From NCBI GenBank assembly GCA_003697135.1, contig RFGC01000012.1:1-64000 (forward strand): a DNA stretch of 64,000 nt, in the 5' to 3' direction. Positions 1-64,000 of this stretch are shown one piece after another; the first letter of the stretch is position 1, and every line of letters starts with the position of its first letter. This stretch comes from Acidobacteriota bacterium. Lineage in GTDB: Bacteria > Acidobacteriota > Blastocatellia > Pyrinomonadales > Pyrinomonadaceae. The notes below the pieces were generated by a model. That model was given only the letters and a program-made list of their open reading frames with translations, was not told the origin of the DNA and did not search any database. Made by a program: the position numbers and the translations under genes.

Positions 1-171
1 ACGTTTGGTTATTACAGGTTTTTAGACGTGCCTGCAGGTGAGACATACACTTTTGAGGTAATCTCAAAAAGATATGTCTTCTCGCCACAGACTCTGACGA
101 TTCTGGAAGATGTATCGAACCTAAACTTCTACGCAGAAGGTTACAATCTTAAACCTCATGGGAAGTATTGA
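1..171 (+). CDS. C-terminal end of a carboxypeptidase-regulatory-like (Ig-fold) protein, partial
   Basis: The reading frame is open from the first base to a TGA at 169-171 and gives the last 56 residues of a larger protein. The segment holds YYRFLDVPAGETYTFEV followed by an SKRYVFSP motif and a final beta-strand. This is the usual pattern of the carboxypeptidase-regulatory-like / SpaA-like beta-sandwich domains that close many large secreted or surface proteins of Acidobacteriota. The rest of the protein lies outside the window, so its function cannot be given. A strong hairpin terminator follows directly. Confidence 0.7.
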   Translation, partial: TFGYYRFLDVPAGETYTFEVISKRYVFSPQTLTILEDVSNLNFYAEGYNLKPHGKY

Positions 172-179
172 AAAGAGAA

Positions 180-217
180 AAGGCTCGAAGTTCTTTCTGA
201 AACTTCGAGCCTTTTTC
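180..217. terminator. Bidirectional intrinsic terminator
   Basis: AGGCTCGAAGTT (181-192) pairs perfectly with AACTTCGAGCCT (201-212) around an 8-base loop. An A-run lies on the left and a T-run on the right, so the hairpin can end transcription from both sides. It separates the left-edge gene (+) from the convergent gene at 220-1137 (-). Confidence 0.85.
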
Positions 218-219
218 AA

Positions 220-1137
220 TCACAGCAAACCTATCTCGATAAGTTCAGCTACTGGCTCTTCAAAAGAGCATGAACCAAAAGAAATTATGCCTTTTTGGCG
301 AAGCTGTTCTAAGTGCCAGTTGCCTACAAAATGGTTCTCACGCCAATAAATGCCTTCTTCCGTGAAAGAAAAGTTTTGCGGATTTTCTTCTTCGAGGATT
401 TGATGTAGCAACTGCAAAGAGATGCTATTGCGTGCAAAAGCGGCTCCGACGAAAACATTCAGAAATCCGAACATCACACCAACGGGAGAATTCGGTTCAT
501 AGGTAAGTGGCTTTTTGCATCTGAGCGGATGATGAAGCCCGGCAGTCGCTTTGAAAGGGACATTTGCGGCTAAACATGTTCTTATGAACCTTGCTAAATC
601 TTCGGTTCTCGGAAAAGCATCTTCTGTAATTCCGCCTGTACGAATTTTTGCTCTTTGTTTTCTTAGTGCAATAGTTGAAACCAACTCCGCCAAATCTTCG
701 TCAGGTAAAATCTCGAAATAGTTCGTGAAACTCGCAGGTATGATTTCAGAGGCTTCTTCTATAAACCAAATGCTGTTGGTTTTTAGCTCAAAAGTATCGC
801 ACTGTGCATAGGGCATATAAGTTTTGTTGAAATTTTCCACCGATTCGATGATCTCTTCCAACACTCCATCAACTATTACGCTCAACTGCCATGAAAAACT
901 ACTTGAACGAAAATACCTTTCTGCATTTTCCACAAACTCATCTAGCCTTGAAGCTGGAACGATGAACCTTCCAAGCATCCAACTGTAGCGGCCTGATTTG
1001 TATTCCGCATAGTTTTTCACCGCATCTTTCATCGAAAGCTTGGCTGGCGGAAACAACCCTGCGTAATCAATCGCATTCGACAAAAGTATCAGAAGAGATT
1101 TTTTTACGTTTGCGCTAAAAGTTTCTTCCGGAATCAT
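220..1137 (-). CDS. Conserved protein of unknown function (305 aa)
   Basis: I recognise no characterised family. The protein is soluble, with no signal peptide or membrane segment. Its most distinctive stretch is near the middle: a TGGITEDAFP motif, then KATAGLHHPLR and a Gly/Phe-rich GVMFGFLNVFVGAAFA segment. The combination of 'K-x-TAG-LHHP' with preceding Arg/Thr residues resembles a phosphate- or aldehyde-binding barrel core, but that is speculation. It is divergent from manC, with 123 bp between the start codons, and converges on the terminator at 180-217. The ATG at 1137 is the first in the frame. Confidence 0.75.
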   Translation of the reverse strand: MIPEETFSANVKKSLLILLSNAIDYAGLFPPAKLSMKDAVKNYAEYKSGRYSWMLGRFIVPASRLDEFVENAERYFRSSSFSWQLSVIVDGVLEEIIESVENFNKTYMPYAQCDTFELKTNSIWFIEEASEIIPASFTNYFEILPDEDLAELVSTIALRKQRAKIRTGGITEDAFPRTEDLARFIRTCLAANVPFKATAGLHHPLRCKKPLTYEPNSPVGVMFGFLNVFVGAAFARNSISLQLLHQILEEENPQNFSFTEEGIYWRENHFVGNWHLEQLRQKGIISFGSCSFEEPVAELIEIGLL

Positions 1138-1231
1138 CTCTCTTCACTTAGTTTATTAAACCAAAGCCTAGCAAGGCAAATTTCGGGAAAACTTTGAGCT
1201 TTCAAGCCCGTGTTTCCTCGATTCCAAATCA

Positions 1232-1248
1232 ACAAATATAATATTTGT
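1232..1248 (+). promoter_or_regulatory. Palindrome over a consensus -10 box upstream of manC
   Basis: TATAAT at 1237-1242 is a perfect -10 hexamer 18 bases before the manC ATG. It lies inside a perfect 17-bp palindrome (ACAAATAT-A-ATATTTGT, 1232-1248). The -35 region is weak, which fits a regulated promoter. The palindrome could be a repressor operator; nothing in the sequence identifies the regulator. Confidence 0.45.
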
Positions 1249-1260
1249 CGGGGAAGAAGT

Positions 1261-2325
1261 ATGTTCGTTGTGATAATGGCAGGTGGACAAGGGACGAGAT
1301 TCTGGCCTGCAAGCCGAGAAAAACTCCCAAAGCAGTTTTTGAAAATAATCAGCGAGAAAACAATGCTGGAAGAAACGCTCGCACGCATAGAACCACTTGT
1401 TCAAACGGAAAAAATATGTGTTGTCGTGAATGCGCTTCATGAAGAATTAACCAAAAGACTCTTGGGCAACAAGGTTAAAATTCTCGCAGAACCGATAGGA
1501 AGAAACACTGCCGCCTGCATAGGTCTAGCCGTCACGCACCTACTCAATCACGGCAAAAACGAACCAATAATAGCAGTGCCCGCAGACCATTTCATTTCAG
1601 ACGTTCAAACATTTAGAAACCAACTTTTAGTAGCGGCAGAAATGGCAAAAGAAGGCGGGATTGTAACTTTCGGAATCAAACCCACAAGACCCGAAACCGG
1701 CTACGGCTACATTGAAAAAGGCGAGATCGTATCACCCGACAAGCAAATTTTCAAAGTCGAACGCTTCGTCGAAAAACCGAATCTTGAAAAAGCCTTAGAG
1801 TTTTTATCAAGCGGCAAATATCTTTGGAATAGCGGAATTTTTGTTTTCACAGCCGAAACCATTCTCTCGGAAATCGAAACTTTACAACCGAGTCTTCATC
1901 AAGGACTTTTGAAAATCGGCAAGGCAATCGGCTCTGAAAATTATATGCAGGTCTTGACAGAAGTGTATGAAAACCTCGAATCAATCTCGCTTGACTATGC
2001 CGTCATGGAGAAAACTCAAAAACCCGTTTACGTGATTGAAGCTCTTTTCGAGTGGAGCGACGTCGGAAGCTGGCAAGCGCTTTATGAACTCAGAGACGGG
2101 AAAGATGACGCTGGTAATTTAGCTTTAGCAGACGCAATCTTTTTGGATTCAAAAAGAAACCTAGTGTATTCGGAGGCAAACCGCTTAGTCTGTTTGCTTG
2201 GCGTTGAAGAATTGATTATCGTTGATACTTCTGATGCTTTACTAGTTGCAAATTTGAAAAACTCTCAAGAAATCAGGAAAATCCCTGAATTTTTGAGAAA
2301 GAACAAGAAATCAAAATTTTGTTGA
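1261..2325 (+). CDS. manC: Mannose-1-phosphate guanylyltransferase
   Basis: This enzyme makes GDP-mannose from mannose-1-phosphate and GTP, for glycan and LPS assembly in the cytoplasm. The nucleotidyltransferase signature GGQGTRFWPASREKLPKQF starts near residue 7; VEKP near residue 180 and a FEWSDVGSW motif near residue 265 are also typical. The frame stays open upstream to 1210, but the ATG at 1261 begins the conserved fold (MFVVIMAGG) and has a GGGGAAG Shine-Dalgarno. At 354 residues it is the short type without the C-terminal phosphomannose isomerase domain. It is followed 15 bp later by manB, so the two form a GDP-mannose operon. Confidence 0.95.
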   Translation: MFVVIMAGGQGTRFWPASREKLPKQFLKIISEKTMLEETLARIEPLVQTEKICVVVNALHEELTKRLLGNKVKILAEPIGRNTAACIGLAVTHLLNHGKNEPIIAVPADHFISDVQTFRNQLLVAAEMAKEGGIVTFGIKPTRPETGYGYIEKGEIVSPDKQIFKVERFVEKPNLEKALEFLSSGKYLWNSGIFVFTAETILSEIETLQPSLHQGLLKIGKAIGSENYMQVLTEVYENLESISLDYAVMEKTQKPVYVIEALFEWSDVGSWQALYELRDGKDDAGNLALADAIFLDSKRNLVYSEANRLVCLLGVEELIIVDTSDALLVANLKNSQEIRKIPEFLRKNKKSKFC

Positions 2326-2340
2326 AAGGAGCAAAATAGA

Positions 2341-3711
2341 ATGAATCCGCATATTTTTCGTGAATACGACATCAGAGGCGTTGTAGGAAAAGACCTAAAC
2401 CAAGAAACAGTTTACAAGCTTGCTCGTGCTATCGGGACTTACTTTGTCCAAAATGGGGCAAAAAAAATCAGCATAGGGCGTGATGCTAGAGCAAGCTCGC
2501 CTGAGTTTCGCAATATCATCATAAAAGGACTCAACGAAAGCGGCTGTGACTGCATAGATGCAGGCATGATCCCAACTCCGCTTTTGTATTTCACGCTTTT
2601 CAACTGGGAAGTTGACGGCGGAGTCATGATAACGGGAAGTCACAATCCCGCCGATAATAACGGCTTCAAAATATGCTTAGGCAAAACCAGCATCTATGGC
2701 CCACAAATTCAAGAGATAAGAAAAATCGCCGAATCTGGCGAATTCACATCGGGAAGTGGGACAGTTGAAGAACGAGAAGTTGTTGAAACTTATCGTCAAT
2801 ACGTTCTTTCAAACATAAAACTCGGTGACCGTCGGATAAAAGTCGTCGTTGATGGTGGAAACGGAATGGGCGGATACATAGCCGCTCCTCTTTACAAAGA
2901 TTTAGGTTGCGAAGTAGTGGAGCTTTTCTGCGAACCCGACAGTAACTTTCCGAATCATCATCCCGACCCTACAGTCGTCGAAAACATGAGATTTGCAATA
3001 GAAAAGGTCAAAGAAACAGGCGCAGACCTTGCAATTGCTTTCGACGGTGACGGTGATCGAATAGGAGTAGTTGACGAAAAAGGCAATATAATTTGGGGCG
3101 ATCAATTGATGATTATCTTTTCCCGCGCCATTCTTAAAGAAAAACCCGGCTCAACGTTTATCTCTGAAGTAAAATGCTCTCAAACCCTCTTTGACGACAT
3201 CAAAGCGCACGGCGGAAATGCTGTAATGTGGAAAGCAGGGCATTCGCTCATAAAAGCCAAAATGAAAGAAACTGGAGCGGCGATGGCAGGCGAAATGAGC
3301 GGGCATATTTTCTTTGCTGACCGCTATTTTGGTTACGACGACGCAATATACGCTGGTGCTAGACTTTTGGAGATTCTCTCTAAAACGGAAACTCCGCTTT
3401 CGAGCTTTCTTGCAGACGTTCCGAAAACTGTTTATACACCTGAAATGAGAATTCCATGCTCAGACGAAAGCAAATTCGAGATAGTAAGGCTCTTGACAGA
3501 AGAATTCAAGCGCACGAATGAAGTTATTGACGTTGACGGCGCCCGAATTATATTCCCGAACGGCTGGGGATTAGTGAGAGCTTCAAACACCCAACCGGTT
3601 CTAGTTCTGCGCTTTGAAGCCGATACGGAAGAAAACCTTAAGGAAATTCAATCTACTGTTGAAACGAAGCTAAAAGAACTGATGGAAGCTCACGCTCAAA
3701 CGGCTGGCTAA
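2341..3711 (+). CDS. manB: Phosphomannomutase / phosphoglucomutase
   Basis: This alpha-D-phosphohexomutase interconverts mannose-6-phosphate and mannose-1-phosphate, and probably the glucose analogues. The phosphoserine loop ITGSHNPADNNGFK lies near residue 100, the metal-binding loop DGDGDRIG near 240, the sugar-binding GEMSGH near 320, and the phosphate-binding RASNTQPVLVLR near the C-terminus. The length of 456 residues is normal for the bacterial PMM/PGM family. A GAAAGGAG ribosome binding site precedes the ATG. It is the second gene of the manC-manB operon and supplies the ManC substrate. The choice between PMM and PGM specificity rests mainly on this neighbour. Confidence 0.93.
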   Translation: MNPHIFREYDIRGVVGKDLNQETVYKLARAIGTYFVQNGAKKISIGRDARASSPEFRNIIIKGLNESGCDCIDAGMIPTPLLYFTLFNWEVDGGVMITGSHNPADNNGFKICLGKTSIYGPQIQEIRKIAESGEFTSGSGTVEEREVVETYRQYVLSNIKLGDRRIKVVVDGGNGMGGYIAAPLYKDLGCEVVELFCEPDSNFPNHHPDPTVVENMRFAIEKVKETGADLAIAFDGDGDRIGVVDEKGNIIWGDQLMIIFSRAILKEKPGSTFISEVKCSQTLFDDIKAHGGNAVMWKAGHSLIKAKMKETGAAMAGEMSGHIFFADRYFGYDDAIYAGARLLEILSKTETPLSSFLADVPKTVYTPEMRIPCSDESKFEIVRLLTEEFKRTNEVIDVDGARIIFPNGWGLVRASNTQPVLVLRFEADTEENLKEIQSTVETKLKELMEAHAQTAG

Positions 3712-3757
3712 CAAGACAGCTAACGGCGATAAAGAAAAGCGAAAATATCAGAAAACA

Positions 3758-3797
3758 AAAAAACTGAAGGCGATCGAATCGATCGCCTTCAGTTTCA
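3758..3797. terminator. Intrinsic terminator between manB and the fasciclin gene
   Basis: A 16-bp perfect stem, 3761-3776 paired with 3780-3795 around a 3-base AAT loop, is preceded by an A-run. It separates two convergent genes. The T-run on the + strand is short, so it is likely stronger for the minus strand. Confidence 0.75.
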
Positions 3798-3830
3798 GGA
3801 GATTCAATCTATCATCTCTGTTAATGCAAT

Positions 3831-4397
3831 TTACATCTTAGGAAGCACAACTTTGTCAATAACGTGAATAACGCCGTTTGAAGCCATTAGGTCTGCTTTG
3901 GTCACTTTGGCAGAATTGCCCTGTTCATCGGTTATTACGACACTGTCGCCCTCAGTTGATAGCGTCAAGCTTCCGCCTTGCACAGTTTTTACAGTTGCCT
4001 TTCCTTTGTTTTTCTTAATCAGGTTCAAAACATCTTTAGCGGTAAACTTGCCTGCAACCACATGATAAGTTAATACAGCCTTTAGTTTTTCCTTGTTTTC
4101 AGGCTTTAGCAAAGACTCAACCGTTCCTTGCGGAAGAGCACTGAAGGCAGAATCAACAGGGGCGAAAACCGTGAAAGGGCCTTTGCCTTTTAGCGTTTCG
4201 ACCAAACCAGCCGCTTTTACGGCTTCAACAAGCGTTTTGTGATCGGGAGACGATATAGCGACATCAACTATATCATTCTTTTTGGCAGCCGCTTTCGGCT
4301 TACCTTCCTTTTCTTGGTTTGCCGCTGACTGTGCATTTACAACACCAGCAAACAAACTTATGCAAACAAAAATTGCTAACAAAAGTTTTTCTCTCAT
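3831..4397 (-). CDS. Secreted fasciclin (FAS1) domain protein
   Basis: The 188-residue protein begins with a clear Sec signal peptide (MREKLLLAIFVCISLFAGVVNA, cut after about residue 22). A charged Lys-rich linker and a single FAS1 domain follow. FAS1 hallmarks are GPFTVFAPVDSAFSALP near residue 75 (the H1 box), YHVVAGKFTAKDVL near residue 110, and the C-terminal SNGVIHVIDKVVLP. Single-domain bacterial fasciclins are exported adhesion or matrix proteins; the ligand is unknown. It is transcribed alone, convergent to manB across a terminator. There is no lipobox cysteine, so it is probably periplasmic or released. Confidence 0.92.
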   Translation of the reverse strand: MREKLLLAIFVCISLFAGVVNAQSAANQEKEGKPKAAAKKNDIVDVAISSPDHKTLVEAVKAAGLVETLKGKGPFTVFAPVDSAFSALPQGTVESLLKPENKEKLKAVLTYHVVAGKFTAKDVLNLIKKNKGKATVKTVQGGSLTLSTEGDSVVITDEQGNSAKVTKADLMASNGVIHVIDKVVLPKM

Positions 4398-4601
4398 ATT
4401 TCCCTTCCCTTGTTCGTAATTTTTTTTCGATGGCTCCCAGCCACCGATTCTGTTTATTAGTTTACCTTGTCTTTCAAAGACGATGCAACTTTAGCGGAAA
4501 CAACACTAGGATTCAGGCGAGATGGTAGCTTTCAGCAGATTTCATTTTGCCCGAAGTAAGATAATTGAAACGAGCCACAACTGCGTATTAAACTTTCATC
4601 A

Positions 4602-5579
4602 ATGCGAAGAAAAAGCGAGTTTGGTTTCATTGCAGACTTAAAATGGCGTTTCAGACTGAAAAGAGTCGGGGATGATTGTGCCGTTTTCAGCAAAGATGAA
4701 AAAACCGATTTCGTCATTACAGCGGATTTGCTTGTTGAAGACGTTGATTTTCGCTTAAATTGGGCAAGTGCTGAGCAAATAGGGCACAAAGCGCTTGCGG
4801 TTTCGCTCTCGGACATCGCCGCAATGGGAGCAAAGCCATTGTATGCGCTCGTAACTTTAGGCATCCCAAACTCGCTTTGGCAAACTGATTTTGTCGAAAA
4901 ATTCTACAAAGGCTGGTTCAAACTGGCGAAACGTGAAAAGGTCGAACTCATAGGTGGCGACATATCGAAGTCAGCTGAAAAATTTTTCGTTGATTCAATC
5001 GTTCTAGGCGAAGTCCCAAAAGGAAAAGCGATTTTGCGTTCGGGAGCGAAAAATGGTGACTTAATTTTTGTTAGCGGTTACTTAGGCAATGCGGCTTTGG
5101 CTCTGAAAATTTTAGAAGGAAAAATCAAAAAAAGCTCAATGGACTCGAAGTTTACCAAAAACCTTTTATCTCATCAACTTCAGCCGAACCCGGAAACCAA
5201 GCTTGGTGTGATGATAGGCGAAAGACAACTTGCAACGGCGATGATTGACATAAGCGATGGGCTTTCGTCCGATCTATGGCATATTTGTCAAGCAAGTAAA
5301 GTCGGAGCGAGAATTTTCGCCGAAAAAATACCGATAAGCCGCAAGCTTCGCTCCGTCGTCAATTCCGATCATGAAGCGTTAGAGTTAGCCCTTCACGGTG
5401 GAGAAGATTTCCGATTGCTTTTCACCGTGAAACCAGAAAAAGCGAAAACCTTACAGCGCTTTGTGCCTAAAGGAAAAAAGATTTTTTGCATCGGCGAAAT
5501 AACTGCTTCTAAAAAACTCGAACTTGTTTTTGCCAACAGAACTGAAATCTTAAACCCAAAAGGTTTTAGCCACTTTTAG
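4602..5579 (+). CDS. thiL: Thiamine-monophosphate kinase
   Basis: ThiL phosphorylates thiamine monophosphate to the active cofactor thiamine diphosphate. The PurM/ThiL fold is visible: VGDDCAVF near residue 23, a TADLLVEDVDF strand with metal-binding Asp residues, LSDIAAMGAKP near 70, GGDISKS near 120, DISDGLSSDLW near 215 and LHGGEDFRLLF near 260. The length of 325 residues is normal. The ATG at 4602 opens just before conserved sequence. I see no TPP riboswitch in the roughly 200 bp upstream. It is a single gene without other thiamine genes nearby. Confidence 0.93.
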   Translation: MRRKSEFGFIADLKWRFRLKRVGDDCAVFSKDEKTDFVITADLLVEDVDFRLNWASAEQIGHKALAVSLSDIAAMGAKPLYALVTLGIPNSLWQTDFVEKFYKGWFKLAKREKVELIGGDISKSAEKFFVDSIVLGEVPKGKAILRSGAKNGDLIFVSGYLGNAALALKILEGKIKKSSMDSKFTKNLLSHQLQPNPETKLGVMIGERQLATAMIDISDGLSSDLWHICQASKVGARIFAEKIPISRKLRSVVNSDHEALELALHGGEDFRLLFTVKPEKAKTLQRFVPKGKKIFCIGEITASKKLELVFANRTEILNPKGFSHF

Positions 5580-5790
5580 CTTTCCAAAAGATATGCTCCG
5601 CTAACATAGCTTGCCTTCTCAATTTAACTTGAACGGATTTCCATTCCTGCTTGTGAAGTTTACAATTCTGTTGCTTCATCTGCGATTCGATCTTGGATAG
5701 ACTAAAGTTCAGATGCTTGAAAATTTGTTGTTTTCGCTTACAATAAAAACTTTTGTCGCTTTTAGTTATTCGGAAAATAATTGCTTGATT

Positions 5791-6891
5791 ATGTTGAGAG
5801 TTGGAATAGTTGGGCTACCGAACGTAGGAAAATCTACACTCTTTAATGCGCTAATTGCGCAAGAAGCGGCACTGGCGGCAAATTATCCGTTTGCTACGAT
5901 TGAGCCGAACGTAGGAGTCGTTGCTGTGCCTGATGAAAGGTTGCAGGTGCTTGAGAAAATCTATCGCCCGCAAAGAGTTGTGCCTGCGGTGGTTGAATTT
6001 GTTGATATTGCCGGTTTAGTCAAAGGCGCATCTTCAGGCGCGGGACTTGGAAATCAGTTTCTCGCAAACATAAGGGAAACGGACGCAATCGTTCAAGTAG
6101 TTCGGTGCTTCGATGATGAAAACATAACTCACGTCGAAGGCTCAGTTGACCCAGTTCGCGACATCGAAACCATTCAAATCGAATTAGCACTTGCTGATTT
6201 AGCTTCTATCGAAAAAAGATTCGATAAAGTCTCAAAATCAGCAAAAGCAGGTGATAAATCTGCAATAGAAAGTCTTAAAATTCTCGAAAAAATAAAACCT
6301 GCATTAGAAGACGGAAAACCCGTCAGAAGCGTTGAGCTAACAGAAGAAGAAAAAGCTATCGTAAAGAGTTGGTTTCTACTAACAGCAAAGCCCATAATCT
6401 ATGCGGCAAATGTTGATGAAGAAACGTTATCAGACGCGGATTCAAGCCCTTATGTTCAAGCTGTAAAGGCGTATGCTGAAGCCGAAGGTTCTGAAGTCGT
6501 AGTAATTTGCGCAAAATTGGAAGCTGAGCTTGTAGGATTAGAAGAAAAGGAAAGATTGGAATTCTTGCGAAGTCTCGGTGTTGAATCAAGCGGGGTTGAT
6601 AAGTTAATAAAATCAGCATACAAAACTCTTGGCTTAATAAGCTTCTTAACGGCAGGTGAAAAAGAAGTTAGAGCATGGACGATTCCTGCAGGCACAAAAG
6701 CGCCGCAAGCGGCGGGAAAAATACATTCCGACATGGAGCGCGGATTTATTCGCGCTGAAATTATAGCCTTCGACGACCTGGTTCGTGCAGGCTCAGAAAA
6801 AGCGGCACGTGAACAAGGCTTAATGCGCCTTGAGGGAAAGGATTACGTAATGCAGGAAGGCGACATCGCTTACTTTCGTTTCAATGTCTGA
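5791..6891 (+). CDS. ychF: Redox-regulated GTPase/ATPase YchF (Obg-like ATPase 1 family)
   Basis: YchF is a ribosome-associated P-loop NTPase that prefers ATP. The P-loop GLPNVGKST lies at residue 8, DIAGLVKGAS near 70, and the OBG-type NxxE variant NVDE near 210. A C-terminal TGS domain contains the WTIPAGTKAPQAAGKIHSDMERGFIRAE region. The frame is open from 5713, but starting at 5791 (MLRVGIVGLPNVGKS) gives 366 residues, the family length. The codons for TLSDAD (about 6425-6438) contain an exact copy of the 12-base core repeated at 18076-18308. Confidence 0.95.
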   Translation: MLRVGIVGLPNVGKSTLFNALIAQEAALAANYPFATIEPNVGVVAVPDERLQVLEKIYRPQRVVPAVVEFVDIAGLVKGASSGAGLGNQFLANIRETDAIVQVVRCFDDENITHVEGSVDPVRDIETIQIELALADLASIEKRFDKVSKSAKAGDKSAIESLKILEKIKPALEDGKPVRSVELTEEEKAIVKSWFLLTAKPIIYAANVDEETLSDADSSPYVQAVKAYAEAEGSEVVVICAKLEAELVGLEEKERLEFLRSLGVESSGVDKLIKSAYKTLGLISFLTAGEKEVRAWTIPAGTKAPQAAGKIHSDMERGFIRAEIIAFDDLVRAGSEKAAREQGLMRLEGKDYVMQEGDIAYFRFNV

Positions 6892-6928
6892 AAAACCAAC
6901 GACGACGAGCCTAATCTCTAATTTTAGC

Positions 6929-7564
6929 CTAATTCTCTGCTTTCCCTTGAACACCTTTGGATTTTTGTAAAGCATTGAGTTTTTCAAATACGCTAATGAC
7001 TTGCTTTCTAGTTGCTCGAAAACCTTTGGTCGTATCAATCAAAAAGTCTGCGTATTTCTTCTTTTCTTCCTGTGGCATCTGCGCTTTGATTCTTCTGAGT
7101 GCTTCTTCTTCCGTCAAATCATTCCTTTTCATCAAGCGCTTTAGCTGAACCGAAGGTTCGCACCAAACAACGATAATCTTATCGAAACGAACCCAACTTC
7201 CCGATTCGATCATCAGCGCCGCATCCACAATTGCGATTCCATCGGGGTTTTTTGCTTCACATTCTTTCAGCCATTCGTTCTGGGCTTCGATGACCAAAGG
7301 ATGAACAATCGAATTCAACAAAAGGCGCTTTGATTCATCGGCAAAAACGATTTCGCCGAGTTTTTTTCGATTTATCGAACCATCGGGATTAAGGATTTCC
7401 TTTCCGAAATTTTCGACTATCAAACGCCACCCTTGCGTGTTAGGCTCAACTACTTCACGAGCCGTTAAGTCCGCATCCAAAACGAAAGCTCCCAACTCTC
7501 GAAAGACTCGGCAAACATAAGACTTTCCTACCGCTATTGAGCCTGTTAACCCTACTTTGAGCAT
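6929..7564 (-). CDS. coaE: Dephospho-CoA kinase
   Basis: CoaE performs the last step of coenzyme A synthesis, phosphorylating the 3'-hydroxyl of dephospho-CoA. The P-loop GLTGSIAVGKS starts at residue 6. DADLTAREVVEPN follows with the catalytic Asp, then VHPLV near residue 88 and a LID segment with RNDLTEEEALRRIKAQMP near 150. The length of 211 residues is typical. It is divergent from the glycosyltransferase at 7741 and convergent with ychF. A Lys/Gly-rich C-terminal tail extends slightly beyond the core fold. Confidence 0.95.
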   Translation of the reverse strand: MLKVGLTGSIAVGKSYVCRVFRELGAFVLDADLTAREVVEPNTQGWRLIVENFGKEILNPDGSINRKKLGEIVFADESKRLLLNSIVHPLVIEAQNEWLKECEAKNPDGIAIVDAALMIESGSWVRFDKIIVVWCEPSVQLKRLMKRNDLTEEEALRRIKAQMPQEEKKKYADFLIDTTKGFRATRKQVISVFEKLNALQKSKGVQGKAEN

Positions 7565-7740
7565 CTTAACTTTCCAAAAAAGATTGAGTTCTCACAAGCA
7601 AAATCCGAAATGATGGACAAATCTGTTCTTCCACTCGTTAAATTTCACCACTACTTATCGCTTGATTTTCAGAAATTTTTCAAATGAAAATGTTACTACA
7701 TCCTTTGCTTACAACAATGATAAGAGGACCTGCAAAAACG

Positions 7741-8832
7741 ATGAGAATTTTACAAATCAACTCGACGAAAAACTTTGGTGGTGGAGAGCGTCATTTTGTT
7801 GATATTTGCTCCGCTCTGAAAGAACGAGGCTATGAAGTTTTTGCAGTGATTCATCCCGAAAGCGTTTGGCGAGAAAGGCTTTCTTTTCTCGGAAAGAATG
7901 TTTTTTCCGTGTCTGTTAGGAACTCCATTGATATTTTCAGCGCCTTGAAGATAGCTCGAATCTGCAAAGAGCAAAAAATCGAGATAGTCCATGCTCACTC
8001 GGCAAAAGACTATTTCCCAGTTAGTCTTGCTTGTCGCATTGCGGGAATTTCTAAGTTTTTTATAACCAGGCACGTTCTCTTTCCGATGTCTCGACTTCAA
8101 AGAACTGCTTTGAAAAACGTGCGAAAAGCCATTGCCGTTTCCGAATCGGTCAGAGAAATCCTGAAAGAAACCTTCCCTGATGAAAAAATCAACGTCATTC
8201 CGAATGGCATTCATATCGAGAACTGGGCGACATCAGATAATCCCGATATCCGCAAAGAATTCTTTTCTTTTCACAAAATCCCACAAAACGCTAAAATCAT
8301 AGCGACACTTGGAGAACTGAAGGAGCTGAAGGGTCAGCAGGAATTCATATTAGCCGCTAAGACTCTCGCTCAAGAATTTCCCGAAGCCTTTTTTGTAATC
8401 GTAGGACGCGACAATTCGCTTAGCCAAGGATTCCGCAAAAAACTGAAGCGATTGGTCAAAGTCTTGGGTCTCGAAAATAGATTTCTTTTCTTGGATTGGG
8501 TTGAAAATACTGCCGATTTCTTTCAGGTGGTTGACATTTTCGTTTCGCCTTCCAGAATGGAAAGCTTCGGGTTGGCGATACTTGAAGCTATGGCAAGCGG
8601 AAAAGCAATCGTAGCGACTAAAACCAAAGGCGCTCTGGAGCTTTTGCAAGATAATTCTTCTGCCAAACTGGTTCCCGTAGAATCTCCTTTTGAACTTGCC
8701 CAGGCAATAAAATTCTTTTTGCTCGATGAAAAGGCACAAAAAGATTTTGGAGAAATGGCCAGAAAAACAGCCGCAGAAAAATTTCATATCGAACAAATGA
8801 TTGACAGAATCGAAGAAGTCTATAATGGCTAA
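7741..8832 (+). CDS. Glycosyltransferase family 4 protein
   Basis: This is a GT-B, retaining, nucleotide-sugar-dependent glycosyltransferase of the GT4 (RfaB/WaaG-like) group. The N-terminal acceptor domain opens with MRILQINSTKNFGGGERHF. The donor domain has a GELKELKGQQEFILAA strand near residue 190 and the E-x7-E-type motif SPSRMESFGLAILEAMASGKAIVA near 275. The frame extends upstream to 7684, but the ATG at 7741 matches the family start. There is no signal peptide, so it acts at the cytoplasmic membrane face. Acceptor and sugar cannot be told; LPS or exopolysaccharide synthesis fits the neighbouring GDP-mannose genes. Confidence 0.9.
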   Translation: MRILQINSTKNFGGGERHFVDICSALKERGYEVFAVIHPESVWRERLSFLGKNVFSVSVRNSIDIFSALKIARICKEQKIEIVHAHSAKDYFPVSLACRIAGISKFFITRHVLFPMSRLQRTALKNVRKAIAVSESVREILKETFPDEKINVIPNGIHIENWATSDNPDIRKEFFSFHKIPQNAKIIATLGELKELKGQQEFILAAKTLAQEFPEAFFVIVGRDNSLSQGFRKKLKRLVKVLGLENRFLFLDWVENTADFFQVVDIFVSPSRMESFGLAILEAMASGKAIVATKTKGALELLQDNSSAKLVPVESPFELAQAIKFFLLDEKAQKDFGEMARKTAAEKFHIEQMIDRIEEVYNG

Positions 8833-8916
8833 GCTTTTGAACAGCTCATTTAGTTTGATTTTCCCAAACGAAACATAGGAAAATTCTGGTTTGTGAATAA
8901 AATTAAGGAGTTTAAG

Positions 8917-9681
8917 ATGATGAAAAATTTTCTTTATATCGTTTTTTTGTGTCTAGCGTTGCTTGCCACCAATTGTAGCAAAAACAAAACAACTGCCGAT
9001 TCGCCTACCGAAGCGTATCAAATGCTTTACAGAGCTGTAAAGGCTAAAGACATAGAAGCAATAAAGAACATGTGCACACAATCAACACACAAGCTAGCTG
9101 AATTTCAGGCACAACTCCACAAGAGACCACTCGAAGAAGTTTTCAAAAACGGATTTACCGAAACGACTTACGCAAGCAGCATGCCTAAGATTCGTGATGA
9201 AAGAATCAATGGCGACTTTGGAGCAGTAGAAGTCTGGAACGAAAAAAGAAGAATCTGGGAAGATCTGCCTTTCATAAGAGAAGCAACCGTTTCATTTGAA
9301 TTCATCGGTGATGACAAAGCAAAGATTTTGGAAGTAACAAAGTCAATCCCAGAAATGGAAATCAAAGAAGAAAATAACAAAGTCAGCGGAACGAAAAAAG
9401 GTGTCACTTTGAGCGAAGCAGAAGAGATAAAAGCTAAACTTACGGAAGCAGGTGCAAATGCAAAGATAGAAAATGTCGGATGGCGTTTGGCTGTTGGCGA
9501 CGTTTTCAGAGGCACTTACAAATCTCCCGGAAAATCTCAATCTCAACTCGAAAGAGAAGCCGCAAACCTTGCAATCGAACAACAACCTGTCGCAAACATT
9601 GACACAACAAACGTTAATGTCAACACAAATGTTCCACAACCACCAAAACCATCAAAAACAACAAAGAAGGAAGGGAAATAG
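8917..9681 (+). CDS. Putative lipoprotein with DUF4878-like domain
   Basis: The 254-residue protein starts MMKNFLYIVFLCLALLATNC, a signal peptide ending in a lipobox-like cysteine; Asn at -1 is not the usual Gly/Ala, so lipidation is probable rather than certain. After it comes SPTEAYQMLYRAVKAKDIEAI, the opening of DUF4878 / NTF2-like lumazine-binding folds, then a longer mixed domain. The tail is rich in Asn, Thr, Pro and Lys and looks disordered. AAGGAG lies 6 bases before the ATG; a GTG 24 bases upstream is in frame but poorer. Function unknown. The neighbours give no clear pathway. Confidence 0.75.
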   Translation: MMKNFLYIVFLCLALLATNCSKNKTTADSPTEAYQMLYRAVKAKDIEAIKNMCTQSTHKLAEFQAQLHKRPLEEVFKNGFTETTYASSMPKIRDERINGDFGAVEVWNEKRRIWEDLPFIREATVSFEFIGDDKAKILEVTKSIPEMEIKEENNKVSGTKKGVTLSEAEEIKAKLTEAGANAKIENVGWRLAVGDVFRGTYKSPGKSQSQLEREAANLAIEQQPVANIDTTNVNVNTNVPQPPKPSKTTKKEGK

Positions 9682-9749
9682 GCTTGTAGGAGTTAGTGTT
9701 TGTTGTCTCAATGCCGTCAGCTTGAAAATCTGCCAAAGTCTTTTTGAGC

Positions 9750-10666
9750 ATGAAAACATCAGACATTGCAAGCAAAAGTTTAATCAGGCTTGATCCGAAA
9801 AGTTGGGTTCGTTGGGCTACTAACATCGAGAACGTCGGCGATTGCGAAATCGTTAATCCTGAATTCCAGCTCTTCTCAAGGGTTACAGATACTTTGGTTA
9901 TGGTCAAGGACTCTCCCGTAGGCTCTTTTCTGGCTCTTTTTGAATTTCAAACTCACTACAACAAAGATATGCCCTTGAGAATGGGAACTTATGCCATGCT
10001 AGCAGAATCTCAGTTCAAACTGTTAGTCTTTCCAATCCTCGTGAATCTTCTGCCATACAAAGGCGAAATCGCTGATAAATACGAAACCGAAATTTTGGGT
10101 CTGAAAAAGAGAATAGACTACAAAGTAATAAACCTTTGGGAAGTAGAAGCAGAGAAGGTGCTGGAAGAAAAGTTACTGGCTTTAATACCTTTCGTGCCTT
10201 TGATGAAAGGTGGAGCAGAGGAAAAAACTTTGAGAAAGGCAAAAGAGGAATTAGAATTAAGTAAGGAGCTAAAACCAAGTGCATCTTAGGAGACTTAAAG
10301 TTTGCACTACAGATTTTTGCAAACTTGGTCTTAGGAAAAGATGCCATAAGGATTTTGGGGTGGGATATGACGGAGTTATTCGAGCAATCGCCTTTGTATC
10401 AAAAAATAGTGCAAGAGGCAATTCAACAAGGAGTTCAGCAAGGTATTGAAAAAGGTATCGAACAAGGTATTGAACAAGGCGAACAAAGGCTTCTGATAAA
10501 ACAGTTAACAGCCTTGTTCGGTGAGTTAGATGCGGAGCTTTTAGAAAGAATTGATACCTTGACACTAGAACAAATCGAGCAAATGGCAGAAGCGATATTT
10601 CAATTTCGTTCTCTTGAAGACGTCAGAAAGTGGATTGAGTCTATAGAAAACTCACAAAAAAATTAG
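9750..10666 (+). pseudogene. Rpn / DUF4351 recombination-promoting nuclease gene, frameshifted
   Basis: Two ORFs in different frames together make one protein. The first (9750-10289) is the PD-(D/E)XK transposase-like nuclease domain of the Rpn family, with FLALFEFQTHYNKDMPLRM giving the catalytic strand. The second frame continues through 10277-10666 as ...DLKFALQIFANLVLGKD and then the C-terminal DUF4351 region, with a repetitive EQGIEQGEQ stretch (IEKGIEQGIEQG) and an ALFGELDAELLERID helix pair. The frame changes near the AAAA run at 10271-10274. This may be a decayed gene, a sequencing error or, less likely, programmed slippage. Rpn proteins are mobile-element-associated DNA nucleases. 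Confidence 0.8.
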
Positions 10667-10848
10667 TATCAAACCTTTAACACTCTGAAATTCGGAAGTT
10701 GCCTTCAACAACTTAAACTTATGACTTTCTTATCATAATTTCCACCAACTCCTCTGAAATTTGTCATACTTTCGTAAAACTTTCCTGCATTGCAAACGCT
10801 TTGTTAATGAAAACAAACGAGTTTTGCTATATTTTAATTTCCTGCGAT

Positions 10849-11529
10849 ATGGCAAGGGATCGAAACAAGAAAGCAGCGGCTTTTTATGACTTAGAAGGGA
10901 CTCTGATTCGGACAAATCTTGTTCACACGCTTGCTTTCTACTCTTTGCGCCAGCAAGGACTTTGGCAAACGCTGAAAAAAGGAACTGAAACTTTGATAAA
11001 GCTGCCAGCTTTTGGTTTGGTTGATCTTTACTCGCGAAATGTTTTCAACGAGTTTTTTTTCCGAAGCTACAAAGGTCAATCTTACGACAGGCTTCGTTAT
11101 TTTGCGGATGAGCTTTTTGAAAAGGTTCTAAAGCCTGCGGTTTATCCGGGAGCACGTGACCTGATTCAGAAATCGAAAAAAATCGGGCTTAGGCAAGTCG
11201 TGCTTACAGGCGCACTTGATTTTACGATAGAGAAACTAATGGAGTATCTGGAAATTGATGATTACAAAGCAAATCGGCTGGAATTTGTCAATGGCTATGC
11301 TACTGGAAGGGTTTTGCCACCCGTAATGGCTTCTGCTACGAAAGCAAAATGGATAAGAGAATACGCCGAAAGAGAAGGCATCAATCTTTCGGAATCTTAC
11401 GCTTACTCTGATTCGATTTCTGATCTACCGATGCTCTCGATAGTTGGGCATCCTGTAGCTGTTAATCCTGATTTCCGACTAAGACAAACAGCTTTACAGC
11501 ACGATTGGCCAATTCTTGATCTGAGATGA
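10849..11529 (+). CDS. HAD-superfamily hydrolase, subfamily IB (SerB/PlsC-associated type)
   Basis: The protein is a phosphatase of the HAD-IB group. Motif I is YDLEGTLIRT at residue 15: the nucleophile Asp is kept, but the usual second Asp of DxD is Glu. Motif II is VLTGALDF (Thr where Ser/Thr is expected), then a downstream Lys (SATKAKWI), and motif IV is YSDSISDLPML near residue 185. An ATG in frame upstream at 10807 is also possible. It begins an operon with a LarA-like gene (9 bp away), a membrane protein and an ElbD-like enzyme. That context suggests it dephosphorylates a lipid-pathway intermediate. Confidence 0.85.
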   Translation: MARDRNKKAAAFYDLEGTLIRTNLVHTLAFYSLRQQGLWQTLKKGTETLIKLPAFGLVDLYSRNVFNEFFFRSYKGQSYDRLRYFADELFEKVLKPAVYPGARDLIQKSKKIGLRQVVLTGALDFTIEKLMEYLEIDDYKANRLEFVNGYATGRVLPPVMASATKAKWIREYAEREGINLSESYAYSDSISDLPMLSIVGHPVAVNPDFRLRQTALQHDWPILDLR

Positions 11530-11538
11530 AAACAGACT

Positions 11539-13140
11539 ATGGCACTGAACTTACGTAGAAAAACTCACGAATCAATAGTTTACATTGATAAAGACAGCGC
11601 GCCTCGCATCATTCCATTCGGCGAAGACTTTATTTTGGAACATCTCCCGATAGGCACGCGTGTAATTTATCCAAATCCACCAATCAAAGGCTTACCCAAT
11701 CGAGAAGCGGCAATCCGATATGCAATAAATCATCCGATTGATGCCGATCCGCTTTACGCTCAACTTAGACCCGGAATGAAAGTCACGATAGCGATGGATG
11801 ACATTTCTCTTCCGCTCCCGCCGATGGCAACGCCAGACCTTCGGCAAACAATGCTTGAAGTGGTTTTGGATATTTGCGCCGCAAACGGAGTTGATGACAT
11901 TCACCTTGTAATAGCAAACTCGCTTCACCGCAAAATGACAGAGTGGGAAATGCGTCGAATGGTCGGAAAAAAGATTTTCGACGCCTTTTATCCCGACAGA
12001 TACTACAACCACGATGCAGAAGATGACGAAAATCTCGTAACACTCGGCTATACAAAACACGGCGAGCCTTTGAGAATAAACCGCCGATGTGCTGAAAGCG
12101 ATTTGCTGATTTACTTGAATATCAACTTAGTGCCGATGGACGGTGGGCATAAGTCGGTAGCAGTTGGTTTGTGCGATTATGAATCGCTCCGCGCGCATCA
12201 CGAACCCCAAACGATCCGCGATTCAAATTCATACATGGACCCCGAACGCTCGGAGCTGAATCACAAAATCGCTCGCTTGGGCAAGTTGGTTGATGAAAAC
12301 TTAAAGGTTTTTCATATTGAAACAGCACTAAACAATCGAATGTTTCCCGAAGGCTATGACATCTTAACCAGAAATGAAGATGAATTCAGCCTTTCTGATA
12401 GGCTGAAGTGGGAAGCCGTGAAAAGAACTTTTTCACGACTGCCGAGAATTGCGCGGCGAAAACTACTTCACCAAATACCTGCGCAATATGAAATGATTGC
12501 CTGCTACGCAGGAGCAACAGAGCCAGTGCATCAAAAAATACTTGAAAAAAACTTCCAGCAATATGAAATCCCTGTAAAAGGTCAGTGCGACATACTGATA
12601 ACGGGAATTCCCGACATTTCACCTTATAACGTTTATTCTGCTTTGAATCCGCTTCTGGTGCAGGTGATGGCACTCGGCTACCATTTCAACATGTATCGCA
12701 ACAAGCCCCTTATCAAAAAAGGCGGCGTTTTGATAATCACGCATCCATGCTTTGATGAATTCGATCACAATTTTCATCCTTCATATATTGAGTTTTTCCA
12801 TCGTTTGTTACCTGAATCGCGTGACGCTTTTTACTTAAGGGAGAAATACGAACGTGAATTTGCTGAAAACCCTGCATATATCGAGATGTATAGGCGCGGA
12901 AACGCTTACCACGGTGCTCATCCGTTTTTCATGTGGTATTGGGGCGAAAACGGACGTCAACACGTAGGGCGCGTCATAGTCGCTGGAGCTGAAAATGCCC
13001 ATGTTCCGGAAATTCTAGGCTGGGAACGCGCTGATAATTTGACCGAAGCGATTGCTATGGCACGTTCATACATGGGCAAGAACGCTGAAATCACAATGTT
13101 ACATCAACCGATGATTGGAATTTGTAATGTTAGCGATTGA
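11539..13140 (+). CDS. LarA-like (DUF2088) nickel-pincer-type racemase family protein
   Basis: The 533-residue protein carries the lactate-racemase N-terminal domain. [17 protein letters not shown] is near residue 80 and [20 protein letters not shown] near 135, with His as in LarA. An HNHD-like His follows near residue 155. GGHKSVAVG near residue 200 contains the Lys that in LarA carries the pyridinium-thioamide nickel cofactor. The C-terminal half is longer than in LarA and divergent. LarA homologues isomerise 2-hydroxy acids; the substrate here is unknown. It sits between a HAD phosphatase and a reductase-acyltransferase enzyme, so a role on a hydroxylated lipid precursor is inferred. Confidence 0.8.
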
Positions 13141-13155
13141 AGAGCAAAGCTTTTT

Positions 13156-13566
13156 ATGAAATTTTTCTTCAACAACATAGAACTTATTTTAAGCGGCGTC
13201 GGAATAGTCGTAATAATTGCTGTGCCGATGCTTTTCTTTTCGGGATCTAATGTTTGGCACGCGGCGGCTATTACAGCCACCATCGTTGGGACGCTACACG
13301 GATTGATTTTCTGGGTTGTCAGAAAACGGCAACGACAAGTAAGAGAAGAAACAATAACTGAAATAAGAAGAATGCTGGAAGAAGTGACCAACAATCAACT
13401 TACTGTCATAATGCTGAGCGTATCGGATACGGCAAAACCAAAGCTAGAAGAACTGCAAACTGCAGTATCAAAGATTTCGACTTTGGTAAACACTCTTTCT
13501 GAAGAATCTTTGCGATCTTGGAAAGCCAGATACGAGCGGGTTCTTCAGAGCTTGGAGAAGAAATAG
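13156..13566 (+). CDS. Small two-helix membrane protein with cytoplasmic coiled coil
   Basis: The 136-residue protein has two membrane spans (about residues 11-30 and 35-56), then a basic RKRQRQVR anchor and an amphipathic helical tail rich in Glu, Lys and Leu that probably forms a coiled coil. I recognise no family. It lies 15 bp after the LarA-like gene and ends 4 bp before the GTG start of the large lipid enzyme, so it is almost certainly co-translated with them. A role in holding the soluble enzymes at the membrane is a reasonable guess only. Confidence 0.7.
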   Translation: MKFFFNNIELILSGVGIVVIIAVPMLFFSGSNVWHAAAITATIVGTLHGLIFWVVRKRQRQVREETITEIRRMLEEVTNNQLTVIMLSVSDTAKPKLEELQTAVSKISTLVNTLSEESLRSWKARYERVLQSLEKK

Positions 13567-13570
13567 TTTT

Positions 13571-16500
13571 GTGAGCCAGAAACTCGTAAAACAAAGGCTT
13601 ATGAAGTTGTCGCCTACGGAAATTTTCAGAGGCAAAAATATACTTCTCATTGGCGGAACTGGATTCGTTGGGAAAGTAACTTTTTCAATGCTTTTGCACA
13701 ACTTTCCTGATATTGGCAAAGTCTATGCGACTGTGCGCGCTCGCAACGCAGCCGAGTCGAGAAACCGTTTCTGGACAAGCATAGTCACAAGCCCGCCTTT
13801 CGATCCTCTCAGAGAAAAATTCGGCGCAGACTTTGAAGATTTTATTCGAGAAAAGGTCGTTCCGATAAATGGCGATGTGGGCGAAGAATTCTTGGGGCTT
13901 TCGGAAGACGAAGCTCGTGAGATAATGGCAAACTGCGATGTCATAATCAATGCGGCAGGTAACGTTACATTCAACCCGCCGCTTGAAAGTGCGTTGAGAA
14001 CCAATGTTGTTGGCTCGAACAATATAATTCAAATAGCACGCATGATGCGCCGCCCGTGTCTCGTTCATGTTTCAACCTGTTTTGTTGCAGGAAAGCGAAG
14101 CGGAACGGTTTGGGAAAATGAACCTGTAATCGGCTATTTTCCACGAAAGAACGAACTTATCGGCACTACTTTTGACGTGAACAAGGAAATCGAAGATTGT
14201 GCGCGTCTTTCAGAGCAGGCTCGTCAGGAAGCCGACGATGCAATGCAAATAGCCAAATTCCGTGAAGCCGCTCGCAAACGCTTTGAAGAAGAAGGCAGAG
14301 ACCCTGACGACGAAGCCGAACTCAAATCCGCCATCTTCCGAGAGCGCAAAATGTGGATTCGCGAGCGCACAACCGAACTCGGATCACAAAGAGCCGACTA
14401 CTGGGGCTGGACAAACATTTACACTTATTCAAAATCGCTTGCTGAACAAATAATTGCCCAACAAAATGATATTGTTAAAGTACTGGTTCGTCCGAGCATT
14501 GTTGAATCCGCAGTAGAATATCCTTTTCCGGGCTGGAATGAAGGCTTCACAACTACAGCTCCGCTTATTTTTATCGCACTTCGCGGTCAGCCTCTGATTC
14601 CGGTTAATGAAAAATTGGTTCTGGACATAATTCCAGTTGACATGGTCGCAGGCGTCATACTCGCGGCAGCAGCGAAAGCGCTTGTTGACGATAACCCACC
14701 GCTTGTTTTTCAAGCCTCTTCAGGTGACTCAAACCCAATCGACATGAAGCGCATCGTGGAATTGCTTGGGCTTTATAAACGCGAATACTACAAGGAAAAG
14801 CAAACGGGTAATAAACTTCTCAACAAACTCGCCGCAAACATCGAAGCACTGCCGGTTTCGCAAGAAACTTATGAAAGATTCTCCGCGCCGATGCTCAATA
14901 AACTTGCGAAAAAAGCAAGCGAACTTTTGGACGAAGCAAAACCGAAATGGGCAGGCGGAAGATTCTCCGATATTATTTCAAACCTGAAAAAATCCGTCGA
15001 AGAATTTGAACAATCAACCAGAGAAACGATTGATGCCTTTGCGCTTTTCAAGCCTTTCATGATTGACAACGAATACGAGTTTCGCGCTGATAATGTCAGG
15101 GAGCTAATGGCATCAATCGCAGATGAAGAAAAACATCTTTTGCCTTGGTATCCGGAGAAAATTGATTGGTTTGAATACTGGCTCAAGATTCATTTTCCGG
15201 GCGTTAGAAAATGGGTCTTGCCAACTCTAGAAGAAGAACTCAAAAAGCCAGAAAAGCGAGTTTACACCTACAAAGACTTGTGCGACTTATTCGACACTGC
15301 AACCAAGCGCTTTGCAACGCGCGTTTCAATGAAGATCGAACGCAACGGACGCAAAGAGCAATATACCTACGAAGACATTAGGGAGCTTGCCTTGAGAGCG
15401 GCAGGATTTCTAGCATCTCAAGGGATAAAACAAGGCGATAAGGTGGTGCTTTGCTCACACAACATGCCTGAATGGGGAATAACGTATTTTGGCATCATCA
15501 AAGCCGGTGCTACTGCTGTTCCAATCGATCCTTCAAGCTCCTCTTCGGAAATAGCCAACTTCGCACAATTAAGCGATGCCTCTGCAATAATTGTCTCCCA
15601 AAAAGTTGCTGATGATAACTTGGATTTAGCAGAAAAGCTCAGGGAATCAAATTTGGAAATTCCTGTGTGGACGTTTGAAGAAGTTTACGAACTTGTCTCC
15701 GAAGAAGAAGAGCAAAGAAGAATAGAACTTCTGCCAAAGAAAATTCTGGCAAATTCTATAGCTTCTCTGATTTTTACTTCGGGCACGACGGGCAACCCGA
15801 AAGCTGTTATGCTTTCACATAAAAACTTCGTCAACATGGTTTCGATGCTTTCTAGCGTTCTTGAAATGGGAATCAACGATGGCGTGCTTTCGGTTTTGCC
15901 TCTGCATCACACTTTTGAATTCTCTGCGGGATTTTTAACGCCTTTCTCAAACGGAACTCAGATAACATACCTTGAAGAACTTTCGGCAGAAGAACTTGCG
16001 CGTGCAATCGAAAGTGGACACATAACCGGAATGATTGGTGTTCCTGCGCTCTGGGAAATGCTACACAGAAGAATAAAAACACGGCTTAGAGAGCGCGGAG
16101 ATTGGCTTGCGGATATTGCTGATAACATTATCGAATTCAACGCATGGCTACGAGACAATACGCCCTTCAATCTCGGTCCCATTCTCTTCTTCCCGATTCA
16201 TCAAGGCATGGGCGGGCGAATGAGATATTTAATCTCAGGCGGTTCGGCTCTTTCGGAAAAAGTCCAAAGAGAGCTACATGGGCTTGGATTCAACATTCTG
16301 CAAGGCTATGGACTAACGGAATCTTCGCCGGTTCTAACGGTTGCGCGTCCGAGTAACAGGTTGATAACGGGAAGCGTCGGGAAACCTCTTCCCGGTGTTG
16401 AAATCAAGATTGACGATCCAGATGAAAACGGCATCGGCGAAATACTTGCACGCGGGCAAAATGTAATGCTCGGATATTACAAAAACGAAGAAGCGACTCG

Positions 16501-18022
16501 AAACGTTTTGCAAGACCGATGGCTCAGAACTGGCGATTTAGGAAAGATTGACGAAGACGGAAATCTCTACATAGTCGGACGCGCAAAAGACGTAATCATA
16601 GACTCAAACGGAAAGAACATCTACCCGGACGAGATTGAAGAAATCTATGGCAAATCTCCATACATAAAAGAACTATCGGTTGTAGGTCTGCCAGATGAAG
16701 ACGGCGGAGAGAAAGTTGCGGCTTTGGTCGTGCCGAATTACGAATATGACACATCGCTTTCTAGAGCTGAGATAAACCGAAAAGTCGAAGAGCATTTCAG
16801 AGAAGTTTCTGCCTCACTTCCGTTTTTCAAGAGAATTAAGGTTCTGCACTTAACACCCTTTGAACTTCCGCGCACGGCTACAAGAAAAGTCAAACGCCAA
16901 GAAGTGGTTAAGATTCTCCAGCGAATGGAAGCCAAAGAAAAGAAACTTGCGAAACTCAAAACTGAAACAAACGGTGATGAAACCGGTCTGTGGCTGAGAA
17001 AGATAGTTGCAAGTGTATCTAACCGCTCGCTGTCGGAAGTTCATTTCAATAGCAAACTTGTTGATCTGGGATTTGATAGCTTAATGTTTGTAGAATTACA
17101 AGCGGCTATTGAAGATGCAGGCGGACGCGTCTTACAACCCGATAAGCTAAATGAAGTTCAAACCCTTTCGGAACTTCTCTCAATAGTCGAAAGAGTTAAC
17201 AAAACAAAGAAAATCGCCGATGAAGTCGTAATGGAAGAAAAGAAAACGGATGAAGATATTAAACTTCCGTGGATAATCCGACGAATTGGCAGTTCAATGA
17301 TTGATCTTGCGCAAACGATGCTTTACGACGGTATTTTGGAAACTGTTATTGAAGGACAAAGCAACGTGCCTGTTCATACGAACTTCATAGTTGCACCCAA
17401 TCATGCATCTCATCTCGACACAGGGCTTGTTAAAAAGGCTTTAGGAAAGGAAGTTGCTGAGCAAACAGTTGCAGTAGCGGCGGCCGATTACTGGTTTGAT
17501 ACGAAACTAAAACGCGCCTACATGACCAACTTCACGACTCTCGTTCCAATCGAACGAAGCGGAAACTTACGCCAGTCGCTTCGCCATGTTACCCGCATTC
17601 TCAACGAAGGTTACAACGCTTTGATATTCCCTGAAGGAACAAGATCACTAACAGGCCAAATCAACGAATTCAAGCCGATAATCGGATATTTGGCTCTCAA
17701 CTGCAAAGTCGGAATTTTACCGGTTTATATCTGGGGAACATACGAAGCTTATCCGAAAGGAATGGTTATACCGAAAAGAGAAAGTTTCGGCGCAACGGTA
17801 GGCGCTAAAATAGGGCGTTTTCTCGAATACGATGAGCTTTCTGAAATGGTCAAAGGTATTCCAAAAACAGAAGCTTATCGTCTGATAGCTGCGCGCGTTC
17901 AACATGAAGTCGAAAACTTACGCGACGGCACAAAAACTCCCTTCGATATCGAAGCAACTCGCCAACGCTGGCAAGCCGAAAAACGAAAAGCACGACGTAA
18001 AGAACCAATAATTGACGAATAG
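13571..18022 (+). CDS. ElbD-like multidomain fatty-acyl reductase / AMP-ligase / ACP / acyltransferase
   Basis: The 1483-residue protein has four enzymatic parts. First is an NAD-binding reductase of the thioester/fatty-acyl-CoA reductase type (GGTGFVG at residue 27, Tyr284-x3-Lys288). A helical linker follows. Then comes an AMP-forming acyl ligase (FTSGTTGNPKAVMLSHKN near 735, LRTGDLG near 985, catalytic-Lys region near 1100). Next is an acyl carrier protein with DLGFDSLM, Ser1170 being the phosphopantetheine site. Last is a PlsC acyltransferase (NHASHLD at 1277, FPEGTRS at 1353). It can in principle activate a fatty acid, load it on ACP, reduce it to alcohol or aldehyde and acylate a glycerol backbone. 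This closely resembles the myxobacterial ether-lipid enzyme ElbD. The start is GTG. Confidence 0.9.
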   Translation: MSQKLVKQRLMKLSPTEIFRGKNILLIGGTGFVGKVTFSMLLHNFPDIGKVYATVRARNAAESRNRFWTSIVTSPPFDPLREKFGADFEDFIREKVVPINGDVGEEFLGLSEDEAREIMANCDVIINAAGNVTFNPPLESALRTNVVGSNNIIQIARMMRRPCLVHVSTCFVAGKRSGTVWENEPVIGYFPRKNELIGTTFDVNKEIEDCARLSEQARQEADDAMQIAKFREAARKRFEEEGRDPDDEAELKSAIFRERKMWIRERTTELGSQRADYWGWTNIYTYSKSLAEQIIAQQNDIVKVLVRPSIVESAVEYPFPGWNEGFTTTAPLIFIALRGQPLIPVNEKLVLDIIPVDMVAGVILAAAAKALVDDNPPLVFQASSGDSNPIDMKRIVELLGLYKREYYKEKQTGNKLLNKLAANIEALPVSQETYERFSAPMLNKLAKKASELLDEAKPKWAGGRFSDIISNLKKSVEEFEQSTRETIDAFALFKPFMIDNEYEFRADNVRELMASIADEEKHLLPWYPEKIDWFEYWLKIHFPGVRKWVLPTLEEELKKPEKRVYTYKDLCDLFDTATKRFATRVSMKIERNGRKEQYTYEDIRELALRAAGFLASQGIKQGDKVVLCSHNMPEWGITYFGIIKAGATAVPIDPSSSSSEIANFAQLSDASAIIVSQKVADDNLDLAEKLRESNLEIPVWTFEEVYELVSEEEEQRRIELLPKKILANSIASLIFTSGTTGNPKAVMLSHKNFVNMVSMLSSVLEMGINDGVLSVLPLHHTFEFSAGFLTPFSNGTQITYLEELSAEELARAIESGHITGMIGVPALWEMLHRRIKTRLRERGDWLADIADNIIEFNAWLRDNTPFNLGPILFFPIHQGMGGRMRYLISGGSALSEKVQRELHGLGFNILQGYGLTESSPVLTVARPSNRLITGSVGKPLPGVEIKIDDPDENGIGEILARGQNVMLGYYKNEEATRNVLQDRWLRTGDLGKIDEDGNLYIVGRAKDVIIDSNGKNIYPDEIEEIYGKSPYIKELSVVGLPDEDGGEKVAALVVPNYEYDTSLSRAEINRKVEEHFREVSASLPFFKRIKVLHLTPFELPRTATRKVKRQEVVKILQRMEAKEKKLAKLKTETNGDETGLWLRKIVASVSNRSLSEVHFNSKLVDLGFDSLMFVELQAAIEDAGGRVLQPDKLNEVQTLSELLSIVERVNKTKKIADEVVMEEKKTDEDIKLPWIIRRIGSSMIDLAQTMLYDGILETVIEGQSNVPVHTNFIVAPNHASHLDTGLVKKALGKEVAEQTVAVAAADYWFDTKLKRAYMTNFTTLVPIERSGNLRQSLRHVTRILNEGYNALIFPEGTRSLTGQINEFKPIIGYLALNCKVGILPVYIWGTYEAYPKGMVIPKRESFGATVGAKIGRFLEYDELSEMVKGIPKTEAYRLIAARVQHEVENLRDGTKTPFDIEATRQRWQAEKRKARRKEPIIDE

Positions 18023-18075
18023 AACACCAACAACAGGTAACCTAACCGCAAAACACAACATAAGTCAAGCAAAGC

Positions 18076-18308
18076 GTTATCAGACGCACAGCTCCTTAAA
18101 AAATTGCATCATTGTATCATGTTAATAGCGTTATCAGACGCGTGTGCTTGAAAGAAACCAAATAGTCTGAGTCGAGGCCAGATGTTTTTCAATTATCAGA
18201 CGCATAAGCTCGAAAAAAATCTCGTCACTGATCGGCAAAAGTTATCAGACGCGCAATTTTCTAAAAAAATTTCATTATCGCATCATGTCATCAAACGTTA
18301 TCAGACGC
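18076..18308 (+). repeat. Degenerate tandem repeat with GTTATCAGACGC core (5 copies)
   Basis: The 12-base core occurs at 18076, 18130, 18192 (ATTATCAGACGC), 18241 and 18297, spaced 54, 62, 49 and 56 bases. Units 1 and 4 also share the stretch between cores (A-rich run, then CATCAT..TATCATGT), so the unit is about 55 bases and has diverged. The array fills the gap between two convergent genes and the last copy runs into the final codons of lysC (ASDNV). There is no cas gene and the units are not constant, so it is not CRISPR. One further exact core lies inside ychF (6426-6437). Confidence 0.85.
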
Positions 18309-19694
18309 GTATTTGTTGGAAGTTTGTGCTGTTTCTTCTTTGAATGCGAAGAATTCATCATGAAGTCTTTTTACGACGTCGGCAACAAACTCTTCTTTAA
18401 CGACAAAAGTTAGATTAACGCTTGAAGCTCCGTGAGAAATCAATGAGATGTTAAAATCGGCTATGGCTTTGAAAATCTGTGCGGCGACGCCTGCTGTTTC
18501 TCTCAAGCCCGAGCCGACAACGCAAACAACAGCGTTTCCATGCTCAACTTCAACTTTGCCGATTCTTTCAAGTTCTTTCACGATACCGTCCAATGCGCTA
18601 ATGTTATCAAGAGTCAAAGAAACCGATACTTCAGAAGTGGCAACAACGTCAATGACGGTTCTGTATCTCTCGAAGATTTGAAAAATAGCGCTCATGAAAC
18701 CGAAGGCTCCGAGCATTCTTGCTGAAGTGATCCGCAAAACTGTTATCCCTTTCTTGTATGCGATAGATTTAACTTTTCTCGGCGTTGACTGCGACGAAGG
18801 CAAAATCATCGTGCCGGGTTCCTGTGGCTTATGTGAATTGCAAACGCGAACAGGTATTTGAAGATCAACTGCCGGCTGAATCGTCTTCGGATGCAAAACC
18901 TTTGCACCGAAATATGCAAGCTCTGCCGCTTCTTCATAAGACAGCGTCTTCAAAGTTCTAGCCTCTGGACATATACGCGGATCGCAGGTCAAGACACCGG
19001 TGACATCAGTCCAAATTTGTATTTCCTTTGCTTCGATTGCGGCTCCAACTAATGCGGCGGAATAATCAGACCCACCTCTTCCCAAAGTTGTAGTTTCGCC
19101 ACTTCGATTCGCCGCAATAAAGCCGCCTAGAACCGGTATTTTCCCTGCATCTAAAAGCGGTAAAAGTTCTAGCCTGATTAAATCTCTGGTTTCTTCCCAA
19201 ATAGGATTAGCAGCACCGAATTCGTCATCGGTCACTATGAGCCTCCGAGCATCAATGTGAAAAGCATTTAACCCTTTTGCCGTTAGAACTTCTGTTAAAA
19301 GTCTTGAAGAAAGTTGTTCGCCGTAAGAAACTATTGCATCTTTCAGCATCGAAAGCGGCAAACTTCGGCGTGCAACACGAGCCAACAGGTCTTTCAACTC
19401 TTGCCTTGCAAAATCCAGCTCTTGCTCGAATTTTTCTTGCTGATTTCTATCAAGCAGGTCTTGAGAAACTTTTTGATGTCTTTGGAAATGCTCCTCAAGC
19501 ACTCTGAAAGCCTCTTCAGAGTTGCCTTTTCTTGCAATCTCAAATGCATGAATCAAGGCATCTGTCACTTTTGCCATCGCCGAAGTCACAACAACAGGTG
19601 AGTTTTCTTTCTCGATCTCAACTATCGAAGAAACCCTAATAAACGCCTCAGTATCTTGAACCGAAGTTCCGCCAAACTTCATTACTATCGGCAT
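18291..19694 (-). CDS. lysC: Aspartate kinase, monofunctional
   Basis: LysC phosphorylates L-aspartate, the first step toward lysine, threonine, methionine and diaminopimelate. The kinase domain opens with MKFGGTSV, has a GGFIAANRSGETTTLGRGGSDYSAAL nucleotide/substrate loop around residues 190-215, and is followed by two ACT regulatory domains (about 300-445), so feedback control by lysine or threonine is likely. At 467 residues it is of the ThrA/LysC beta-class length. AGGAG lies 8 bases before the ATG. It is last in a purD-yhhQ-lysC run on this strand. Its last codons lie within the repeat array at 18076-18308. Confidence 0.95.
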   Translation of the reverse strand: MPIVMKFGGTSVQDTEAFIRVSSIVEIEKENSPVVVTSAMAKVTDALIHAFEIARKGNSEEAFRVLEEHFQRHQKVSQDLLDRNQQEKFEQELDFARQELKDLLARVARRSLPLSMLKDAIVSYGEQLSSRLLTEVLTAKGLNAFHIDARRLIVTDDEFGAANPIWEETRDLIRLELLPLLDAGKIPVLGGFIAANRSGETTTLGRGGSDYSAALVGAAIEAKEIQIWTDVTGVLTCDPRICPEARTLKTLSYEEAAELAYFGAKVLHPKTIQPAVDLQIPVRVCNSHKPQEPGTMILPSSQSTPRKVKSIAYKKGITVLRITSARMLGAFGFMSAIFQIFERYRTVIDVVATSEVSVSLTLDNISALDGIVKELERIGKVEVEHGNAVVCVVGSGLRETAGVAAQIFKAIADFNISLISHGASSVNLTFVVKEEFVADVVKRLHDEFFAFKEETAQTSNKYASDNV

Positions 19695-19709
19695 CTTTTT
19701 GACTCCTGC

Positions 19710-20408
19710 TTAAACTTCCAAAGTAAAAGGATTAAAGTTAGTGTTGCGATCAAAATAATCTTCATTTTCCGCTTTTTTGAGCGAATTTACAATCCAATAA
19801 GTGAAAGGTGTCGCAACGGTCTCCCACAAAACTTTGATAAAGTAATTTCCAATCATGACGCTAATAAGCTGTTCATTCGACCAAAACCCATAAAAGGCTA
19901 CTGGATAGAAAATGAGCGTATCAACGAACTCTCCAGCAATTGTTGAACCTATGGTTCTAGTCCACAAATACTTTCCATTCGTCAGAAGCTTCATCTTCGC
20001 TAAAACGAATGAATTAACGAATTCCCCAGCCCAGAAAGCGGTCAAAGAAGCAACGACAATTCGCGGAGTTTGCCCGAAAATCATTTCAAGTGCTTTCTGG
20101 GTTTCAGATGGGAAAACACTTGCTGGCGGAAGACTCACAACAACAAAAGACATGAGCGACGCAAATACCATTGCCGCAAATCCGCTCCAAATCACTTTTC
20201 TTGAGCGTGCATAACCGTAAACTTCTGTCAAAATATCGCCGAAAAGATAGCTGATAGGAAAAAACAAAACTCCTGCGCCATAAACGTATTCACCATAAAA
20301 CGGCAAGTTGACGTATGTTACTTTGTGAACGCCTATCAAATTTGAGCATAAAAGCACTGTGACAAAAGCCGCCATCAAAAAGTCATAGTATTTGTAATTC
20401 TTACGCAT
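19710..20408 (-). CDS. yhhQ: Queuosine precursor transporter (VUT / YhhQ family)
   Basis: The 232-residue, about six-span inner-membrane protein belongs to the DUF165 (YhhQ) family, which imports queuosine precursors such as preQ0/preQ1. The conserved FPISYLFGDILTEVYGYARSRK stretch near residue 50 is diagnostic. AFWAGEFVNSFVLAKMK near 125 and GSTIAGEFVDTLIFYP near 155 are its usual second and third motifs. I looked for a preQ1 riboswitch in the 85 bp before the gene and see none. It lies between purD and lysC with short gaps. The substrate is inferred from the family only. Confidence 0.9.
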   Translation of the reverse strand: MRKNYKYYDFLMAAFVTVLLCSNLIGVHKVTYVNLPFYGEYVYGAGVLFFPISYLFGDILTEVYGYARSRKVIWSGFAAMVFASLMSFVVVSLPPASVFPSETQKALEMIFGQTPRIVVASLTAFWAGEFVNSFVLAKMKLLTNGKYLWTRTIGSTIAGEFVDTLIFYPVAFYGFWSNEQLISVMIGNYFIKVLWETVATPFTYWIVNSLKKAENEDYFDRNTNFNPFTLEV

Positions 20409-20493
20409 AAATTCAAAGTCTTGAAAAAATTAAAGAAAGCCAAGAGCGAATTTTCGCCTTAGAAAGATTTTGAAATTCTGTAGAATTTGAGAC

Positions 20494-21762
20494 TTACTTA
20501 CCGATGTCGCGACGATATTGCATACCGTCGAAGTGAATTTTTCCGACTGCCTCGTATGCCCTACTCAAGGCTTTTTCCAAACTTTCTCCGACGGCCGTCA
20601 CACCTAAGACTCTACCGCCTGCAGTTATGAATTCTCCTTCTCCATTTTTGGCTGTCCCGGCGTGGAAAATAAAAATATCTTCCATCGCTGCCGCATCCTC
20701 CAATCCCTTAATCACGTCGCCCGTTTTCGGTTTTTGTGGATAGCCTTGAGATGCTAGAACAACACAAGCTGCACTTTTGTTTTGCCATTTTACTTCCGTC
20801 TTTTCCAGAGTTCCGTTCAAAATAGCATCGCAAATCTCGATTATGTTAGTTTCCAGAAGCGGTAGTATCGCTTGCGCCTCAGGATCGCCAAGACGAGCAT
20901 TGTATTCCAAAACCTTCACCCCGCCCGTTTCCTCTAGCATCAAGCCTAAAAAAAGAATTCCCTTGAATTTGAATCCGTCGCTCAAGCACCCTCGCAAAGT
21001 TGGTTCAACAATATCCCAAACAATCTGTCCCATCTGTGAATCCGTCACAAGTCCCCAATCTGCTACAGTTCCCATGCCTCCGGTATTTGGTCCTTTATCA
21101 CCTTCAAAAATCCTTTTGTGATCTCTAACCGGTGGCATCAAAACGAAATTTTCTCCATCAGTGAAAACCAATTGCGAAAGCTCTTTGCCAAAAAGTCTCT
21201 CTTCTAAAACTATTTTCTGCGAAGCGTCTTTGCCTGCCACATTTTCCAGATTCTCAACAGCCTCAAAAGCTTGATGGCGATCTTCTGCAACAATAACACC
21301 TTTTCCGCCAGCCAAGCCATCAGCTTTAATTACAACTGGCGAATTGGCTCCACCGAAAAAGCCGCTTTCTAAAATCTGCTTTGCCTCTTCGATGGAATCG
21401 GCAACTTTGTATTTGGCTGTCGGTATGGAATGACGGCTCATGAAATCCTTTGCAAAAGCCTTTGAAGCCTCTAGTCTCGCCGCCAATTTATTTGCGCCGA
21501 TGATCTTCAAGCCTCTTCTTTCAAATTCGTCCACAATGCCCAAAGCCAGCGGCGTTTCACCACCAACAAAAGTAAGTTCTATTTTTTCCTTTTCGGCAAA
21601 CTCTGCCAAACCGTTAACATCAGTTGGACTGATCCTGATACATTCGGCAATTTCCGCTATTCCGGCATTGCCTTCAGCACAATAAACCGTGCAACTGCTC
21701 TTTTTGAAAGCCATGCAGATTGCGTGTTCTCTTCCTCCTGATCCAACAACTAGCACTTTCAT
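20494..21762 (-). CDS. purD: Phosphoribosylamine-glycine ligase (GAR synthetase)
   Basis: PurD joins glycine to phosphoribosylamine with ATP in purine synthesis. The N-terminal GSGGREHAI begins at residue 7. The ATP-grasp domain contains VVIKADGLAGGKGVIVA near 150 and the DHKRIFEGDKGPNTGGMG loop near 215. LEYNARLGDPEAQ near 290 is the family signature. The 422-residue length is normal. Other purine genes are not in the window. It heads a minus-strand run continuing into yhhQ 85 bp downstream. Confidence 0.96.
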   Translation of the reverse strand: MKVLVVGSGGREHAICMAFKKSSCTVYCAEGNAGIAEIAECIRISPTDVNGLAEFAEKEKIELTFVGGETPLALGIVDEFERRGLKIIGANKLAARLEASKAFAKDFMSRHSIPTAKYKVADSIEEAKQILESGFFGGANSPVVIKADGLAGGKGVIVAEDRHQAFEAVENLENVAGKDASQKIVLEERLFGKELSQLVFTDGENFVLMPPVRDHKRIFEGDKGPNTGGMGTVADWGLVTDSQMGQIVWDIVEPTLRGCLSDGFKFKGILFLGLMLEETGGVKVLEYNARLGDPEAQAILPLLETNIIEICDAILNGTLEKTEVKWQNKSAACVVLASQGYPQKPKTGDVIKGLEDAAAMEDIFIFHAGTAKNGEGEFITAGGRVLGVTAVGESLEKALSRAYEAVGKIHFDGMQYRRDIGK

Positions 21763-21921
21763 ACCAACCTCGAAATGAAGAACTTAGTTTCAATTCTATA
21801 TTCATCATGCCGAGAAGCAAATTTGGAAAAATGATGTTTAGGCTTGATTTATAACAATCAGAAAGCGTTAAAATATAAATTAGCTCCGCTTAATTTTGAA
21901 AGTTGAGAAAGGGGAAAAACC

Positions 21922-22302
21922 ATGACAAATCCGACAACCAGCGGTCATTCAGCCTTTTCAGCACCGCAGGAAAACGAAGAACTTTCCGATATTGAGATAG
22001 TTTGCGTTGAATGTGGACAAGTTTTTGTCTGGTGTGTTGAAGAGCAGATTTTCTTTCGAGATAAGGGATTAAAAAACCCACCTAAACGCTGTGCAACATG
22101 CAAAAAACGAAAAAATGAAAGAATAGAAGCTATACTGGCTCTACAAAAAAAGCATCCCAAAGGAAAAATAGAAGTTGCTGTTTATTGTGCTAAATGCGGT
22201 GTTTTTACTACAGTCCCTTTCTATCCGATTCAAGGCAAGCCCGTATATTGCCGTTCGTGCTTTTTGGCAATGAATCCCGATCTCCTAAAACCTGCTTCGT
22301 AG
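21922..22302 (+). CDS. Double zinc-ribbon protein
   Basis: The 126-residue protein has two zinc-binding modules. The first has CVEC, then a CATC pair near residue 54 with the spacing ...FFRDKGLKNPPKRC..C, the probable zinc-ribbon family that ends in KRKNER. The second has CAKCG near residue 90 followed by VPFYPIQGKPVYCRSC, a CxxC-x(18-20)-CxxC ribbon also seen in Acidobacteriota and Planctomycetes proteins. These ribbons usually bind nucleic acid or protein; no function is established. AAAGGGG lies before the ATG. An AT-rich promoter-like stretch (TTGATT, TTAAAA/TAAAAT) is found around 21847-21880. Confidence 0.85.
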   Translation: MTNPTTSGHSAFSAPQENEELSDIEIVCVECGQVFVWCVEEQIFFRDKGLKNPPKRCATCKKRKNERIEAILALQKKHPKGKIEVAVYCAKCGVFTTVPFYPIQGKPVYCRSCFLAMNPDLLKPAS

Positions 22303-22344
22303 CTTCAAATGAAAAATCACGTTTACTTGCACCAAATTAACTCT

Positions 22345-22875
22345 TCAGATTAACCTTGCTAAAACGTAAACTATAACTCCCGTAACCGAAACATAAAGCC
22401 AGATAGGATAAGCAAATTTCACTATTCTACGATGACGCTCAAATTGCTCGCTCAAGGCGAAAAATATCGCTCTTAGCACCAAAGGCAAAACTACTAAAGA
22501 GAAGACAATATGAGTGATAAGCACGAAAAGGTAAAAATAACGAACGAATCCTTCCCGCTCGAATCTAGTCGGCGGATTTGAAAGATGATAAACAACGTAG
22601 CAAACCAAAAACAAAGCCCCTAGAATAAACGACGCCGTCATTGAATATCGGTGAAGATCAACTTTTCCTTTTTTAATGAAAAACAAACCCGCAATCAAAA
22701 AAATTACTGTTAGAGAATTTATCAAACCAATTGCATGAGGCAATGTTTTTGTCCACTCGCCAAAATAGAACTTATTCGGCATTGAAAGCAAAATAGCAAC
22801 AACGATGGGAATACCGATAGAAACGGTGTTTATTAAAAGATTTGTCTTTTTATCCAAAGAAGCAGACTGTTGCAT
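22345..22875 (-). CDS. DUF420 membrane protein, cytochrome-oxidase associated
   Basis: The 176-residue protein has about five membrane spans and the DUF420 pattern with conserved His residues (LHRYSM near 73, VVYHLSN near 92, FVLITHIVFSLV near 120, HRRIVKFAYPIWLYVSVTGVIVY near 145). DUF420 members (YozB/CtaM-like) are linked to cytochrome aa3 oxidase maturation. Here it is the third gene after ctaB and coxIII, with a 14-bp gap, which supports that role. Heme binding by the His residues is inferred. Confidence 0.88.
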   Translation of the reverse strand: MQQSASLDKKTNLLINTVSIGIPIVVAILLSMPNKFYFGEWTKTLPHAIGLINSLTVIFLIAGLFFIKKGKVDLHRYSMTASFILGALFLVCYVVYHLSNPPTRFEREGFVRYFYLFVLITHIVFSLVVLPLVLRAIFFALSEQFERHRRIVKFAYPIWLYVSVTGVIVYVLARLI

Positions 22876-22889
22876 AAATTCTCAGGGAA

Positions 22890-23624
22890 TCAACGGTAGA
22901 AAGCTAAAAGTATCAGCAAGACTATCCAAAGTCCGTCCATTGTATGCCAATACCAACTGGTAACAGTTGCCGAAGTTTGCCTTCTCAAAAGCTCTTCCTG
23001 ATCTGATGTTTCGTTCCATGATCGCAACACAAGGTAACCTAAACCGATTATGCCACCGATAACGTGAACAGCATGAACTATCGTCAGGATATAGAAAAGC
23101 CCTGCATAAGGATTGTTTTGAACGTAGACTCCAAGTTGCCAAAGCCTAAGCCAAACCATCAATTGAGAAGCAATAAAAGCTCCGCCTAAAACCACCGTAG
23201 CCGAAAGCCATTTTCTTGCTTCTGCTTGCTTGTTCTGGTCGAGCTTTCGACGAGCAATCTCTATCGTGAAAGTGCTTGCTAGAATCAAAGCAGTGCTCAC
23301 CCAAACTTGAAAAGGCAAACTGAATGGCTTCCATTCGACAGTCTTGCTTGTTGCCAAAAATATGTAAGCACTCATTAACGCGCCGAAAGTCATTAGAACG
23401 ACGACCAATAAAAACCACATTCCGACGCGTAGCTTTCTAGGGCGGAATTGTTCAATCTCTTCAAAATGACTTCTATTGCTCGGATCGTCTCCGTCGTCAC
23501 CGCCACCGCCACCACGTCTTCCTCCTCTACCACCTGAACCACCATCAATGCTAGAAGAAAGCCTCTTTTTCTTCTTTTTTCCCTCTTCGATCCGTGTCTC
23601 GATCTGTCCTACTTTTATCTCCAT
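22890..23624 (-). CDS. ctaE: Cytochrome c oxidase subunit III
   Basis: The subunit III core (about residues 65-244) has five membrane helices and ends in WYWHTMDGLWIVLLILLAFYR; the H-x-x-D-G-L-W motif is typical. LTIVHAVHVIGGIIGLGYL near 180 is the conserved His helix. The first 60 residues are unusual: a Lys cluster, then a Ser/Gly/Arg/Asp low-complexity stretch (GGRGGRRGGGGGDDGDD) that should be disordered in the cytoplasm. It sits 4 bp after ctaB. Subunits I and II are not in the window, so they must be encoded elsewhere. Confidence 0.93.
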   Translation of the reverse strand: MEIKVGQIETRIEEGKKKKKRLSSSIDGGSGGRGGRRGGGGGDDGDDPSNRSHFEEIEQFRPRKLRVGMWFLLVVVLMTFGALMSAYIFLATSKTVEWKPFSLPFQVWVSTALILASTFTIEIARRKLDQNKQAEARKWLSATVVLGGAFIASQLMVWLRLWQLGVYVQNNPYAGLFYILTIVHAVHVIGGIIGLGYLVLRSWNETSDQEELLRRQTSATVTSWYWHTMDGLWIVLLILLAFYR

Positions 23625-23628
23625 AGAA

Positions 23629-24531
23629 CTAGAAACTCAAAGCCATTAGCGCAAAAATCACTGGTAGATAAATTACAGAAGCAACAAGCACCTTTCTTGC
23701 GCTTACGAATGACTTTTCCTTAGCCATTAAAAATGCACAGTATAGAAAATAAGCACCTAGAGCTATTGCACTGAAAAGATAAACAATTCCACCTAAACCG
23801 ATGAAAAACGGCACAAGACTTACGATGAAAAGCAGTCCTGTAAAAATCATTACTTGACGAACTGTTAACTTTCCTTCTTTGTCAACGACGGGAAGCATTA
23901 AAATCCCAGCTCTTTCATATTCGTCACGATACATCCATGCAATAGCCAAGAAATGCGGAAACTGCCACAAAAGTATAATTGCAAATAAAAGCCATGCTTC
24001 GATTGAAATTTGATTTGTGGCTGAAGTCCAGCCTATCAGTGGCGGCATCGCTCCAGGTATGGTTCCGATTGCAGTTGAAAGAGTCGTTTTGGTTTTAAGC
24101 GGTGTGTAAAGCAAAACATAACCTACAATCACCAATAAGCCCAAAAAGCCGGTCAGCGCATTTACCGAAGTAAAAAACAAAACTTCTGCCACAACACATA
24201 GAAAGAGGCCAAAAATCAGAGCTTCGACACTGCTAAGTCTTCCCGAAGGTAAAGGTCTGCCAGCCGTTCGCTTCATCAAAGCATCAGTTTTTCTTTCAAG
24301 AAACTGATTCAATGACGCCACACCAAAGGCAAGTAAGGTAATTGCAAAGATTGACTTTGCAAAAAGCCACCAATCGAATGAAGACTTTGAACCCAGATAA
24401 AATCCAGCCGCCGCTGTTAAAACCAGCATAAATGCGATGCGTGGCTTTGTCAGTTCAAAATATGCAGTGAGTTTCCCTTTGAAGACTTCAGCCTTTGTCT
24501 GAATGCTTTCAGACTTCTGAATTTCCGTCAC
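23629..24531 (-). CDS. ctaB: Protoheme IX farnesyltransferase (heme O synthase)
   Basis: This UbiA-family membrane prenyltransferase converts heme b to heme o for heme-copper oxidases. The first Asp-rich motif NQFLERKTDALMKRTAGRPL is near residue 90; the second region is YRDEYERAGILMLPVVD near 200. About eight membrane spans follow. The frame is open to 24576 (TTG). AAGGAG directly abuts an ATG at 24540, too close to serve it, and lies 9 bases before a GTG at 24531, which I chose. It leads ctaB-coxIII-DUF420. Confidence 0.93.
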   Translation of the reverse strand: MTEIQKSESIQTKAEVFKGKLTAYFELTKPRIAFMLVLTAAAGFYLGSKSSFDWWLFAKSIFAITLLAFGVASLNQFLERKTDALMKRTAGRPLPSGRLSSVEALIFGLFLCVVAEVLFFTSVNALTGFLGLLVIVGYVLLYTPLKTKTTLSTAIGTIPGAMPPLIGWTSATNQISIEAWLLFAIILLWQFPHFLAIAWMYRDEYERAGILMLPVVDKEGKLTVRQVMIFTGLLFIVSLVPFFIGLGGIVYLFSAIALGAYFLYCAFLMAKEKSFVSARKVLVASVIYLPVIFALMALSF

Positions 24532-24708
24532 TATCTCCATCTCCTTTAGAATATCTTCATTTTGCCGAATGTTCAAATGCCCTAAAATTCAGATTTGCTC
24601 TTTTAAGTTTTTAGGATTTTTAATCTGTATTAGGCGCACAAAGAATCTCAAAAACACCTTTGTAAACTGGAAGATTCCAGCTCCAAAATAGTAGCGCCGT
24701 TTTATTAC

Positions 24709-25620
24709 TCAAGAATTTTCGGCTTGCTGGCGTGCGTGATAGGAACTTCGGGTCAGCGGTGACGATTCCACATGCTTGAACCCCAAACTCATGCCAATTT
24801 TTTTCCATTCTGCGAATTCTTCGGGCGTGACATATCTTTCAACAGGCAATCTTCTTTCGTAAGGCTGAAGATACTGTCCAATTGTCATGATGTCACAGTT
24901 AACTTTGCGCAAGTCTTTCATCAATTCCACCACTTCATCGAAGGTTTCACCAAGCCCGACCATAATTCCGCTTTTCGTTAGCATCGAAGGCCGAAACTTA
25001 TCACGCCACTTTGCGGCGCGCTCTAGCAGAGTCAATGATTGCTGATAGTTCGCATCAGGTCGAACGCGCCTATAGAGCCTAGCTATTGTTTCCATGTTAT
25101 GATTGAGAACGTCAGGTAACGCTTCCAAAACTGTCATTAGCGCATTCTCATCACCGTTGAAATCCGGAATCAAAACCTCAATTTTGCAATTCGGATTTAA
25201 TTCTCGAACTTTTCTGATTGTTTCAGCCCAGTGAGCCGCTCCTCCGTCAGGCAAATCATCGCGGTTAACCGAAGTTATTACGGCGTGTGCTAGATTCAAA
25301 TGTCTTACGGCTTGAGCTACATGCAGTGGTTCTTCTGGATCAAGCGGCTGGGGCTTACCTTTTTTAACGGCACAAAATCCGCAGTGTCGAGTGCAGGTAT
25401 CGCCTCCGAGCATGAAAGTTGCCGTCCGATCACTCCAGCACTCAAAAATGTTCGGACATTTTGCTTCCTGGCAAACTGTATGTAGTTTTAAGCCCTTTAT
25501 CAAATTCAAAACTTCATTCTGAGTAGCTGGATTCCCAAGCCTGATTTTTAGCCACTCTGGTTTTGGCAGTCGTTCTTTCTTTTTGCTTATAAACCGCTCA
25601 ATCAAAACCTTTTCTTCCAT
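24709..25620 (-). CDS. lipA: Lipoyl synthase
   Basis: LipA is a radical-SAM enzyme that inserts two sulfurs into octanoyl groups on lipoyl domains. The auxiliary-cluster cysteines are in CQEAKCPNIFEC near residue 50 (C-x4-C-x5-C). The radical-SAM cluster is CTRHCGFC near 77 (C-x3-C-x2-C). The C-terminal R-S-S-Y motif that ligates the auxiliary cluster is present (LTRSSYHARQ). The 303-residue length is typical. It follows kdsA by 36 bp. A lipB gene is not seen here. Confidence 0.97.
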   Translation of the reverse strand: MEEKVLIERFISKKKERLPKPEWLKIRLGNPATQNEVLNLIKGLKLHTVCQEAKCPNIFECWSDRTATFMLGGDTCTRHCGFCAVKKGKPQPLDPEEPLHVAQAVRHLNLAHAVITSVNRDDLPDGGAAHWAETIRKVRELNPNCKIEVLIPDFNGDENALMTVLEALPDVLNHNMETIARLYRRVRPDANYQQSLTLLERAAKWRDKFRPSMLTKSGIMVGLGETFDEVVELMKDLRKVNCDIMTIGQYLQPYERRLPVERYVTPEEFAEWKKIGMSLGFKHVESSPLTRSSYHARQQAENS

Positions 25621-25656
25621 TTTGCGAATCCCCTTGAAATTAAATTCTAGCAGTTT

Positions 25657-26499
25657 TCAAGCAGAAACTTCCCTTGGCGCTTCCTCAAACGATTTGACAG
25701 TATCTTGAATTTTCTTCAACTGCCTCAAAAGATTTTCCAAGCGATTCAAAGGAAGTTGATTAGGTCCGTCGGAAGGAGCTTTTGCAGGATTGTTGTGAAC
25801 CTCCATAAAAACACCATCAATGCCGCAAGCCACACCAGCACGTGCCAGATACTCTATGTATTCGGACTGCCCGCCAGTAGCTTTTCCGAGTCCTCCGGGA
25901 AGTTGCAGCGAATGAGTTACATCGAAGATAACGGGCACGCCGAAAGAACGCATTATCGGAAAAGCACGAAAATCAACTACCAAATTGTTATACCCAAAAC
26001 TTGCGCCTCTCTCGGTTAGGATTATCTTTTCAGCCCCCGCCTTTTGTAATTTTTCAACAACGTTTTTTGCGTCCCAAGGTGCTAAAAATTGTCCCTTCTT
26101 GACGTTCACGGGCTTTCCTGTTCTCGCAGATTCAACCAAAAGGTCTGTTTGCCTGCACAAAAAGGCCGGAATTTGTATTATGTCAACTACTTCAGCAACT
26201 TTTTCAACCTGCCACGTCTCGTGAACGTCCGTTGTTACTGGAATATTTAACTCCTTTTTCACAGTGGTTAAGACTTCTAATCCAAAGTCCATTCCGTATC
26301 CACGGAAACTTTCAATCGAACTTCTATTTGCCTTGTCAAAGGAAGATTTATAGACAAAGCCAACTCCCACGCGCTCACAAATCTCCTTGATTGACTTAGC
26401 CATGAAAAGCGCATGTTCCAAACTCTCGATAACGCAAGGTCCCAAAATGAAAGCTAAACCGCCGCCACCAAAAGCTATATTTCCGACTTTGAAAAACAT
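25657..26499 (-). CDS. kdsA: 3-deoxy-8-phosphooctulonate synthase (KDO-8-P synthase)
   Basis: KdsA condenses arabinose-5-phosphate and phosphoenolpyruvate to KDO-8-phosphate for the LPS core. The DAHP-synthase-I fold shows LGPCVIES near residue 20, [12 protein letters not shown] near 50, TDVHE near 95, [12 protein letters not shown] near 110, [11 protein letters not shown] near 135 and [12 protein letters not shown] near 195. The Cys of the GPCVIES segment is a common structural residue, so metal dependence cannot be decided by eye. This gene is the strongest single sign that the host is an LPS-bearing diderm. Confidence 0.97.
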
Positions 26500-26552
26500 A
26501 ATTAAATTTTAACGCTTAAGCGGAAGGTTTTGAAACCGTTAATTTCTTCAAG

Positions 26553-28922
26553 TTACAGAGTTGGGATTTTATCGTCAACATTCAAACAAATATGGAATGT
26601 TAATTGTTCGTCTGTAGCGTCAACTTCAACTGTGCTGGAAGGCATTATTTCGCCGCGCAGCAGCGCTTCCGAAAGCTCGTCTTCGATGTATTTCTGCAAA
26701 GCACGCTTCAAAGGTCTTGCACCCAGTTTCCTATCAAGACAAGTCTTATCAATAAGCCATTTCTTGGCTTTATCAGTAAGCCTAACCTCAAGTGCTCGAT
26801 TTGCAAGCATCTCGTTTAGCCTTCTTACTTGCAAATCTATTATTTGGAATAAATCTTCTTCGGTAAGCTGATCGAAAATTATTATCTCGTCCAGACGATT
26901 AAGGAATTCTGGAGCAAAAACTTGTTTAACTGCCGACATTACTTCATTCTCTATTTTCTCCCGGGAAATTTTTTCATTGCCTTTGAAGCCTACTGCTGAG
27001 CCTTTCTGAATGAACCTTGCACCAATGTTAGAAGTCAAAATAAAGATTGCATTCTTGCAGTCAACTGTGTTTCCCTGCGAGTCTGTTAGAATTCCATCGT
27101 CGAACACTTGTAGCAAAATGTTGAAAACGTCAGGGTGAGCCTTTTCAATTTCGTCTAAAAGCACGACTGAATAAGGCTGTCGGCGAAGTTTTTCCGTTAA
27201 TTGCCCACCTTCTTCATAGCCAACGTAACCCGGCGGCGAGCCGATTAACTTCGCTACCGAATGGCGCTCCATGAACTCCGACATATCGAACCTAATCAAA
27301 GCCTTCTCTGAACCGAACAAAAATTCAGCTAAAACACGCGCAACTTCCGTTTTTCCTACTCCCGTCGGGCCTAAGAACAAGAAGCTTCCTATCGGCTTAT
27401 TGGGTGTTTTTAAGCCAGCACGAGAACGTCGAATTGCACGTGCCAAAGCCGAAATAGCCGCTCTTTGCGAGATTATCCTTCGATGAAGTTCCTCTTCTAT
27501 TTTCAGCAACTTCTGAGCCTCGTTCTGCTTTACAGCTTGAACGGGTATGCCCGTCTGCCTTGCTACGACAGCCTCAATGTCTTCTTTTGTGACCTCAACT
27601 GTGAAAAATGAACTCCCCAAATCCTGTAACTCTAAAGCGAGCAATTTATCTTCACTGCTGGCGCTGCTGCGTTTCCAAATTTCAACTGTTTCTCGCCATG
27701 ACGGCTCTGCTTCAGCTTGATGATGTAGTTTCGCTCTTGATCCTGCTTCGTCTAAAACGTCTATAGCCTTGTCAGGCAAAAAACGATCCGTTATGTAGCG
27801 ATTCGATAAATAAACTGCCGCCTCTAAAGCTTCTCTTGAATATCTTATCTGATGAAACGCCTCATAACGTTCGACTAAACCTTCGAGAATTCTCAAAGTC
27901 TCTTCTTCTGTAGGCGGAAGAACCTTTATTGCTTGAAATCTTCGCTCCAAAGCCCTGTCTTTCGCAATCGTCTTGCGAAACTCTGATGGAGTCGTTGCAC
28001 CAATGCACTGGATTTCGCCTCGCGAAAGTGCAGGTTTCAAGATATTCGCCGCATCAAGCGATCCTTCAGCCGAACCCGCACCAACCAATGTATGAAGTTC
28101 ATCAATGAAAATGATGTTGCGCCTATCTTCTTTGAGTTCCTTCATTATAAGCTTCAAACGCTCTTCAAACTGCCCGCGATATTTCGTGCCTGCAATCACT
28201 AAAGACAAATCTAAAGCCAAAATATGCTTGTTTTCTAAGAATGATGGCACTTTCCCTTCAACAATCCTTTGTGCTAAACCTTCGACTATCGCTGTTTTAC
28301 CAACCCCGGCTTCACCTATCAAAACAGGATTATTCTTCGTTCTACGACACAGAATTTCAATGAGTCTTTCTAATTCTTCTTCTCGCCCTATTAGCGGATC
28401 GAGTTTTCCTTCGATGGCTTCTTGTGTTAAGTCCCGCGTGTATTCGTAAAGCGCCGAGCCTTCTTTTCTGGATTCGTTCAAGAAATTTTGGTAGTTCGTA
28501 TTTCTCATTATTATCGCTCGGACGTTTTGAAGTCTTACGCCTTGCTCATAAAGCACCTCTGCGGCAATTGAATTTTCTTCATGTAAAATTCCTAAAAGCA
28601 AGTGCTCGGTGTTAATCACCTTACTGTGCAGTTTTTGGCTCTCTTCGCTTGCATAAGATAAAACTCTTTTCGTTTCGGGAGAAAGGCGAATCTCAGTTGA
28701 TTGAGGCATTCGTTCTCTCAAAACAATTCGGCTTTCTATTTCTCGGCGTATTGTATCAATCGAACATTGATGAGGGAAAAAACGCGTTGCAATTGATTTA
28801 TCCTCACGCATCAACCCAAGCAAAATGTGTTCGGGAGCAATGAATCGTGAGCCATACTGAAGCGCTTCATAGCGAGCAAAAAATATCACCCTCCTTGCCT
28901 TTTCGGTGTAACGCTCAAACAT
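26553..28922 (-). CDS. clpC: ClpC-type ATP-dependent Clp protease ATPase subunit
   Basis: The 789-residue unfoldase has two N-terminal Clp repeats (1-145), AAA1 with Walker A GEAGVGKTA near 205, a short middle part, and AAA2 with Walker A GPTGVGKTE near 510 and LLDEIEKAHPDV. A GSAVGFKG loop near residue 655 holds the V-G-F tripeptide typical of ClpP-binding loops, so it should feed ClpP. The middle (about 410-460) is shorter than in Bacillus ClpC and I do not see a UVR-like coiled coil there, so adaptor use may differ. It is followed by kdsA after 53 bp. Confidence 0.93.
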   Translation of the reverse strand: MFERYTEKARRVIFFARYEALQYGSRFIAPEHILLGLMREDKSIATRFFPHQCSIDTIRREIESRIVLRERMPQSTEIRLSPETKRVLSYASEESQKLHSKVINTEHLLLGILHEENSIAAEVLYEQGVRLQNVRAIIMRNTNYQNFLNESRKEGSALYEYTRDLTQEAIEGKLDPLIGREEELERLIEILCRRTKNNPVLIGEAGVGKTAIVEGLAQRIVEGKVPSFLENKHILALDLSLVIAGTKYRGQFEERLKLIMKELKEDRRNIIFIDELHTLVGAGSAEGSLDAANILKPALSRGEIQCIGATTPSEFRKTIAKDRALERRFQAIKVLPPTEEETLRILEGLVERYEAFHQIRYSREALEAAVYLSNRYITDRFLPDKAIDVLDEAGSRAKLHHQAEAEPSWRETVEIWKRSSASSEDKLLALELQDLGSSFFTVEVTKEDIEAVVARQTGIPVQAVKQNEAQKLLKIEEELHRRIISQRAAISALARAIRRSRAGLKTPNKPIGSFLFLGPTGVGKTEVARVLAEFLFGSEKALIRFDMSEFMERHSVAKLIGSPPGYVGYEEGGQLTEKLRRQPYSVVLLDEIEKAHPDVFNILLQVFDDGILTDSQGNTVDCKNAIFILTSNIGARFIQKGSAVGFKGNEKISREKIENEVMSAVKQVFAPEFLNRLDEIIIFDQLTEEDLFQIIDLQVRRLNEMLANRALEVRLTDKAKKWLIDKTCLDRKLGARPLKRALQKYIEDELSEALLRGEIMPSSTVEVDATDEQLTFHICLNVDDKIPTL

Positions 28923-29132
28923 AAATTCTCAACACCCAAGCTGAATTGATTATAGATTATTCAGCACATTTATTCCAGCTTTTTTCGCTTTCCAAAAAGC
29001 CATCTAAGCAAAAAACCTGACACAATCACCCGAAAAAACTCAACAGTTTGTCTCTCACAAGTGAAAACCTTTTTCGACTTGTTAAATCCGGCTACGCAAG
29101 CAGTGGACTATTTTTTCAAGCGCCTTGTGTAG

Positions 29133-30434
29133 TCAATTCATCTCTTTGACAACTATGGTGCCCGCAACTAAATCATGCATTGTCCGTCGCTCACGATTGA
29201 ATAGAGCAGGCAAGAATCCCAAACCCAAAGTCAACAAAGACAAAAGATAAACAATCGTATTCACCGCCGCTTGATGAAGCGTAGGATAATCATTCTCCTC
29301 GACATCAATTATCTCAAGCGAAAAAATCTTCATGCCCAAAGTCTGTCCGAAGAAAGTAATACAAGTTGTTAGATAAACAAACATTACGATTGCCATCGTG
29401 GTCAAAAATGCAAATAAAGCCTCTACCGAGAAGAAAGTTTTACCCAGAATCACGAAAGGCAAAAGCAAAATGAAACTCAAAAAAACACCCACAATAAGGT
29501 CGAAAAGTCCAGCACCAAAACGATGGGAAATCGGAGCATAGTCTTCAACCCAATTCTCCAAAGATTCACTTTCGCTTTTTGCCACCTCGTCAAACGTGCC
29601 TTCCCTTACCAACCTATTCCGATCGCCTTCATTTGTTTCGGCAGAAAACTTGGCTTCTTGAGCCAAAAATTCAGGCAAAGGTGTCAACTTCGTGGTTTCA
29701 AACTTTCTTGACTCTTCTTTGCTTTCAACTATTGGAAAGGTTTTTACTTCTAGTTTTCTGGAAGGTTTTTCCTCTGCATTTTTGAGAATTTCTTCAGTCT
29801 TAAAGCTTTGAATTTTAGTCTTGAATGCATCGGCTTTAGTGCTTGAGACATTTCCTTTCGAGATATGATTTGAGCTTGGCTCCGAGAGATGGCTAAATTT
29901 CAGGCGTGATTCCTCGATGCGACGCAAAGCTTTTTCAAGAACCTCATTCTTTTTCGCTTCAGCTCTAATTTCTTTGCTGGAAACCTCCTTGTTTGATTCA
30001 GAAACCTTAAGAGAAAGGCTTTGACTTTGCAAGCCGACATTTTGCTGTTCGAGCCGCCGCCTCACAGCATTCTGCAAACGTAGCTTCCATTCAGGCACAG
30101 CCGCAGCTTTGTTTTGGAATTCAACCAGAGTCGGATCGGTCGTCTTCGCATTAACTTCAGCAGTTTTAGGCTTTCGGAGATCGACTTCGTTTTTGATTTT
30201 CGATTTCAAATCGCTAGGTTCATACCTTGCAAAGGCTTTTTTAGCTTCCTCATTCGGCTCCTTCTTGACCCTTGAAGGATTCAAACCCAAATCTTTCGAT
30301 ATTTTTTCTGCCTTCGGAATCGGCACGATCTTCGATGCCAGCTCTTCACGAACGGAATCCCCTATCATCGTGCCACAACTTGGACAGACAGAAAGCGTTA
30401 CAGGCAACTCTCTCTTGCATCCGGGGCAATTCAT
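29133..30434 (-). CDS. Zinc-ribbon and RDD-domain membrane protein
   Basis: The protein starts with a small zinc ribbon (MNCPGCKREL, then CPSCG at about residue 18). A long charged, low-complexity linker rich in Lys, Glu and Ser covers roughly residues 30-290. The C-terminal RDD domain (about 300-433) holds RFGAGLFDLIVG, three hydrophobic spans, FFGQTLGMKIFSLEIID and RRTMHDLVAGTIVV. RDD proteins are membrane proteins of mixed function, some acting as transporters. I start at the ATG three codons inside the longest frame because the ribbon begins there. Confidence 0.85.
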   Translation of the reverse strand: MNCPGCKRELPVTLSVCPSCGTMIGDSVREELASKIVPIPKAEKISKDLGLNPSRVKKEPNEEAKKAFARYEPSDLKSKIKNEVDLRKPKTAEVNAKTTDPTLVEFQNKAAAVPEWKLRLQNAVRRRLEQQNVGLQSQSLSLKVSESNKEVSSKEIRAEAKKNEVLEKALRRIEESRLKFSHLSEPSSNHISKGNVSSTKADAFKTKIQSFKTEEILKNAEEKPSRKLEVKTFPIVESKEESRKFETTKLTPLPEFLAQEAKFSAETNEGDRNRLVREGTFDEVAKSESESLENWVEDYAPISHRFGAGLFDLIVGVFLSFILLLPFVILGKTFFSVEALFAFLTTMAIVMFVYLTTCITFFGQTLGMKIFSLEIIDVEENDYPTLHQAAVNTIVYLLSLLTLGLGFLPALFNRERRTMHDLVAGTIVVKEMN

Positions 30435-30503
30435 GGCTCTCAAACCTACGAAATACTTAATCCTGCCGTTTAGAATATCAGAAATTAGTTTAAGAAATCA
30501 ATA

Positions 30504-31163
30504 CTAACTTACTGAAAAATCAGAAGAAGTTTCGCTTTTCTCAAAGATTTTATCCTTTTCTTCTGAATGCTTTTCCTCTTCTGAAGCTCGATTTGAGTCA
30601 GGCATGACTTGTGAAGGAACGCCATTGCGTTCGCTTGAGCTGTCTTTACGGATCAAGTCAACTATTTCGCCTAAATCTATGAAGTAATCTGCCGCATCTA
30701 TGAGACGTGGAGCAGTGTTTGAGCGAAAACCTGCAACCTCAACTCTACAACCTTTGTAAGCCACTGCATTAACTGCATAAACGAAGTCTTCATCTCCCGA
30801 AACCAAAACCGCTGTATCGTATTTGCCCGCTAGGTTAACCATATCAACAGCGATTTCAACGTCTAAATTTGCCTTGCGAGTCCCGTCATAAAAGGTTTTC
30901 AATTCTTTTTGAACTACTCTAAAGCCATTTCGACTCATCCAAAGCAGAAATCCCTGCTGGCGTTCTGCTCCTGCATCAACTCCTGTGTAAAAAAATGCTC
31001 GAAGTAGCCTGCCGTTCCCAAGCAGAACTCTTAAGAGTTTGTTGTAGTCAATATCAACATTGTGGAATCTTGCCGCATGAAAAAGATTGTTGCCGTCAAT
31101 GAAAATCGCTATTTTGCCGCGATCTCCAAAATCCCAAGATATACCGTTTTCTGATATTTTCAT
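30504..31163 (-). CDS. NYN-domain (LabA/DUF88-like) putative ribonuclease
   Basis: The NYN/PIN-like nuclease fold has conserved acidic residues in IFIDGNNLFHAARF (residue 17), DVEIAVDMVNLAGKYDTAVLVSGDEDF (about 100-125) and the GCRVEVAGF strand. These correspond to the metal-binding sites of LabA/DUF88 proteins, which act on RNA. After residue 175 comes a Ser/Glu/Lys-rich tail with no visible fold. A strong AAAGGAGG ribosome binding site precedes the ATG. It follows no obvious operon partner. Confidence 0.88.
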   Translation of the reverse strand: MKISENGISWDFGDRGKIAIFIDGNNLFHAARFHNVDIDYNKLLRVLLGNGRLLRAFFYTGVDAGAERQQGFLLWMSRNGFRVVQKELKTFYDGTRKANLDVEIAVDMVNLAGKYDTAVLVSGDEDFVYAVNAVAYKGCRVEVAGFRSNTAPRLIDAADYFIDLGEIVDLIRKDSSSERNGVPSQVMPDSNRASEEEKHSEEKDKIFEKSETSSDFSVS

Positions 31164-31507
31164 TCAAAAATACCTCCTTTCTGCTTAATGCACTTTCCTG
31201 TCAGTTATTCACTTGACTCGGGCAAAATTCAGAAAGACATTTATAGTTTTCTACTTTTTTTGCAAGCGGTCAAGGTCGTTTACTTAAAAATCAGGATCAG
31301 AGACTCATAAAATCAAGTCAGACGAGCGTCCAAAACTAAAATCATCAAGAAGGTAAATACTATTACTCTCGGATCTTTGAGATGAGATAATCTTTTGTCG
31401 AGCTATAACCTTGCCGTTACAAACCTGCTTTCAAGAAACTTGGTCATTGAAGCTTCTAAACTCGCTCCTTACATGCTGAGGAACGTTCCATAGCCCTAGA
31501 CAAGGAA
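31164..31507. other. Intergenic stretch without recognised genes
   Basis: This gap of 344 bases between two minus-strand genes is AT-rich. It must hold the promoter of the NYN gene near its left edge, but I see no clear -35/-10 pair. There is no convincing ORF, hairpin terminator, tRNA or repeat. Confidence 0.5.
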
Positions 31508-32434
31508 CTATTCTCGAATGGCCCAACATACAATCCCATCTCCCATACCAATTACTGCTCCCACATACTGCACAACTTCTAACGAAAATTTTTCTATTGC
31601 CTCAACTAGATTCTTTGTTTGAGGAAATGCGTTGTTCCACTTAACAACATCGAGTCTATGAATCCGAAATCCACTTGAAACAAGCAATTTTCTCAAACTA
31701 TTCGGAGAGAATCCCACAACATGAAAAGGTGAGAAGGTAGGACTAAGATTAACACACCAATCTCTTCCGCGTAATCGCATATACAAATTCCCTATGCGCA
31801 TCGTAAGCGACATCTCATTTGGAACATCAATAAATACTAGTCCACCTATTCGCAGTGCCTTATGCACCTTATGTAGTGTTTCAAGAGGATCATACAGATG
31901 CTCAAGAATAGCTGCTAATAGGATAACATCGTATCTTCCTGTTTGATTCAACAGGCTACTTTTTTGTATAGAAGATTGCTCAACATTAATCCCTTTCGAT
32001 GCTGCTTTCCGTGCGAAATCATCTGTCATCTCAACCCCGTATACTTCCCACCCACGCTTGGCCGCTCCAACCAACAATTCACCTCGCCCACATCCAAGTT
32101 CTAACATCTTGCCTTTGCATCTTAAGACTTTCTCAGCGTAAGCAGCGATTGACTCTCCCATTGATTCTTTCAATTTTGAGTCATGATTATAGAAGTATTC
32201 ATCTGATGTGGTCTTATCATAAGGATTAGTTTCTGGAATCATCACTGGTCTGGTATAGATAATTTCACATACCATGCACTGAACAACGTTTGTCTCTATT
32301 CCTTTCCCTTCACGATGAGCGCGTCCACCCCTTGTTCCAATTACTCTAGGATTATCAGAACCACAAACTGGGCATGGACGCCACTCTGCACGCCAGCGTA
32401 TCCCATCAGAAGATTGTACGAAGTCATTGCTCAT
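31508..32434 (-). CDS. Class I SAM-dependent methyltransferase with N-terminal zinc knuckle
   Basis: The N-terminus has CPVCGS near residue 18 and CMVCEIIYTRP near 53, a zinc-binding pair common in sugar and natural-product C-methyltransferases. The SAM fold follows with MLELGCGRGELLVGAAKRG (motif I, near 112) and VILLAAILEHLYDPLETL near 170. It ends in a tail that may pack on a substrate. The family (Methyltransf_23) often modifies nucleotide sugars or lipid-linked glycans; no substrate can be assigned. The gene stands alone between two long intergenic regions, which may reflect separate acquisition. Confidence 0.85.
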   Translation of the reverse strand: MSNDFVQSSDGIRWRAEWRPCPVCGSDNPRVIGTRGGRAHREGKGIETNVVQCMVCEIIYTRPVMIPETNPYDKTTSDEYFYNHDSKLKESMGESIAAYAEKVLRCKGKMLELGCGRGELLVGAAKRGWEVYGVEMTDDFARKAASKGINVEQSSIQKSSLLNQTGRYDVILLAAILEHLYDPLETLHKVHKALRIGGLVFIDVPNEMSLTMRIGNLYMRLRGRDWCVNLSPTFSPFHVVGFSPNSLRKLLVSSGFRIHRLDVVKWNNAFPQTKNLVEAIEKFSLEVVQYVGAVIGMGDGIVCWAIRE

Positions 32435-32629
32435 TTGCTGTTGCCTCTTACCAAAAAAGCACTAGAAGGTGTAAAAATTTTACTACAAGGACCCAAAATC
32501 ACAAAGACTTTCAACACATAGGTTATTCACAAATTACTCCGTTTTGCCAGTTTTCACTGTGGATTCGAGATGGCTTTTAATTTTCGTATGTCTAACTTAA
32601 TTCCCTGCCATTGGCAACAAAAAATCCCT

Positions 32630-32635
32630 TATAAT
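32630..32635 (+). promoter_or_regulatory. TATAAT -10 element upstream of the zinc-ribbon/rlmB pair
   Basis: A consensus TATAAT lies 18 bases before the ATG at 32654. No good -35 box is spaced correctly, so the promoter call is tentative. It would drive the zinc-ribbon gene and rlmB together. Confidence 0.35.
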
Positions 32636-32653
32636 GGAAAGAAAGCTGAGAGT

Positions 32654-33622
32654 ATGGACGAGAACCTTGAAATTACCAGATTCTCCATCGAACAGATGAT
32701 AGAATGCCCGCAGTGTCATCGGCCATCTCCGCCTATTCGAGTAAGGTGCTTATATTGCGGAGCTAATCTTCCCATAACCGCAGAAAACTTGCAAATAAGA
32801 AAAAAGAGAAAAATCGAGTCTTGGGAAAAGGCTTTTAACATCGTTTTAAGCGAGCTTAGCGAAAATTACGATCAGGCAAATTTAAGAGAAATATCGAAAT
32901 TTACCGACCTAAAAGAAGAAGAACTAGAAGCAATCATCATTGAGCAAAAATCTTTGCCGATTGTGCGTGTCGAATCGAAAGCAGAAGCAGAAGCCATAAA
33001 AGACAAGATAGAATTTCTGGGAATTAAAACTCTGATAATTCCAGACGAAAGCTTATCAATGGACAGACCGCCACGCAGATTGCGCTACGTCGAATTCATC
33101 GAAGATATAGCAATTTTCAACCTTTTCAACTCAAATGAATCGGTAGAAATCGAAAGCCAAAGCCTAAAAATCCTTGTTCTTGGAAGGATTCTCAAATCTA
33201 AAGTAGAAACCATCGAAGAAAGAAAGAAAAAGACAAATAAACTCAAGGAAAGCTTTGAAACCAACGAAGACGAAATTTTGATTGACATTTACACATCCCA
33301 AGATCAAATTGGCTATCGAATTTTCTCGAAAGGTTTTGACTTCTCCGCATTGGGAATTGAAAAGGAAAAGCTAGCTCATCGGAATATTCCGAAACTGATT
33401 GATAAATTCCGCAAGTTCGCACCTCATCTTAAAATCATTGATGATTACCCGAAAATACGACATTTTCTTAGAGACATTTGGCAAGTAGAAGAACAAAAGT
33501 CTTCGCTTGGACTAAAAAGAAAAAGCTTTGGCGGATACGAACTCATGAGCGAAATCTCTACAAGCAACTTAGATCAATTCACGAAATACTCCCGCCTTCA
33601 GAATTTAATTAGTCAGATATGA
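32654..33622 (+). CDS. Zinc-ribbon protein of unknown function
   Basis: The 322-residue protein has an N-terminal ribbon (CPQCHRPSPPIRVRCLYCG, C-x2-C-x12-C-x2-C), then a charged helical region and an alpha/beta segment (LPIVRVESKAEAEAIKDK, GIKTLIIPDESL) that recalls a putative signal-transducing-protein (DUF2007-like) fold. The C-terminal half is lysine-rich and unrecognised. The frame is open from 32570, but the ATG at 32654 begins the structured part. Its stop overlaps the rlmB start by 4 bases, so the two are translationally coupled. A link to rRNA modification is possible but unproven. Confidence 0.7.
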   Translation: MDENLEITRFSIEQMIECPQCHRPSPPIRVRCLYCGANLPITAENLQIRKKRKIESWEKAFNIVLSELSENYDQANLREISKFTDLKEEELEAIIIEQKSLPIVRVESKAEAEAIKDKIEFLGIKTLIIPDESLSMDRPPRRLRYVEFIEDIAIFNLFNSNESVEIESQSLKILVLGRILKSKVETIEERKKKTNKLKESFETNEDEILIDIYTSQDQIGYRIFSKGFDFSALGIEKEKLAHRNIPKLIDKFRKFAPHLKIIDDYPKIRHFLRDIWQVEEQKSSLGLKRKSFGGYELMSEISTSNLDQFTKYSRLQNLISQI

Positions 33623-34380
33623 AAGCACACGAAAAAAAGCAAGCTATTTTCGGCGTAATGCCTGTTCTTGAAGCCTTGAAAGCATTTCCACAAAGAATAG
33701 AGAAAATCTTACTTGCGGAAGGTCGAAGTGGAAAAGTGTTAAGCGAAATTTGCGAACTAGCAAGAATTCATCATGTTCCGTTTCAGCGAGTTAGTCGTCA
33801 GATTTTGGGAAAATACGTAAGCGAAAGCACAAATCATCAAGGCATAATCGCTTTGATGGCTTCCTATGATTATCACGATGAAGACGAGCTTTTCGCTTTC
33901 GTAGTTTCAAAAAATCAACCGCTTTGTTTAATACTCGATGGCATCGAAGACCCAAGAAATTTCGGAGCGATTTTAAGAACAGCTGAATGCGCAGGTGTTG
34001 ACGCAGTTTTCATACCGGAAAGGCGTGCCGTTGGGCTTACAGAAACAGTTGCGAAAACTTCTGCGGGAGCAATTTTTGACGTGAAAGTCGCAAGATCAAC
34101 CAACATAAACAGGCTGATTGACAGATTCAAACGACAGAATTTTTGGGTCGTAGGTGCAGATGCAGAAGCCAAAATGCTTTACACCGACTGGGATTGGACT
34201 CAAAGCACGGCGCTTGTTCTAGGCAGTGAAGGCAAAGGTCTGCATGAATTAACAAAGAAAAAATGCGATTTGCTAGTCAAAATCCCAATGTTTGGAAAAG
34301 TGAGAAGTCTAAACGTCTCGGTTGCGGCTGGTGTAATTCTTTACGAAATCATAAGACAAAGAAATAGTCAAAAACGCTAA
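33619..34380 (+). CDS. rlmB: SPOUT (TrmH-family) 23S rRNA 2'-O-methyltransferase, RlmB-like
   Basis: The protein has the N-terminal substrate-binding L30e-like domain (IFGVMPVLEALKAF) and the C-terminal SPOUT knot. Motif 1 is NFGAILRTAECAGVDAVF near 114, motif 2 is LVLGSEGKGLHELT near 195, and motif 3 is IPMFGKVRSLNVSVAAGVILYE near 220. RlmB 2'-O-methylates G2251 of 23S rRNA in E. coli; other TrmH members act elsewhere, so the exact site is inferred. The ATG overlaps the stop of the preceding zinc-ribbon gene. Confidence 0.88.
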   Translation: MKAHEKKQAIFGVMPVLEALKAFPQRIEKILLAEGRSGKVLSEICELARIHHVPFQRVSRQILGKYVSESTNHQGIIALMASYDYHDEDELFAFVVSKNQPLCLILDGIEDPRNFGAILRTAECAGVDAVFIPERRAVGLTETVAKTSAGAIFDVKVARSTNINRLIDRFKRQNFWVVGADAEAKMLYTDWDWTQSTALVLGSEGKGLHELTKKKCDLLVKIPMFGKVRSLNVSVAAGVILYEIIRQRNSQKR

Positions 34381-34442
34381 ATGTAGTATCAAAAATCTCG
34401 GAAAACGGCGAAATCTAGCGACGCTAAAACTTGGTGCTTTGA

Positions 34443-34889
34443 TTACTTGATCTTGAAACTTTCTAAGGTCTGTTTGATTCTTTCTTCGTAATCCTGATAA
34501 TTCTCCTTCAAAACCACCACTTTCAGCTCAAAGACTTTATTTCCCTTGCACAAAACTTTTCTCAAGATTTTGAAATTGACTCCGTTTTCGGTTTCTTCAG
34601 TTTCCGAGGGCAAATTTAGCTCTTTCCTTGGATTTTCGTAAACGCTTACAAAAATCATCGCTTGGTTTATTTTTGATGCTTTTCCTTCGCCATACTCTCT
34701 CGAATAAGCCTCGAACGCATATTTTGAGTTTTCGTTGTAAGGATGCAAGAAGTCTTTAGGTTTTATCAAGAAGAAATCTTCGGTTTCTATTTTTTCCTCT
34801 TCGTAAGCGGCTTGGCTCGCCGCCTTTATCTTGGTCGAAAGATACGCCATGATTGCAACTAGAATGATTCCCAAAATCAGAATTTCCAT
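34443..34889 (-). CDS. Single-span membrane-anchored protein of unknown function
   Basis: One N-terminal membrane helix (residues 2-19, ILILGIILVAIMAYLST) is followed by about 125 soluble residues of mixed alpha/beta sequence. I recognise no family. It is 23 bp downstream of rlmN on the same strand and convergent with rlmB, so it may be transcribed with rlmN. Confidence 0.65.
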   Translation of the reverse strand: MEILILGIILVAIMAYLSTKIKAASQAAYEEEKIETEDFFLIKPKDFLHPYNENSKYAFEAYSREYGEGKASKINQAMIFVSVYENPRKELNLPSETEETENGVNFKILRKVLCKGNKVFELKVVVLKENYQDYEERIKQTLESFKIK

Positions 34890-34912
34890 AACAGTTTTAG
34901 TCCCTTTGCATT

Positions 34913-36004
34913 CTAGATGGTTTCAAGTTTCTTTGAAACTGCGCTCACGCTTGCTTTCGCGGCGAGTTGCCCACATGCGGCGTAAATATCTCTGCCTCGC
35001 GGTCGGCGAATGTAAGCAGGAATGCCATGAGATTCTAAAACAGCCTTGAAACGTTCAATTTTGGTCTCATCAGAAGGAGTGTAATCAAGTTCTTCTGCCG
35101 TATTGTGCGGAATCAGATTGACCTTCACGCGCTTTAACCTATATTTTCTCAATAATCTTGCAAGTTCGAGAGCTTGATTTTCCGAGTCATTAACTCCTTT
35201 TAGCAAAACATATTCAAAAGTTAGTTTCTCTCTTGGACGCATTTTTTCATGAAAAAACGACGCTGCCTGCATAAGCGTCTCAATATTCCATCGGCGATTT
35301 ATAGGCATCAGCCGATTGCGAAGTTCATCTGTCGGCGCAGATAAGGAAATAGCCAGATGGGGACGGATTTTCAATTCGGCAAACTCGTAGATTTTCGGCA
35401 CAATCCCGGCTGTCGAAATCGTTATGCGGTTTGGCACAATTGAAAGACCTTCTTTATCGCAGATTATTTCAATCGCCTTTACGAGATTCTCGAAATTCAA
35501 AAAAGGCTCACCTGCTCCCATTCCTACCAAATTTGTCCCGTGAGGAGTTTCGTTGCCTACGCCGTAAACGTCGTTTAAGACGATTAAAATTTGCTCGACT
35601 ATTTCTCCAGCCGAAAGCGAACGCAAAAGTCCGAGTTTAGCAGTTAGGCAGAAATCGCATTTCAAAGGGCATCCCGACTGCGAAGAAAAGCAAATCGTGT
35701 CTCGATTTTCGCTCGGTATAAAGACAGTTTCAACAGGAAATCCGTCTTGCGTTTTCATCAAATAACGGCGCGTTCCATCAGTTGAAACAAATCGAGATTC
35801 GACTTTCAAGGTAGAAATAACAGCAATTTCTCGTAAGGCTTGCCTAAACTTCTTCGGCAAATCCGTCATTTCATCGAACGAGAAAAGCCTTCTGGCTTGT
35901 ATTTGCTTGAAGAGTTGTTTCCCACGCCAACCAGGCTCACCTTGCCTTTCAGCGAATTCCACAAGCTCGGCTCTAGTCAAACCTGTAAGGTGTGTTTTTT
36001 CCAC
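34913..36004 (-). CDS. rlmN: Dual-specificity 23S rRNA/tRNA C2-methyladenosine methyltransferase
   Basis: This radical-SAM RNA methyltransferase modifies A2503 of 23S rRNA and A37 of some tRNAs. The cluster motif is CPLKCDFC near residue 112. An upstream Cys sits in ICFSSQSGC, and the catalytic Cys near the C-terminus is in YAACGQLAAK. LVGMGAGEPFLNFE near 162 and PIYKISLSAP-like ...ISLSAPTDELRNRLMPINRR near 222 are family signatures. The 363-residue length is standard. Confidence 0.96.
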   Translation of the reverse strand: MEKTHLTGLTRAELVEFAERQGEPGWRGKQLFKQIQARRLFSFDEMTDLPKKFRQALREIAVISTLKVESRFVSTDGTRRYLMKTQDGFPVETVFIPSENRDTICFSSQSGCPLKCDFCLTAKLGLLRSLSAGEIVEQILIVLNDVYGVGNETPHGTNLVGMGAGEPFLNFENLVKAIEIICDKEGLSIVPNRITISTAGIVPKIYEFAELKIRPHLAISLSAPTDELRNRLMPINRRWNIETLMQAASFFHEKMRPREKLTFEYVLLKGVNDSENQALELARLLRKYRLKRVKVNLIPHNTAEELDYTPSDETKIERFKAVLESHGIPAYIRRPRGRDIYAACGQLAAKASVSAVSKKLETI

Positions 36005-36163
36005 ATACCTAATTTAACCGATCCGACGCAAATCACCTAAGAGTCTTGATACAATATGAAAACCAACCTGATCAATCACATTAAATCTCGGCAAATTGAA
36101 ATCAGCCAGCAAGATACTTATACTTTTGCTTTTGGTAAAACTTTCAAAAGGAGCGAATCAAAA

Positions 36164-37048
36164 TTGAGCATCTTGGTAGATAAAAATACTCGTGTCATAG
36201 TTCAGGGAATAACCGGCAAAGAAGGGACGTTTCACACAAAGCAGATGATTGAATACGGAACGAAAATTGTCGGTGGCGTCACGCCTGGCAAAGGTGGAAC
36301 GAAGCACGAAGGCGTGCCTGTTTTCAACACGGTTGAAGAAGCAGTTAGGGAAACCGGTGCGGATGCTACGGTCGTTTACGTCCCGCCAGCATTTGCCGCC
36401 GATGCGATAATGGAAGCGATTGATGCAGGCGTAAAGCTCGTTGTAGCCATTACTGAAGGAATACCGGTCGCTGATATGGTGAAGGTGAAAGAATACCTGA
36501 AAGGAAGCAAAACTCGCTTGATAGGTCCGAATTGCCCCGGCATTATCACTCCAGAAGAATGCAAAATCGGAATCATGCCCGGATACATCCACAAAAAAGG
36601 CAGTATCGGCATAGTTTCTCGTTCCGGGACATTAACTTACGAAGCAGTTGGGCAGACGGTTGCGGTCGGTTTAGGACAATCAACCGCAATAGGCATCGGC
36701 GGAGACCCGATCATCGGAACAACTCACCGCGACGCACTGGAGATGTTCGCCGAAGATGATGAAACCGAAGGGATAATCTTAATCGGCGAAATAGGCGGAA
36801 CCGCTGAAGAAGAAGCTGCCGAATGGGTAAAAGAAAGCGGACTGGCAAAGCGAAAACCCATAGTTGCCTTCATCGCTGGACAAACTGCGCCACCGGGAAG
36901 AAGAATGGGACACGCAGGAGCCATTATCTCAGGCGGTAAAGGCACTGCAGCAGAAAAAATGAAAGCGCTCGAAGAAGCAGGAATCAGAGTTGTCAAATCT
37001 CCTGCAGACATTGGAGCTACGATGAAAGAAGCCCTAAGGTCGAGATAA
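36164..37048 (+). CDS. sucD: Succinate-CoA ligase alpha subunit
   Basis: SucD forms the CoA-binding half of succinyl-CoA synthetase in the TCA cycle. [16 protein letters not shown] starts near residue 11, [20 protein letters not shown] near 120, [10 protein letters not shown] near 150, and the phosphohistidine loop [18 protein letters not shown] near 245. A longer frame opens at 36056, but AAGGAG lies about 10 bases before a TTG at 36164, which gives 294 residues, the family length. sucC is not adjacent, which is less usual. Confidence 0.93.
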
Positions 37049-37136
37049 TTTGCGCATGCAAAATTCTTTGAGAGTTAACTAGCCTCTGCGAAATCTCACG
37101 ATTTGCATATCGGCTCTGTAAACCTTGCAATGCAGA

Positions 37137-39002
37137 TTAGCCTTTTTCTGCTTCTTGATAAATTTTATCAATTACGCTGCGGTATTTTTCGTCAATAACT
37201 CGACGCTTGATTTTTAGTGTAGGTGTTAACTCGCCACCTTCGATAGTAAATTCCTTTTCAATCAAAGCTATTCGCTTGACTTTCTCGTATTTCGACAAAT
37301 CTGCTGTTAAAGCATCAACTTCAGATTGAATAAACTGGATTATTTTCTCGTTCTGGCACAAGTCCGCTTCTGATTTGAACTGTATTCCGTTTGATTGTGC
37401 GTAATGTTTCAGTGCATCAAAGTTTGGCACTATCAATGCCGCAGGAAATTTGCGTTCGCTACCCACTAGCACAACTTGATTGACGTAAACAGATGCTTTT
37501 ATCCTTTGTTCAATCGGAGCTGGAGCAATGTATTTTCCTCCTGATGTTTTGAAGAGTTCCTTTTTTCTGTCGGTTATTCTCAAAAATCCTTCTTCATCAA
37601 TCTCGCCGATGTCACCAGTTTTGAACCATCCGTCTTCGGTGAAAGCCTCACGCGTTGCTTCTGGCTTGTTGTAATAGCCAATCATCACGTTCGGGCCTAT
37701 AACCTCTATTTCGCCATCAGACGCAATTCTCACCTGAACATTGCGAATAGGCTTCCCGACAGTTCCGAGTTTGTTTTCAATCGGATTGTTCGTAGAAATC
37801 ACAGGTGAAGTTTCCGTAAGTCCGTAGCCTTGCATTATCCTAACGCCAGCACCATTGAAGATAAGATAAATTTCATCTGAAAGCGCCGCTCCGCCCGTGA
37901 TGCAGTATTTCAAACGCCCTCCGAAAAACTCTCGAAACTTTGAAAATACCAATTTATCAGCGATTTTGTGTTTCAAGGCTAAAAGCGCAGGTATTGGTTC
38001 TTTTCGCTCGATTTTCATGGCATAATCTTTTGCAATGCGAATCGCCCAATCGAATATGCTTGCTTTCAACCGACTTTCTGTAGTGGCTTTCTCTTTGGCT
38101 TTCAGATAAACCTTCTCAAAAATTCTCGGCACACCTACGAAAATCGTTGGTCTCACCTCACGAAGATTGTCCGGCACTTTTTCGATTGCTTCAGCATAAT
38201 GAACTGACATGCCATTGAAAATGTATGTATACATCGCCGAACGCTCGAAAACATGCGATAACGGCAGAACCGACAACGGAATTTCGCTTGATGATATATC
38301 GAATTTCTCAACCGCATCTATCACGTTTGAAAGTATGTTTGAATGCGTTAGCATCACACCTTTCGGCTCGCCAGTCGTGCCTGAAGTATAAATCAAAGTC
38401 GCTAAATCGCTGGGCTGAACGTTTCTTTCAAGCTCTTTCATCAACTCAGGTTGGCTATCCTTCAAATTCTTACCCAAAGTTTCAAGCTCGGAAAGCAAGA
38501 GAGAGTCTTCTAACTTCGGTGCCTTGAGATTGAAGAAAACTATTTTTTCGAGCGATGGGCATTCACCTAGGACTTGTTTGATTCTTTCATAAGCTTCTTG
38601 ATCTTGCAAAAAAAGTATGCGGACGCCAGCATCGTTGAGAATATATTTGACAGAATTCGGCGCAAGCGTTGTGTAGATAGGCACGTCAACAATTCCAATC
38701 ATCTGGCAACCCGCATCTGTTAGAGTCCAATTCGGCGAATTCGCAGAGAGAATTGCCACTCTATCACCTTTTCTGATACCTAATGAGTAAAGCCCTAAGG
38801 CTATGTTTTCAGCACGTTCAATCATTTCCTCCGATGAGATGGAAAGCCACTTATCGCCTGATTTGTAATTCAATGCCTTCGGATTTTTATATTTTGAATC
38901 GGCTTGACGAAAAAGCTCGCCCAAGGTTTTTGGCTCCGATTCAAGAAGCGGTATTCTTTCAACCACCTTGCGAGTCACTTCAAAATTAACCTTGTCCGTC
39001 AT
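37137..39002 (-). CDS. fadD: Long-chain acyl-CoA synthetase (AMP-forming)
   Basis: FadD activates fatty acids to acyl-CoA. The 621-residue protein has the P-loop IYTSGTTGEPKGVMLTHSN near 208, GYGLTETSPV near 380, WFKTGDIGEIDEEGFLRITDRKKELFKTSGGKYIAP (about 455-490) and a C-terminal Lys domain. It is of the AMP-dependent synthetase FAA1-like subgroup. It lies 89 bp after a TetR-family gene on the same strand, and a FadR-type operator precedes that gene, so both are probably induced by long-chain acyl-CoA. Confidence 0.93.
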   Translation of the reverse strand: MTDKVNFEVTRKVVERIPLLESEPKTLGELFRQADSKYKNPKALNYKSGDKWLSISSEEMIERAENIALGLYSLGIRKGDRVAILSANSPNWTLTDAGCQMIGIVDVPIYTTLAPNSVKYILNDAGVRILFLQDQEAYERIKQVLGECPSLEKIVFFNLKAPKLEDSLLLSELETLGKNLKDSQPELMKELERNVQPSDLATLIYTSGTTGEPKGVMLTHSNILSNVIDAVEKFDISSSEIPLSVLPLSHVFERSAMYTYIFNGMSVHYAEAIEKVPDNLREVRPTIFVGVPRIFEKVYLKAKEKATTESRLKASIFDWAIRIAKDYAMKIERKEPIPALLALKHKIADKLVFSKFREFFGGRLKYCITGGAALSDEIYLIFNGAGVRIMQGYGLTETSPVISTNNPIENKLGTVGKPIRNVQVRIASDGEIEVIGPNVMIGYYNKPEATREAFTEDGWFKTGDIGEIDEEGFLRITDRKKELFKTSGGKYIAPAPIEQRIKASVYVNQVVLVGSERKFPAALIVPNFDALKHYAQSNGIQFKSEADLCQNEKIIQFIQSEVDALTADLSKYEKVKRIALIEKEFTIEGGELTPTLKIKRRVIDEKYRSVIDKIYQEAEKG

Positions 39003-39091
39003 AAAGCCCCCTCACTCCGAAGATATTTTTATCGTTGCAAAACTGAGTTGCATGACAGAATTAAGGTTGCTACAAACCTGCTCCGAAGACA

Positions 39092-39712
39092 TTATCTTTG
39101 CAAAACTCCGTCGAAAAATACCGAAGTGACGATTTCAGCCATCGGCGCAAGTGCATAGTTTTTCTTCGATAGAATCCAATTTGTAACCATTTCATCTAAA
39201 GCGCCGAACAGAATCTTGGCGCAGACAGTAGGATTCAGTTCGCTACGAAAAACGCCTTTTTGCTGTCCTTCGATAAAAGTTTCTTTGATAATGTTGAGAT
39301 ACTCTGCAAAAGCCGCATTTGAGAATTCTTCCATGAATTTTGTCGAGCCTCGTAGCTCCACTTGAAAAACAATCGCCAGTTCTCTGTCTGCCCCTAATTT
39401 TTCAAGATGAAGTTCAGCTATCCGACGCAATTTTTCCTTCGGATCATCAAGCAATTCTATCTCTTTTCTAGCTTCAGCTATGAACAGTGCCATAGCTTGA
39501 TCGAATATCGAACGCAAGATGTCATCTTTGTTTTTGAAATACAAATAAACAGTTCCGTCAGCCACCCCTGCTTTTTTTGCTATATCCGATACCTTTGAAT
39601 TGAAAAACCCATTCTCAGCGAAAACCTGAATCGCCGCTCTCAAAATAGCCTCGCGCTTATCGCCTGCAAAGGCTCTCGTTTCTAGATTATTCAACCGAGA
39701 TTGCTTTGCCAT
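39092..39712 (-). CDS. TetR/AcrR-family regulator, FadR-like
   Basis: The N-terminal helix-turn-helix is clear: FAENGFFNSKVSDIAKKAGVADGTVYLYFKNKDDIL, residues about 32-67. It is followed by an all-helical ligand domain with LRGSTKFMEEFSN near 125. This domain pattern matches the Bacillus FadR / YsiA group that senses long-chain acyl-CoA. The gene is directly upstream of fadD, and an 18-bp palindrome matching the FadR consensus overlaps the region just before its ATG. Repression of fadD and of itself is inferred. Confidence 0.9.
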   Translation of the reverse strand: MAKQSRLNNLETRAFAGDKREAILRAAIQVFAENGFFNSKVSDIAKKAGVADGTVYLYFKNKDDILRSIFDQAMALFIAEARKEIELLDDPKEKLRRIAELHLEKLGADRELAIVFQVELRGSTKFMEEFSNAAFAEYLNIIKETFIEGQQKGVFRSELNPTVCAKILFGALDEMVTNWILSKKNYALAPMAEIVTSVFFDGVLQR

Positions 39713-39719
39713 AAGACCT

Positions 39720-39737
39720 TGAATGAATAATCATTCA
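39720..39737. promoter_or_regulatory. FadR-type operator TGAATGAATAATCATTCA
   Basis: The 18-base site TGAATGAATAATCATTCA sits 8 bases before the tetR ATG. Its arms TGAATGA and TCATTCA are perfect inverted repeats around ATAA. It fits the Bacillus subtilis FadR consensus (core ATGAMTANTCAT) as I know it, at every position. Confidence 0.75.
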
Positions 39738-39920
39738 GTTTTCCATAAGGCTACAAAAAAACGAATCAGAAATCAAATTTAACCAACAAATTTTTGCTCT
39801 ATTTCTCTCGAATCCCTCCGAATAATTACAACAGAAGGGCTTCTTTTAGTCTCCCCTCAACGAGACTTTTTGATTTTCTTGAATTCGATAAGCCTCACAA
39901 CAGAAAGCGAAAGCTAGCGA

Positions 39921-39977
39921 TTTCTTGAAACCCTGTTTCAGTTTTACGAATTTCTTGAAACCATGTCTCAGTTTGAC
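39921..39977 (+). repeat. Two direct 27-base repeats upstream of tRNA-Gln
   Basis: 39921-39947 and 39951-39977 match at 24 of 27 positions and begin TTTCTTGAAACC. They are 30 bases apart. The right copy ends in the -35 box of the tRNA promoter, so they may be a duplicated upstream activating element or chance duplication. Confidence 0.6.
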
Positions 39978-40001
39978 AAACACTTGACGAAAACTTAAAT
40001 T
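39973..40001 (+). promoter_or_regulatory. Promoter of tRNA-Gln
   Basis: TTGACA at 39973-39978 and TAAATT at 39996-40001 are separated by 17 bases, close to the sigma-70 ideal. The tRNA begins 16 bases after the -10 box. Confidence 0.6.
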
Positions 40002-40016
40002 ATTTTTTTCGGGGCT

Positions 40017-40090
40017 TGGGAGATCGTCTAATGGTAGGACGCTTGACTCTGGCTCAAGAAATCGGGGTTCGAGTCCCTGTCTCCCAGCCA
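40017..40090 (+). tRNA. tRNA-Gln (anticodon CUG)
   Basis: The 74-base sequence folds as a full cloverleaf. The acceptor TGGGAGA pairs with TCTCCCA. The D arm has the AATGGTA loop. The anticodon stem CTTGA/TCAAG holds loop CTCTGGC with anticodon CTG. The T arm carries GTTCGAGT. The 3' CCA is encoded. A U1-A72 end pair is a known identity element of bacterial tRNA-Gln. Confidence 0.95.
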
Positions 40091-40097
40091 ATTCAAT

Positions 40098-40131
40098 AAG
40101 CCGACAAAAAACGAAGTCGGCTTGTTTTTTT
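40098..40131 (+). terminator. Intrinsic terminator of tRNA-Gln
   Basis: AAGCCGAC (40098-40105) pairs with GTCGGCTT (40116-40123), followed by a run of seven T. It lies just after the tRNA CCA. Confidence 0.85.
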
Positions 40132-40260
40132 AGATTTTGCTTGGTTTCTTAATGCTTGCGTTGCGAAGCGCCCCGAACTTCAGGTTTCTTTAGATTTTAC
40201 TTTGTGTTTGTTAGGTTTTTTCTTGTGTGTTCAGATTCAAAGAGTTTTACGCATACAAAG

Positions 40261-40701
40261 ATGGAATGGCATGAAACAAAAATCCGCGTTCGATATGCGG
40301 AGACCGATAGAATGGGAATTGTTCATCATTCAAACTATCCGATTTGGTTTGAGATAGGCCGCACCGAATACTGTCGGGCGCAAGGATTTTCTTACAGAGA
40401 AATGGAAGAGAAAGACGATGCACTTTTGGTGGTTACTGAACTTTATTGTCGCTACAAAGCTCCCGCATTTTATGAAGATGAAATCACGATTCGCACGAAA
40501 ATAGGCGAAATCCGGAGCCGCTCAGTGAAGTTCATTTACCAAATCTTCCGAGAATCGGACAACACTGTTCTTGCCGAAGGCGAAACAATCCACGTTGTAA
40601 CAGACTCAAACCAAAAGGTCAAAACCTTGCCTGAAATCTACAAAAAAATGCTTGCGCTAGAACAAAATCCCCAACTTCAAGAAATACAAAAAACTAAATA
40701 G
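40261..40701 (+). CDS. Acyl-CoA thioesterase, YbgC/4HBT hotdog family
   Basis: The 146-residue hotdog-fold protein has the catalytic YAETDRMGIVHHSNYPIWFE at residue 9, where the Asp and Met-Gly-x-Val-His pattern is diagnostic, and a central ALLVVTELYCRYKAPAFYED strand. Family members hydrolyse short- to medium-chain acyl-CoA or act with the Tol-Pal system. The frame extends upstream to 40156, but the ATG at 40261 opens the conserved fold. It is the last host-like gene before the GC-rich island. Confidence 0.9.
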   Translation: MEWHETKIRVRYAETDRMGIVHHSNYPIWFEIGRTEYCRAQGFSYREMEEKDDALLVVTELYCRYKAPAFYEDEITIRTKIGEIRSRSVKFIYQIFRESDNTVLAEGETIHVVTDSNQKVKTLPEIYKKMLALEQNPQLQEIQKTK

Positions 40702-40936
40702 TTACCACCCATAAAGCTTTTCATGAGACCCACAACTTTGCCATTTCCTCGTAGCGCAGATTCTCTTCAAGAACCGAGTTTTAGCTCGAGATCACCGTTA
40801 ACTACGTTAACAATTTGAATTTCAAATCAACTCATCAGTTTTTTGTGAGACTGCAAGTTATAATTAGCTGTTAATGATCTGGATGGTTATGAACTGCCCA
40901 AGCCTCCGAGAGAATCTCTGCCTGCTCGATTTCCTC

Positions 40937-43405
40937 TTATGGTTTTATAGGTGCTGACGTGCGTTTAGTCAGGGCAGACTGGATCGTCTGGAAAAAGGCT
41001 ACATCATCTCGAATGCACAGAGCCTTTTCATGGGGGATGGCGAGCGCAAAGGCTTTGGAAAGGGCACGCACTGCCTGGAGGAATCACTGTTTGCCATTTT
41101 CTTGGGCGAAGAGATGCTCTGCCACTGCAAGCAGAAGGACGAGCCGCTCTTGGGGCGTGCCGTTCCTCCACTTTGATCAATCAAACCCGTGGAAAAGCTC
41201 ACAGCATACCTCGTACTTTTCCTGCATTATGGCGATTGCTTCGTCCTGTTCAATTACAGCATGCCCAGTGCCGCCACTTTCGGTGCACGTGGCCAATGCA
41301 GATTTCAGTCCACGGGCAAGGTCTAAGTAATCTACCACCGGCCTGCCGGGCTTATCACGAAAGACGCGGTTGACGCGGGCGATGGCTTGCATGAGCCCGT
41401 GGCCACGCATCGGCTTGTCCAGGCACATCGTGTGCAGGCTTGGACAGTCGAACCCCACAAGCCACATATCACGGACGATCACGATCTTGAAAGGATCGGC
41501 GGGGTCACGAAAGCTGCGTGCCAGAAATTCCCGCCGCTGCTTGTTCCGGATGTGGGGTTGCCACTCCGGCGGATCGGACGCCGAGCCGGTCATGACGATT
41601 TTGATCATACCCTTGTCGTCGTCCTTGTGGTGCCACTCGGGACGCAGCCGCACGATCTCCCGGTAAAGGTTCACGCAGATGCGCCGGCTCATGCACACAA
41701 TCATGGCCTTCCCATCCAGCGCCTCGAGCCGCCGCTCGAAGTGCGTCACGATGTCCTGGGCAACAAGGCGCAAACGCTTCTCTGTGCCGACGATGGCTTC
41801 AAGCTGTGCCCACTTCGCTTTCAGCTTCTCCTTACGTTCGACCTCTTCGCCTTCGGTGACCTCCTCAAATTCCTCATCAATTTTCGGCTTGAGCTCCTCG
41901 GGCAGGTCGAGCTTGGCCAGGCGGCTTTCGTAATAAATCGGCACGGTGGCGCCATCCTCCACGGCCCGCTGGATATCGTAAATGCTGATATAATCCCCAA
42001 AGACGGCGCGCGTGCTGGCGTCAGCCCGCTCAATGGGCGTACCGGTGAAACCGATGAAGGACGCATTCGGCAAGGCATCGCGTAGATGGCGAGCAAAGCC
42101 ATCGATGAAGTCATACTGGCTGCGGTGCGCCTCATCGGCGATGACGACGATGTTATGGCGCTCGGAAAGGATCGGGTGCCGGTCGCCTTTCTCCTCCGGC
42201 AAGAACTTCTGAATGGTGGTAAAAATTACCCCGCCTGCCTTCACCGATAAGAGATCGCGCAGGTGAGCGCGACTCTCGGCTTGTACAGGCGGCTGACGCA
42301 GGAGATCCTGGCACCGCGAGAAGGTGCTAAAAAGCTGGTCGTCGAGATCATTCCGATCGGTTAGCACCACAATCGTGGGGTTTTGCATGGCCGGCTCGCG
42401 AATGATGCGGCCGGCATAAAACAGCATCGTTAGGCTTTTGCCAGAGCCTTGGGTGTGCCAGATGACACCGATTCGTCCATCACCGGGCTGCCCCCTGAGT
42501 CGGCGCCCACTCTTGCCAACGACTGGAGCCGCAGCAGTCGATCTAGCTGCCCGCAGCGTCTCTTGAACGGCCACCTGCACAGCGTGAAACTGGTGATAGC
42601 CAGCCATCTTCTTGACTACCCGCCCGCTTGCATCCTCTTCAAAGATGATAAAGTCGCGCACTAAGTCGAGAAAACGCTTTTTATCGAATACGCCCTTTAG
42701 TAGCACCTCAAGCTGAGAAATACTCACATCCTCGACCTGCTCGCCGGAGATGGTCCGCCAGGGCTTAAACCATTCCCGACCGGCACCGAGGGAGCCGATA
42801 CGAGCCTCCACGCCATCGGAGATAACTAGGGCTTCGTTGGTGGCAAAAAGGGAGGGGATCTCGGCTTGATAGGTCTGAAGCTGCTGCCACGCCGTCCAGA
42901 TCGTGGCGTCCTCGTCGGCGGCGTTTTTGAGCTCGATGACTGCGAGCGGCAGACCGTTGACGAAGAGTACGATGTCTGGCCGGCGGGTGTGGCGATTTTC
43001 GGTGACGGTGAATTGACTGACGGCTAGCCAGTCGTTGTTGGTGGGCGTGTCGAAGTCGATGATCCGCGCTTGGGCGCCTCGGATTCGGCCGGTAGTATCA
43101 CGGTACTCTACGGTCACGCCGTCCACCAGGAGGCGGTGCAGGGTTCGGTTGCGCTGGATGAGGTCAGCGCCATCGGGCCGGGTGAGCTTGCGGAAGGCGT
43201 CTTCCTGCGCTTCGGCAGGAAGGTCAGGATTGAGAAGCGCTAGGGCATCCCGAAGACGCCGGGTTAGCACCACCTCGCGGTAGTCCTGCCGCTCAGCAAA
43301 GGGCCCGTCTGGGGCGATATCTGGCCCGTGCTTGATCACCCAGCCCAGGGATTCCAGCCAGGCGAGAGCGGCGGATTCGACGGTGGATTCACACAAGCTG
43401 CTCAT
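40937..43405 (-). pseudogene. hsdR: Type I restriction enzyme R subunit, broken
   Basis: The motor-nuclease subunit keeps its N-terminal nuclease domain, with [19 protein letters not shown] at about residue 140, and the SF2 translocase: [12 protein letters not shown] (Walker A), [10 protein letters not shown] and FTGTPIE. A TGA at 41177-41179 interrupts ...ELFHGFD after 742 residues. The same frame continues with [21 protein letters not shown], then a second TGA at 41084-41086, then [22 protein letters not shown], and ends at 40937. Full-length HsdR proteins are near 1000 residues, so the C-terminus is also cut off. The start at 43405 overlaps the stop of the upstream OLD gene (ATGA). Confidence 0.9.
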
Positions 43406-45150
43406 CGCGTCTGCGTTGATTCCCCTCCTTCCATGGGGTTGGGAGCTACATCCGATGCCAAGCACGCCTCCACCAATTTGCAAAAGTCATCAAGTTTTCC
43501 CTGTTCTATTTGCCCCGTTTCGTACAAGTAAAGTGTGTGTTGCGGCTTTTGGTGACTTGCCACTGATGGCAGACCCAACATTTTGTCCAGTTCGCCCGGA
43601 ATCTGCTTAATCGCCAATGTCCAGCACGGGTCTTTCGAGTCCTCGATGAGCTTATTAATCTCGGCGTGCTCACCCTTGTCGTCATCATTATCGTGAAGCA
43701 CTGAATGAGATATTCCCATGCGACCGAGTAGATTCATGAACCGGTGTATGTTGTATTTTCCGATGCAATCCATCACGTAAAGGCCAGAACGGGCGTTGCC
43801 GATCTTTCCATCGCTAATAAGTTTGTTGATCAGCGCTACCTCTGTTGGCCCCTCGACCAAGAGCACATGGTCAGCGAAAAAGGCACTCGCACGATCTGGG
43901 TTGAGCCAAATGAAGTACTTAACAGCCTCCATGTCTGGCTTGGCATCGTCCTGTTGCATCCTCTTAGCCATTCCGGGGTACTTTTCCGCGATCTTGTTTA
44001 TTTGTTGGTTGGCATGAATTATAGATTCCCACTCGGAGTCGCCGATCTGGAATGCCTTGACCTCTCCGTTCGAGCGCCTCATGCGAATGATAGCCGGAAT
44101 ATCAGTCGCATTCCTACTCACGAAATGGGCCGAGTGAGTCGTACATATAACCTGCCAACTCTCTGCGGCCGCCAAATCCCTAAGGCTCCTCGCCAGTTCT
44201 TCTTGTTGAGGAGGATGCAAATAGGCTTCGGGCTCCTCAAACAGAATCAGGGTCAGCTCTGGTCTGAAGTCCTTGGCCTTTTTTGCCCGCCTCCTACCAC
44301 CGTATTGGGCACTCAAACGGATAAGCGAGTAGATAAAATATCTTTGAAAGCCGGAGCCATAGAGATCAATGTCTAGAGATCTGTTATGTATTCGGTCAAT
44401 GAGATTCCACCTCATTAAAGACTTAATGATGTCGCCCGGCTGCGGAGGCGGTACTTCCAGCTTGAAGTCTATCTGCCACGGTTTTAGAAACTCATTGATT
44501 TTGCTCTCGAAATCAGCCAGCGAGCGACCGTCAGCCGTCTTTTCGCCGCGCACAGAGCCCGAGAACTTCTGAACAGCGGCGCTAAAGTCCTTGTAAGCCT
44601 CTCCACCTTGCACCACGTCGCTCATAATTTCGTTCAAAAGGTCACGGAGGGCAGACGGTCCGCTGAGCTTGGCATGCTCATTTACCTCGCTTATCGCCGG
44701 GATGTAAACTAGGTCGCCCACTTTACCGCTCTGAACGTTCTTGGCACCGTAGAATGGTTCATTATTGAGTGAACCATCAGCCTTGTAACCAAATATGAAG
44801 CCGGCTGCGGATTTGCCGTCAGCTATCCTGGTGTCTGTTTTAAAGTACTTCCGCAATCGAAGTTCTTTTGACGAAGACTGTTTGTACACTTCTGCCAACG
44901 AGTCATACTCGTCGTCCGATAGGGAGAATGTTAGTTCCACCCACGAATCTTTATCTTGAGTAACACCGCAGGGGAAGTCACTCTCCGGTTGGAACTTAAA
45001 ACCATCCTTCTCATAAAACGCGCGGATGGCGTCGATAACCGTACTCTTACCGGAGTTGTTGGGTCCAACAAGCAGGCTGTAGTCACTCAAGCTAATCTCT
45101 TGGTCGAGTATTCCTCGGAAGTTGTGGATATGAACCTTCTTCAACTTCAT
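43402..45150 (-). CDS. OLD-family ATPase/TOPRIM endonuclease, first copy
   Basis: The 582-residue protein has an ABC-type ATPase with Walker [10 protein letters not shown] near residue 29 and Walker [15 protein letters not shown] near 300. A C-terminal TOPRIM domain follows with [11 protein letters not shown] near 420 and SVLHDNDDD near 475. This is the OLD (overcoming lysogenisation defect) nuclease layout, known in anti-phage defence. No UvrD-like helicase (GajB) follows, so it is not a standard Gabija pair. AAGGAG lies 8 bases before the ATG at 45150, inside the hsdS-tail repeat. The frame extends to 45339 but the fold starts here ([13 protein letters not shown]). Confidence 0.9.
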
Positions 45151-45380
45151 AATCTCTTCTCCTTCAAAAACCGTTCCGCCTCCTTCACCCGTATCTCCCC
45201 GCGGATGAGCTTGGGCAAAAGCGCCTCGCGCAGGCGTTGCGCGAGGACAACTTCGCTGTAATCCGCCAGCTCGGCAACGGGCGTGTCCGGCGTGCTCTCC
45301 GAGCTGTGCTTGACCGCCCAGCTCAGGTCCTCCAGCCAAGCGAGGGCAGCGGATTCGACTTCAAATTCCGTAAACTGCAT
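45147..45380 (-). other. Chimeric relic ORF: hsdR N-terminus joined to hsdS C-terminal tail
   Basis: The first 50 residues ([20 protein letters not shown], then ADYSEVVLAQRLREAL) match the start of HsdR at 43405 in pattern but with many differences. The remainder ([20 protein letters not shown]) matches the HsdS C-terminus at 47040. The junction is at the shared L-R-x-A-L. The stop TGA overlaps the ATG of the OLD gene at 45150. It is a recombination product and could act as a short translational leader; an ATG at 45404 is also in frame. Confidence 0.85.
45158..45234 (-). repeat. hsdS-tail direct repeat, copy 2
   Basis: This 77-base stretch matches 47054-47130 at about 71 of 77 positions. It encodes the last HsdS residues and includes the AAGGAG that serves as ribosome binding site for the following OLD gene. 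Confidence 0.9.
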
Positions 45381-45390
45381 AGGCACAACC

Positions 45391-47039
45391 TTAAGATCCT
45401 CCATCCATGCACAAGCTCTTCACCGCGTCTACGAGCGGCTGAAGTTTGGCGGGTATTTTGTCTAGGTTCACACCTTCCAATTTCTCAGCGATCTTCCTCG
45501 GCTTATCAGATGCATCCCGAGTAATGCCGAGCGCAGCTTCAAGACTGGGTTTCATGACGTGTACTGCGCCACTCTTCTCGACAGCCTCTTCGATACGTTT
45601 GTTTTTCTTTACCTCTACCTGGTTTTCCTTCTCCTGCTTTTTCCGCTTCTCGGCATCCATGATACTGATAGTCGGCCACACATCTTCATCGTGGAGAACA
45701 ACGAACGGAATGTCAAGCGCCCGACATACCCGCACGAACAGCACGATCCCGTCCTTCCCGCCGCAATCGACAACCGCCGCCCCTTCTGCGTCAAGATCAC
45801 AGCCTAATTTGTCTGCGATCATAAGCGCCGCTATCCGGTCACCGTACCCTTCGGTCAGCAGAGCCTTGCTCGCAAAAAGGATTTCGTTGCGTGCGGCATC
45901 AAACCGATTTCCAAGCTTGAAGTTGCTCCTTGCTTCCTCAAGCGCCGCCTGGTCCGTGTCTCGCACAAAAGCTACACTCGTCTTGCCTGCGACCCTACGC
46001 ACGAGCCGCAGTGCCTCAAACCGATTCACATCTGCGAAAATCGGCGAGTGAGTTGAATAAATTACCTGGCACTGCTTATTTTGAGCCATCTCGCACAGCA
46101 GGTGATAGAAGTAACGCTGCGCTTGAGGGTGAAGATACATCTCCGGTTCTTCAATCGCGACCGTTCCGAAATCTCCACCGAGCTGGCGGAAGGCCTCGAA
46201 GATCCCAACGACCATAGCACTTTGGATTCCTAGGCCCAGTTCGTCACCCGGAACGGTCAGGCCTGATTCCCGGTACTCTAGCCTGAACGAGTTGAAGGGG
46301 TTCGCGGGATCGGCGAATCCGAAAGCGATGTCCACGTCTTTGATGGCTGACCTTCCGAGGAATCCAAGCATTCGTTTCGTGGTGTCAGCAACGATTTCCT
46401 CAATCTGCTTTACTTGCTCTGTTCTCAGCGTCTCCATGGCGGCCTCGTACTTGCTCTTGAACTCATTGACTGCCGCGAACTCTTTGCGCGATTTCTGGAG
46501 TAGCCGACCCAAGATAGAACCCCGCACGGTAGGCAGATGCTGAGCCAGGCTTCGACGGTGGTCCACGTAGAGAATGCGGGCATGGTCGCGCAAGTCGGTA
46601 CCGACTCGCAACGGCGCGAATTGTGCCTTCTCGCCCTTTCTGGGTTGGGTGATTGCAACGTTGGGCACCTTTCCGTCTTCGTTGAGCGGCTCTAGGTCCA
46701 CGTGCAGATCGCCCGCCTCACCCCACTTGCCAGATTTCTTGTACTCCTTGCAGGTCAAACGCAGGGCTCTTACAACGTGCCGGTATGAGAGGCTGTCTAA
46801 ATGCTCGTAAGGTGGATCGAAAGAAACAGTGATCGCAATATCGCGGCTCGTATCGAACTCTCGGAAGTCTTGCGGAATACGGGAACTACGAAGGCTCGGC
46901 CATGCGTCGCCCAAGACCAGATCGATAGACCGAAGGATCGTCGTCTTGCCCGAGCCGTTGGGTCCCACAAAGGCAGTCAGCGGCCCCAAGGGAACGTCGA
47001 TATCTTCCAAGCAACGAAAATTCTTCACCTGAAGGCGCG

Positions 47040-47046
<7 letters not shown>
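45391..47046 (-). CDS. OLD-family ATPase/TOPRIM protein, second type
   Basis: The 551-residue protein starts [16 protein letters not shown], has Walker [10 protein letters not shown] at residue 29, an ABC-like signature region [12 protein letters not shown], and Walker [14 protein letters not shown] near 305. A TOPRIM-like part has [13 protein letters not shown] near 410 and [10 protein letters not shown] near 455. It differs widely from the OLD gene at 43402-45150, so the two are not a recent duplication. The ATG overlaps the hsdS stop by 7 bases, with AAGGAG 8 bases upstream. AAA-TOPRIM genes linked to type I loci are known defence components (rlo-like). Confidence 0.88.
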
Positions 47047-48357
<1,311 letters not shown>

Positions 48358-48368
<11 letters not shown>

Positions 48369-48711
48369 AGCCCATTTCCTCCAGTTTGTTCGAGAGCGCT
48401 TTCACCGCAGGCCTGGGCGCGGGGAGGTCCTTTTGCACCGCAGCCCAGACGATGTCCGTGTCAATCTCGAAGTAGCCATGCACCGGGATATTGCGCATCC
48501 CGATGATCTTGGACCAGGGAATGTCCGGCGCCGGGTTTCGGATGTCTTCTGGCAAAGCACGGGCGGCTTCGCCGATGATCTGGAGGTGCCGGAGACACCA
48601 TACCTGCAACATCTCGTCCTGCTCGAAAGCGGTCCTGTCGCGATCCCGGTACCGCTCGATGGCCGCCATGGCCTGGAAGATGTCCCGCAGTCGTTCCTTA
48701 GGATCTCTCAT
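48358..48711 (-). CDS. hepT: HepT-like HEPN ribonuclease toxin (DUF86)
   Basis: The 117-residue all-helical protein has RNIPVHGYF near residue 73, an exact R-x4-H-x-Y motif: the Arg and His form the RNase site and the Tyr is the residue AMPylated by MntA in the characterised pair. [19 protein letters not shown] near 42 is another family signature. It overlaps mntA by 4 bases and hsdS by 11. It is predicted to be an intact toxin held inactive by its partner. Confidence 0.92.
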
Positions 48712-48998
48712 ACCGGCACGGCTTCCCTGAGCACATGTTCGCGAATCCGGCTTTTGAGACCCCGCTCCGTCACGACGTCCACCCGTACTCCCAAGAGCTC
48801 CTCCAACTCGTACTGGAGCCCCCCGAGGTCAAAAAGGGTCCGGCCGGGCTCGAGTTCAACCAGAAAGTCCAGGTCGCTCTTCTCGTCTGCTTCGCCGCGG
48901 GCCACCGAACCAAACACCCGCACATTGTGCGCCCCATATTGGGCGCAGACACGCAGGATGTCTTCGCGCTTCTTGCGCAGAAGTTCGCTAAGCGTCAT
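48708..48998 (-). CDS. mntA: MntA-like nucleotidyltransferase antitoxin
   Basis: The 96-residue minimal nucleotidyltransferase has [20 protein letters not shown] near residue 30 (G-S-x10-D-x-D). MntA AMPylates HepT on tyrosine to neutralise it. The start I use is ATG 48998, which overlaps the hsdM stop by 11 bases; a TTG two codons earlier is possible. It lies immediately before hepT in the standard order. Confidence 0.92.
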
Positions 48999-49927
48999 AG
49001 CCAAGCGCCTTTAGATTCTTCCAAATGGCTTCGTCCAACCTCGCCGCCTCGGCCTGCTGCTCGCGCAGCTCGGCCACCAGGCGCGCCATCTTCTCCTCGA
49101 ACGGCTCGTCGTCCTGTTGCACCTCGGCGCCGACGTAGCGCCCCGGTGTGAGTACGTAGCCGTGCTTGCGCACCTCGTCCAGCGTGGTGCTTTTGCAGAA
49201 GCCGGGGACGTTCTGGTACGCGCCCGCCTCCTTCTCCCCGCGCCAGGCATGGTAGGTGCGGGCGATCCGCTGGATCTCTTCGTCCGTCAGCTCCCGGTGG
49301 ATGCGGTCCACCATTTTGCCCATCCGCCGGGCGTCGATGAAGAGGATTTCGCCGCGGCGATCCCGCAGAGGTTCCTTCCGACCGGTGGGAGGCCGACCGC
49401 TTTTATCACGCGCAAGGAACCAGAGACATGCGGGGATCTGGGTAGAGTAGAACAGCTTGTCCGGCAGTGCGACCATGCAGTCCACAAGGTCGGCTTCGAT
49501 GATGTTTTTGCGAATCTCGCCTTCTCCGGACTGATTGGAAGACATCGAGCCGTTGGCCAGAACGAAGCCGGCGTAGCCGGTGGGCGCGAGATGGTGGATG
49601 ATGTGTTGACCCCAGGCGAAATTGGCGTTACGCAAAGGCGGGACGCCAAACTTCCAGTCTTTCTGCAAGCACTCCCAACGGGCCTTAGGCGGCATCCAGA
49701 AAACATTCTGGCCACGGTATTCGTCCGGGTCTTCCAGGTCGGCGTACGACTCATGCTCCAGCCGCTTGCGGTGCTCCTCAAAGGCGTCGGAGATGTACTT
49801 GAGGAAGATCAGGGCCAGGACGACGTGCTTGTATCCGGCAGCATTCATGCTATCCCCCCAGGGCATCCGCCATGCACCACAGTTCTGCATCATAGCCCAC
49901 CGTGATCCCATTGGGTTGGTTCACCAT
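48988..49927 (-). pseudogene. hsdM: Type I DNA methyltransferase subunit, frameshifted and internally deleted
   Basis: The N-terminal frame starts at ATG 49927 ([17 protein letters not shown]) and shifts at a run of six G (49854-49859 as C). It then continues [22 protein letters not shown]. Near 49662 the protein jumps from ARWECLQ to KDWKFGVPP. The roughly 190 residues that normally lie between, with the SAM motif (DPxxGSGG) and catalytic NPPF, are missing. The rest ([43 protein letters not shown]) is well kept. The protein cannot methylate DNA. The longest open frame alone gives 307 residues. Confidence 0.9.
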
Positions 49928-50194
49928 CGTCTTTATGCTTTGCGGCATATCCCCTATGAACCGTAGAAAACTTTTGACTAATATCCGAATTGACTCCTCA
50001 CGCCCACAAAGTTAGCACCTCATATAGGACATGTCAAGTTCGCTTATCCAACTCATCTCTGTTTCATTCCAACCGTACCGATTCCAAACTGCTGCGGCTT
50101 TCTAGACCCCACAAAAGCCAATCACCTAAGTAGGAGTTGTCCTGTTTGGGATCCGGTTGTCCTTGCATCTGATTTGATGCTCATTCGTCACCGC

Positions 50195-50510
50195 CTAACT
50201 CGTTTTCCAACTTCGAGGCTGATAGAGCTTGCTTTCGATCTGAGGCACCAGCACCTTTCGGCTCCACCTATGCTCAAGGGTCTGTTGCACATCCCAGAGG
50301 CGCTCGGCGGGGTCTTTGACTTTCTCTAAGAGCACGACGTCATGAAACCAAGGAATTTGTGCAGTAGTTTGCTGCATAATTTGCTCGTCGGGCCAAGCTT
50401 CGGCAAATGCTCGCATGTATTTGAGATTGGGCGGCGAAAAGCCCTTCATGTCAGGAAATTCGCGCCGGAGGTCTTGCGCTAACCAGTCGAATACTTTTGC
50501 TTCCCAACCT
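50195..50510 (-). pseudogene. Fragment of DUF1016 (YhcG-type PD-(D/E)XK nuclease) gene
   Basis: The reading frame from about 50510 gives AKVFDWLAQDLRREFPDM, then GFSPPNLKYMRAFAEAW and DPAERLWDVQQTLEHRWSR. This is the N-terminal DUF1016 domain, which normally precedes a nuclease domain. Both ends are cut off: the C-terminus stops at ...IESKLYQPRSWKTS and the N-terminus abuts the amidase fragment. DUF1016 proteins often lie beside type I RM genes. Confidence 0.85.
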
Positions 50511-51007
50511 TACTGCTTCATCTCCGGTTTGAGCCGGTAACAAGTGACTGATGCAGCTGCGCCACCGCTGGACCCACCCGGCGTGCGATCGAGGTTCCAG
50601 GGATTGTTGCTGCGGCCAAAGATAGGATTGCTGGTTTGAACGTCAGAGAGTAAGACTGGCACATTCGTTTTACCAAGGATGATGGCACTGGCGGATTTGA
50701 GACGTGCGGTAATCGTGCCATCTTTAGGTGGAATATACTCTGCCAGCGGCTTGAACCCCGCAGTGGTCCGCATCTCTGCGACTGAATGCCCATCTTTAAG
50801 CGTCAGCGGCACCTCATGGAGCGGGTCCCATGTCTTACCCCGGGCGAGTGCGGCATCGGTGACCTGCGCCCGCTGACGGGCTCCTTCCGCGTCCAATGTG
50901 ACGATGGCATTCAGCACGGGATTGTGTTTGGCGATATGCGCGAGGTGCGCCTCCATTACTTCCGTTGCGGAGACTTGTTTCTTGCGAATGGCACCGGCAA
51001 GTGCCAT
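50510..51007 (-). pseudogene. Fragment of an amidase-signature enzyme
   Basis: The 165 residues have VPLTLKDGHSV (catalytic Lys) near residue 70, AIILGKTNVP near 105 and the catalytic Ser-cis-Ser region TPGGSSGGAAASV near 142. Then the frame diverges and stops, whereas full amidases have about 300 more residues. The frame is open upstream of the ATG at 51007 with amidase-like sequence (LKDIIFSTA), so the 5' end may also be missing. Non-functional. Confidence 0.88.
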
Positions 51008-51091
51008 TGCTGTCGAAAAGATGATGTCTTTTAGCGTCTCTCTCCTATGCTTTGTGCAAATATAGCCACGACACCTGTGGAGCGCTCAGTG

Positions 51092-51154
51092 GACCAATGC
51101 TCCGGTTCAGCGGCGGGCTGCAGACGGACCGTCCGCTGCAACCGGTTGTTGGAC
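51092..51154 (-). other. attC-like recombination hairpin
   Basis: On the minus strand GTCCAAC (R''-like) is followed by CCGGTT-g-CAGCGG-a-CGG, a spacer, and CCG-CCGCTG-AACCGG. These pair fully apart from two extrahelical bases on the left arm, the hallmark of integron attC sites. The right box is degenerate (ATTGGTC instead of GTTGGAC). It lies 36 bases after a methyltransferase gene end on the same strand, as in a gene cassette. No integrase is in the window. Confidence 0.55.
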
Positions 51155-51189
51155 AGCCGCCCGGCCTCTTCAACTCACCTCGGGAGGTG

Positions 51190-51291
51190 TTACTTCTTCG
51201 CCTCCAGGATCAAGTTGAAGGGAGTCTCCGTCGCACGGCGGAAGCGGCTGAAACCCGCTTCGGTGAATACGTTGCGCAAACGTGCTAGACA
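51190..51291 (-). pseudogene. C-terminal fragment of a SAM-dependent methyltransferase
   Basis: The frame encodes RLRNVFTEAGFSRFRRATET and then PFNLILEAKK followed by TAA, a typical closing strand pair of UbiE/Methyltransf_11-type enzymes. The upstream part is lost; the next gene (51303) begins in another frame right above it. Confidence 0.7.
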
Positions 51292-51302
51292 CGAGACGAC
51301 AA

Positions 51303-51668
51303 TCAAGCGGCGCGCAAGGCATTGTCACGGTCGAGCATACGTCCAGCAACAACCCCGACTGCCGCTCCCGGCCCACTGACGGCAAGGGCGGCGATCGATC
51401 CGAATCTTCCGTGCACGAGGATATTGAAAGCGATGACAGGAATGCCAACAGCGAGACCAACAAGCCATGCAAGTCGCAGCTTTAGTAGTGAGAGAAGGAA
51501 GGCACAGATGAAAAGAGAGCCAGCCGTAATATCGGTGTCATCCCAAGACGGTCGCGAGTCAACGTAACCAATCGCAACGCCTGCCGAAAATGCAACCAAA
51601 CCGATAGTAACATTGTTAGACCAATCCCGCACCTTGCTTTTCCAAGAAAGCAAAAATCCAAATAACAT
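51303..51668 (-). CDS. Small membrane protein of unknown function
   Basis: The 121-residue protein has about four hydrophobic spans and a small AGRMLDRDNALRAA tail. AGGCGG lies before the ATG. Its size, isolation, and position beside an attC-like site would fit an integron cassette or island passenger gene. No family is recognised. Confidence 0.6.
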   Translation of the reverse strand: MLFGFLLSWKSKVRDWSNNVTIGLVAFSAGVAIGYVDSRPSWDDTDITAGSLFICAFLLSLLKLRLAWLVGLAVGIPVIAFNILVHGRFGSIAALAVSGPGAAVGVVAGRMLDRDNALRAA

Positions 51669-51788
51669 CTAACCGCCTGCTCTTATCATAACCACCACAA
51701 ACAAGCAGTTGTTTAGAGTGTGCTTTCAGCGAAAGTAAATCGCCATGTTTCAGCAATACCTATCGCAAAAGGTCTGGGCACTTTCCAA

Positions 51789-53324
51789 TCAGACCTCAAC
51801 ATTCTTCATCATTCTTCTGATAGGTATTATCAAAGCCACCAAAATAAGGGTTGCGATTGCAAGCGATGCAGTCGTGTAGGTGAACAGAACGGGCATCTGC
51901 TCTAGTTTTTCAGGATCAACGTGACCACCAACCAAACCACCAATGAGATTTCCAACAGCAGCAGCCAAAAACCAAACTCCCATCATCTGACCAACAAACC
52001 GACGCGGACTCAATTTCGTCATCGAAGAAAGCCCAACAGGACTCAAACAAAGTTCACCTACCGTCTGGAAGAAATAACTCGCAACAAGCCAAAACATTGA
52101 GACTTTTATTTGGCCATCACTTGCAACAACTTCCATAGAAGCAAATATCATCACCAAGAACCCAATAGCGGCAAAGAACAGGCCCAAAGCAAACTTAGCA
52201 GGACTCGATAAGTCCATGCCTCTTTGCCCAAGCCACGTCCAAATGTATGCAAAAACAGGAGCCAGTAAAATAATCAAAAGCGGATTCACAGACTGAAACC
52301 ATGTTGCAGGAACTTCAAAACCAAAGACCTCTCTCTGCGTGAAATCCTTTGCAAACAAATTTAGGGAAGTGGGAGCTTGCTCGAATGCCGACCAGAAAAC
52401 CGCCGCCGCTACGAAAAGAACTCCAATCACAAGGACCCTTTTCTTCTCATCACTATTTAGCCCACCTAAAGTGAAAAGATACAAAAAGTAAATCACCGCC
52501 ACACCTACTAAAACATACGTCATTGATTGAGCAACAAGTTTAGCGTTGATTGTAATTACTCCAGTAGCGGCAAGTATGAATACTAGAGCAAGCACTGCCA
52601 CAAAAACTGCTATAGAAATCTTTATTCTTCTTTCTATCTTTGCCTGAATCCGAGGGTCTGGGTGCTTTGAAGGTTCTGCACCTATCGAACCTAAAGTTGA
52701 TTTTCTTCTCGTAGTAAAAACGAACAAACCAAGCAACATAGCAACGCCTGCTGCGCTGAATCCCCAATGCCAACCGATTTTTTCGCCCAAAAATCCCGTA
52801 ACGGTCTGACCAAGAAGAGCACCTATGTTAATGCCCATGTAAAAGATCGAGAATCCCGCATCTCTTCTGGAACCGCCTTCAGGATAAAGGTCTCCCACAA
52901 TTGCCGAGATATTGGGCTTTAGAAGCCCCGTCCCTAAAACTATCAATACCAAGCCGAGGAAAAATGTTGCTTTCCCACCCAAAAATGCGGAAATACCGAT
53001 CGAGATGTGTCCTGCTGAAATGCAAATTGCACCGTATAGAATGGCTTTTTGGAGACCTAAAAGTTTATCGGCAATCCAACCACCAGGAAGACTCGCCAGA
53101 TACACACAAGCGGCATATATGCCAACAATAGCCGACGCCTGCTCTCTTTCAAAACCGAATCCACCATCCGCAAGTGCGGCTGACATGAACAAAACCAGCA
53201 ACGGACGAATCCCATAATAAGAAAATCTTTCCCACATCTCCGTAAAAAAGAGTGTGGAAAGACCTATCGGATGACCTGCAAAAGTTTTACCCTTTACACC
53301 TATGCCCTCAGAAGCTACAGCCAT
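51789..53324 (-). CDS. POT-family (PTR2) peptide/H+ symporter
   Basis: The 511-residue protein has about 14 membrane spans and imports di- and tripeptides with protons. The E-x-x-E-R-F-x-Y-Y motif is present as FFTEMWERFSYYGIRPLLVLF near residue 28. The central FSIFYMGINIGALLGQTVTGF near 165 and ELCLSPVGLSSMTKLSP near 425 are family signatures. A longer frame opens at 53432, but AAAGGAG lies six bases before the ATG at 53324, which starts MAVASEGIG. It is the first host-like gene to the right of the island. Confidence 0.93.
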   Translation of the reverse strand: MAVASEGIGVKGKTFAGHPIGLSTLFFTEMWERFSYYGIRPLLVLFMSAALADGGFGFEREQASAIVGIYAACVYLASLPGGWIADKLLGLQKAILYGAICISAGHISIGISAFLGGKATFFLGLVLIVLGTGLLKPNISAIVGDLYPEGGSRRDAGFSIFYMGINIGALLGQTVTGFLGEKIGWHWGFSAAGVAMLLGLFVFTTRRKSTLGSIGAEPSKHPDPRIQAKIERRIKISIAVFVAVLALVFILAATGVITINAKLVAQSMTYVLVGVAVIYFLYLFTLGGLNSDEKKRVLVIGVLFVAAAVFWSAFEQAPTSLNLFAKDFTQREVFGFEVPATWFQSVNPLLIILLAPVFAYIWTWLGQRGMDLSSPAKFALGLFFAAIGFLVMIFASMEVVASDGQIKVSMFWLVASYFFQTVGELCLSPVGLSSMTKLSPRRFVGQMMGVWFLAAAVGNLIGGLVGGHVDPEKLEQMPVLFTYTTASLAIATLILVALIIPIRRMMKNVEV

Positions 53325-53514
53325 TTTCGTTCTCCTTTTCTCGTTATTTGAAATTTTGAAACAAACTTTAAGCAAATATAACAAACATCTAATGTTGAAA
53401 TCAAACCGCGCATCCGAGAGCAGTGAAAGCAAGTCTTTCTACAGCAATTCAGTTATCAAACTAAATTTCAAAATTTGAACTGACTTTTTCGTTTTTTTCT
53501 GTTAAGATTTGCTC

Positions 53515-54051
53515 ATGCAAGAAGAAAAGACATTTCCGCCGAAGTTAAAACTCAATGAAAACGGAGATATAGAAATAGAGTCCTTAGCCGACGTTATTCA
53601 ATGGTTTCTGCTATACGATCAGAAAACAGCGATAATGCGACACCCGCAGGTTGAAGAGCTTTTCCAATGGAAACAAGAAGACGATGCCGAACAGGGTCTG
53701 CAACCTTATCTGTTCGATAGCGCTGAAGCTAGATTTGCTATTGGAGTCTTCCAAGCATTGGCTGAAAACAACACACAAGAAAAGCTACATGATTGGATCG
53801 TTTATCTGCTCCAAATCCTAAGCGACGCAAAAATGGTTCGCGAAACCTTTGTCGAAAACTATGAACTTAAAACTAACCAAGGCGTTTCATTTCTTAAAGA
53901 AGCTCTAAAACTACCATCAGAAGACGAAAAACGCTTGTTTCTAACAAGTGCATGGCTCGAAGCTCTCTGCACTGCAGAGGCTAGAATCCTAGGCTGGGTT
54001 TATCAAGAACTCTACAAAAGGCCGTTTCAAATTCACGCTTTAGCGGAATAA
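53515..54051 (+). CDS. Hypothetical helical protein (178 aa)
   Basis: The protein is largely helical and acidic, with no signal peptide or membrane span. WFLLYDQKTAIMRHPQVEELFQW near residue 30 is its most recognisable stretch, but I do not know the family. It precedes the O-antigen ligase by 12 bp on the same strand, so the pair may be co-transcribed. A TTG two codons earlier is an alternative start. Confidence 0.65.
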   Translation: MQEEKTFPPKLKLNENGDIEIESLADVIQWFLLYDQKTAIMRHPQVEELFQWKQEDDAEQGLQPYLFDSAEARFAIGVFQALAENNTQEKLHDWIVYLLQILSDAKMVRETFVENYELKTNQGVSFLKEALKLPSEDEKRLFLTSAWLEALCTAEARILGWVYQELYKRPFQIHALAE

Positions 54052-54063
54052 GTCTCGAAAAAA

Positions 54064-55725
54064 ATGATTAAACCGCTTGCGTCGAAAATAGTCGCTTTAA
54101 TTGATAGGTGTATTCATTCGGAAACTGACCATCCAAAGCTAGAAAGAGCGATTTTTGTCTTTTTATTTCTGATGGTCTTGTTCTTACCTCATTCAATAGC
54201 GGCATCGCAAACTGCATGGATTCTAGGAATGCTTTTTCTCTCTTTTCGTCTCTTTCTGAAACCGAAAATCCAGAAAACGCCGCTCGATAAACCACTCTGG
54301 GCATTTGCTTTGTGGTCTCTTGTCACTTGTTTCTTTTCTTACACACCGCTAATTTCTCTCGATAAGATGCGTTCTGTGGCGGTTTTCCTCATCTTTTATT
54401 TTGTTGTCAACATCGTTCGCTCGAACTTCACAGCAACGGTTTTGGCTTTCACACTCATTCTTTCCTGCATGATCAATGTTTTTTATGTGCCTATTGAAAG
54501 AATCATAGGACGTGGAGTCGAGATACACGGCTTGCGCCCTGATAGCCCTCTGTCAAAAGCCTTGCTGATGGATGGTGATACCTTACTGAAAGCCAACGAC
54601 AAAAAAATACAATCTCCTGAAGATTTGATAGAAGAAATTCAAAAGAATGAGAAAACAGCTATTTTCTTTTATCGTCCCGATTTTTACTATACGGTTGAAG
54701 TAAATAGAAGCGATCTTCTAAGAGGTGAAAGCGCTTTGGAAAAGCTAGGGATTGAATCGTGGAGCAAAAGCCACAATTGGCGCTCGACTGGTTTTTACGG
54801 ACACTGGACAACATACGCTGATGTTTTGCAACTTATAGCATCTCTCACCTTCGGCATTCTCGTTACATTAGCAAGCAATCTAAAAATTTTCTCCACAAGA
54901 GAAAACCATCGTTTGACAAAGCGAACTAACTCTGAAGAAAACACCGAAAATTATTCAAATAGTCCCAGCGCAGATTTAGAAAACACAAGCTATGTTGTTT
55001 CTAAAAAATCCCTTTTCCAGCACCTATTGTTTCCCATAAACTACCGAATCGGCTTTCTCATAATCGCTTTTTTCTTCGCTATGATGGTTTTTGCACTCGT
55101 TTTGAGCGGGACTAGAGCGCCGCTTGCAGGACTTTTGATTTCAACCTTTGTAATCGTTTTGCTTAACAAAAACCGCAAGATCATTTATTTTTCGGTCGCA
55201 GCAGGCTTAAGTGTTATTCTTCTCGTTTCAATTTATCTACAGCAAAGCCGACACACGGGATTCATTGATAAAAACGACGACTCAACAAAATACCGTCAAA
55301 CAGTTTACAAAGAAGCCATTGACCTTTGGATACAAAAGCCGCGCCACCTTTTATTTGGTGTTGGAATGGACTCCATAAGAGTTTATGCAACCGAGTGGAA
55401 GCTCTTCGACAGTGGACGACTCCCAATTGGACATTTTCATTCAACCCCGATACAACTTTTAGTCGAGCGCGGACTTCCCGCTCTTTTGATATGGATTTGG
55501 ATTATCTTTGGCTATTCAAAAATGCTCTTAAGCTCAATCTCAAATTCAAGCGAGATGCTAGAAAAAGGTATTCTCCTAGGCATCTTCGGTGGTATGATAG
55601 GCTTCTTGATAAGCGGAATCTTTCACTATAACCTCGGCGATCAAGAAGTAGCTATGATTTTCTTTTTTTTGATGGGCATAGGATTTGTTATCAAAAATAG
55701 TCACCCTTCGACATCAAAAAACTAA
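54064..55725 (+). CDS. O-antigen ligase-family protein with an inserted PDZ-like domain
   Basis: About 12 hydrophobic spans and the Wzy_C signature are present: SGTRAPLAGLLISTF near 355 and HFHSTPIQLLVERGLPALL near 458. Members join or polymerise O-antigen on lipid carriers at the periplasmic face. Between spans near residues 145-220 lies IHGLRPDSPLSKALLMDGD followed by LLKANDKKIQSPEDLIEEI, which reads as a PDZ domain (G-L-x-x-x-S-P with a GD-x-L-x-x-x-N-x-x-x-I-x-S-x-x-D-L pattern). That insert is unusual for the family. A second soluble loop at about 280-310 is Ser/Asn-rich. Confidence 0.88.
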   Translation: MIKPLASKIVALIDRCIHSETDHPKLERAIFVFLFLMVLFLPHSIAASQTAWILGMLFLSFRLFLKPKIQKTPLDKPLWAFALWSLVTCFFSYTPLISLDKMRSVAVFLIFYFVVNIVRSNFTATVLAFTLILSCMINVFYVPIERIIGRGVEIHGLRPDSPLSKALLMDGDTLLKANDKKIQSPEDLIEEIQKNEKTAIFFYRPDFYYTVEVNRSDLLRGESALEKLGIESWSKSHNWRSTGFYGHWTTYADVLQLIASLTFGILVTLASNLKIFSTRENHRLTKRTNSEENTENYSNSPSADLENTSYVVSKKSLFQHLLFPINYRIGFLIIAFFFAMMVFALVLSGTRAPLAGLLISTFVIVLLNKNRKIIYFSVAAGLSVILLVSIYLQQSRHTGFIDKNDDSTKYRQTVYKEAIDLWIQKPRHLLFGVGMDSIRVYATEWKLFDSGRLPIGHFHSTPIQLLVERGLPALLIWIWIIFGYSKMLLSSISNSSEMLEKGILLGIFGGMIGFLISGIFHYNLGDQEVAMIFFFLMGIGFVIKNSHPSTSKN

Positions 55726-55750
55726 AAGCCACTTCTATCATGCTGAACAT

Positions 55751-56626
55751 TTACTCAACATTTTGAACCTGCTCTTTGATTTTCTCAATCTCGTTTTTCA
55801 TCTGCAAAGCCAGTTGCTTGACTTGGAAATTTGCCGTTTTTGAAAGAATGGTGTTTGCCTCACGGTTCAGTTCTTGCGATAGAAAGTCAAGACGCCTTCC
55901 TACATCGCTTTCTTCGGAAATTATTGAACGAGCATGCTCAACGTGGCCTTTCAACCTTGCAATCTCCTCGCTGATGTCGCTTCGTTCAACAAGATAAACA
56001 ATCTCTTGAGCGAATCTAGCTTCATCTAGCCCAACGCCAACCTTCGATAAAATCCCTTCAATCTTTTCTTTAAGCATCTGGAAACATTCTTGCTCTAACT
56101 TTTTCGCCTCTTCTTCAATCAAAACAGTAAATTTTTCAACCTGCTTTAGATGATTCAAGATAACCTTCTTCAGCGATCTGCCTTCAGCTCTTCGCATCTT
56201 TTCCAGTTGATTTAGAGCCTCTTCCAAAGCTTTGAACACAGCCCTTTCTAACTCGTCATCTTCCCGTTTCTGCTTCGGAACAACAGCCTTTGGCAAAAAA
56301 GCAATCTGGCTTAGCTCAAGATTGCCAGAAAGTTCAAATTCCTCCTTGATTCTACTGACTGCATTCAAGAACCCCTCAATCAACGGGCGGTTTATGTCGA
56401 ATTCTACGGGTTTCTTGCTTTGATAATTCAATCCAACCTCGATATTTCCGCGCAAGACTCGCTCAGAAATTTTCTGCCTTATCTTCAGATCTAACTCATC
56501 GCCGATTTCTTGCGAAGAATGCAAACGGATATTCAGAAACCGACCGTTCAGACTCTTAATCTCAATCAAAACTCCGAGATTTTCATTCTCAAAACTACCT
56601 CTTCCGAAACCTGTCATTGACTTCAT
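55751..56626 (-). CDS. yicC: YicC-family endoribonuclease
   Basis: YicC proteins are RNA-binding endoribonucleases tied to stress and sRNA turnover. The N-terminus MKSMTGFGRGSFENENLGVLIEIKSLNGRFL (start to residue 30) and the C-terminal DUF1732 half with RRLDFLSQELNREANTILSKTAN near 255 are diagnostic. The 291-residue length is standard. Confidence 0.95.
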   Translation of the reverse strand: MKSMTGFGRGSFENENLGVLIEIKSLNGRFLNIRLHSSQEIGDELDLKIRQKISERVLRGNIEVGLNYQSKKPVEFDINRPLIEGFLNAVSRIKEEFELSGNLELSQIAFLPKAVVPKQKREDDELERAVFKALEEALNQLEKMRRAEGRSLKKVILNHLKQVEKFTVLIEEEAKKLEQECFQMLKEKIEGILSKVGVGLDEARFAQEIVYLVERSDISEEIARLKGHVEHARSIISEESDVGRRLDFLSQELNREANTILSKTANFQVKQLALQMKNEIEKIKEQVQNVE

Positions 56627-56845
56627 CTTCGCACCTAAAGCCTAGTGTCTTTGAAAATCCATAAACAAAAATTTAACCTTTTAGTCATTTGCATCAAACC
56701 GCATAATTGCTTTTTCAGAACCAATGTCCAAATCAAAAAGTCAATAGAACCCGTGAACTCCTCAACAACCAATTCTAAAGTCCGAAATCTCTGCTGTATT
56801 TCCTACAAGAAACGTCGAGACAAAATGCGAATCCGAAAAAACTGA

Positions 56846-56875
56846 TTGAAACCCGATAGCAAAAAGGCTTAGAAT
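56846..56875 (+). promoter_or_regulatory. Promoter of the M50B-like gene
   Basis: TTGAAA at 56846-56851 and TAGAAT at 56870-56875 are 18 bases apart, followed by TAGGAGG as ribosome binding site. A reasonable sigma-70 promoter for 56893-57660 and probably rqcH. Confidence 0.5.
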
Positions 56876-56892
56876 TTTGGTAGGAGGCAAAA

Positions 56893-57660
56893 ATGAAACT
56901 AGCTAAAGATGCAAAACCACAAGTCAAACTTCTTTTATTTGCAACGCTGATAACCGTTGTTTTGTGGTTCATACCTTATGCAGATTTTTTAGTTTATCCG
57001 CTACGTCTTTTTGTGACTTTCATACATGAAAGCTCTCATGCGATTGTAGGTGCGCTGACAGGCAGTTCCGTTAAAACTCTTGCAGTTTTCCCGAACGGCG
57101 AAGGCGTAGTCCTGCTTACAAGCTACAACTGGTTTTCATCATTTTTAACCTCTAGCGCAGGCTATTTGGGCACAACTATCTGTGGAGCACTGCTACTGGT
57201 TGCAATGCGCCGAAATTTCCCTGCTAAAAATGCGCTTCTCATACTTGCTTGTTTGATTGGCTCAATGACACTCCTTTTTGGCTTGATAACACCGCTTTTT
57301 AATATATCTGACGAAGCAATTACACTTCAGCAGATTGGTTTCACTTTTCTAGTAGGCTCAACCTTAAGTGCGGGGTTGTTTTTCCTAGCCTTCAGATGCA
57401 GTCCTAAAGTGCAAAACTTTGCCGTCGCTTTCCTTGCCGTTCAACTCGTTCTGAATGCCCTGTTCGACCTGAAAACACTGTTCTTGATAAATGCTCCTTT
57501 GATCGGCTCAAACATCCACACAGACGCAAAAAATATGGAACAACTAACGAACATTCCCGCAATAGTTTGGGTGTTAATCTGGATTGCAATATCAGTTCTG
57601 ATAGTCTCAATCACTCTTCGCCTCTATGCTATCAGCCAAAAAGATTCGCAAAGAAATTGA
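56893..57660 (+). CDS. M50B-like intramembrane metallopeptidase
   Basis: The 255-residue protein has about six membrane spans and the zinc motif HESSH in FIHESSHAIVGALTGSSV near residue 50. A conserved GYLGTTICGALLL helix follows. It belongs to the peptidase_M50B-like group; some members may be regulators rather than active proteases. AGGAGG lies just before the ATG. rqcH starts 20 bp downstream on the same strand. Confidence 0.87.
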   Translation: MKLAKDAKPQVKLLLFATLITVVLWFIPYADFLVYPLRLFVTFIHESSHAIVGALTGSSVKTLAVFPNGEGVVLLTSYNWFSSFLTSSAGYLGTTICGALLLVAMRRNFPAKNALLILACLIGSMTLLFGLITPLFNISDEAITLQQIGFTFLVGSTLSAGLFFLAFRCSPKVQNFAVAFLAVQLVLNALFDLKTLFLINAPLIGSNIHTDAKNMEQLTNIPAIVWVLIWIAISVLIVSITLRLYAISQKDSQRN

Positions 57661-57680
57661 ATTAGCCAAATCTTCCTGAC

Positions 57681-59192
57681 ATGAATGAAGCTACCCTGGA
57701 AGCAATCACCCAAGAGTTGAGAGTTTCTTTGCAAGGCAGAAGATTCGGGAAAATTTTTCAAATCTCTGACTTGAGCTTTGCAGTTGATTTGAATTTGCCT
57801 CAAAACCAATATCTTTTCGTAAGCGTCGAACCGAACTTGCCGAGAGTTTATTTGATAAAGCGAAAACTTAAAGAACTTGAAACTCGTCCCTTGTCTAATT
57901 TTTTTCTCTATCTCAACAAAAGACTCGCTGGTAGAGTCATCGAAAGTATCTCAAAGTTGAAAGGCGAAAGAATTTTGAAAATCTCGTTTGGTTTTAGGAC
58001 TTTGACTTTGGATAATCTTGAGCCTGATACTGAAGCTGAATCCCTGCAAGAAGAAAAATACTCGCTCATTATCCAACTCACAGGACGCTCGGCAAATTTA
58101 TTTCTACTAGATGCAAACGATATGATTTTGGCGTCGCTCCGAGAAAATAAAGGCGAAGGACAAACCGTAGGCACCAAGTTTGCTCCTCCACAAAGGACAA
58201 AAGAAACCATTTCCCGCAAGAATGAACCCACTGTTTCCAAAAACGGTTTTGAAACTCTCTCCGAAGCGCTCGACAGATACTACAGCGAACTCGAAGCAGA
58301 AAAGAAGTTTCAAGAGCAAGCCACAAAAGCTAAAGCTATCGTTAGGAAAGAACTGACAAAAAGACTCTCAAAGCTCTCAAAACTCCAGCAGGAACTTGAA
58401 AGCCTAAAAGATGCATCTCTTTGGAAACGCTACGGCGATTTGATAATGGCAAACTTGAATCAAATCATTGAAATTGATGGGAAGCTCTTGGTCGTTGACT
58501 ATTTTGATGAAAACCTGCCCACTGTCGAAATAGACTTGCAAAGTCCTGAGATTGAAAAAATACTCAAAAACAAAGTTAATTTTTCGCCTAAAGAATTTGC
58601 AGAAGAACTTTTCAGACGATACTCGAAAGCAAAGCGCGCGCATGAAGAAATCTCAAAACAGCTTCAGCTTTTGGAAAAGGAGATAGAAAAGTGGAAGACA
58701 CTTGAAGCCGAACTGGAAAAAGCCATAAGCGAAAAGGCGATAAACTTCGTGGAAGAGTTCTTGAGCAAGAATGAAAAGAAACCTCCCACAGCCAGAAAAT
58801 CATCGGGCAAAAGAGATGAAACTTCTTCTTTTGCCCGTAAATTCGTATCATCGGACGGTTTTGAAATTCTCGTCGGAAAAGGCGCTAAAGAGAATGATTA
58901 TTTGACTTTTCGTTTTGCAAAGTCACTGGATTTTTGGCTACATGCGGCGGATTATCCGGGTTCGCACGTCATCGTGCGCAATCCCAATCGGCTTGAATCT
59001 TTACCGCATCAAACATTGATCGAAGCGGCCGAAATTGCGGCTTTCTTCAGCCAAGCCAAAAAACAACCAAAAGCGGCAGTAAACTACACTCAACGAAAAT
59101 TCGTTCACAAACCTAAATCAGCTCCACCCGGACTAGTTAGCCTTTCAAAGTTCAAAACCATCATCGTAGAACCGAAAGTTAAAGCATCTTAG
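57681..59192 (+). CDS. rqcH: NFACT-family ribosome quality-control protein, RqcH-like
   Basis: The NFACT-N domain comes first (LRVSLQGRRFGKIFQISDLSF), then helix-hairpin-helix and a coiled coil (about 215-375), and a C-terminal NFACT-R domain with LVGKGAKENDYLTFRFAKSLDFWLHAAD and KSAPPGLVSLSK. RqcH recruits tRNA-Ala to stalled 50S subunits to add Ala tails. At 503 residues it is slightly short. The convergent gene lies 6 bp away with no terminator visible. Confidence 0.88.
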   Translation: MNEATLEAITQELRVSLQGRRFGKIFQISDLSFAVDLNLPQNQYLFVSVEPNLPRVYLIKRKLKELETRPLSNFFLYLNKRLAGRVIESISKLKGERILKISFGFRTLTLDNLEPDTEAESLQEEKYSLIIQLTGRSANLFLLDANDMILASLRENKGEGQTVGTKFAPPQRTKETISRKNEPTVSKNGFETLSEALDRYYSELEAEKKFQEQATKAKAIVRKELTKRLSKLSKLQQELESLKDASLWKRYGDLIMANLNQIIEIDGKLLVVDYFDENLPTVEIDLQSPEIEKILKNKVNFSPKEFAEELFRRYSKAKRAHEEISKQLQLLEKEIEKWKTLEAELEKAISEKAINFVEEFLSKNEKKPPTARKSSGKRDETSSFARKFVSSDGFEILVGKGAKENDYLTFRFAKSLDFWLHAADYPGSHVIVRNPNRLESLPHQTLIEAAEIAAFFSQAKKQPKAAVNYTQRKFVHKPKSAPPGLVSLSKFKTIIVEPKVKAS

Positions 59193-59198
59193 TTGTTT

Positions 59199-59627
59199 CT
59201 AGTTGATTTCACGAATCTTTAACCGATGCTTTGCAAAAAGCTTTTTATATCTCCAGCCTAAAGGCAGGCACAACCGGAATTTTGGTTTATTAGCCACTTC
59301 AAGCCTATAGCTTTTTCCGTTATTGAAAAACTCAAAATCTACCCAGTTATTTCCAAAATTCTTAATCTTCAATATGGCCGGGACAAAAGTTATACCACCT
59401 TCAATAGCATCGCAAACTCTAGAATCTTTCCCAATGAGATAGATATGCAGACCATCATCATAACCGCCGCCATCAACTATCCAAATAAGAGCGCTTCCAT
59501 CTGGCAATTCAAATTGCTCTTCCAGCAAATAATCACCCTCCGCAAATTGCACTATGCTTTTGCCTTCTCTTGATAGACAAATGCCATGTTGTTTCTTAAC
59601 AACCGAGAAGCTATTTGTCTTCTTCAT
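59199..59627 (-). CDS. Hypothetical protein downstream of the T6SS genes
   Basis: The 142-residue protein is predicted mostly beta-strand, with no signal peptide. I recognise no family. It is the last gene on the strand after tssH (42 bp gap) and could be a T6SS accessory or effector-linked protein. That placement is the only evidence. Confidence 0.6.
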   Translation of the reverse strand: MKKTNSFSVVKKQHGICLSREGKSIVQFAEGDYLLEEQFELPDGSALIWIVDGGGYDDGLHIYLIGKDSRVCDAIEGGITFVPAILKIKNFGNNWVDFEFFNNGKSYRLEVANKPKFRLCLPLGWRYKKLFAKHRLKIREIN

Positions 59628-59669
59628 GAACACTCTACAAACTTAAACCCACTTACCGTCTCCTGCTCT

Positions 59670-62387
59670 TTATTCGATGTTATAAACAAAATTACCGTTT
59701 TGTTCGGTTGAGACATGGATTTTGGAAATGCTCTCACCGGCAGCCATTCTGGACAAAAATTCGTTTGCCATCTCTGGCAAAAGCGTATTGTTTATGATGT
59801 TGTGGACGTTGCGCGCTCCCGAATCAACATCAGTGCATCGCTTAAGGATTGTCTCTACGACAGAATCATCGTAAGAGAATTGTGCCTTGTGATTTTCAAG
59901 CACTCTTTCGGCGATTCTAGAAAGTTGCAGTTTGATGATAAGTCTCATTATGTCGTCTGAAATCGGATAATAAGGCACAACAGTCATCCTTCCGAGCAAT
60001 GCAGGTTTGAATGCTTTCAAAAGCTCAGGCTTAATCGCTTCAAGTAGTCCATCAGGTTCAGGCTTTGTTTCCGGATCGGCGCAGAGTTTCATTATAGTGC
60101 TGCTGCCGACGTTTGAAGTGAGCAAAATGATGCAGTTTTTGAAGTCAATTTCCCTACCTTCTCCATCTTCTAGCACTCCTTTATCAAAAACCTGATAAAA
60201 AAGCTCCATAACGTCTGGGTGGGCTTTCTCGACTTCATCAAGCAAAACAACCGAGTAGGGCTTGCGTCTTACGGCTTCTGTGAGAACTCCGCCTTCTCCG
60301 TATCCGACATATCCGGGCGGCGAACCTTTCAAGCTAGAAACGGTATGAGCTTCTTGATATTCGCTCATGTTTATCGTGATTAGATTTCGCTCTCCCCCGT
60401 AGAGCGCATCTGCCAAAGCTAATGCGGTTTCAGTTTTCCCAACACCTGAAGTGCCTACAAGCAAAAATACGCCTATGGGTCTGCGTGGGTCTGTTAGTCC
60501 AGCTCTGGAAGTTTTTATTCTTTCTGCAATGAGATTGATAGCATGGTCCTGCCCGACAACTCTCTTTTTCAATGTTTCGGCAAGATTCAAAATCGCATGA
60601 ATTTCATCAGCGACCATTTTGCCTACAGGAATTCCTGTCCAGCCGGAAATAATCTCGGCTACGGTTTGAGCATTAACAACAGGTTGCATCAAAGGCGTTT
60701 CACCCTGCACCGCCTTTAATTCCTGTGTCAATCTAGCCAACTCTTTTTTGAGAAATTCGATTTCCTCGACCTTTTGAACGGCAGTTTCACCGTCACCAGT
60801 TACCGCTCCTGAAGATTCTCCGGCTCCTTCTGATAAAGCAACTTTCGATTCGAGACGATACATTTCGAGTTTGGCGCGAATGTTACGGATCTGCTCAACG
60901 AGAGTTTTTTCCTTTTCCCACTGTTCTTTGAGAGAAGCCAGCTTTTTCTCCTCTCGTTCCCTCATGGCTTTTAGTTCACTGATCCTTTCTGCATGGGAGA
61001 CTCCCGTTGCCTCTTCTCTTTCAAGAGAACGAATCTCAGAATCGAGATTCTCGATTGACTTAATCGAATCTTCTATCGGAGCTGGAGTAGCGGCTTGTCC
61101 GATTGCAACTTTTGCGCATGCAGTATCCAAAACCGAAACAGCCTTGTCGGGAAGCTGTCTGCCCGTGATATAACGATGTGAGAGCTTGACGCACTCGACA
61201 ATGGCTTCATCTAGAATCCTTACACCGTGGTGCTCTTCCATTTTTTCAACCAGACCACGTAGCATCGCAATCGTTTTTTCCTCGCTTGGCTCTTCAATCT
61301 TTACAACTTGAAATCTTCTTGCCAGTGCCGCATCCTTTTCAAAATACTTTTTGTATTCGGCCCAAGTAGTAGCCGCTATCGTGCGAAGTTCACCTCTTGC
61401 AAGCGCTGGTTTCAGAAGATTTGCCGCATCGTTTTGCCCCGCTTGTCCGCCTGCACCAATCAAAGTATGAGCTTCATCTATAAACAAAATTATAGGCTGT
61501 GGCGAAGATTTAACCTCTTCAATAACCGTCTTTAAGCGATTCTCAAACTCGCCTTTTATTCCTGCTCCTGCCTGCAAAAGCCCTAAATCCAGAGCGCGAA
61601 CCGAAACATTTTTAAGCGGTTCTGGAACATCGCCTTGAGCTATTCTCAACGCAAAACCTTCGACAACAGCCGTTTTACCAACGCCTGCTTCGCCCGTCAG
61701 AATCGGATTATTTTGTCGCCTGCGCATTAGAATATCTATGATTTGGCGTATCTCGAATTCTCTGCCACGAATCGGGTCTATTTTGCCTGCACGCGCCTTC
61801 TCGGTTAAATCTTCCGTGTATTGATCTAAAGCTTTTGTCTGCCTTGCGCCTTCAGGAGAAGATGAAGGTTGCGCTCCGGCGCCTGAATCCGAAAGAGCTT
61901 TTGCCGATCTATCTTCTTTCGTCCCAGCCGTAATTTCTCTAAATTTATTTTTCAGTGACTCTACGGAAACGTTATTGAACTCACGCGAGATTTCTCGAGC
62001 AATTCTTGCAAGCCCTTCATCGCTTAGTAAAGCCAGAAGCAGATGGCCTGAACGAATCCGTGCCTCACCAAATTCAACTGAGGTAATTAACCATGCGTCT
62101 TGAAACCAACGAGGTAGCCTATCACTAAGCCCTGGTGTTCTTGAATTTCCGGTCTTGAGCCTGTTCAAAGCCGATTCAACATCCTTCGTCAAACGGTCTA
62201 AACTGCATTCGTAATGGCGTAGAATTTTCCGAAAATCTGTGTCTTCTATCTCTAAAAGTTTTGCTAGAACATGCTCGATTTCAACATCGTAATTCGTGCG
62301 TGAAAGGCAAAGCCCTGCCGCCGCTTCTAATGCACTACGACATGTATCATTCAATTTGCCAACTAAAGATTTCAGGTTTATGTTCAT
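59670..62387 (-). CDS. tssH: T6SS AAA+ ATPase TssH (ClpV)
   Basis: ClpV disassembles contracted TssB-TssC sheath so that the T6SS can fire again. The protein has an N-domain (1-150), AAA1 with GEAGVGKTA near 230, a long coiled-coil middle (about 425-560), and AAA2 with GTSGVGKTE near 640 and VLLDEVEKAHPDV. The 905-residue length and the T6SS neighbour tssG distinguish it from ClpB. I do not see the VGF/LGF ClpP loop in AAA2. Its ATG overlaps the tssG stop by 4 bases. Confidence 0.94.
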   Translation of the reverse strand: MNINLKSLVGKLNDTCRSALEAAAGLCLSRTNYDVEIEHVLAKLLEIEDTDFRKILRHYECSLDRLTKDVESALNRLKTGNSRTPGLSDRLPRWFQDAWLITSVEFGEARIRSGHLLLALLSDEGLARIAREISREFNNVSVESLKNKFREITAGTKEDRSAKALSDSGAGAQPSSSPEGARQTKALDQYTEDLTEKARAGKIDPIRGREFEIRQIIDILMRRRQNNPILTGEAGVGKTAVVEGFALRIAQGDVPEPLKNVSVRALDLGLLQAGAGIKGEFENRLKTVIEEVKSSPQPIILFIDEAHTLIGAGGQAGQNDAANLLKPALARGELRTIAATTWAEYKKYFEKDAALARRFQVVKIEEPSEEKTIAMLRGLVEKMEEHHGVRILDEAIVECVKLSHRYITGRQLPDKAVSVLDTACAKVAIGQAATPAPIEDSIKSIENLDSEIRSLEREEATGVSHAERISELKAMREREEKKLASLKEQWEKEKTLVEQIRNIRAKLEMYRLESKVALSEGAGESSGAVTGDGETAVQKVEEIEFLKKELARLTQELKAVQGETPLMQPVVNAQTVAEIISGWTGIPVGKMVADEIHAILNLAETLKKRVVGQDHAINLIAERIKTSRAGLTDPRRPIGVFLLVGTSGVGKTETALALADALYGGERNLITINMSEYQEAHTVSSLKGSPPGYVGYGEGGVLTEAVRRKPYSVVLLDEVEKAHPDVMELFYQVFDKGVLEDGEGREIDFKNCIILLTSNVGSSTIMKLCADPETKPEPDGLLEAIKPELLKAFKPALLGRMTVVPYYPISDDIMRLIIKLQLSRIAERVLENHKAQFSYDDSVVETILKRCTDVDSGARNVHNIINNTLLPEMANEFLSRMAAGESISKIHVSTEQNGNFVYNIE

Positions 62388-63448
62388 ACCTTTTCTCCTT
62401 TTGTCTTTTTTATCTTTAAAATGAGTTGCTCATCGTCATGTGTAAAAGGTTTTGATTTCAGAAAACTCGTCCAACCAAGCATTGGACGACGTTTTGCCCT
62501 TGTCGTCAAGATAGTGCTTGGAACTTCCTTTGCTTTGAGTTTCAACTGAACATCAAAATCAAGCTCTATTCCTACAACAAACTTGATTATTTCCCACAAA
62601 GGTTTATGGGCATTTCCAACGGGCAAAAATGCCTGAAATTTCTTAAAATCAATCGGGCCAATGCGAAGGCGAAACTTCGATTGATTATCCCAAATTTTCG
62701 TCCCAATAACCGCATTCACTCCGAGAAGATTGTTACTCTGTCCTAATTTTGTCGCATTTTCTTCACCTAGTTCTATCCATTCACCTTGAAATTGCAAAAC
62801 TTCGACGGGAACATCGAAATAATCAGAAATTATATTTTTCAGTGCAACCGCAGAGTGTGGTTTTTGAGCTATCAAACCTGCATAAGGCAACAGCGCTTCA
62901 TCATCAATTCCCATTCGACCTGGACGCAGTCCATCAGTTCCCAATCCTATTAGACAAAATAAATAGTAAGTAAAATTGTCATTGCCGTGTTCGTAATTGA
63001 TAGCAGGTTTGTATTTCTCCCAAGCTCTGTAAAAGAGCGAAACCGCTCGGTGAGTAAATATATCAAGGAAACTCCAAAGCGCCGTATCTCCGTAACGCGC
63101 GCGTTCTGCGGCTAGTTCTGAATACCGTATGGGCATTGCTCCAAGCAGTCCCAACATGCCCATGAAGTTTATGGTGACTTCTGGAATCTCATCATCGTTT
63201 AAACGAACTTCCTGCACTTCACTTGCAGGAAACTCAAAACTCAAACTCGAACGAAATCTCGCTATTTCCTCTTCGGGTAAAACACCATAGCGCCCTACAG
63301 GTTTGCGCTCTTTTAGAGCCTTTTCCAGAAGTCGCACTAGTTGAAAGAACTCAAACTTGTAAGGTTCTTCAAGAACTTTCTGAATCAGTGCATTTTTGTT
63401 GGAGTAACTATCGTTCATTTTAGCTCTATCAACCTTCGTGTTCTCCAA
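62384..63448 (-). CDS. tssG: T6SS baseplate protein TssG
   Basis: TssG is the wedge protein that pairs with TssF in the T6SS baseplate. LEEPYKFEFFQLVRLLEKAL near residue 30, FRSSLSFEFPASEVQEV near 67 and FMGMLGLLGAMPIRYSELAAER near 96 are conserved features. Both a TTG at 63448 and an ATG at 63418 can start it; the choice is uncertain. It lies 22 bp after tssF and overlaps tssH. Confidence 0.9.
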   Translation of the reverse strand: MENTKVDRAKMNDSYSNKNALIQKVLEEPYKFEFFQLVRLLEKALKERKPVGRYGVLPEEEIARFRSSLSFEFPASEVQEVRLNDDEIPEVTINFMGMLGLLGAMPIRYSELAAERARYGDTALWSFLDIFTHRAVSLFYRAWEKYKPAINYEHGNDNFTYYLFCLIGLGTDGLRPGRMGIDDEALLPYAGLIAQKPHSAVALKNIISDYFDVPVEVLQFQGEWIELGEENATKLGQSNNLLGVNAVIGTKIWDNQSKFRLRIGPIDFKKFQAFLPVGNAHKPLWEIIKFVVGIELDFDVQLKLKAKEVPSTILTTRAKRRPMLGWTSFLKSKPFTHDDEQLILKIKKTKGEKV

Positions 63449-63470
63449 CCGTAAGGCCGTTTTTATTTCC

Positions 63471-64000
63471 CTAGATCAAAACTGCTTCACCAGCTCTTGG
63501 CGGAAAGCGTTTGATTATGCCCTCACGTTGTTTTGAAGTCACAACAAGTTCATTAAAAGAATTTACAGAAACATAAAGCCCAAGAAAACGCTCCAAAACA
63601 CATGCAAAAAGATAAAGTCCGCTCCCCACCAATTCGGCTTCATCAAATTCCAAAGTGGTTTCTATACCTCGAACATAGCCTGCACCTATCCTGTCACCAA
63701 TTTGGCGAATTATCTTTCTGCTTTTGATACCAGTTAAGCTAAGTATCTGCTTGCGAACAAAACTAGAATCGGTGAAATTATAGAGATTAAGGATTTCTCG
63801 TAAGGCTTCTGGTTTTCCGTTTTCATCTTCAGTTATTGAAAGATGGTTTAAGGTTAGATGAGAAATGAGTCGCCATTGCAAAGCTCGTCTTAAAGGCGGA
63901 CGCAAAGTTGCTGTGGGCTTTGTTAAACACTTCACGCGCGACAAAATCACAGGACTTTCAACTTCAAAGTCATTACCCCTACCGCCGAACGGAAGTTTTG
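63471..64000 (-). CDS. tssF: T6SS baseplate protein TssF, C-terminal part
   Basis: The frame runs to the right window edge. Its visible start KLPFGGRGNDFEVESPVILS lies at the edge, followed by KPTATLRPPL and LQWRLISHLTLNHLS, the conserved end of TssF, and the C-terminal GSGLYLFACVLERFLGLYVSVN segment. The N-terminal part is outside the window. With tssG and tssH it shows that a T6SS cluster continues to the right. Confidence 0.9.
   Translation of the reverse strand, partial: KLPFGGRGNDFEVESPVILSRVKCLTKPTATLRPPLRRALQWRLISHLTLNHLSITEDENGKPEALREILNLYNFTDSSFVRKQILSLTGIKSRKIIRQIGDRIGAGYVRGIETTLEFDEAELVGSGLYLFACVLERFLGLYVSVNSFNELVVTSKQREGIIKRFPPRAGEAVLI

Follow-up and report, generated by a model that had tools for sequence, protein, structure and literature searches.

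A probable elb-type operon of Blastocatellia with a LarA homologue as putative member of the ether-lipid pathway

Analysis of a genome from the Blastocatellia (subdivision 4 of the Acidobacteriota) recovered a compact gene cluster, likely an elb-type operon that serves to make membrane lipids with alkyl ethers. A homologue of LarA encoded in it is predicted to participate in the pathway. This reading builds on domains, motifs, conservation, gene linkage and cofactor-site residues, from which we infer all chemical steps and the product. Our comparisons indicate as a new element that a homologue of the LarAH14/15/16 family (LarAH) is a recurrent partner of ElbD and of related fatty acyl reductases (FAR) in several phyla. 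Elb genes of subdivision-4 Acidobacteria were already published (Sinninghe Damste 2018, cited in PMC10087280), so that we claim no novelty for the operon itself.

The gene cluster and its multidomain protein

Four co-directional open reading frames on the plus strand occupy positions 10849-18022 of the window, the 64,000-nt stretch of DNA that was analysed, and with gaps of 9, 15 and 4 nt they form the tight cluster that had been proposed for this region. The first (10849..11529, +) encodes a HAD-IB phosphatase of 226 residues (Pfam PF12710, 118 bits; NCBIfam TIGR01490 above cut-off) that resembles ElbB. It is followed by the LarA homologue of 533 residues (11539..13140, +; Pfam Lar_N PF09861, 130 bits; NCBIfam NF052592), and two of the three neighbours assigned to the large enzyme in the original prediction are thus in place. 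Next comes a protein of 136 residues with N-terminal hydrophobic segments (13156..13566, +) and zero Pfam or NCBIfam matches, and finally the ElbD-type multidomain protein of 1483, probably 1473, residues (13571..18022, +), identified through Pfam, motifs and relatives.

The large protein comprises a FAR domain (NAD_binding_4, residues about 27-362), a FAR_C 'Sterile' segment (465-550), an AMP-ligase with AMP-binding and C-terminal domains (579-1106), an ACP (PP-binding, 1141-1203) and a PlsC acyltransferase (1260-1388). All pass their Pfam cut-offs except FAR_C, which reaches 34.6 bits against a cut-off of 35.4, and the motifs GGTGFVG, YTYSK, TSGTTG, LRTGDLG, NHASHLD, FPEGTR and ATRKVK are found intact. 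The domain search and the motifs thereby bear out the reductase, ligase, ACP and PlsC composition expected for this frame, and the ACP serine is correctly placed at residue 1170 in the 1483-residue numbering. The true start is probably the ATG at 13601, ten codons downstream of the GTG, because aligned relatives begin at MKLSPTE and AAAGG precedes this ATG; the protein would then have 1473 residues, with the ACP serine at 1160.

We also considered a polyketide-type reductase and rejected it. In a sequence search, the best match of the FAR domain was the fatty acyl-CoA reductase 7eoz (189 bits), while terminal reductases of PKS and NRPS systems scored 51 bits or less, the value for MxaA being 51 bits. 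Thus, the exclusive grouping with polyketide reductases that would have spoken against the original prediction is not what was observed, as judged by scores rather than by a tree.

A few further features deserve mention. A second ElbD clade (L059, L060 and L062), sharing about 30% identity with the host protein, shows a TGTAVDPKG-like sequence where the SGTTGxPK motif of the ligase would be expected, and the ligase there may therefore be altered. The host and five relatives share a DLEGT motif I in the HAD protein, with Glu replacing the second (general-acid) Asp, while nearly all other homologues in the motif survey have DVDGT or similar; the DLEGT form occurs in the family of the host and in one other. 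The small protein, predicted as an operon component, is indeed encoded in the cluster but is not a conserved part of it. Neighbourhood comparison retrieved a homologue in one genome of the same genus only, relatives having ankyrin or methyltransferase genes, or nothing, at this position, and we consequently discarded it as an operon partner. A scan for sigma-70 promoters and terminators yielded counts no higher than in shuffled sequence. Elsewhere in the window, positions 40000-52000 display a GC content of 53-56%, compared with about 42% in the surroundings, starting just after a tRNA (40017-40087). By eye, the frames of this segment read as HsdR, two OLD/RecF-like ATPases, HsdS and a short HsdM-like frame that may be missing its central part, and the segment is likely a foreign type I restriction island.

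Conservation of the operon and linkage of LarAH to lipid genes

About 22 of the 25 family genomes, the host's included, encode the large protein at 59-85% identity, and it is also carried by one further family (G291); in 15 sampled genomes from other families of the class, only parts of it were detected. Four relatives (L053, L065, L066 and L068) keep the order HAD-LarA-ElbD-epimerase, and the genus of the host has the same order minus the epimerase. Moreover, a lipid kinase (DAGK/YegS), an epimerase and a separate PlsC appear repeatedly in the neighbourhoods of relatives. BLAST located no ElbE-like epimerase beside the operon of the host or anywhere else in the 64,000 nt. Considering that the large protein recurs across the family and that purifying selection on the LarA gene is strong in a sister genus (see below), we regard a chance origin of the cluster as excluded by these comparisons of sequence.

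The same operon is found in another genome of the family (G022) that is likely a relative of Pyrinomonas, a name that we inferred. Pyrinomonas methylaliphatogenes is obligately aerobic, and more than 40% of its membrane lipid consists of iso-branched glycerol ethers and membrane-spanning lipids (PMC4644332). Other routes to such lipids were not recovered in the host. The domain DUF2229 (PF09989), which we take to be the marker of Ger/PlsA, is absent from the host and eight sampled family members, whereas the search did detect it in the positive control, Thermotoga maritima. Similarly, two FAD-oxidase_C (PF02913) matches in the host had no AGPS among their PDB matches; these proteins are D-lactate/glycolate-dehydrogenase-like, one by phmmer and the other as judged from its sequence. 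With neither DUF2229 nor AGPS found, ElbD is the only candidate for ether-bond formation that was detected in the host.

These data bear on the alternative that no ether bond is formed and that the large protein instead produces fatty alcohols, aldehydes, wax-type esters or some further reduced lipid. Such products would suit a FAR of the fatty-acyl reductase type, as suggested by 7eoz and by FAR_C falling just short of its threshold, and certain acidobacterial loci are arranged as HAD-LarA-FAR-epimerase-lipid kinase, with a FAR protein devoid of ligase and ACP. On the other hand, M. xanthus elbD mutants lose their ether lipids (PMC9131029), the probable Pyrinomonas relative points to an ether-lipid genus, and Ger and AGPS were not found in the host, so that we consider this alternative improbable.

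Returning to the ether-lipid reading, the surroundings of LarAH were assessed in a six-frame survey of FAR/ElbD loci. LarAH lies within 10 kb of FAR/ElbD in 19 of 80 loci from named genomes, which represent the best matches to the query rather than an even sample, include related genomes that are not independent, and contain none from Myxococcota. The adjacent pairs belong to Acidobacteriota, Gemmatimonadota, Chloroflexota/Dormibacterota and two poribacterial loci. All ten Chloroflexota/Dormibacterota loci exhibit a FAR-HAD fusion adjoining LarAH, with a separate PlsC in eight. The poribacterial ElbD loci mostly lack LarAH, and full-length LarAH is encoded elsewhere in each of the 14 such genomes checked. 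Overall, a full-length copy was identified in 23 of 27 ElbD/FAR genomes checked; LarAH is therefore not universal, as four are without it. A zinc dehydrogenase of the polyol/threonine type adjoins LarAH in Acidobacteriota, Gemmatimonadota, Chloroflexota, some Poribacteria and one planctomycete. The hint in the original prediction at a LarA-like partner is thus upheld by its recurrence next to FAR/ElbD across phyla. LarAH is probably an enzyme of the ether-lipid pathway, where it is a candidate for the step that creates the ether bond.

The LarA homologue and its cofactor

The LarA homologue scores 819.5 bits against the LarAH14/15/16 family model (NF052592; cut-off 740), while the divergent homologues L062, L226 and L230 remain below the threshold at 520-690. 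In the alignment, D87, H130, K205 and H220 are retained, equivalent to D72, H108, K184 and H200 of LarA, and these four do not vary among 21 homologues drawn from several phyla. There is no counterpart of H174, R75 or K298, and the stretch around H174 is shortened. Hence, from the set typical of two-histidine lactate racemases (H108, H174 and K298), the host protein keeps only the H108 equivalent.

Congruent with this pattern, single-histidine LarA enzymes are the nearest solved relatives by sequence as well as by fold. An AF2 model (pLDDT 91) superposes on 9q3k with a Z-score of 41.0 over 454 residues at 2.2 Å. The host protein resembles LarA-Sp and LarA-Bw (9q2u/9q3k and 9q3j; PMC12611868) in fold (Z 41.0 and 37.9), in cofactor-site residues and in the loss of the second catalytic histidine. 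It differs in that the histidine stretch is shortened rather than changed from His to Asn, in its identity of 24-26% in the structural alignment, and in its linkage to lipid genes. Groups without H174 and K298 may catalyse another hydride-mediated reaction (Desguin et al., PMC7583248), and in the same study assays of LarAH14 from Frankia detected no reaction.

Another possibility is that the LarA homologue isomerises hydroxy acids or sugar acids in the ordinary way and has no more than its place in the operon in common with the other genes. For its closest solved relatives (9q2u/9q3j), a tentative role in carbohydrate metabolism has been proposed from their genomic surroundings (PMC12611868), and the partner dehydrogenase of other phyla scores as polyol/threonine-dehydrogenase-like. 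Such a role fits poorly with the linkage to FAR, HAD and ElbD in several phyla, with the co-occurrence in genomes where the genes are unlinked, and with the missing second histidine, which is needed for inversion. We therefore judge an isomerase of this kind unlikely, though deserving of attention.

The cofactor presents a puzzle. LarB, LarC and LarE are encoded by the host, yet 10 of the 41 genomes of the sister genus (g9) lack both LarB and LarC (L155-L158, L182-L184, L186 and L187 among them), and LarE is also missing in the four of these that were checked. All ten retain LarAH at least in part, two displaying only interrupted or contig-edge pieces, and the cofactor status of LarAH is uncertain for this reason. 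The dN/dS of LarAH is 0.016-0.044 between larBC-less genomes, close to the 0.014-0.033 of LarBC-bearing pairs. It is conceivable that the LarA homologue has given up the nickel-pincer cofactor and serves as a scaffold or uses another cofactor, as the ten genomes keeping LarAH under such constraint would suggest. Arguing against this, the nucleotide-, Lys- and Ni-site residues that are invariant in the 21 sequences stay in the larBC-less genomes read, and a canonical two-histidine LarA paralogue persists in all five larBC-less genomes read. We accordingly grant a loss of cofactor little probability, an alternative cofactor supply being an equally possible explanation. The retention of canonical LarA in these genomes also weakens the notion, considered and set aside, that larB/larC loss signals NPN-independence of LarAH. 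Aggregated, the larBC-less genomes would have either an alternative cofactor supply or a cofactor-free role of these LarA proteins.

How, then, might an ether-lipid pathway operate? The AMP-ligase would load a fatty acid, possibly iso-branched, onto the ACP of the same protein, the FAR domain would reduce the ACP thioester to an alcohol or aldehyde, and the PlsC domain would acylate a glycerol acceptor, with the alkyl chain ending up ether-linked and the HAD-IB enzyme removing a phosphate. The nickel-pincer cofactor of the LarA homologue could transiently oxidise the acceptor carbon adjacent to the one receiving the alkyl chain, enabling an AGPS-like exchange, and then give the hydride back on the same face, with retention. 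Same-face hydride return suits an active site with one of the two catalytic histidines. The complete proposal, that a single-histidine LarA homologue with nickel-pincer cofactor enables aerobic, ElbD-type ether-bond formation by hidden retentive redox chemistry in place of AGPS, is speculative, and we hold it with low confidence. If true, a nickel-pincer enzyme would perform bond-forming lipid chemistry instead of racemisation. In broader terms, LarAH14/15/16 and, in other phyla, the polyol-type dehydrogenase offer a short list of genes for the ether-bond gap, and the linkage to lipid genes places in a biological setting a branch of LarA proteins with no reaction detected in the assays cited (PMC7583248). 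Furthermore, how the ElbD route forms ether bonds bears on the source of the branched ether lipids that are used as climate proxies.

Comparison with known ether-lipid systems

The AGPS (FAD) and Ger/PlsA (anaerobic ester reductase) routes share the proposed class of end product with the operon described here, and differ from it in that the host yielded no gene matching either of them. The elbD-like clusters of sponge Acidobacteriota and Poribacteria (PMC9426513) and the subdivision-4 elb operon (PMC10087280) have the same large protein in the same phylum; in the excerpts of these two sources, the clusters are flanked by hydrolases or dehydratases, and a LarA homologue is not described as a partner.

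A further close system is the M. xanthus elbA-elbE operon, where ElbD combines FAR, acyl-CoA synthetase, ACP and acyltransferase (Lorenzen et al. 2014, described in PMC9131029). The proposed equivalence to the myxobacterial domain set agrees with this description in content and order. Ligase and ACP activities have been demonstrated for M. xanthus ElbD, whereas fatty alcohol and acyltransferase activity were not seen in vitro, and even in this organism the route to the alkyl ether is described as unknown (PMC9131029). Pontiella has ElbD homologues, and its lipid analysis found no ethers (PMC11868695). The Pontiella result, the in vitro nulls of M. xanthus ElbD and the lack of an ElbE-like neighbour in the host all count against the ether reading.

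Unlike M. xanthus, which has an AGPS, the host yielded none, and its operon lacks an adjoining epimerase and contains an extra small membrane protein. In both, one protein unites FAR, ligase, ACP and acyltransferase in the same order, and a HAD-type ElbB belongs to the operon. The epimerase ElbE lies on the other side of elbD, as it does in several relatives of the host. A literature search (ElbC/DUF2088) returned no statement of ElbC as a LarA homologue. The LarA homologue of the host sits between HAD and ElbD, and in M. xanthus elbC adjoins elbD and has no assigned function; compared by description, ElbC could therefore be the same protein as LarAH.
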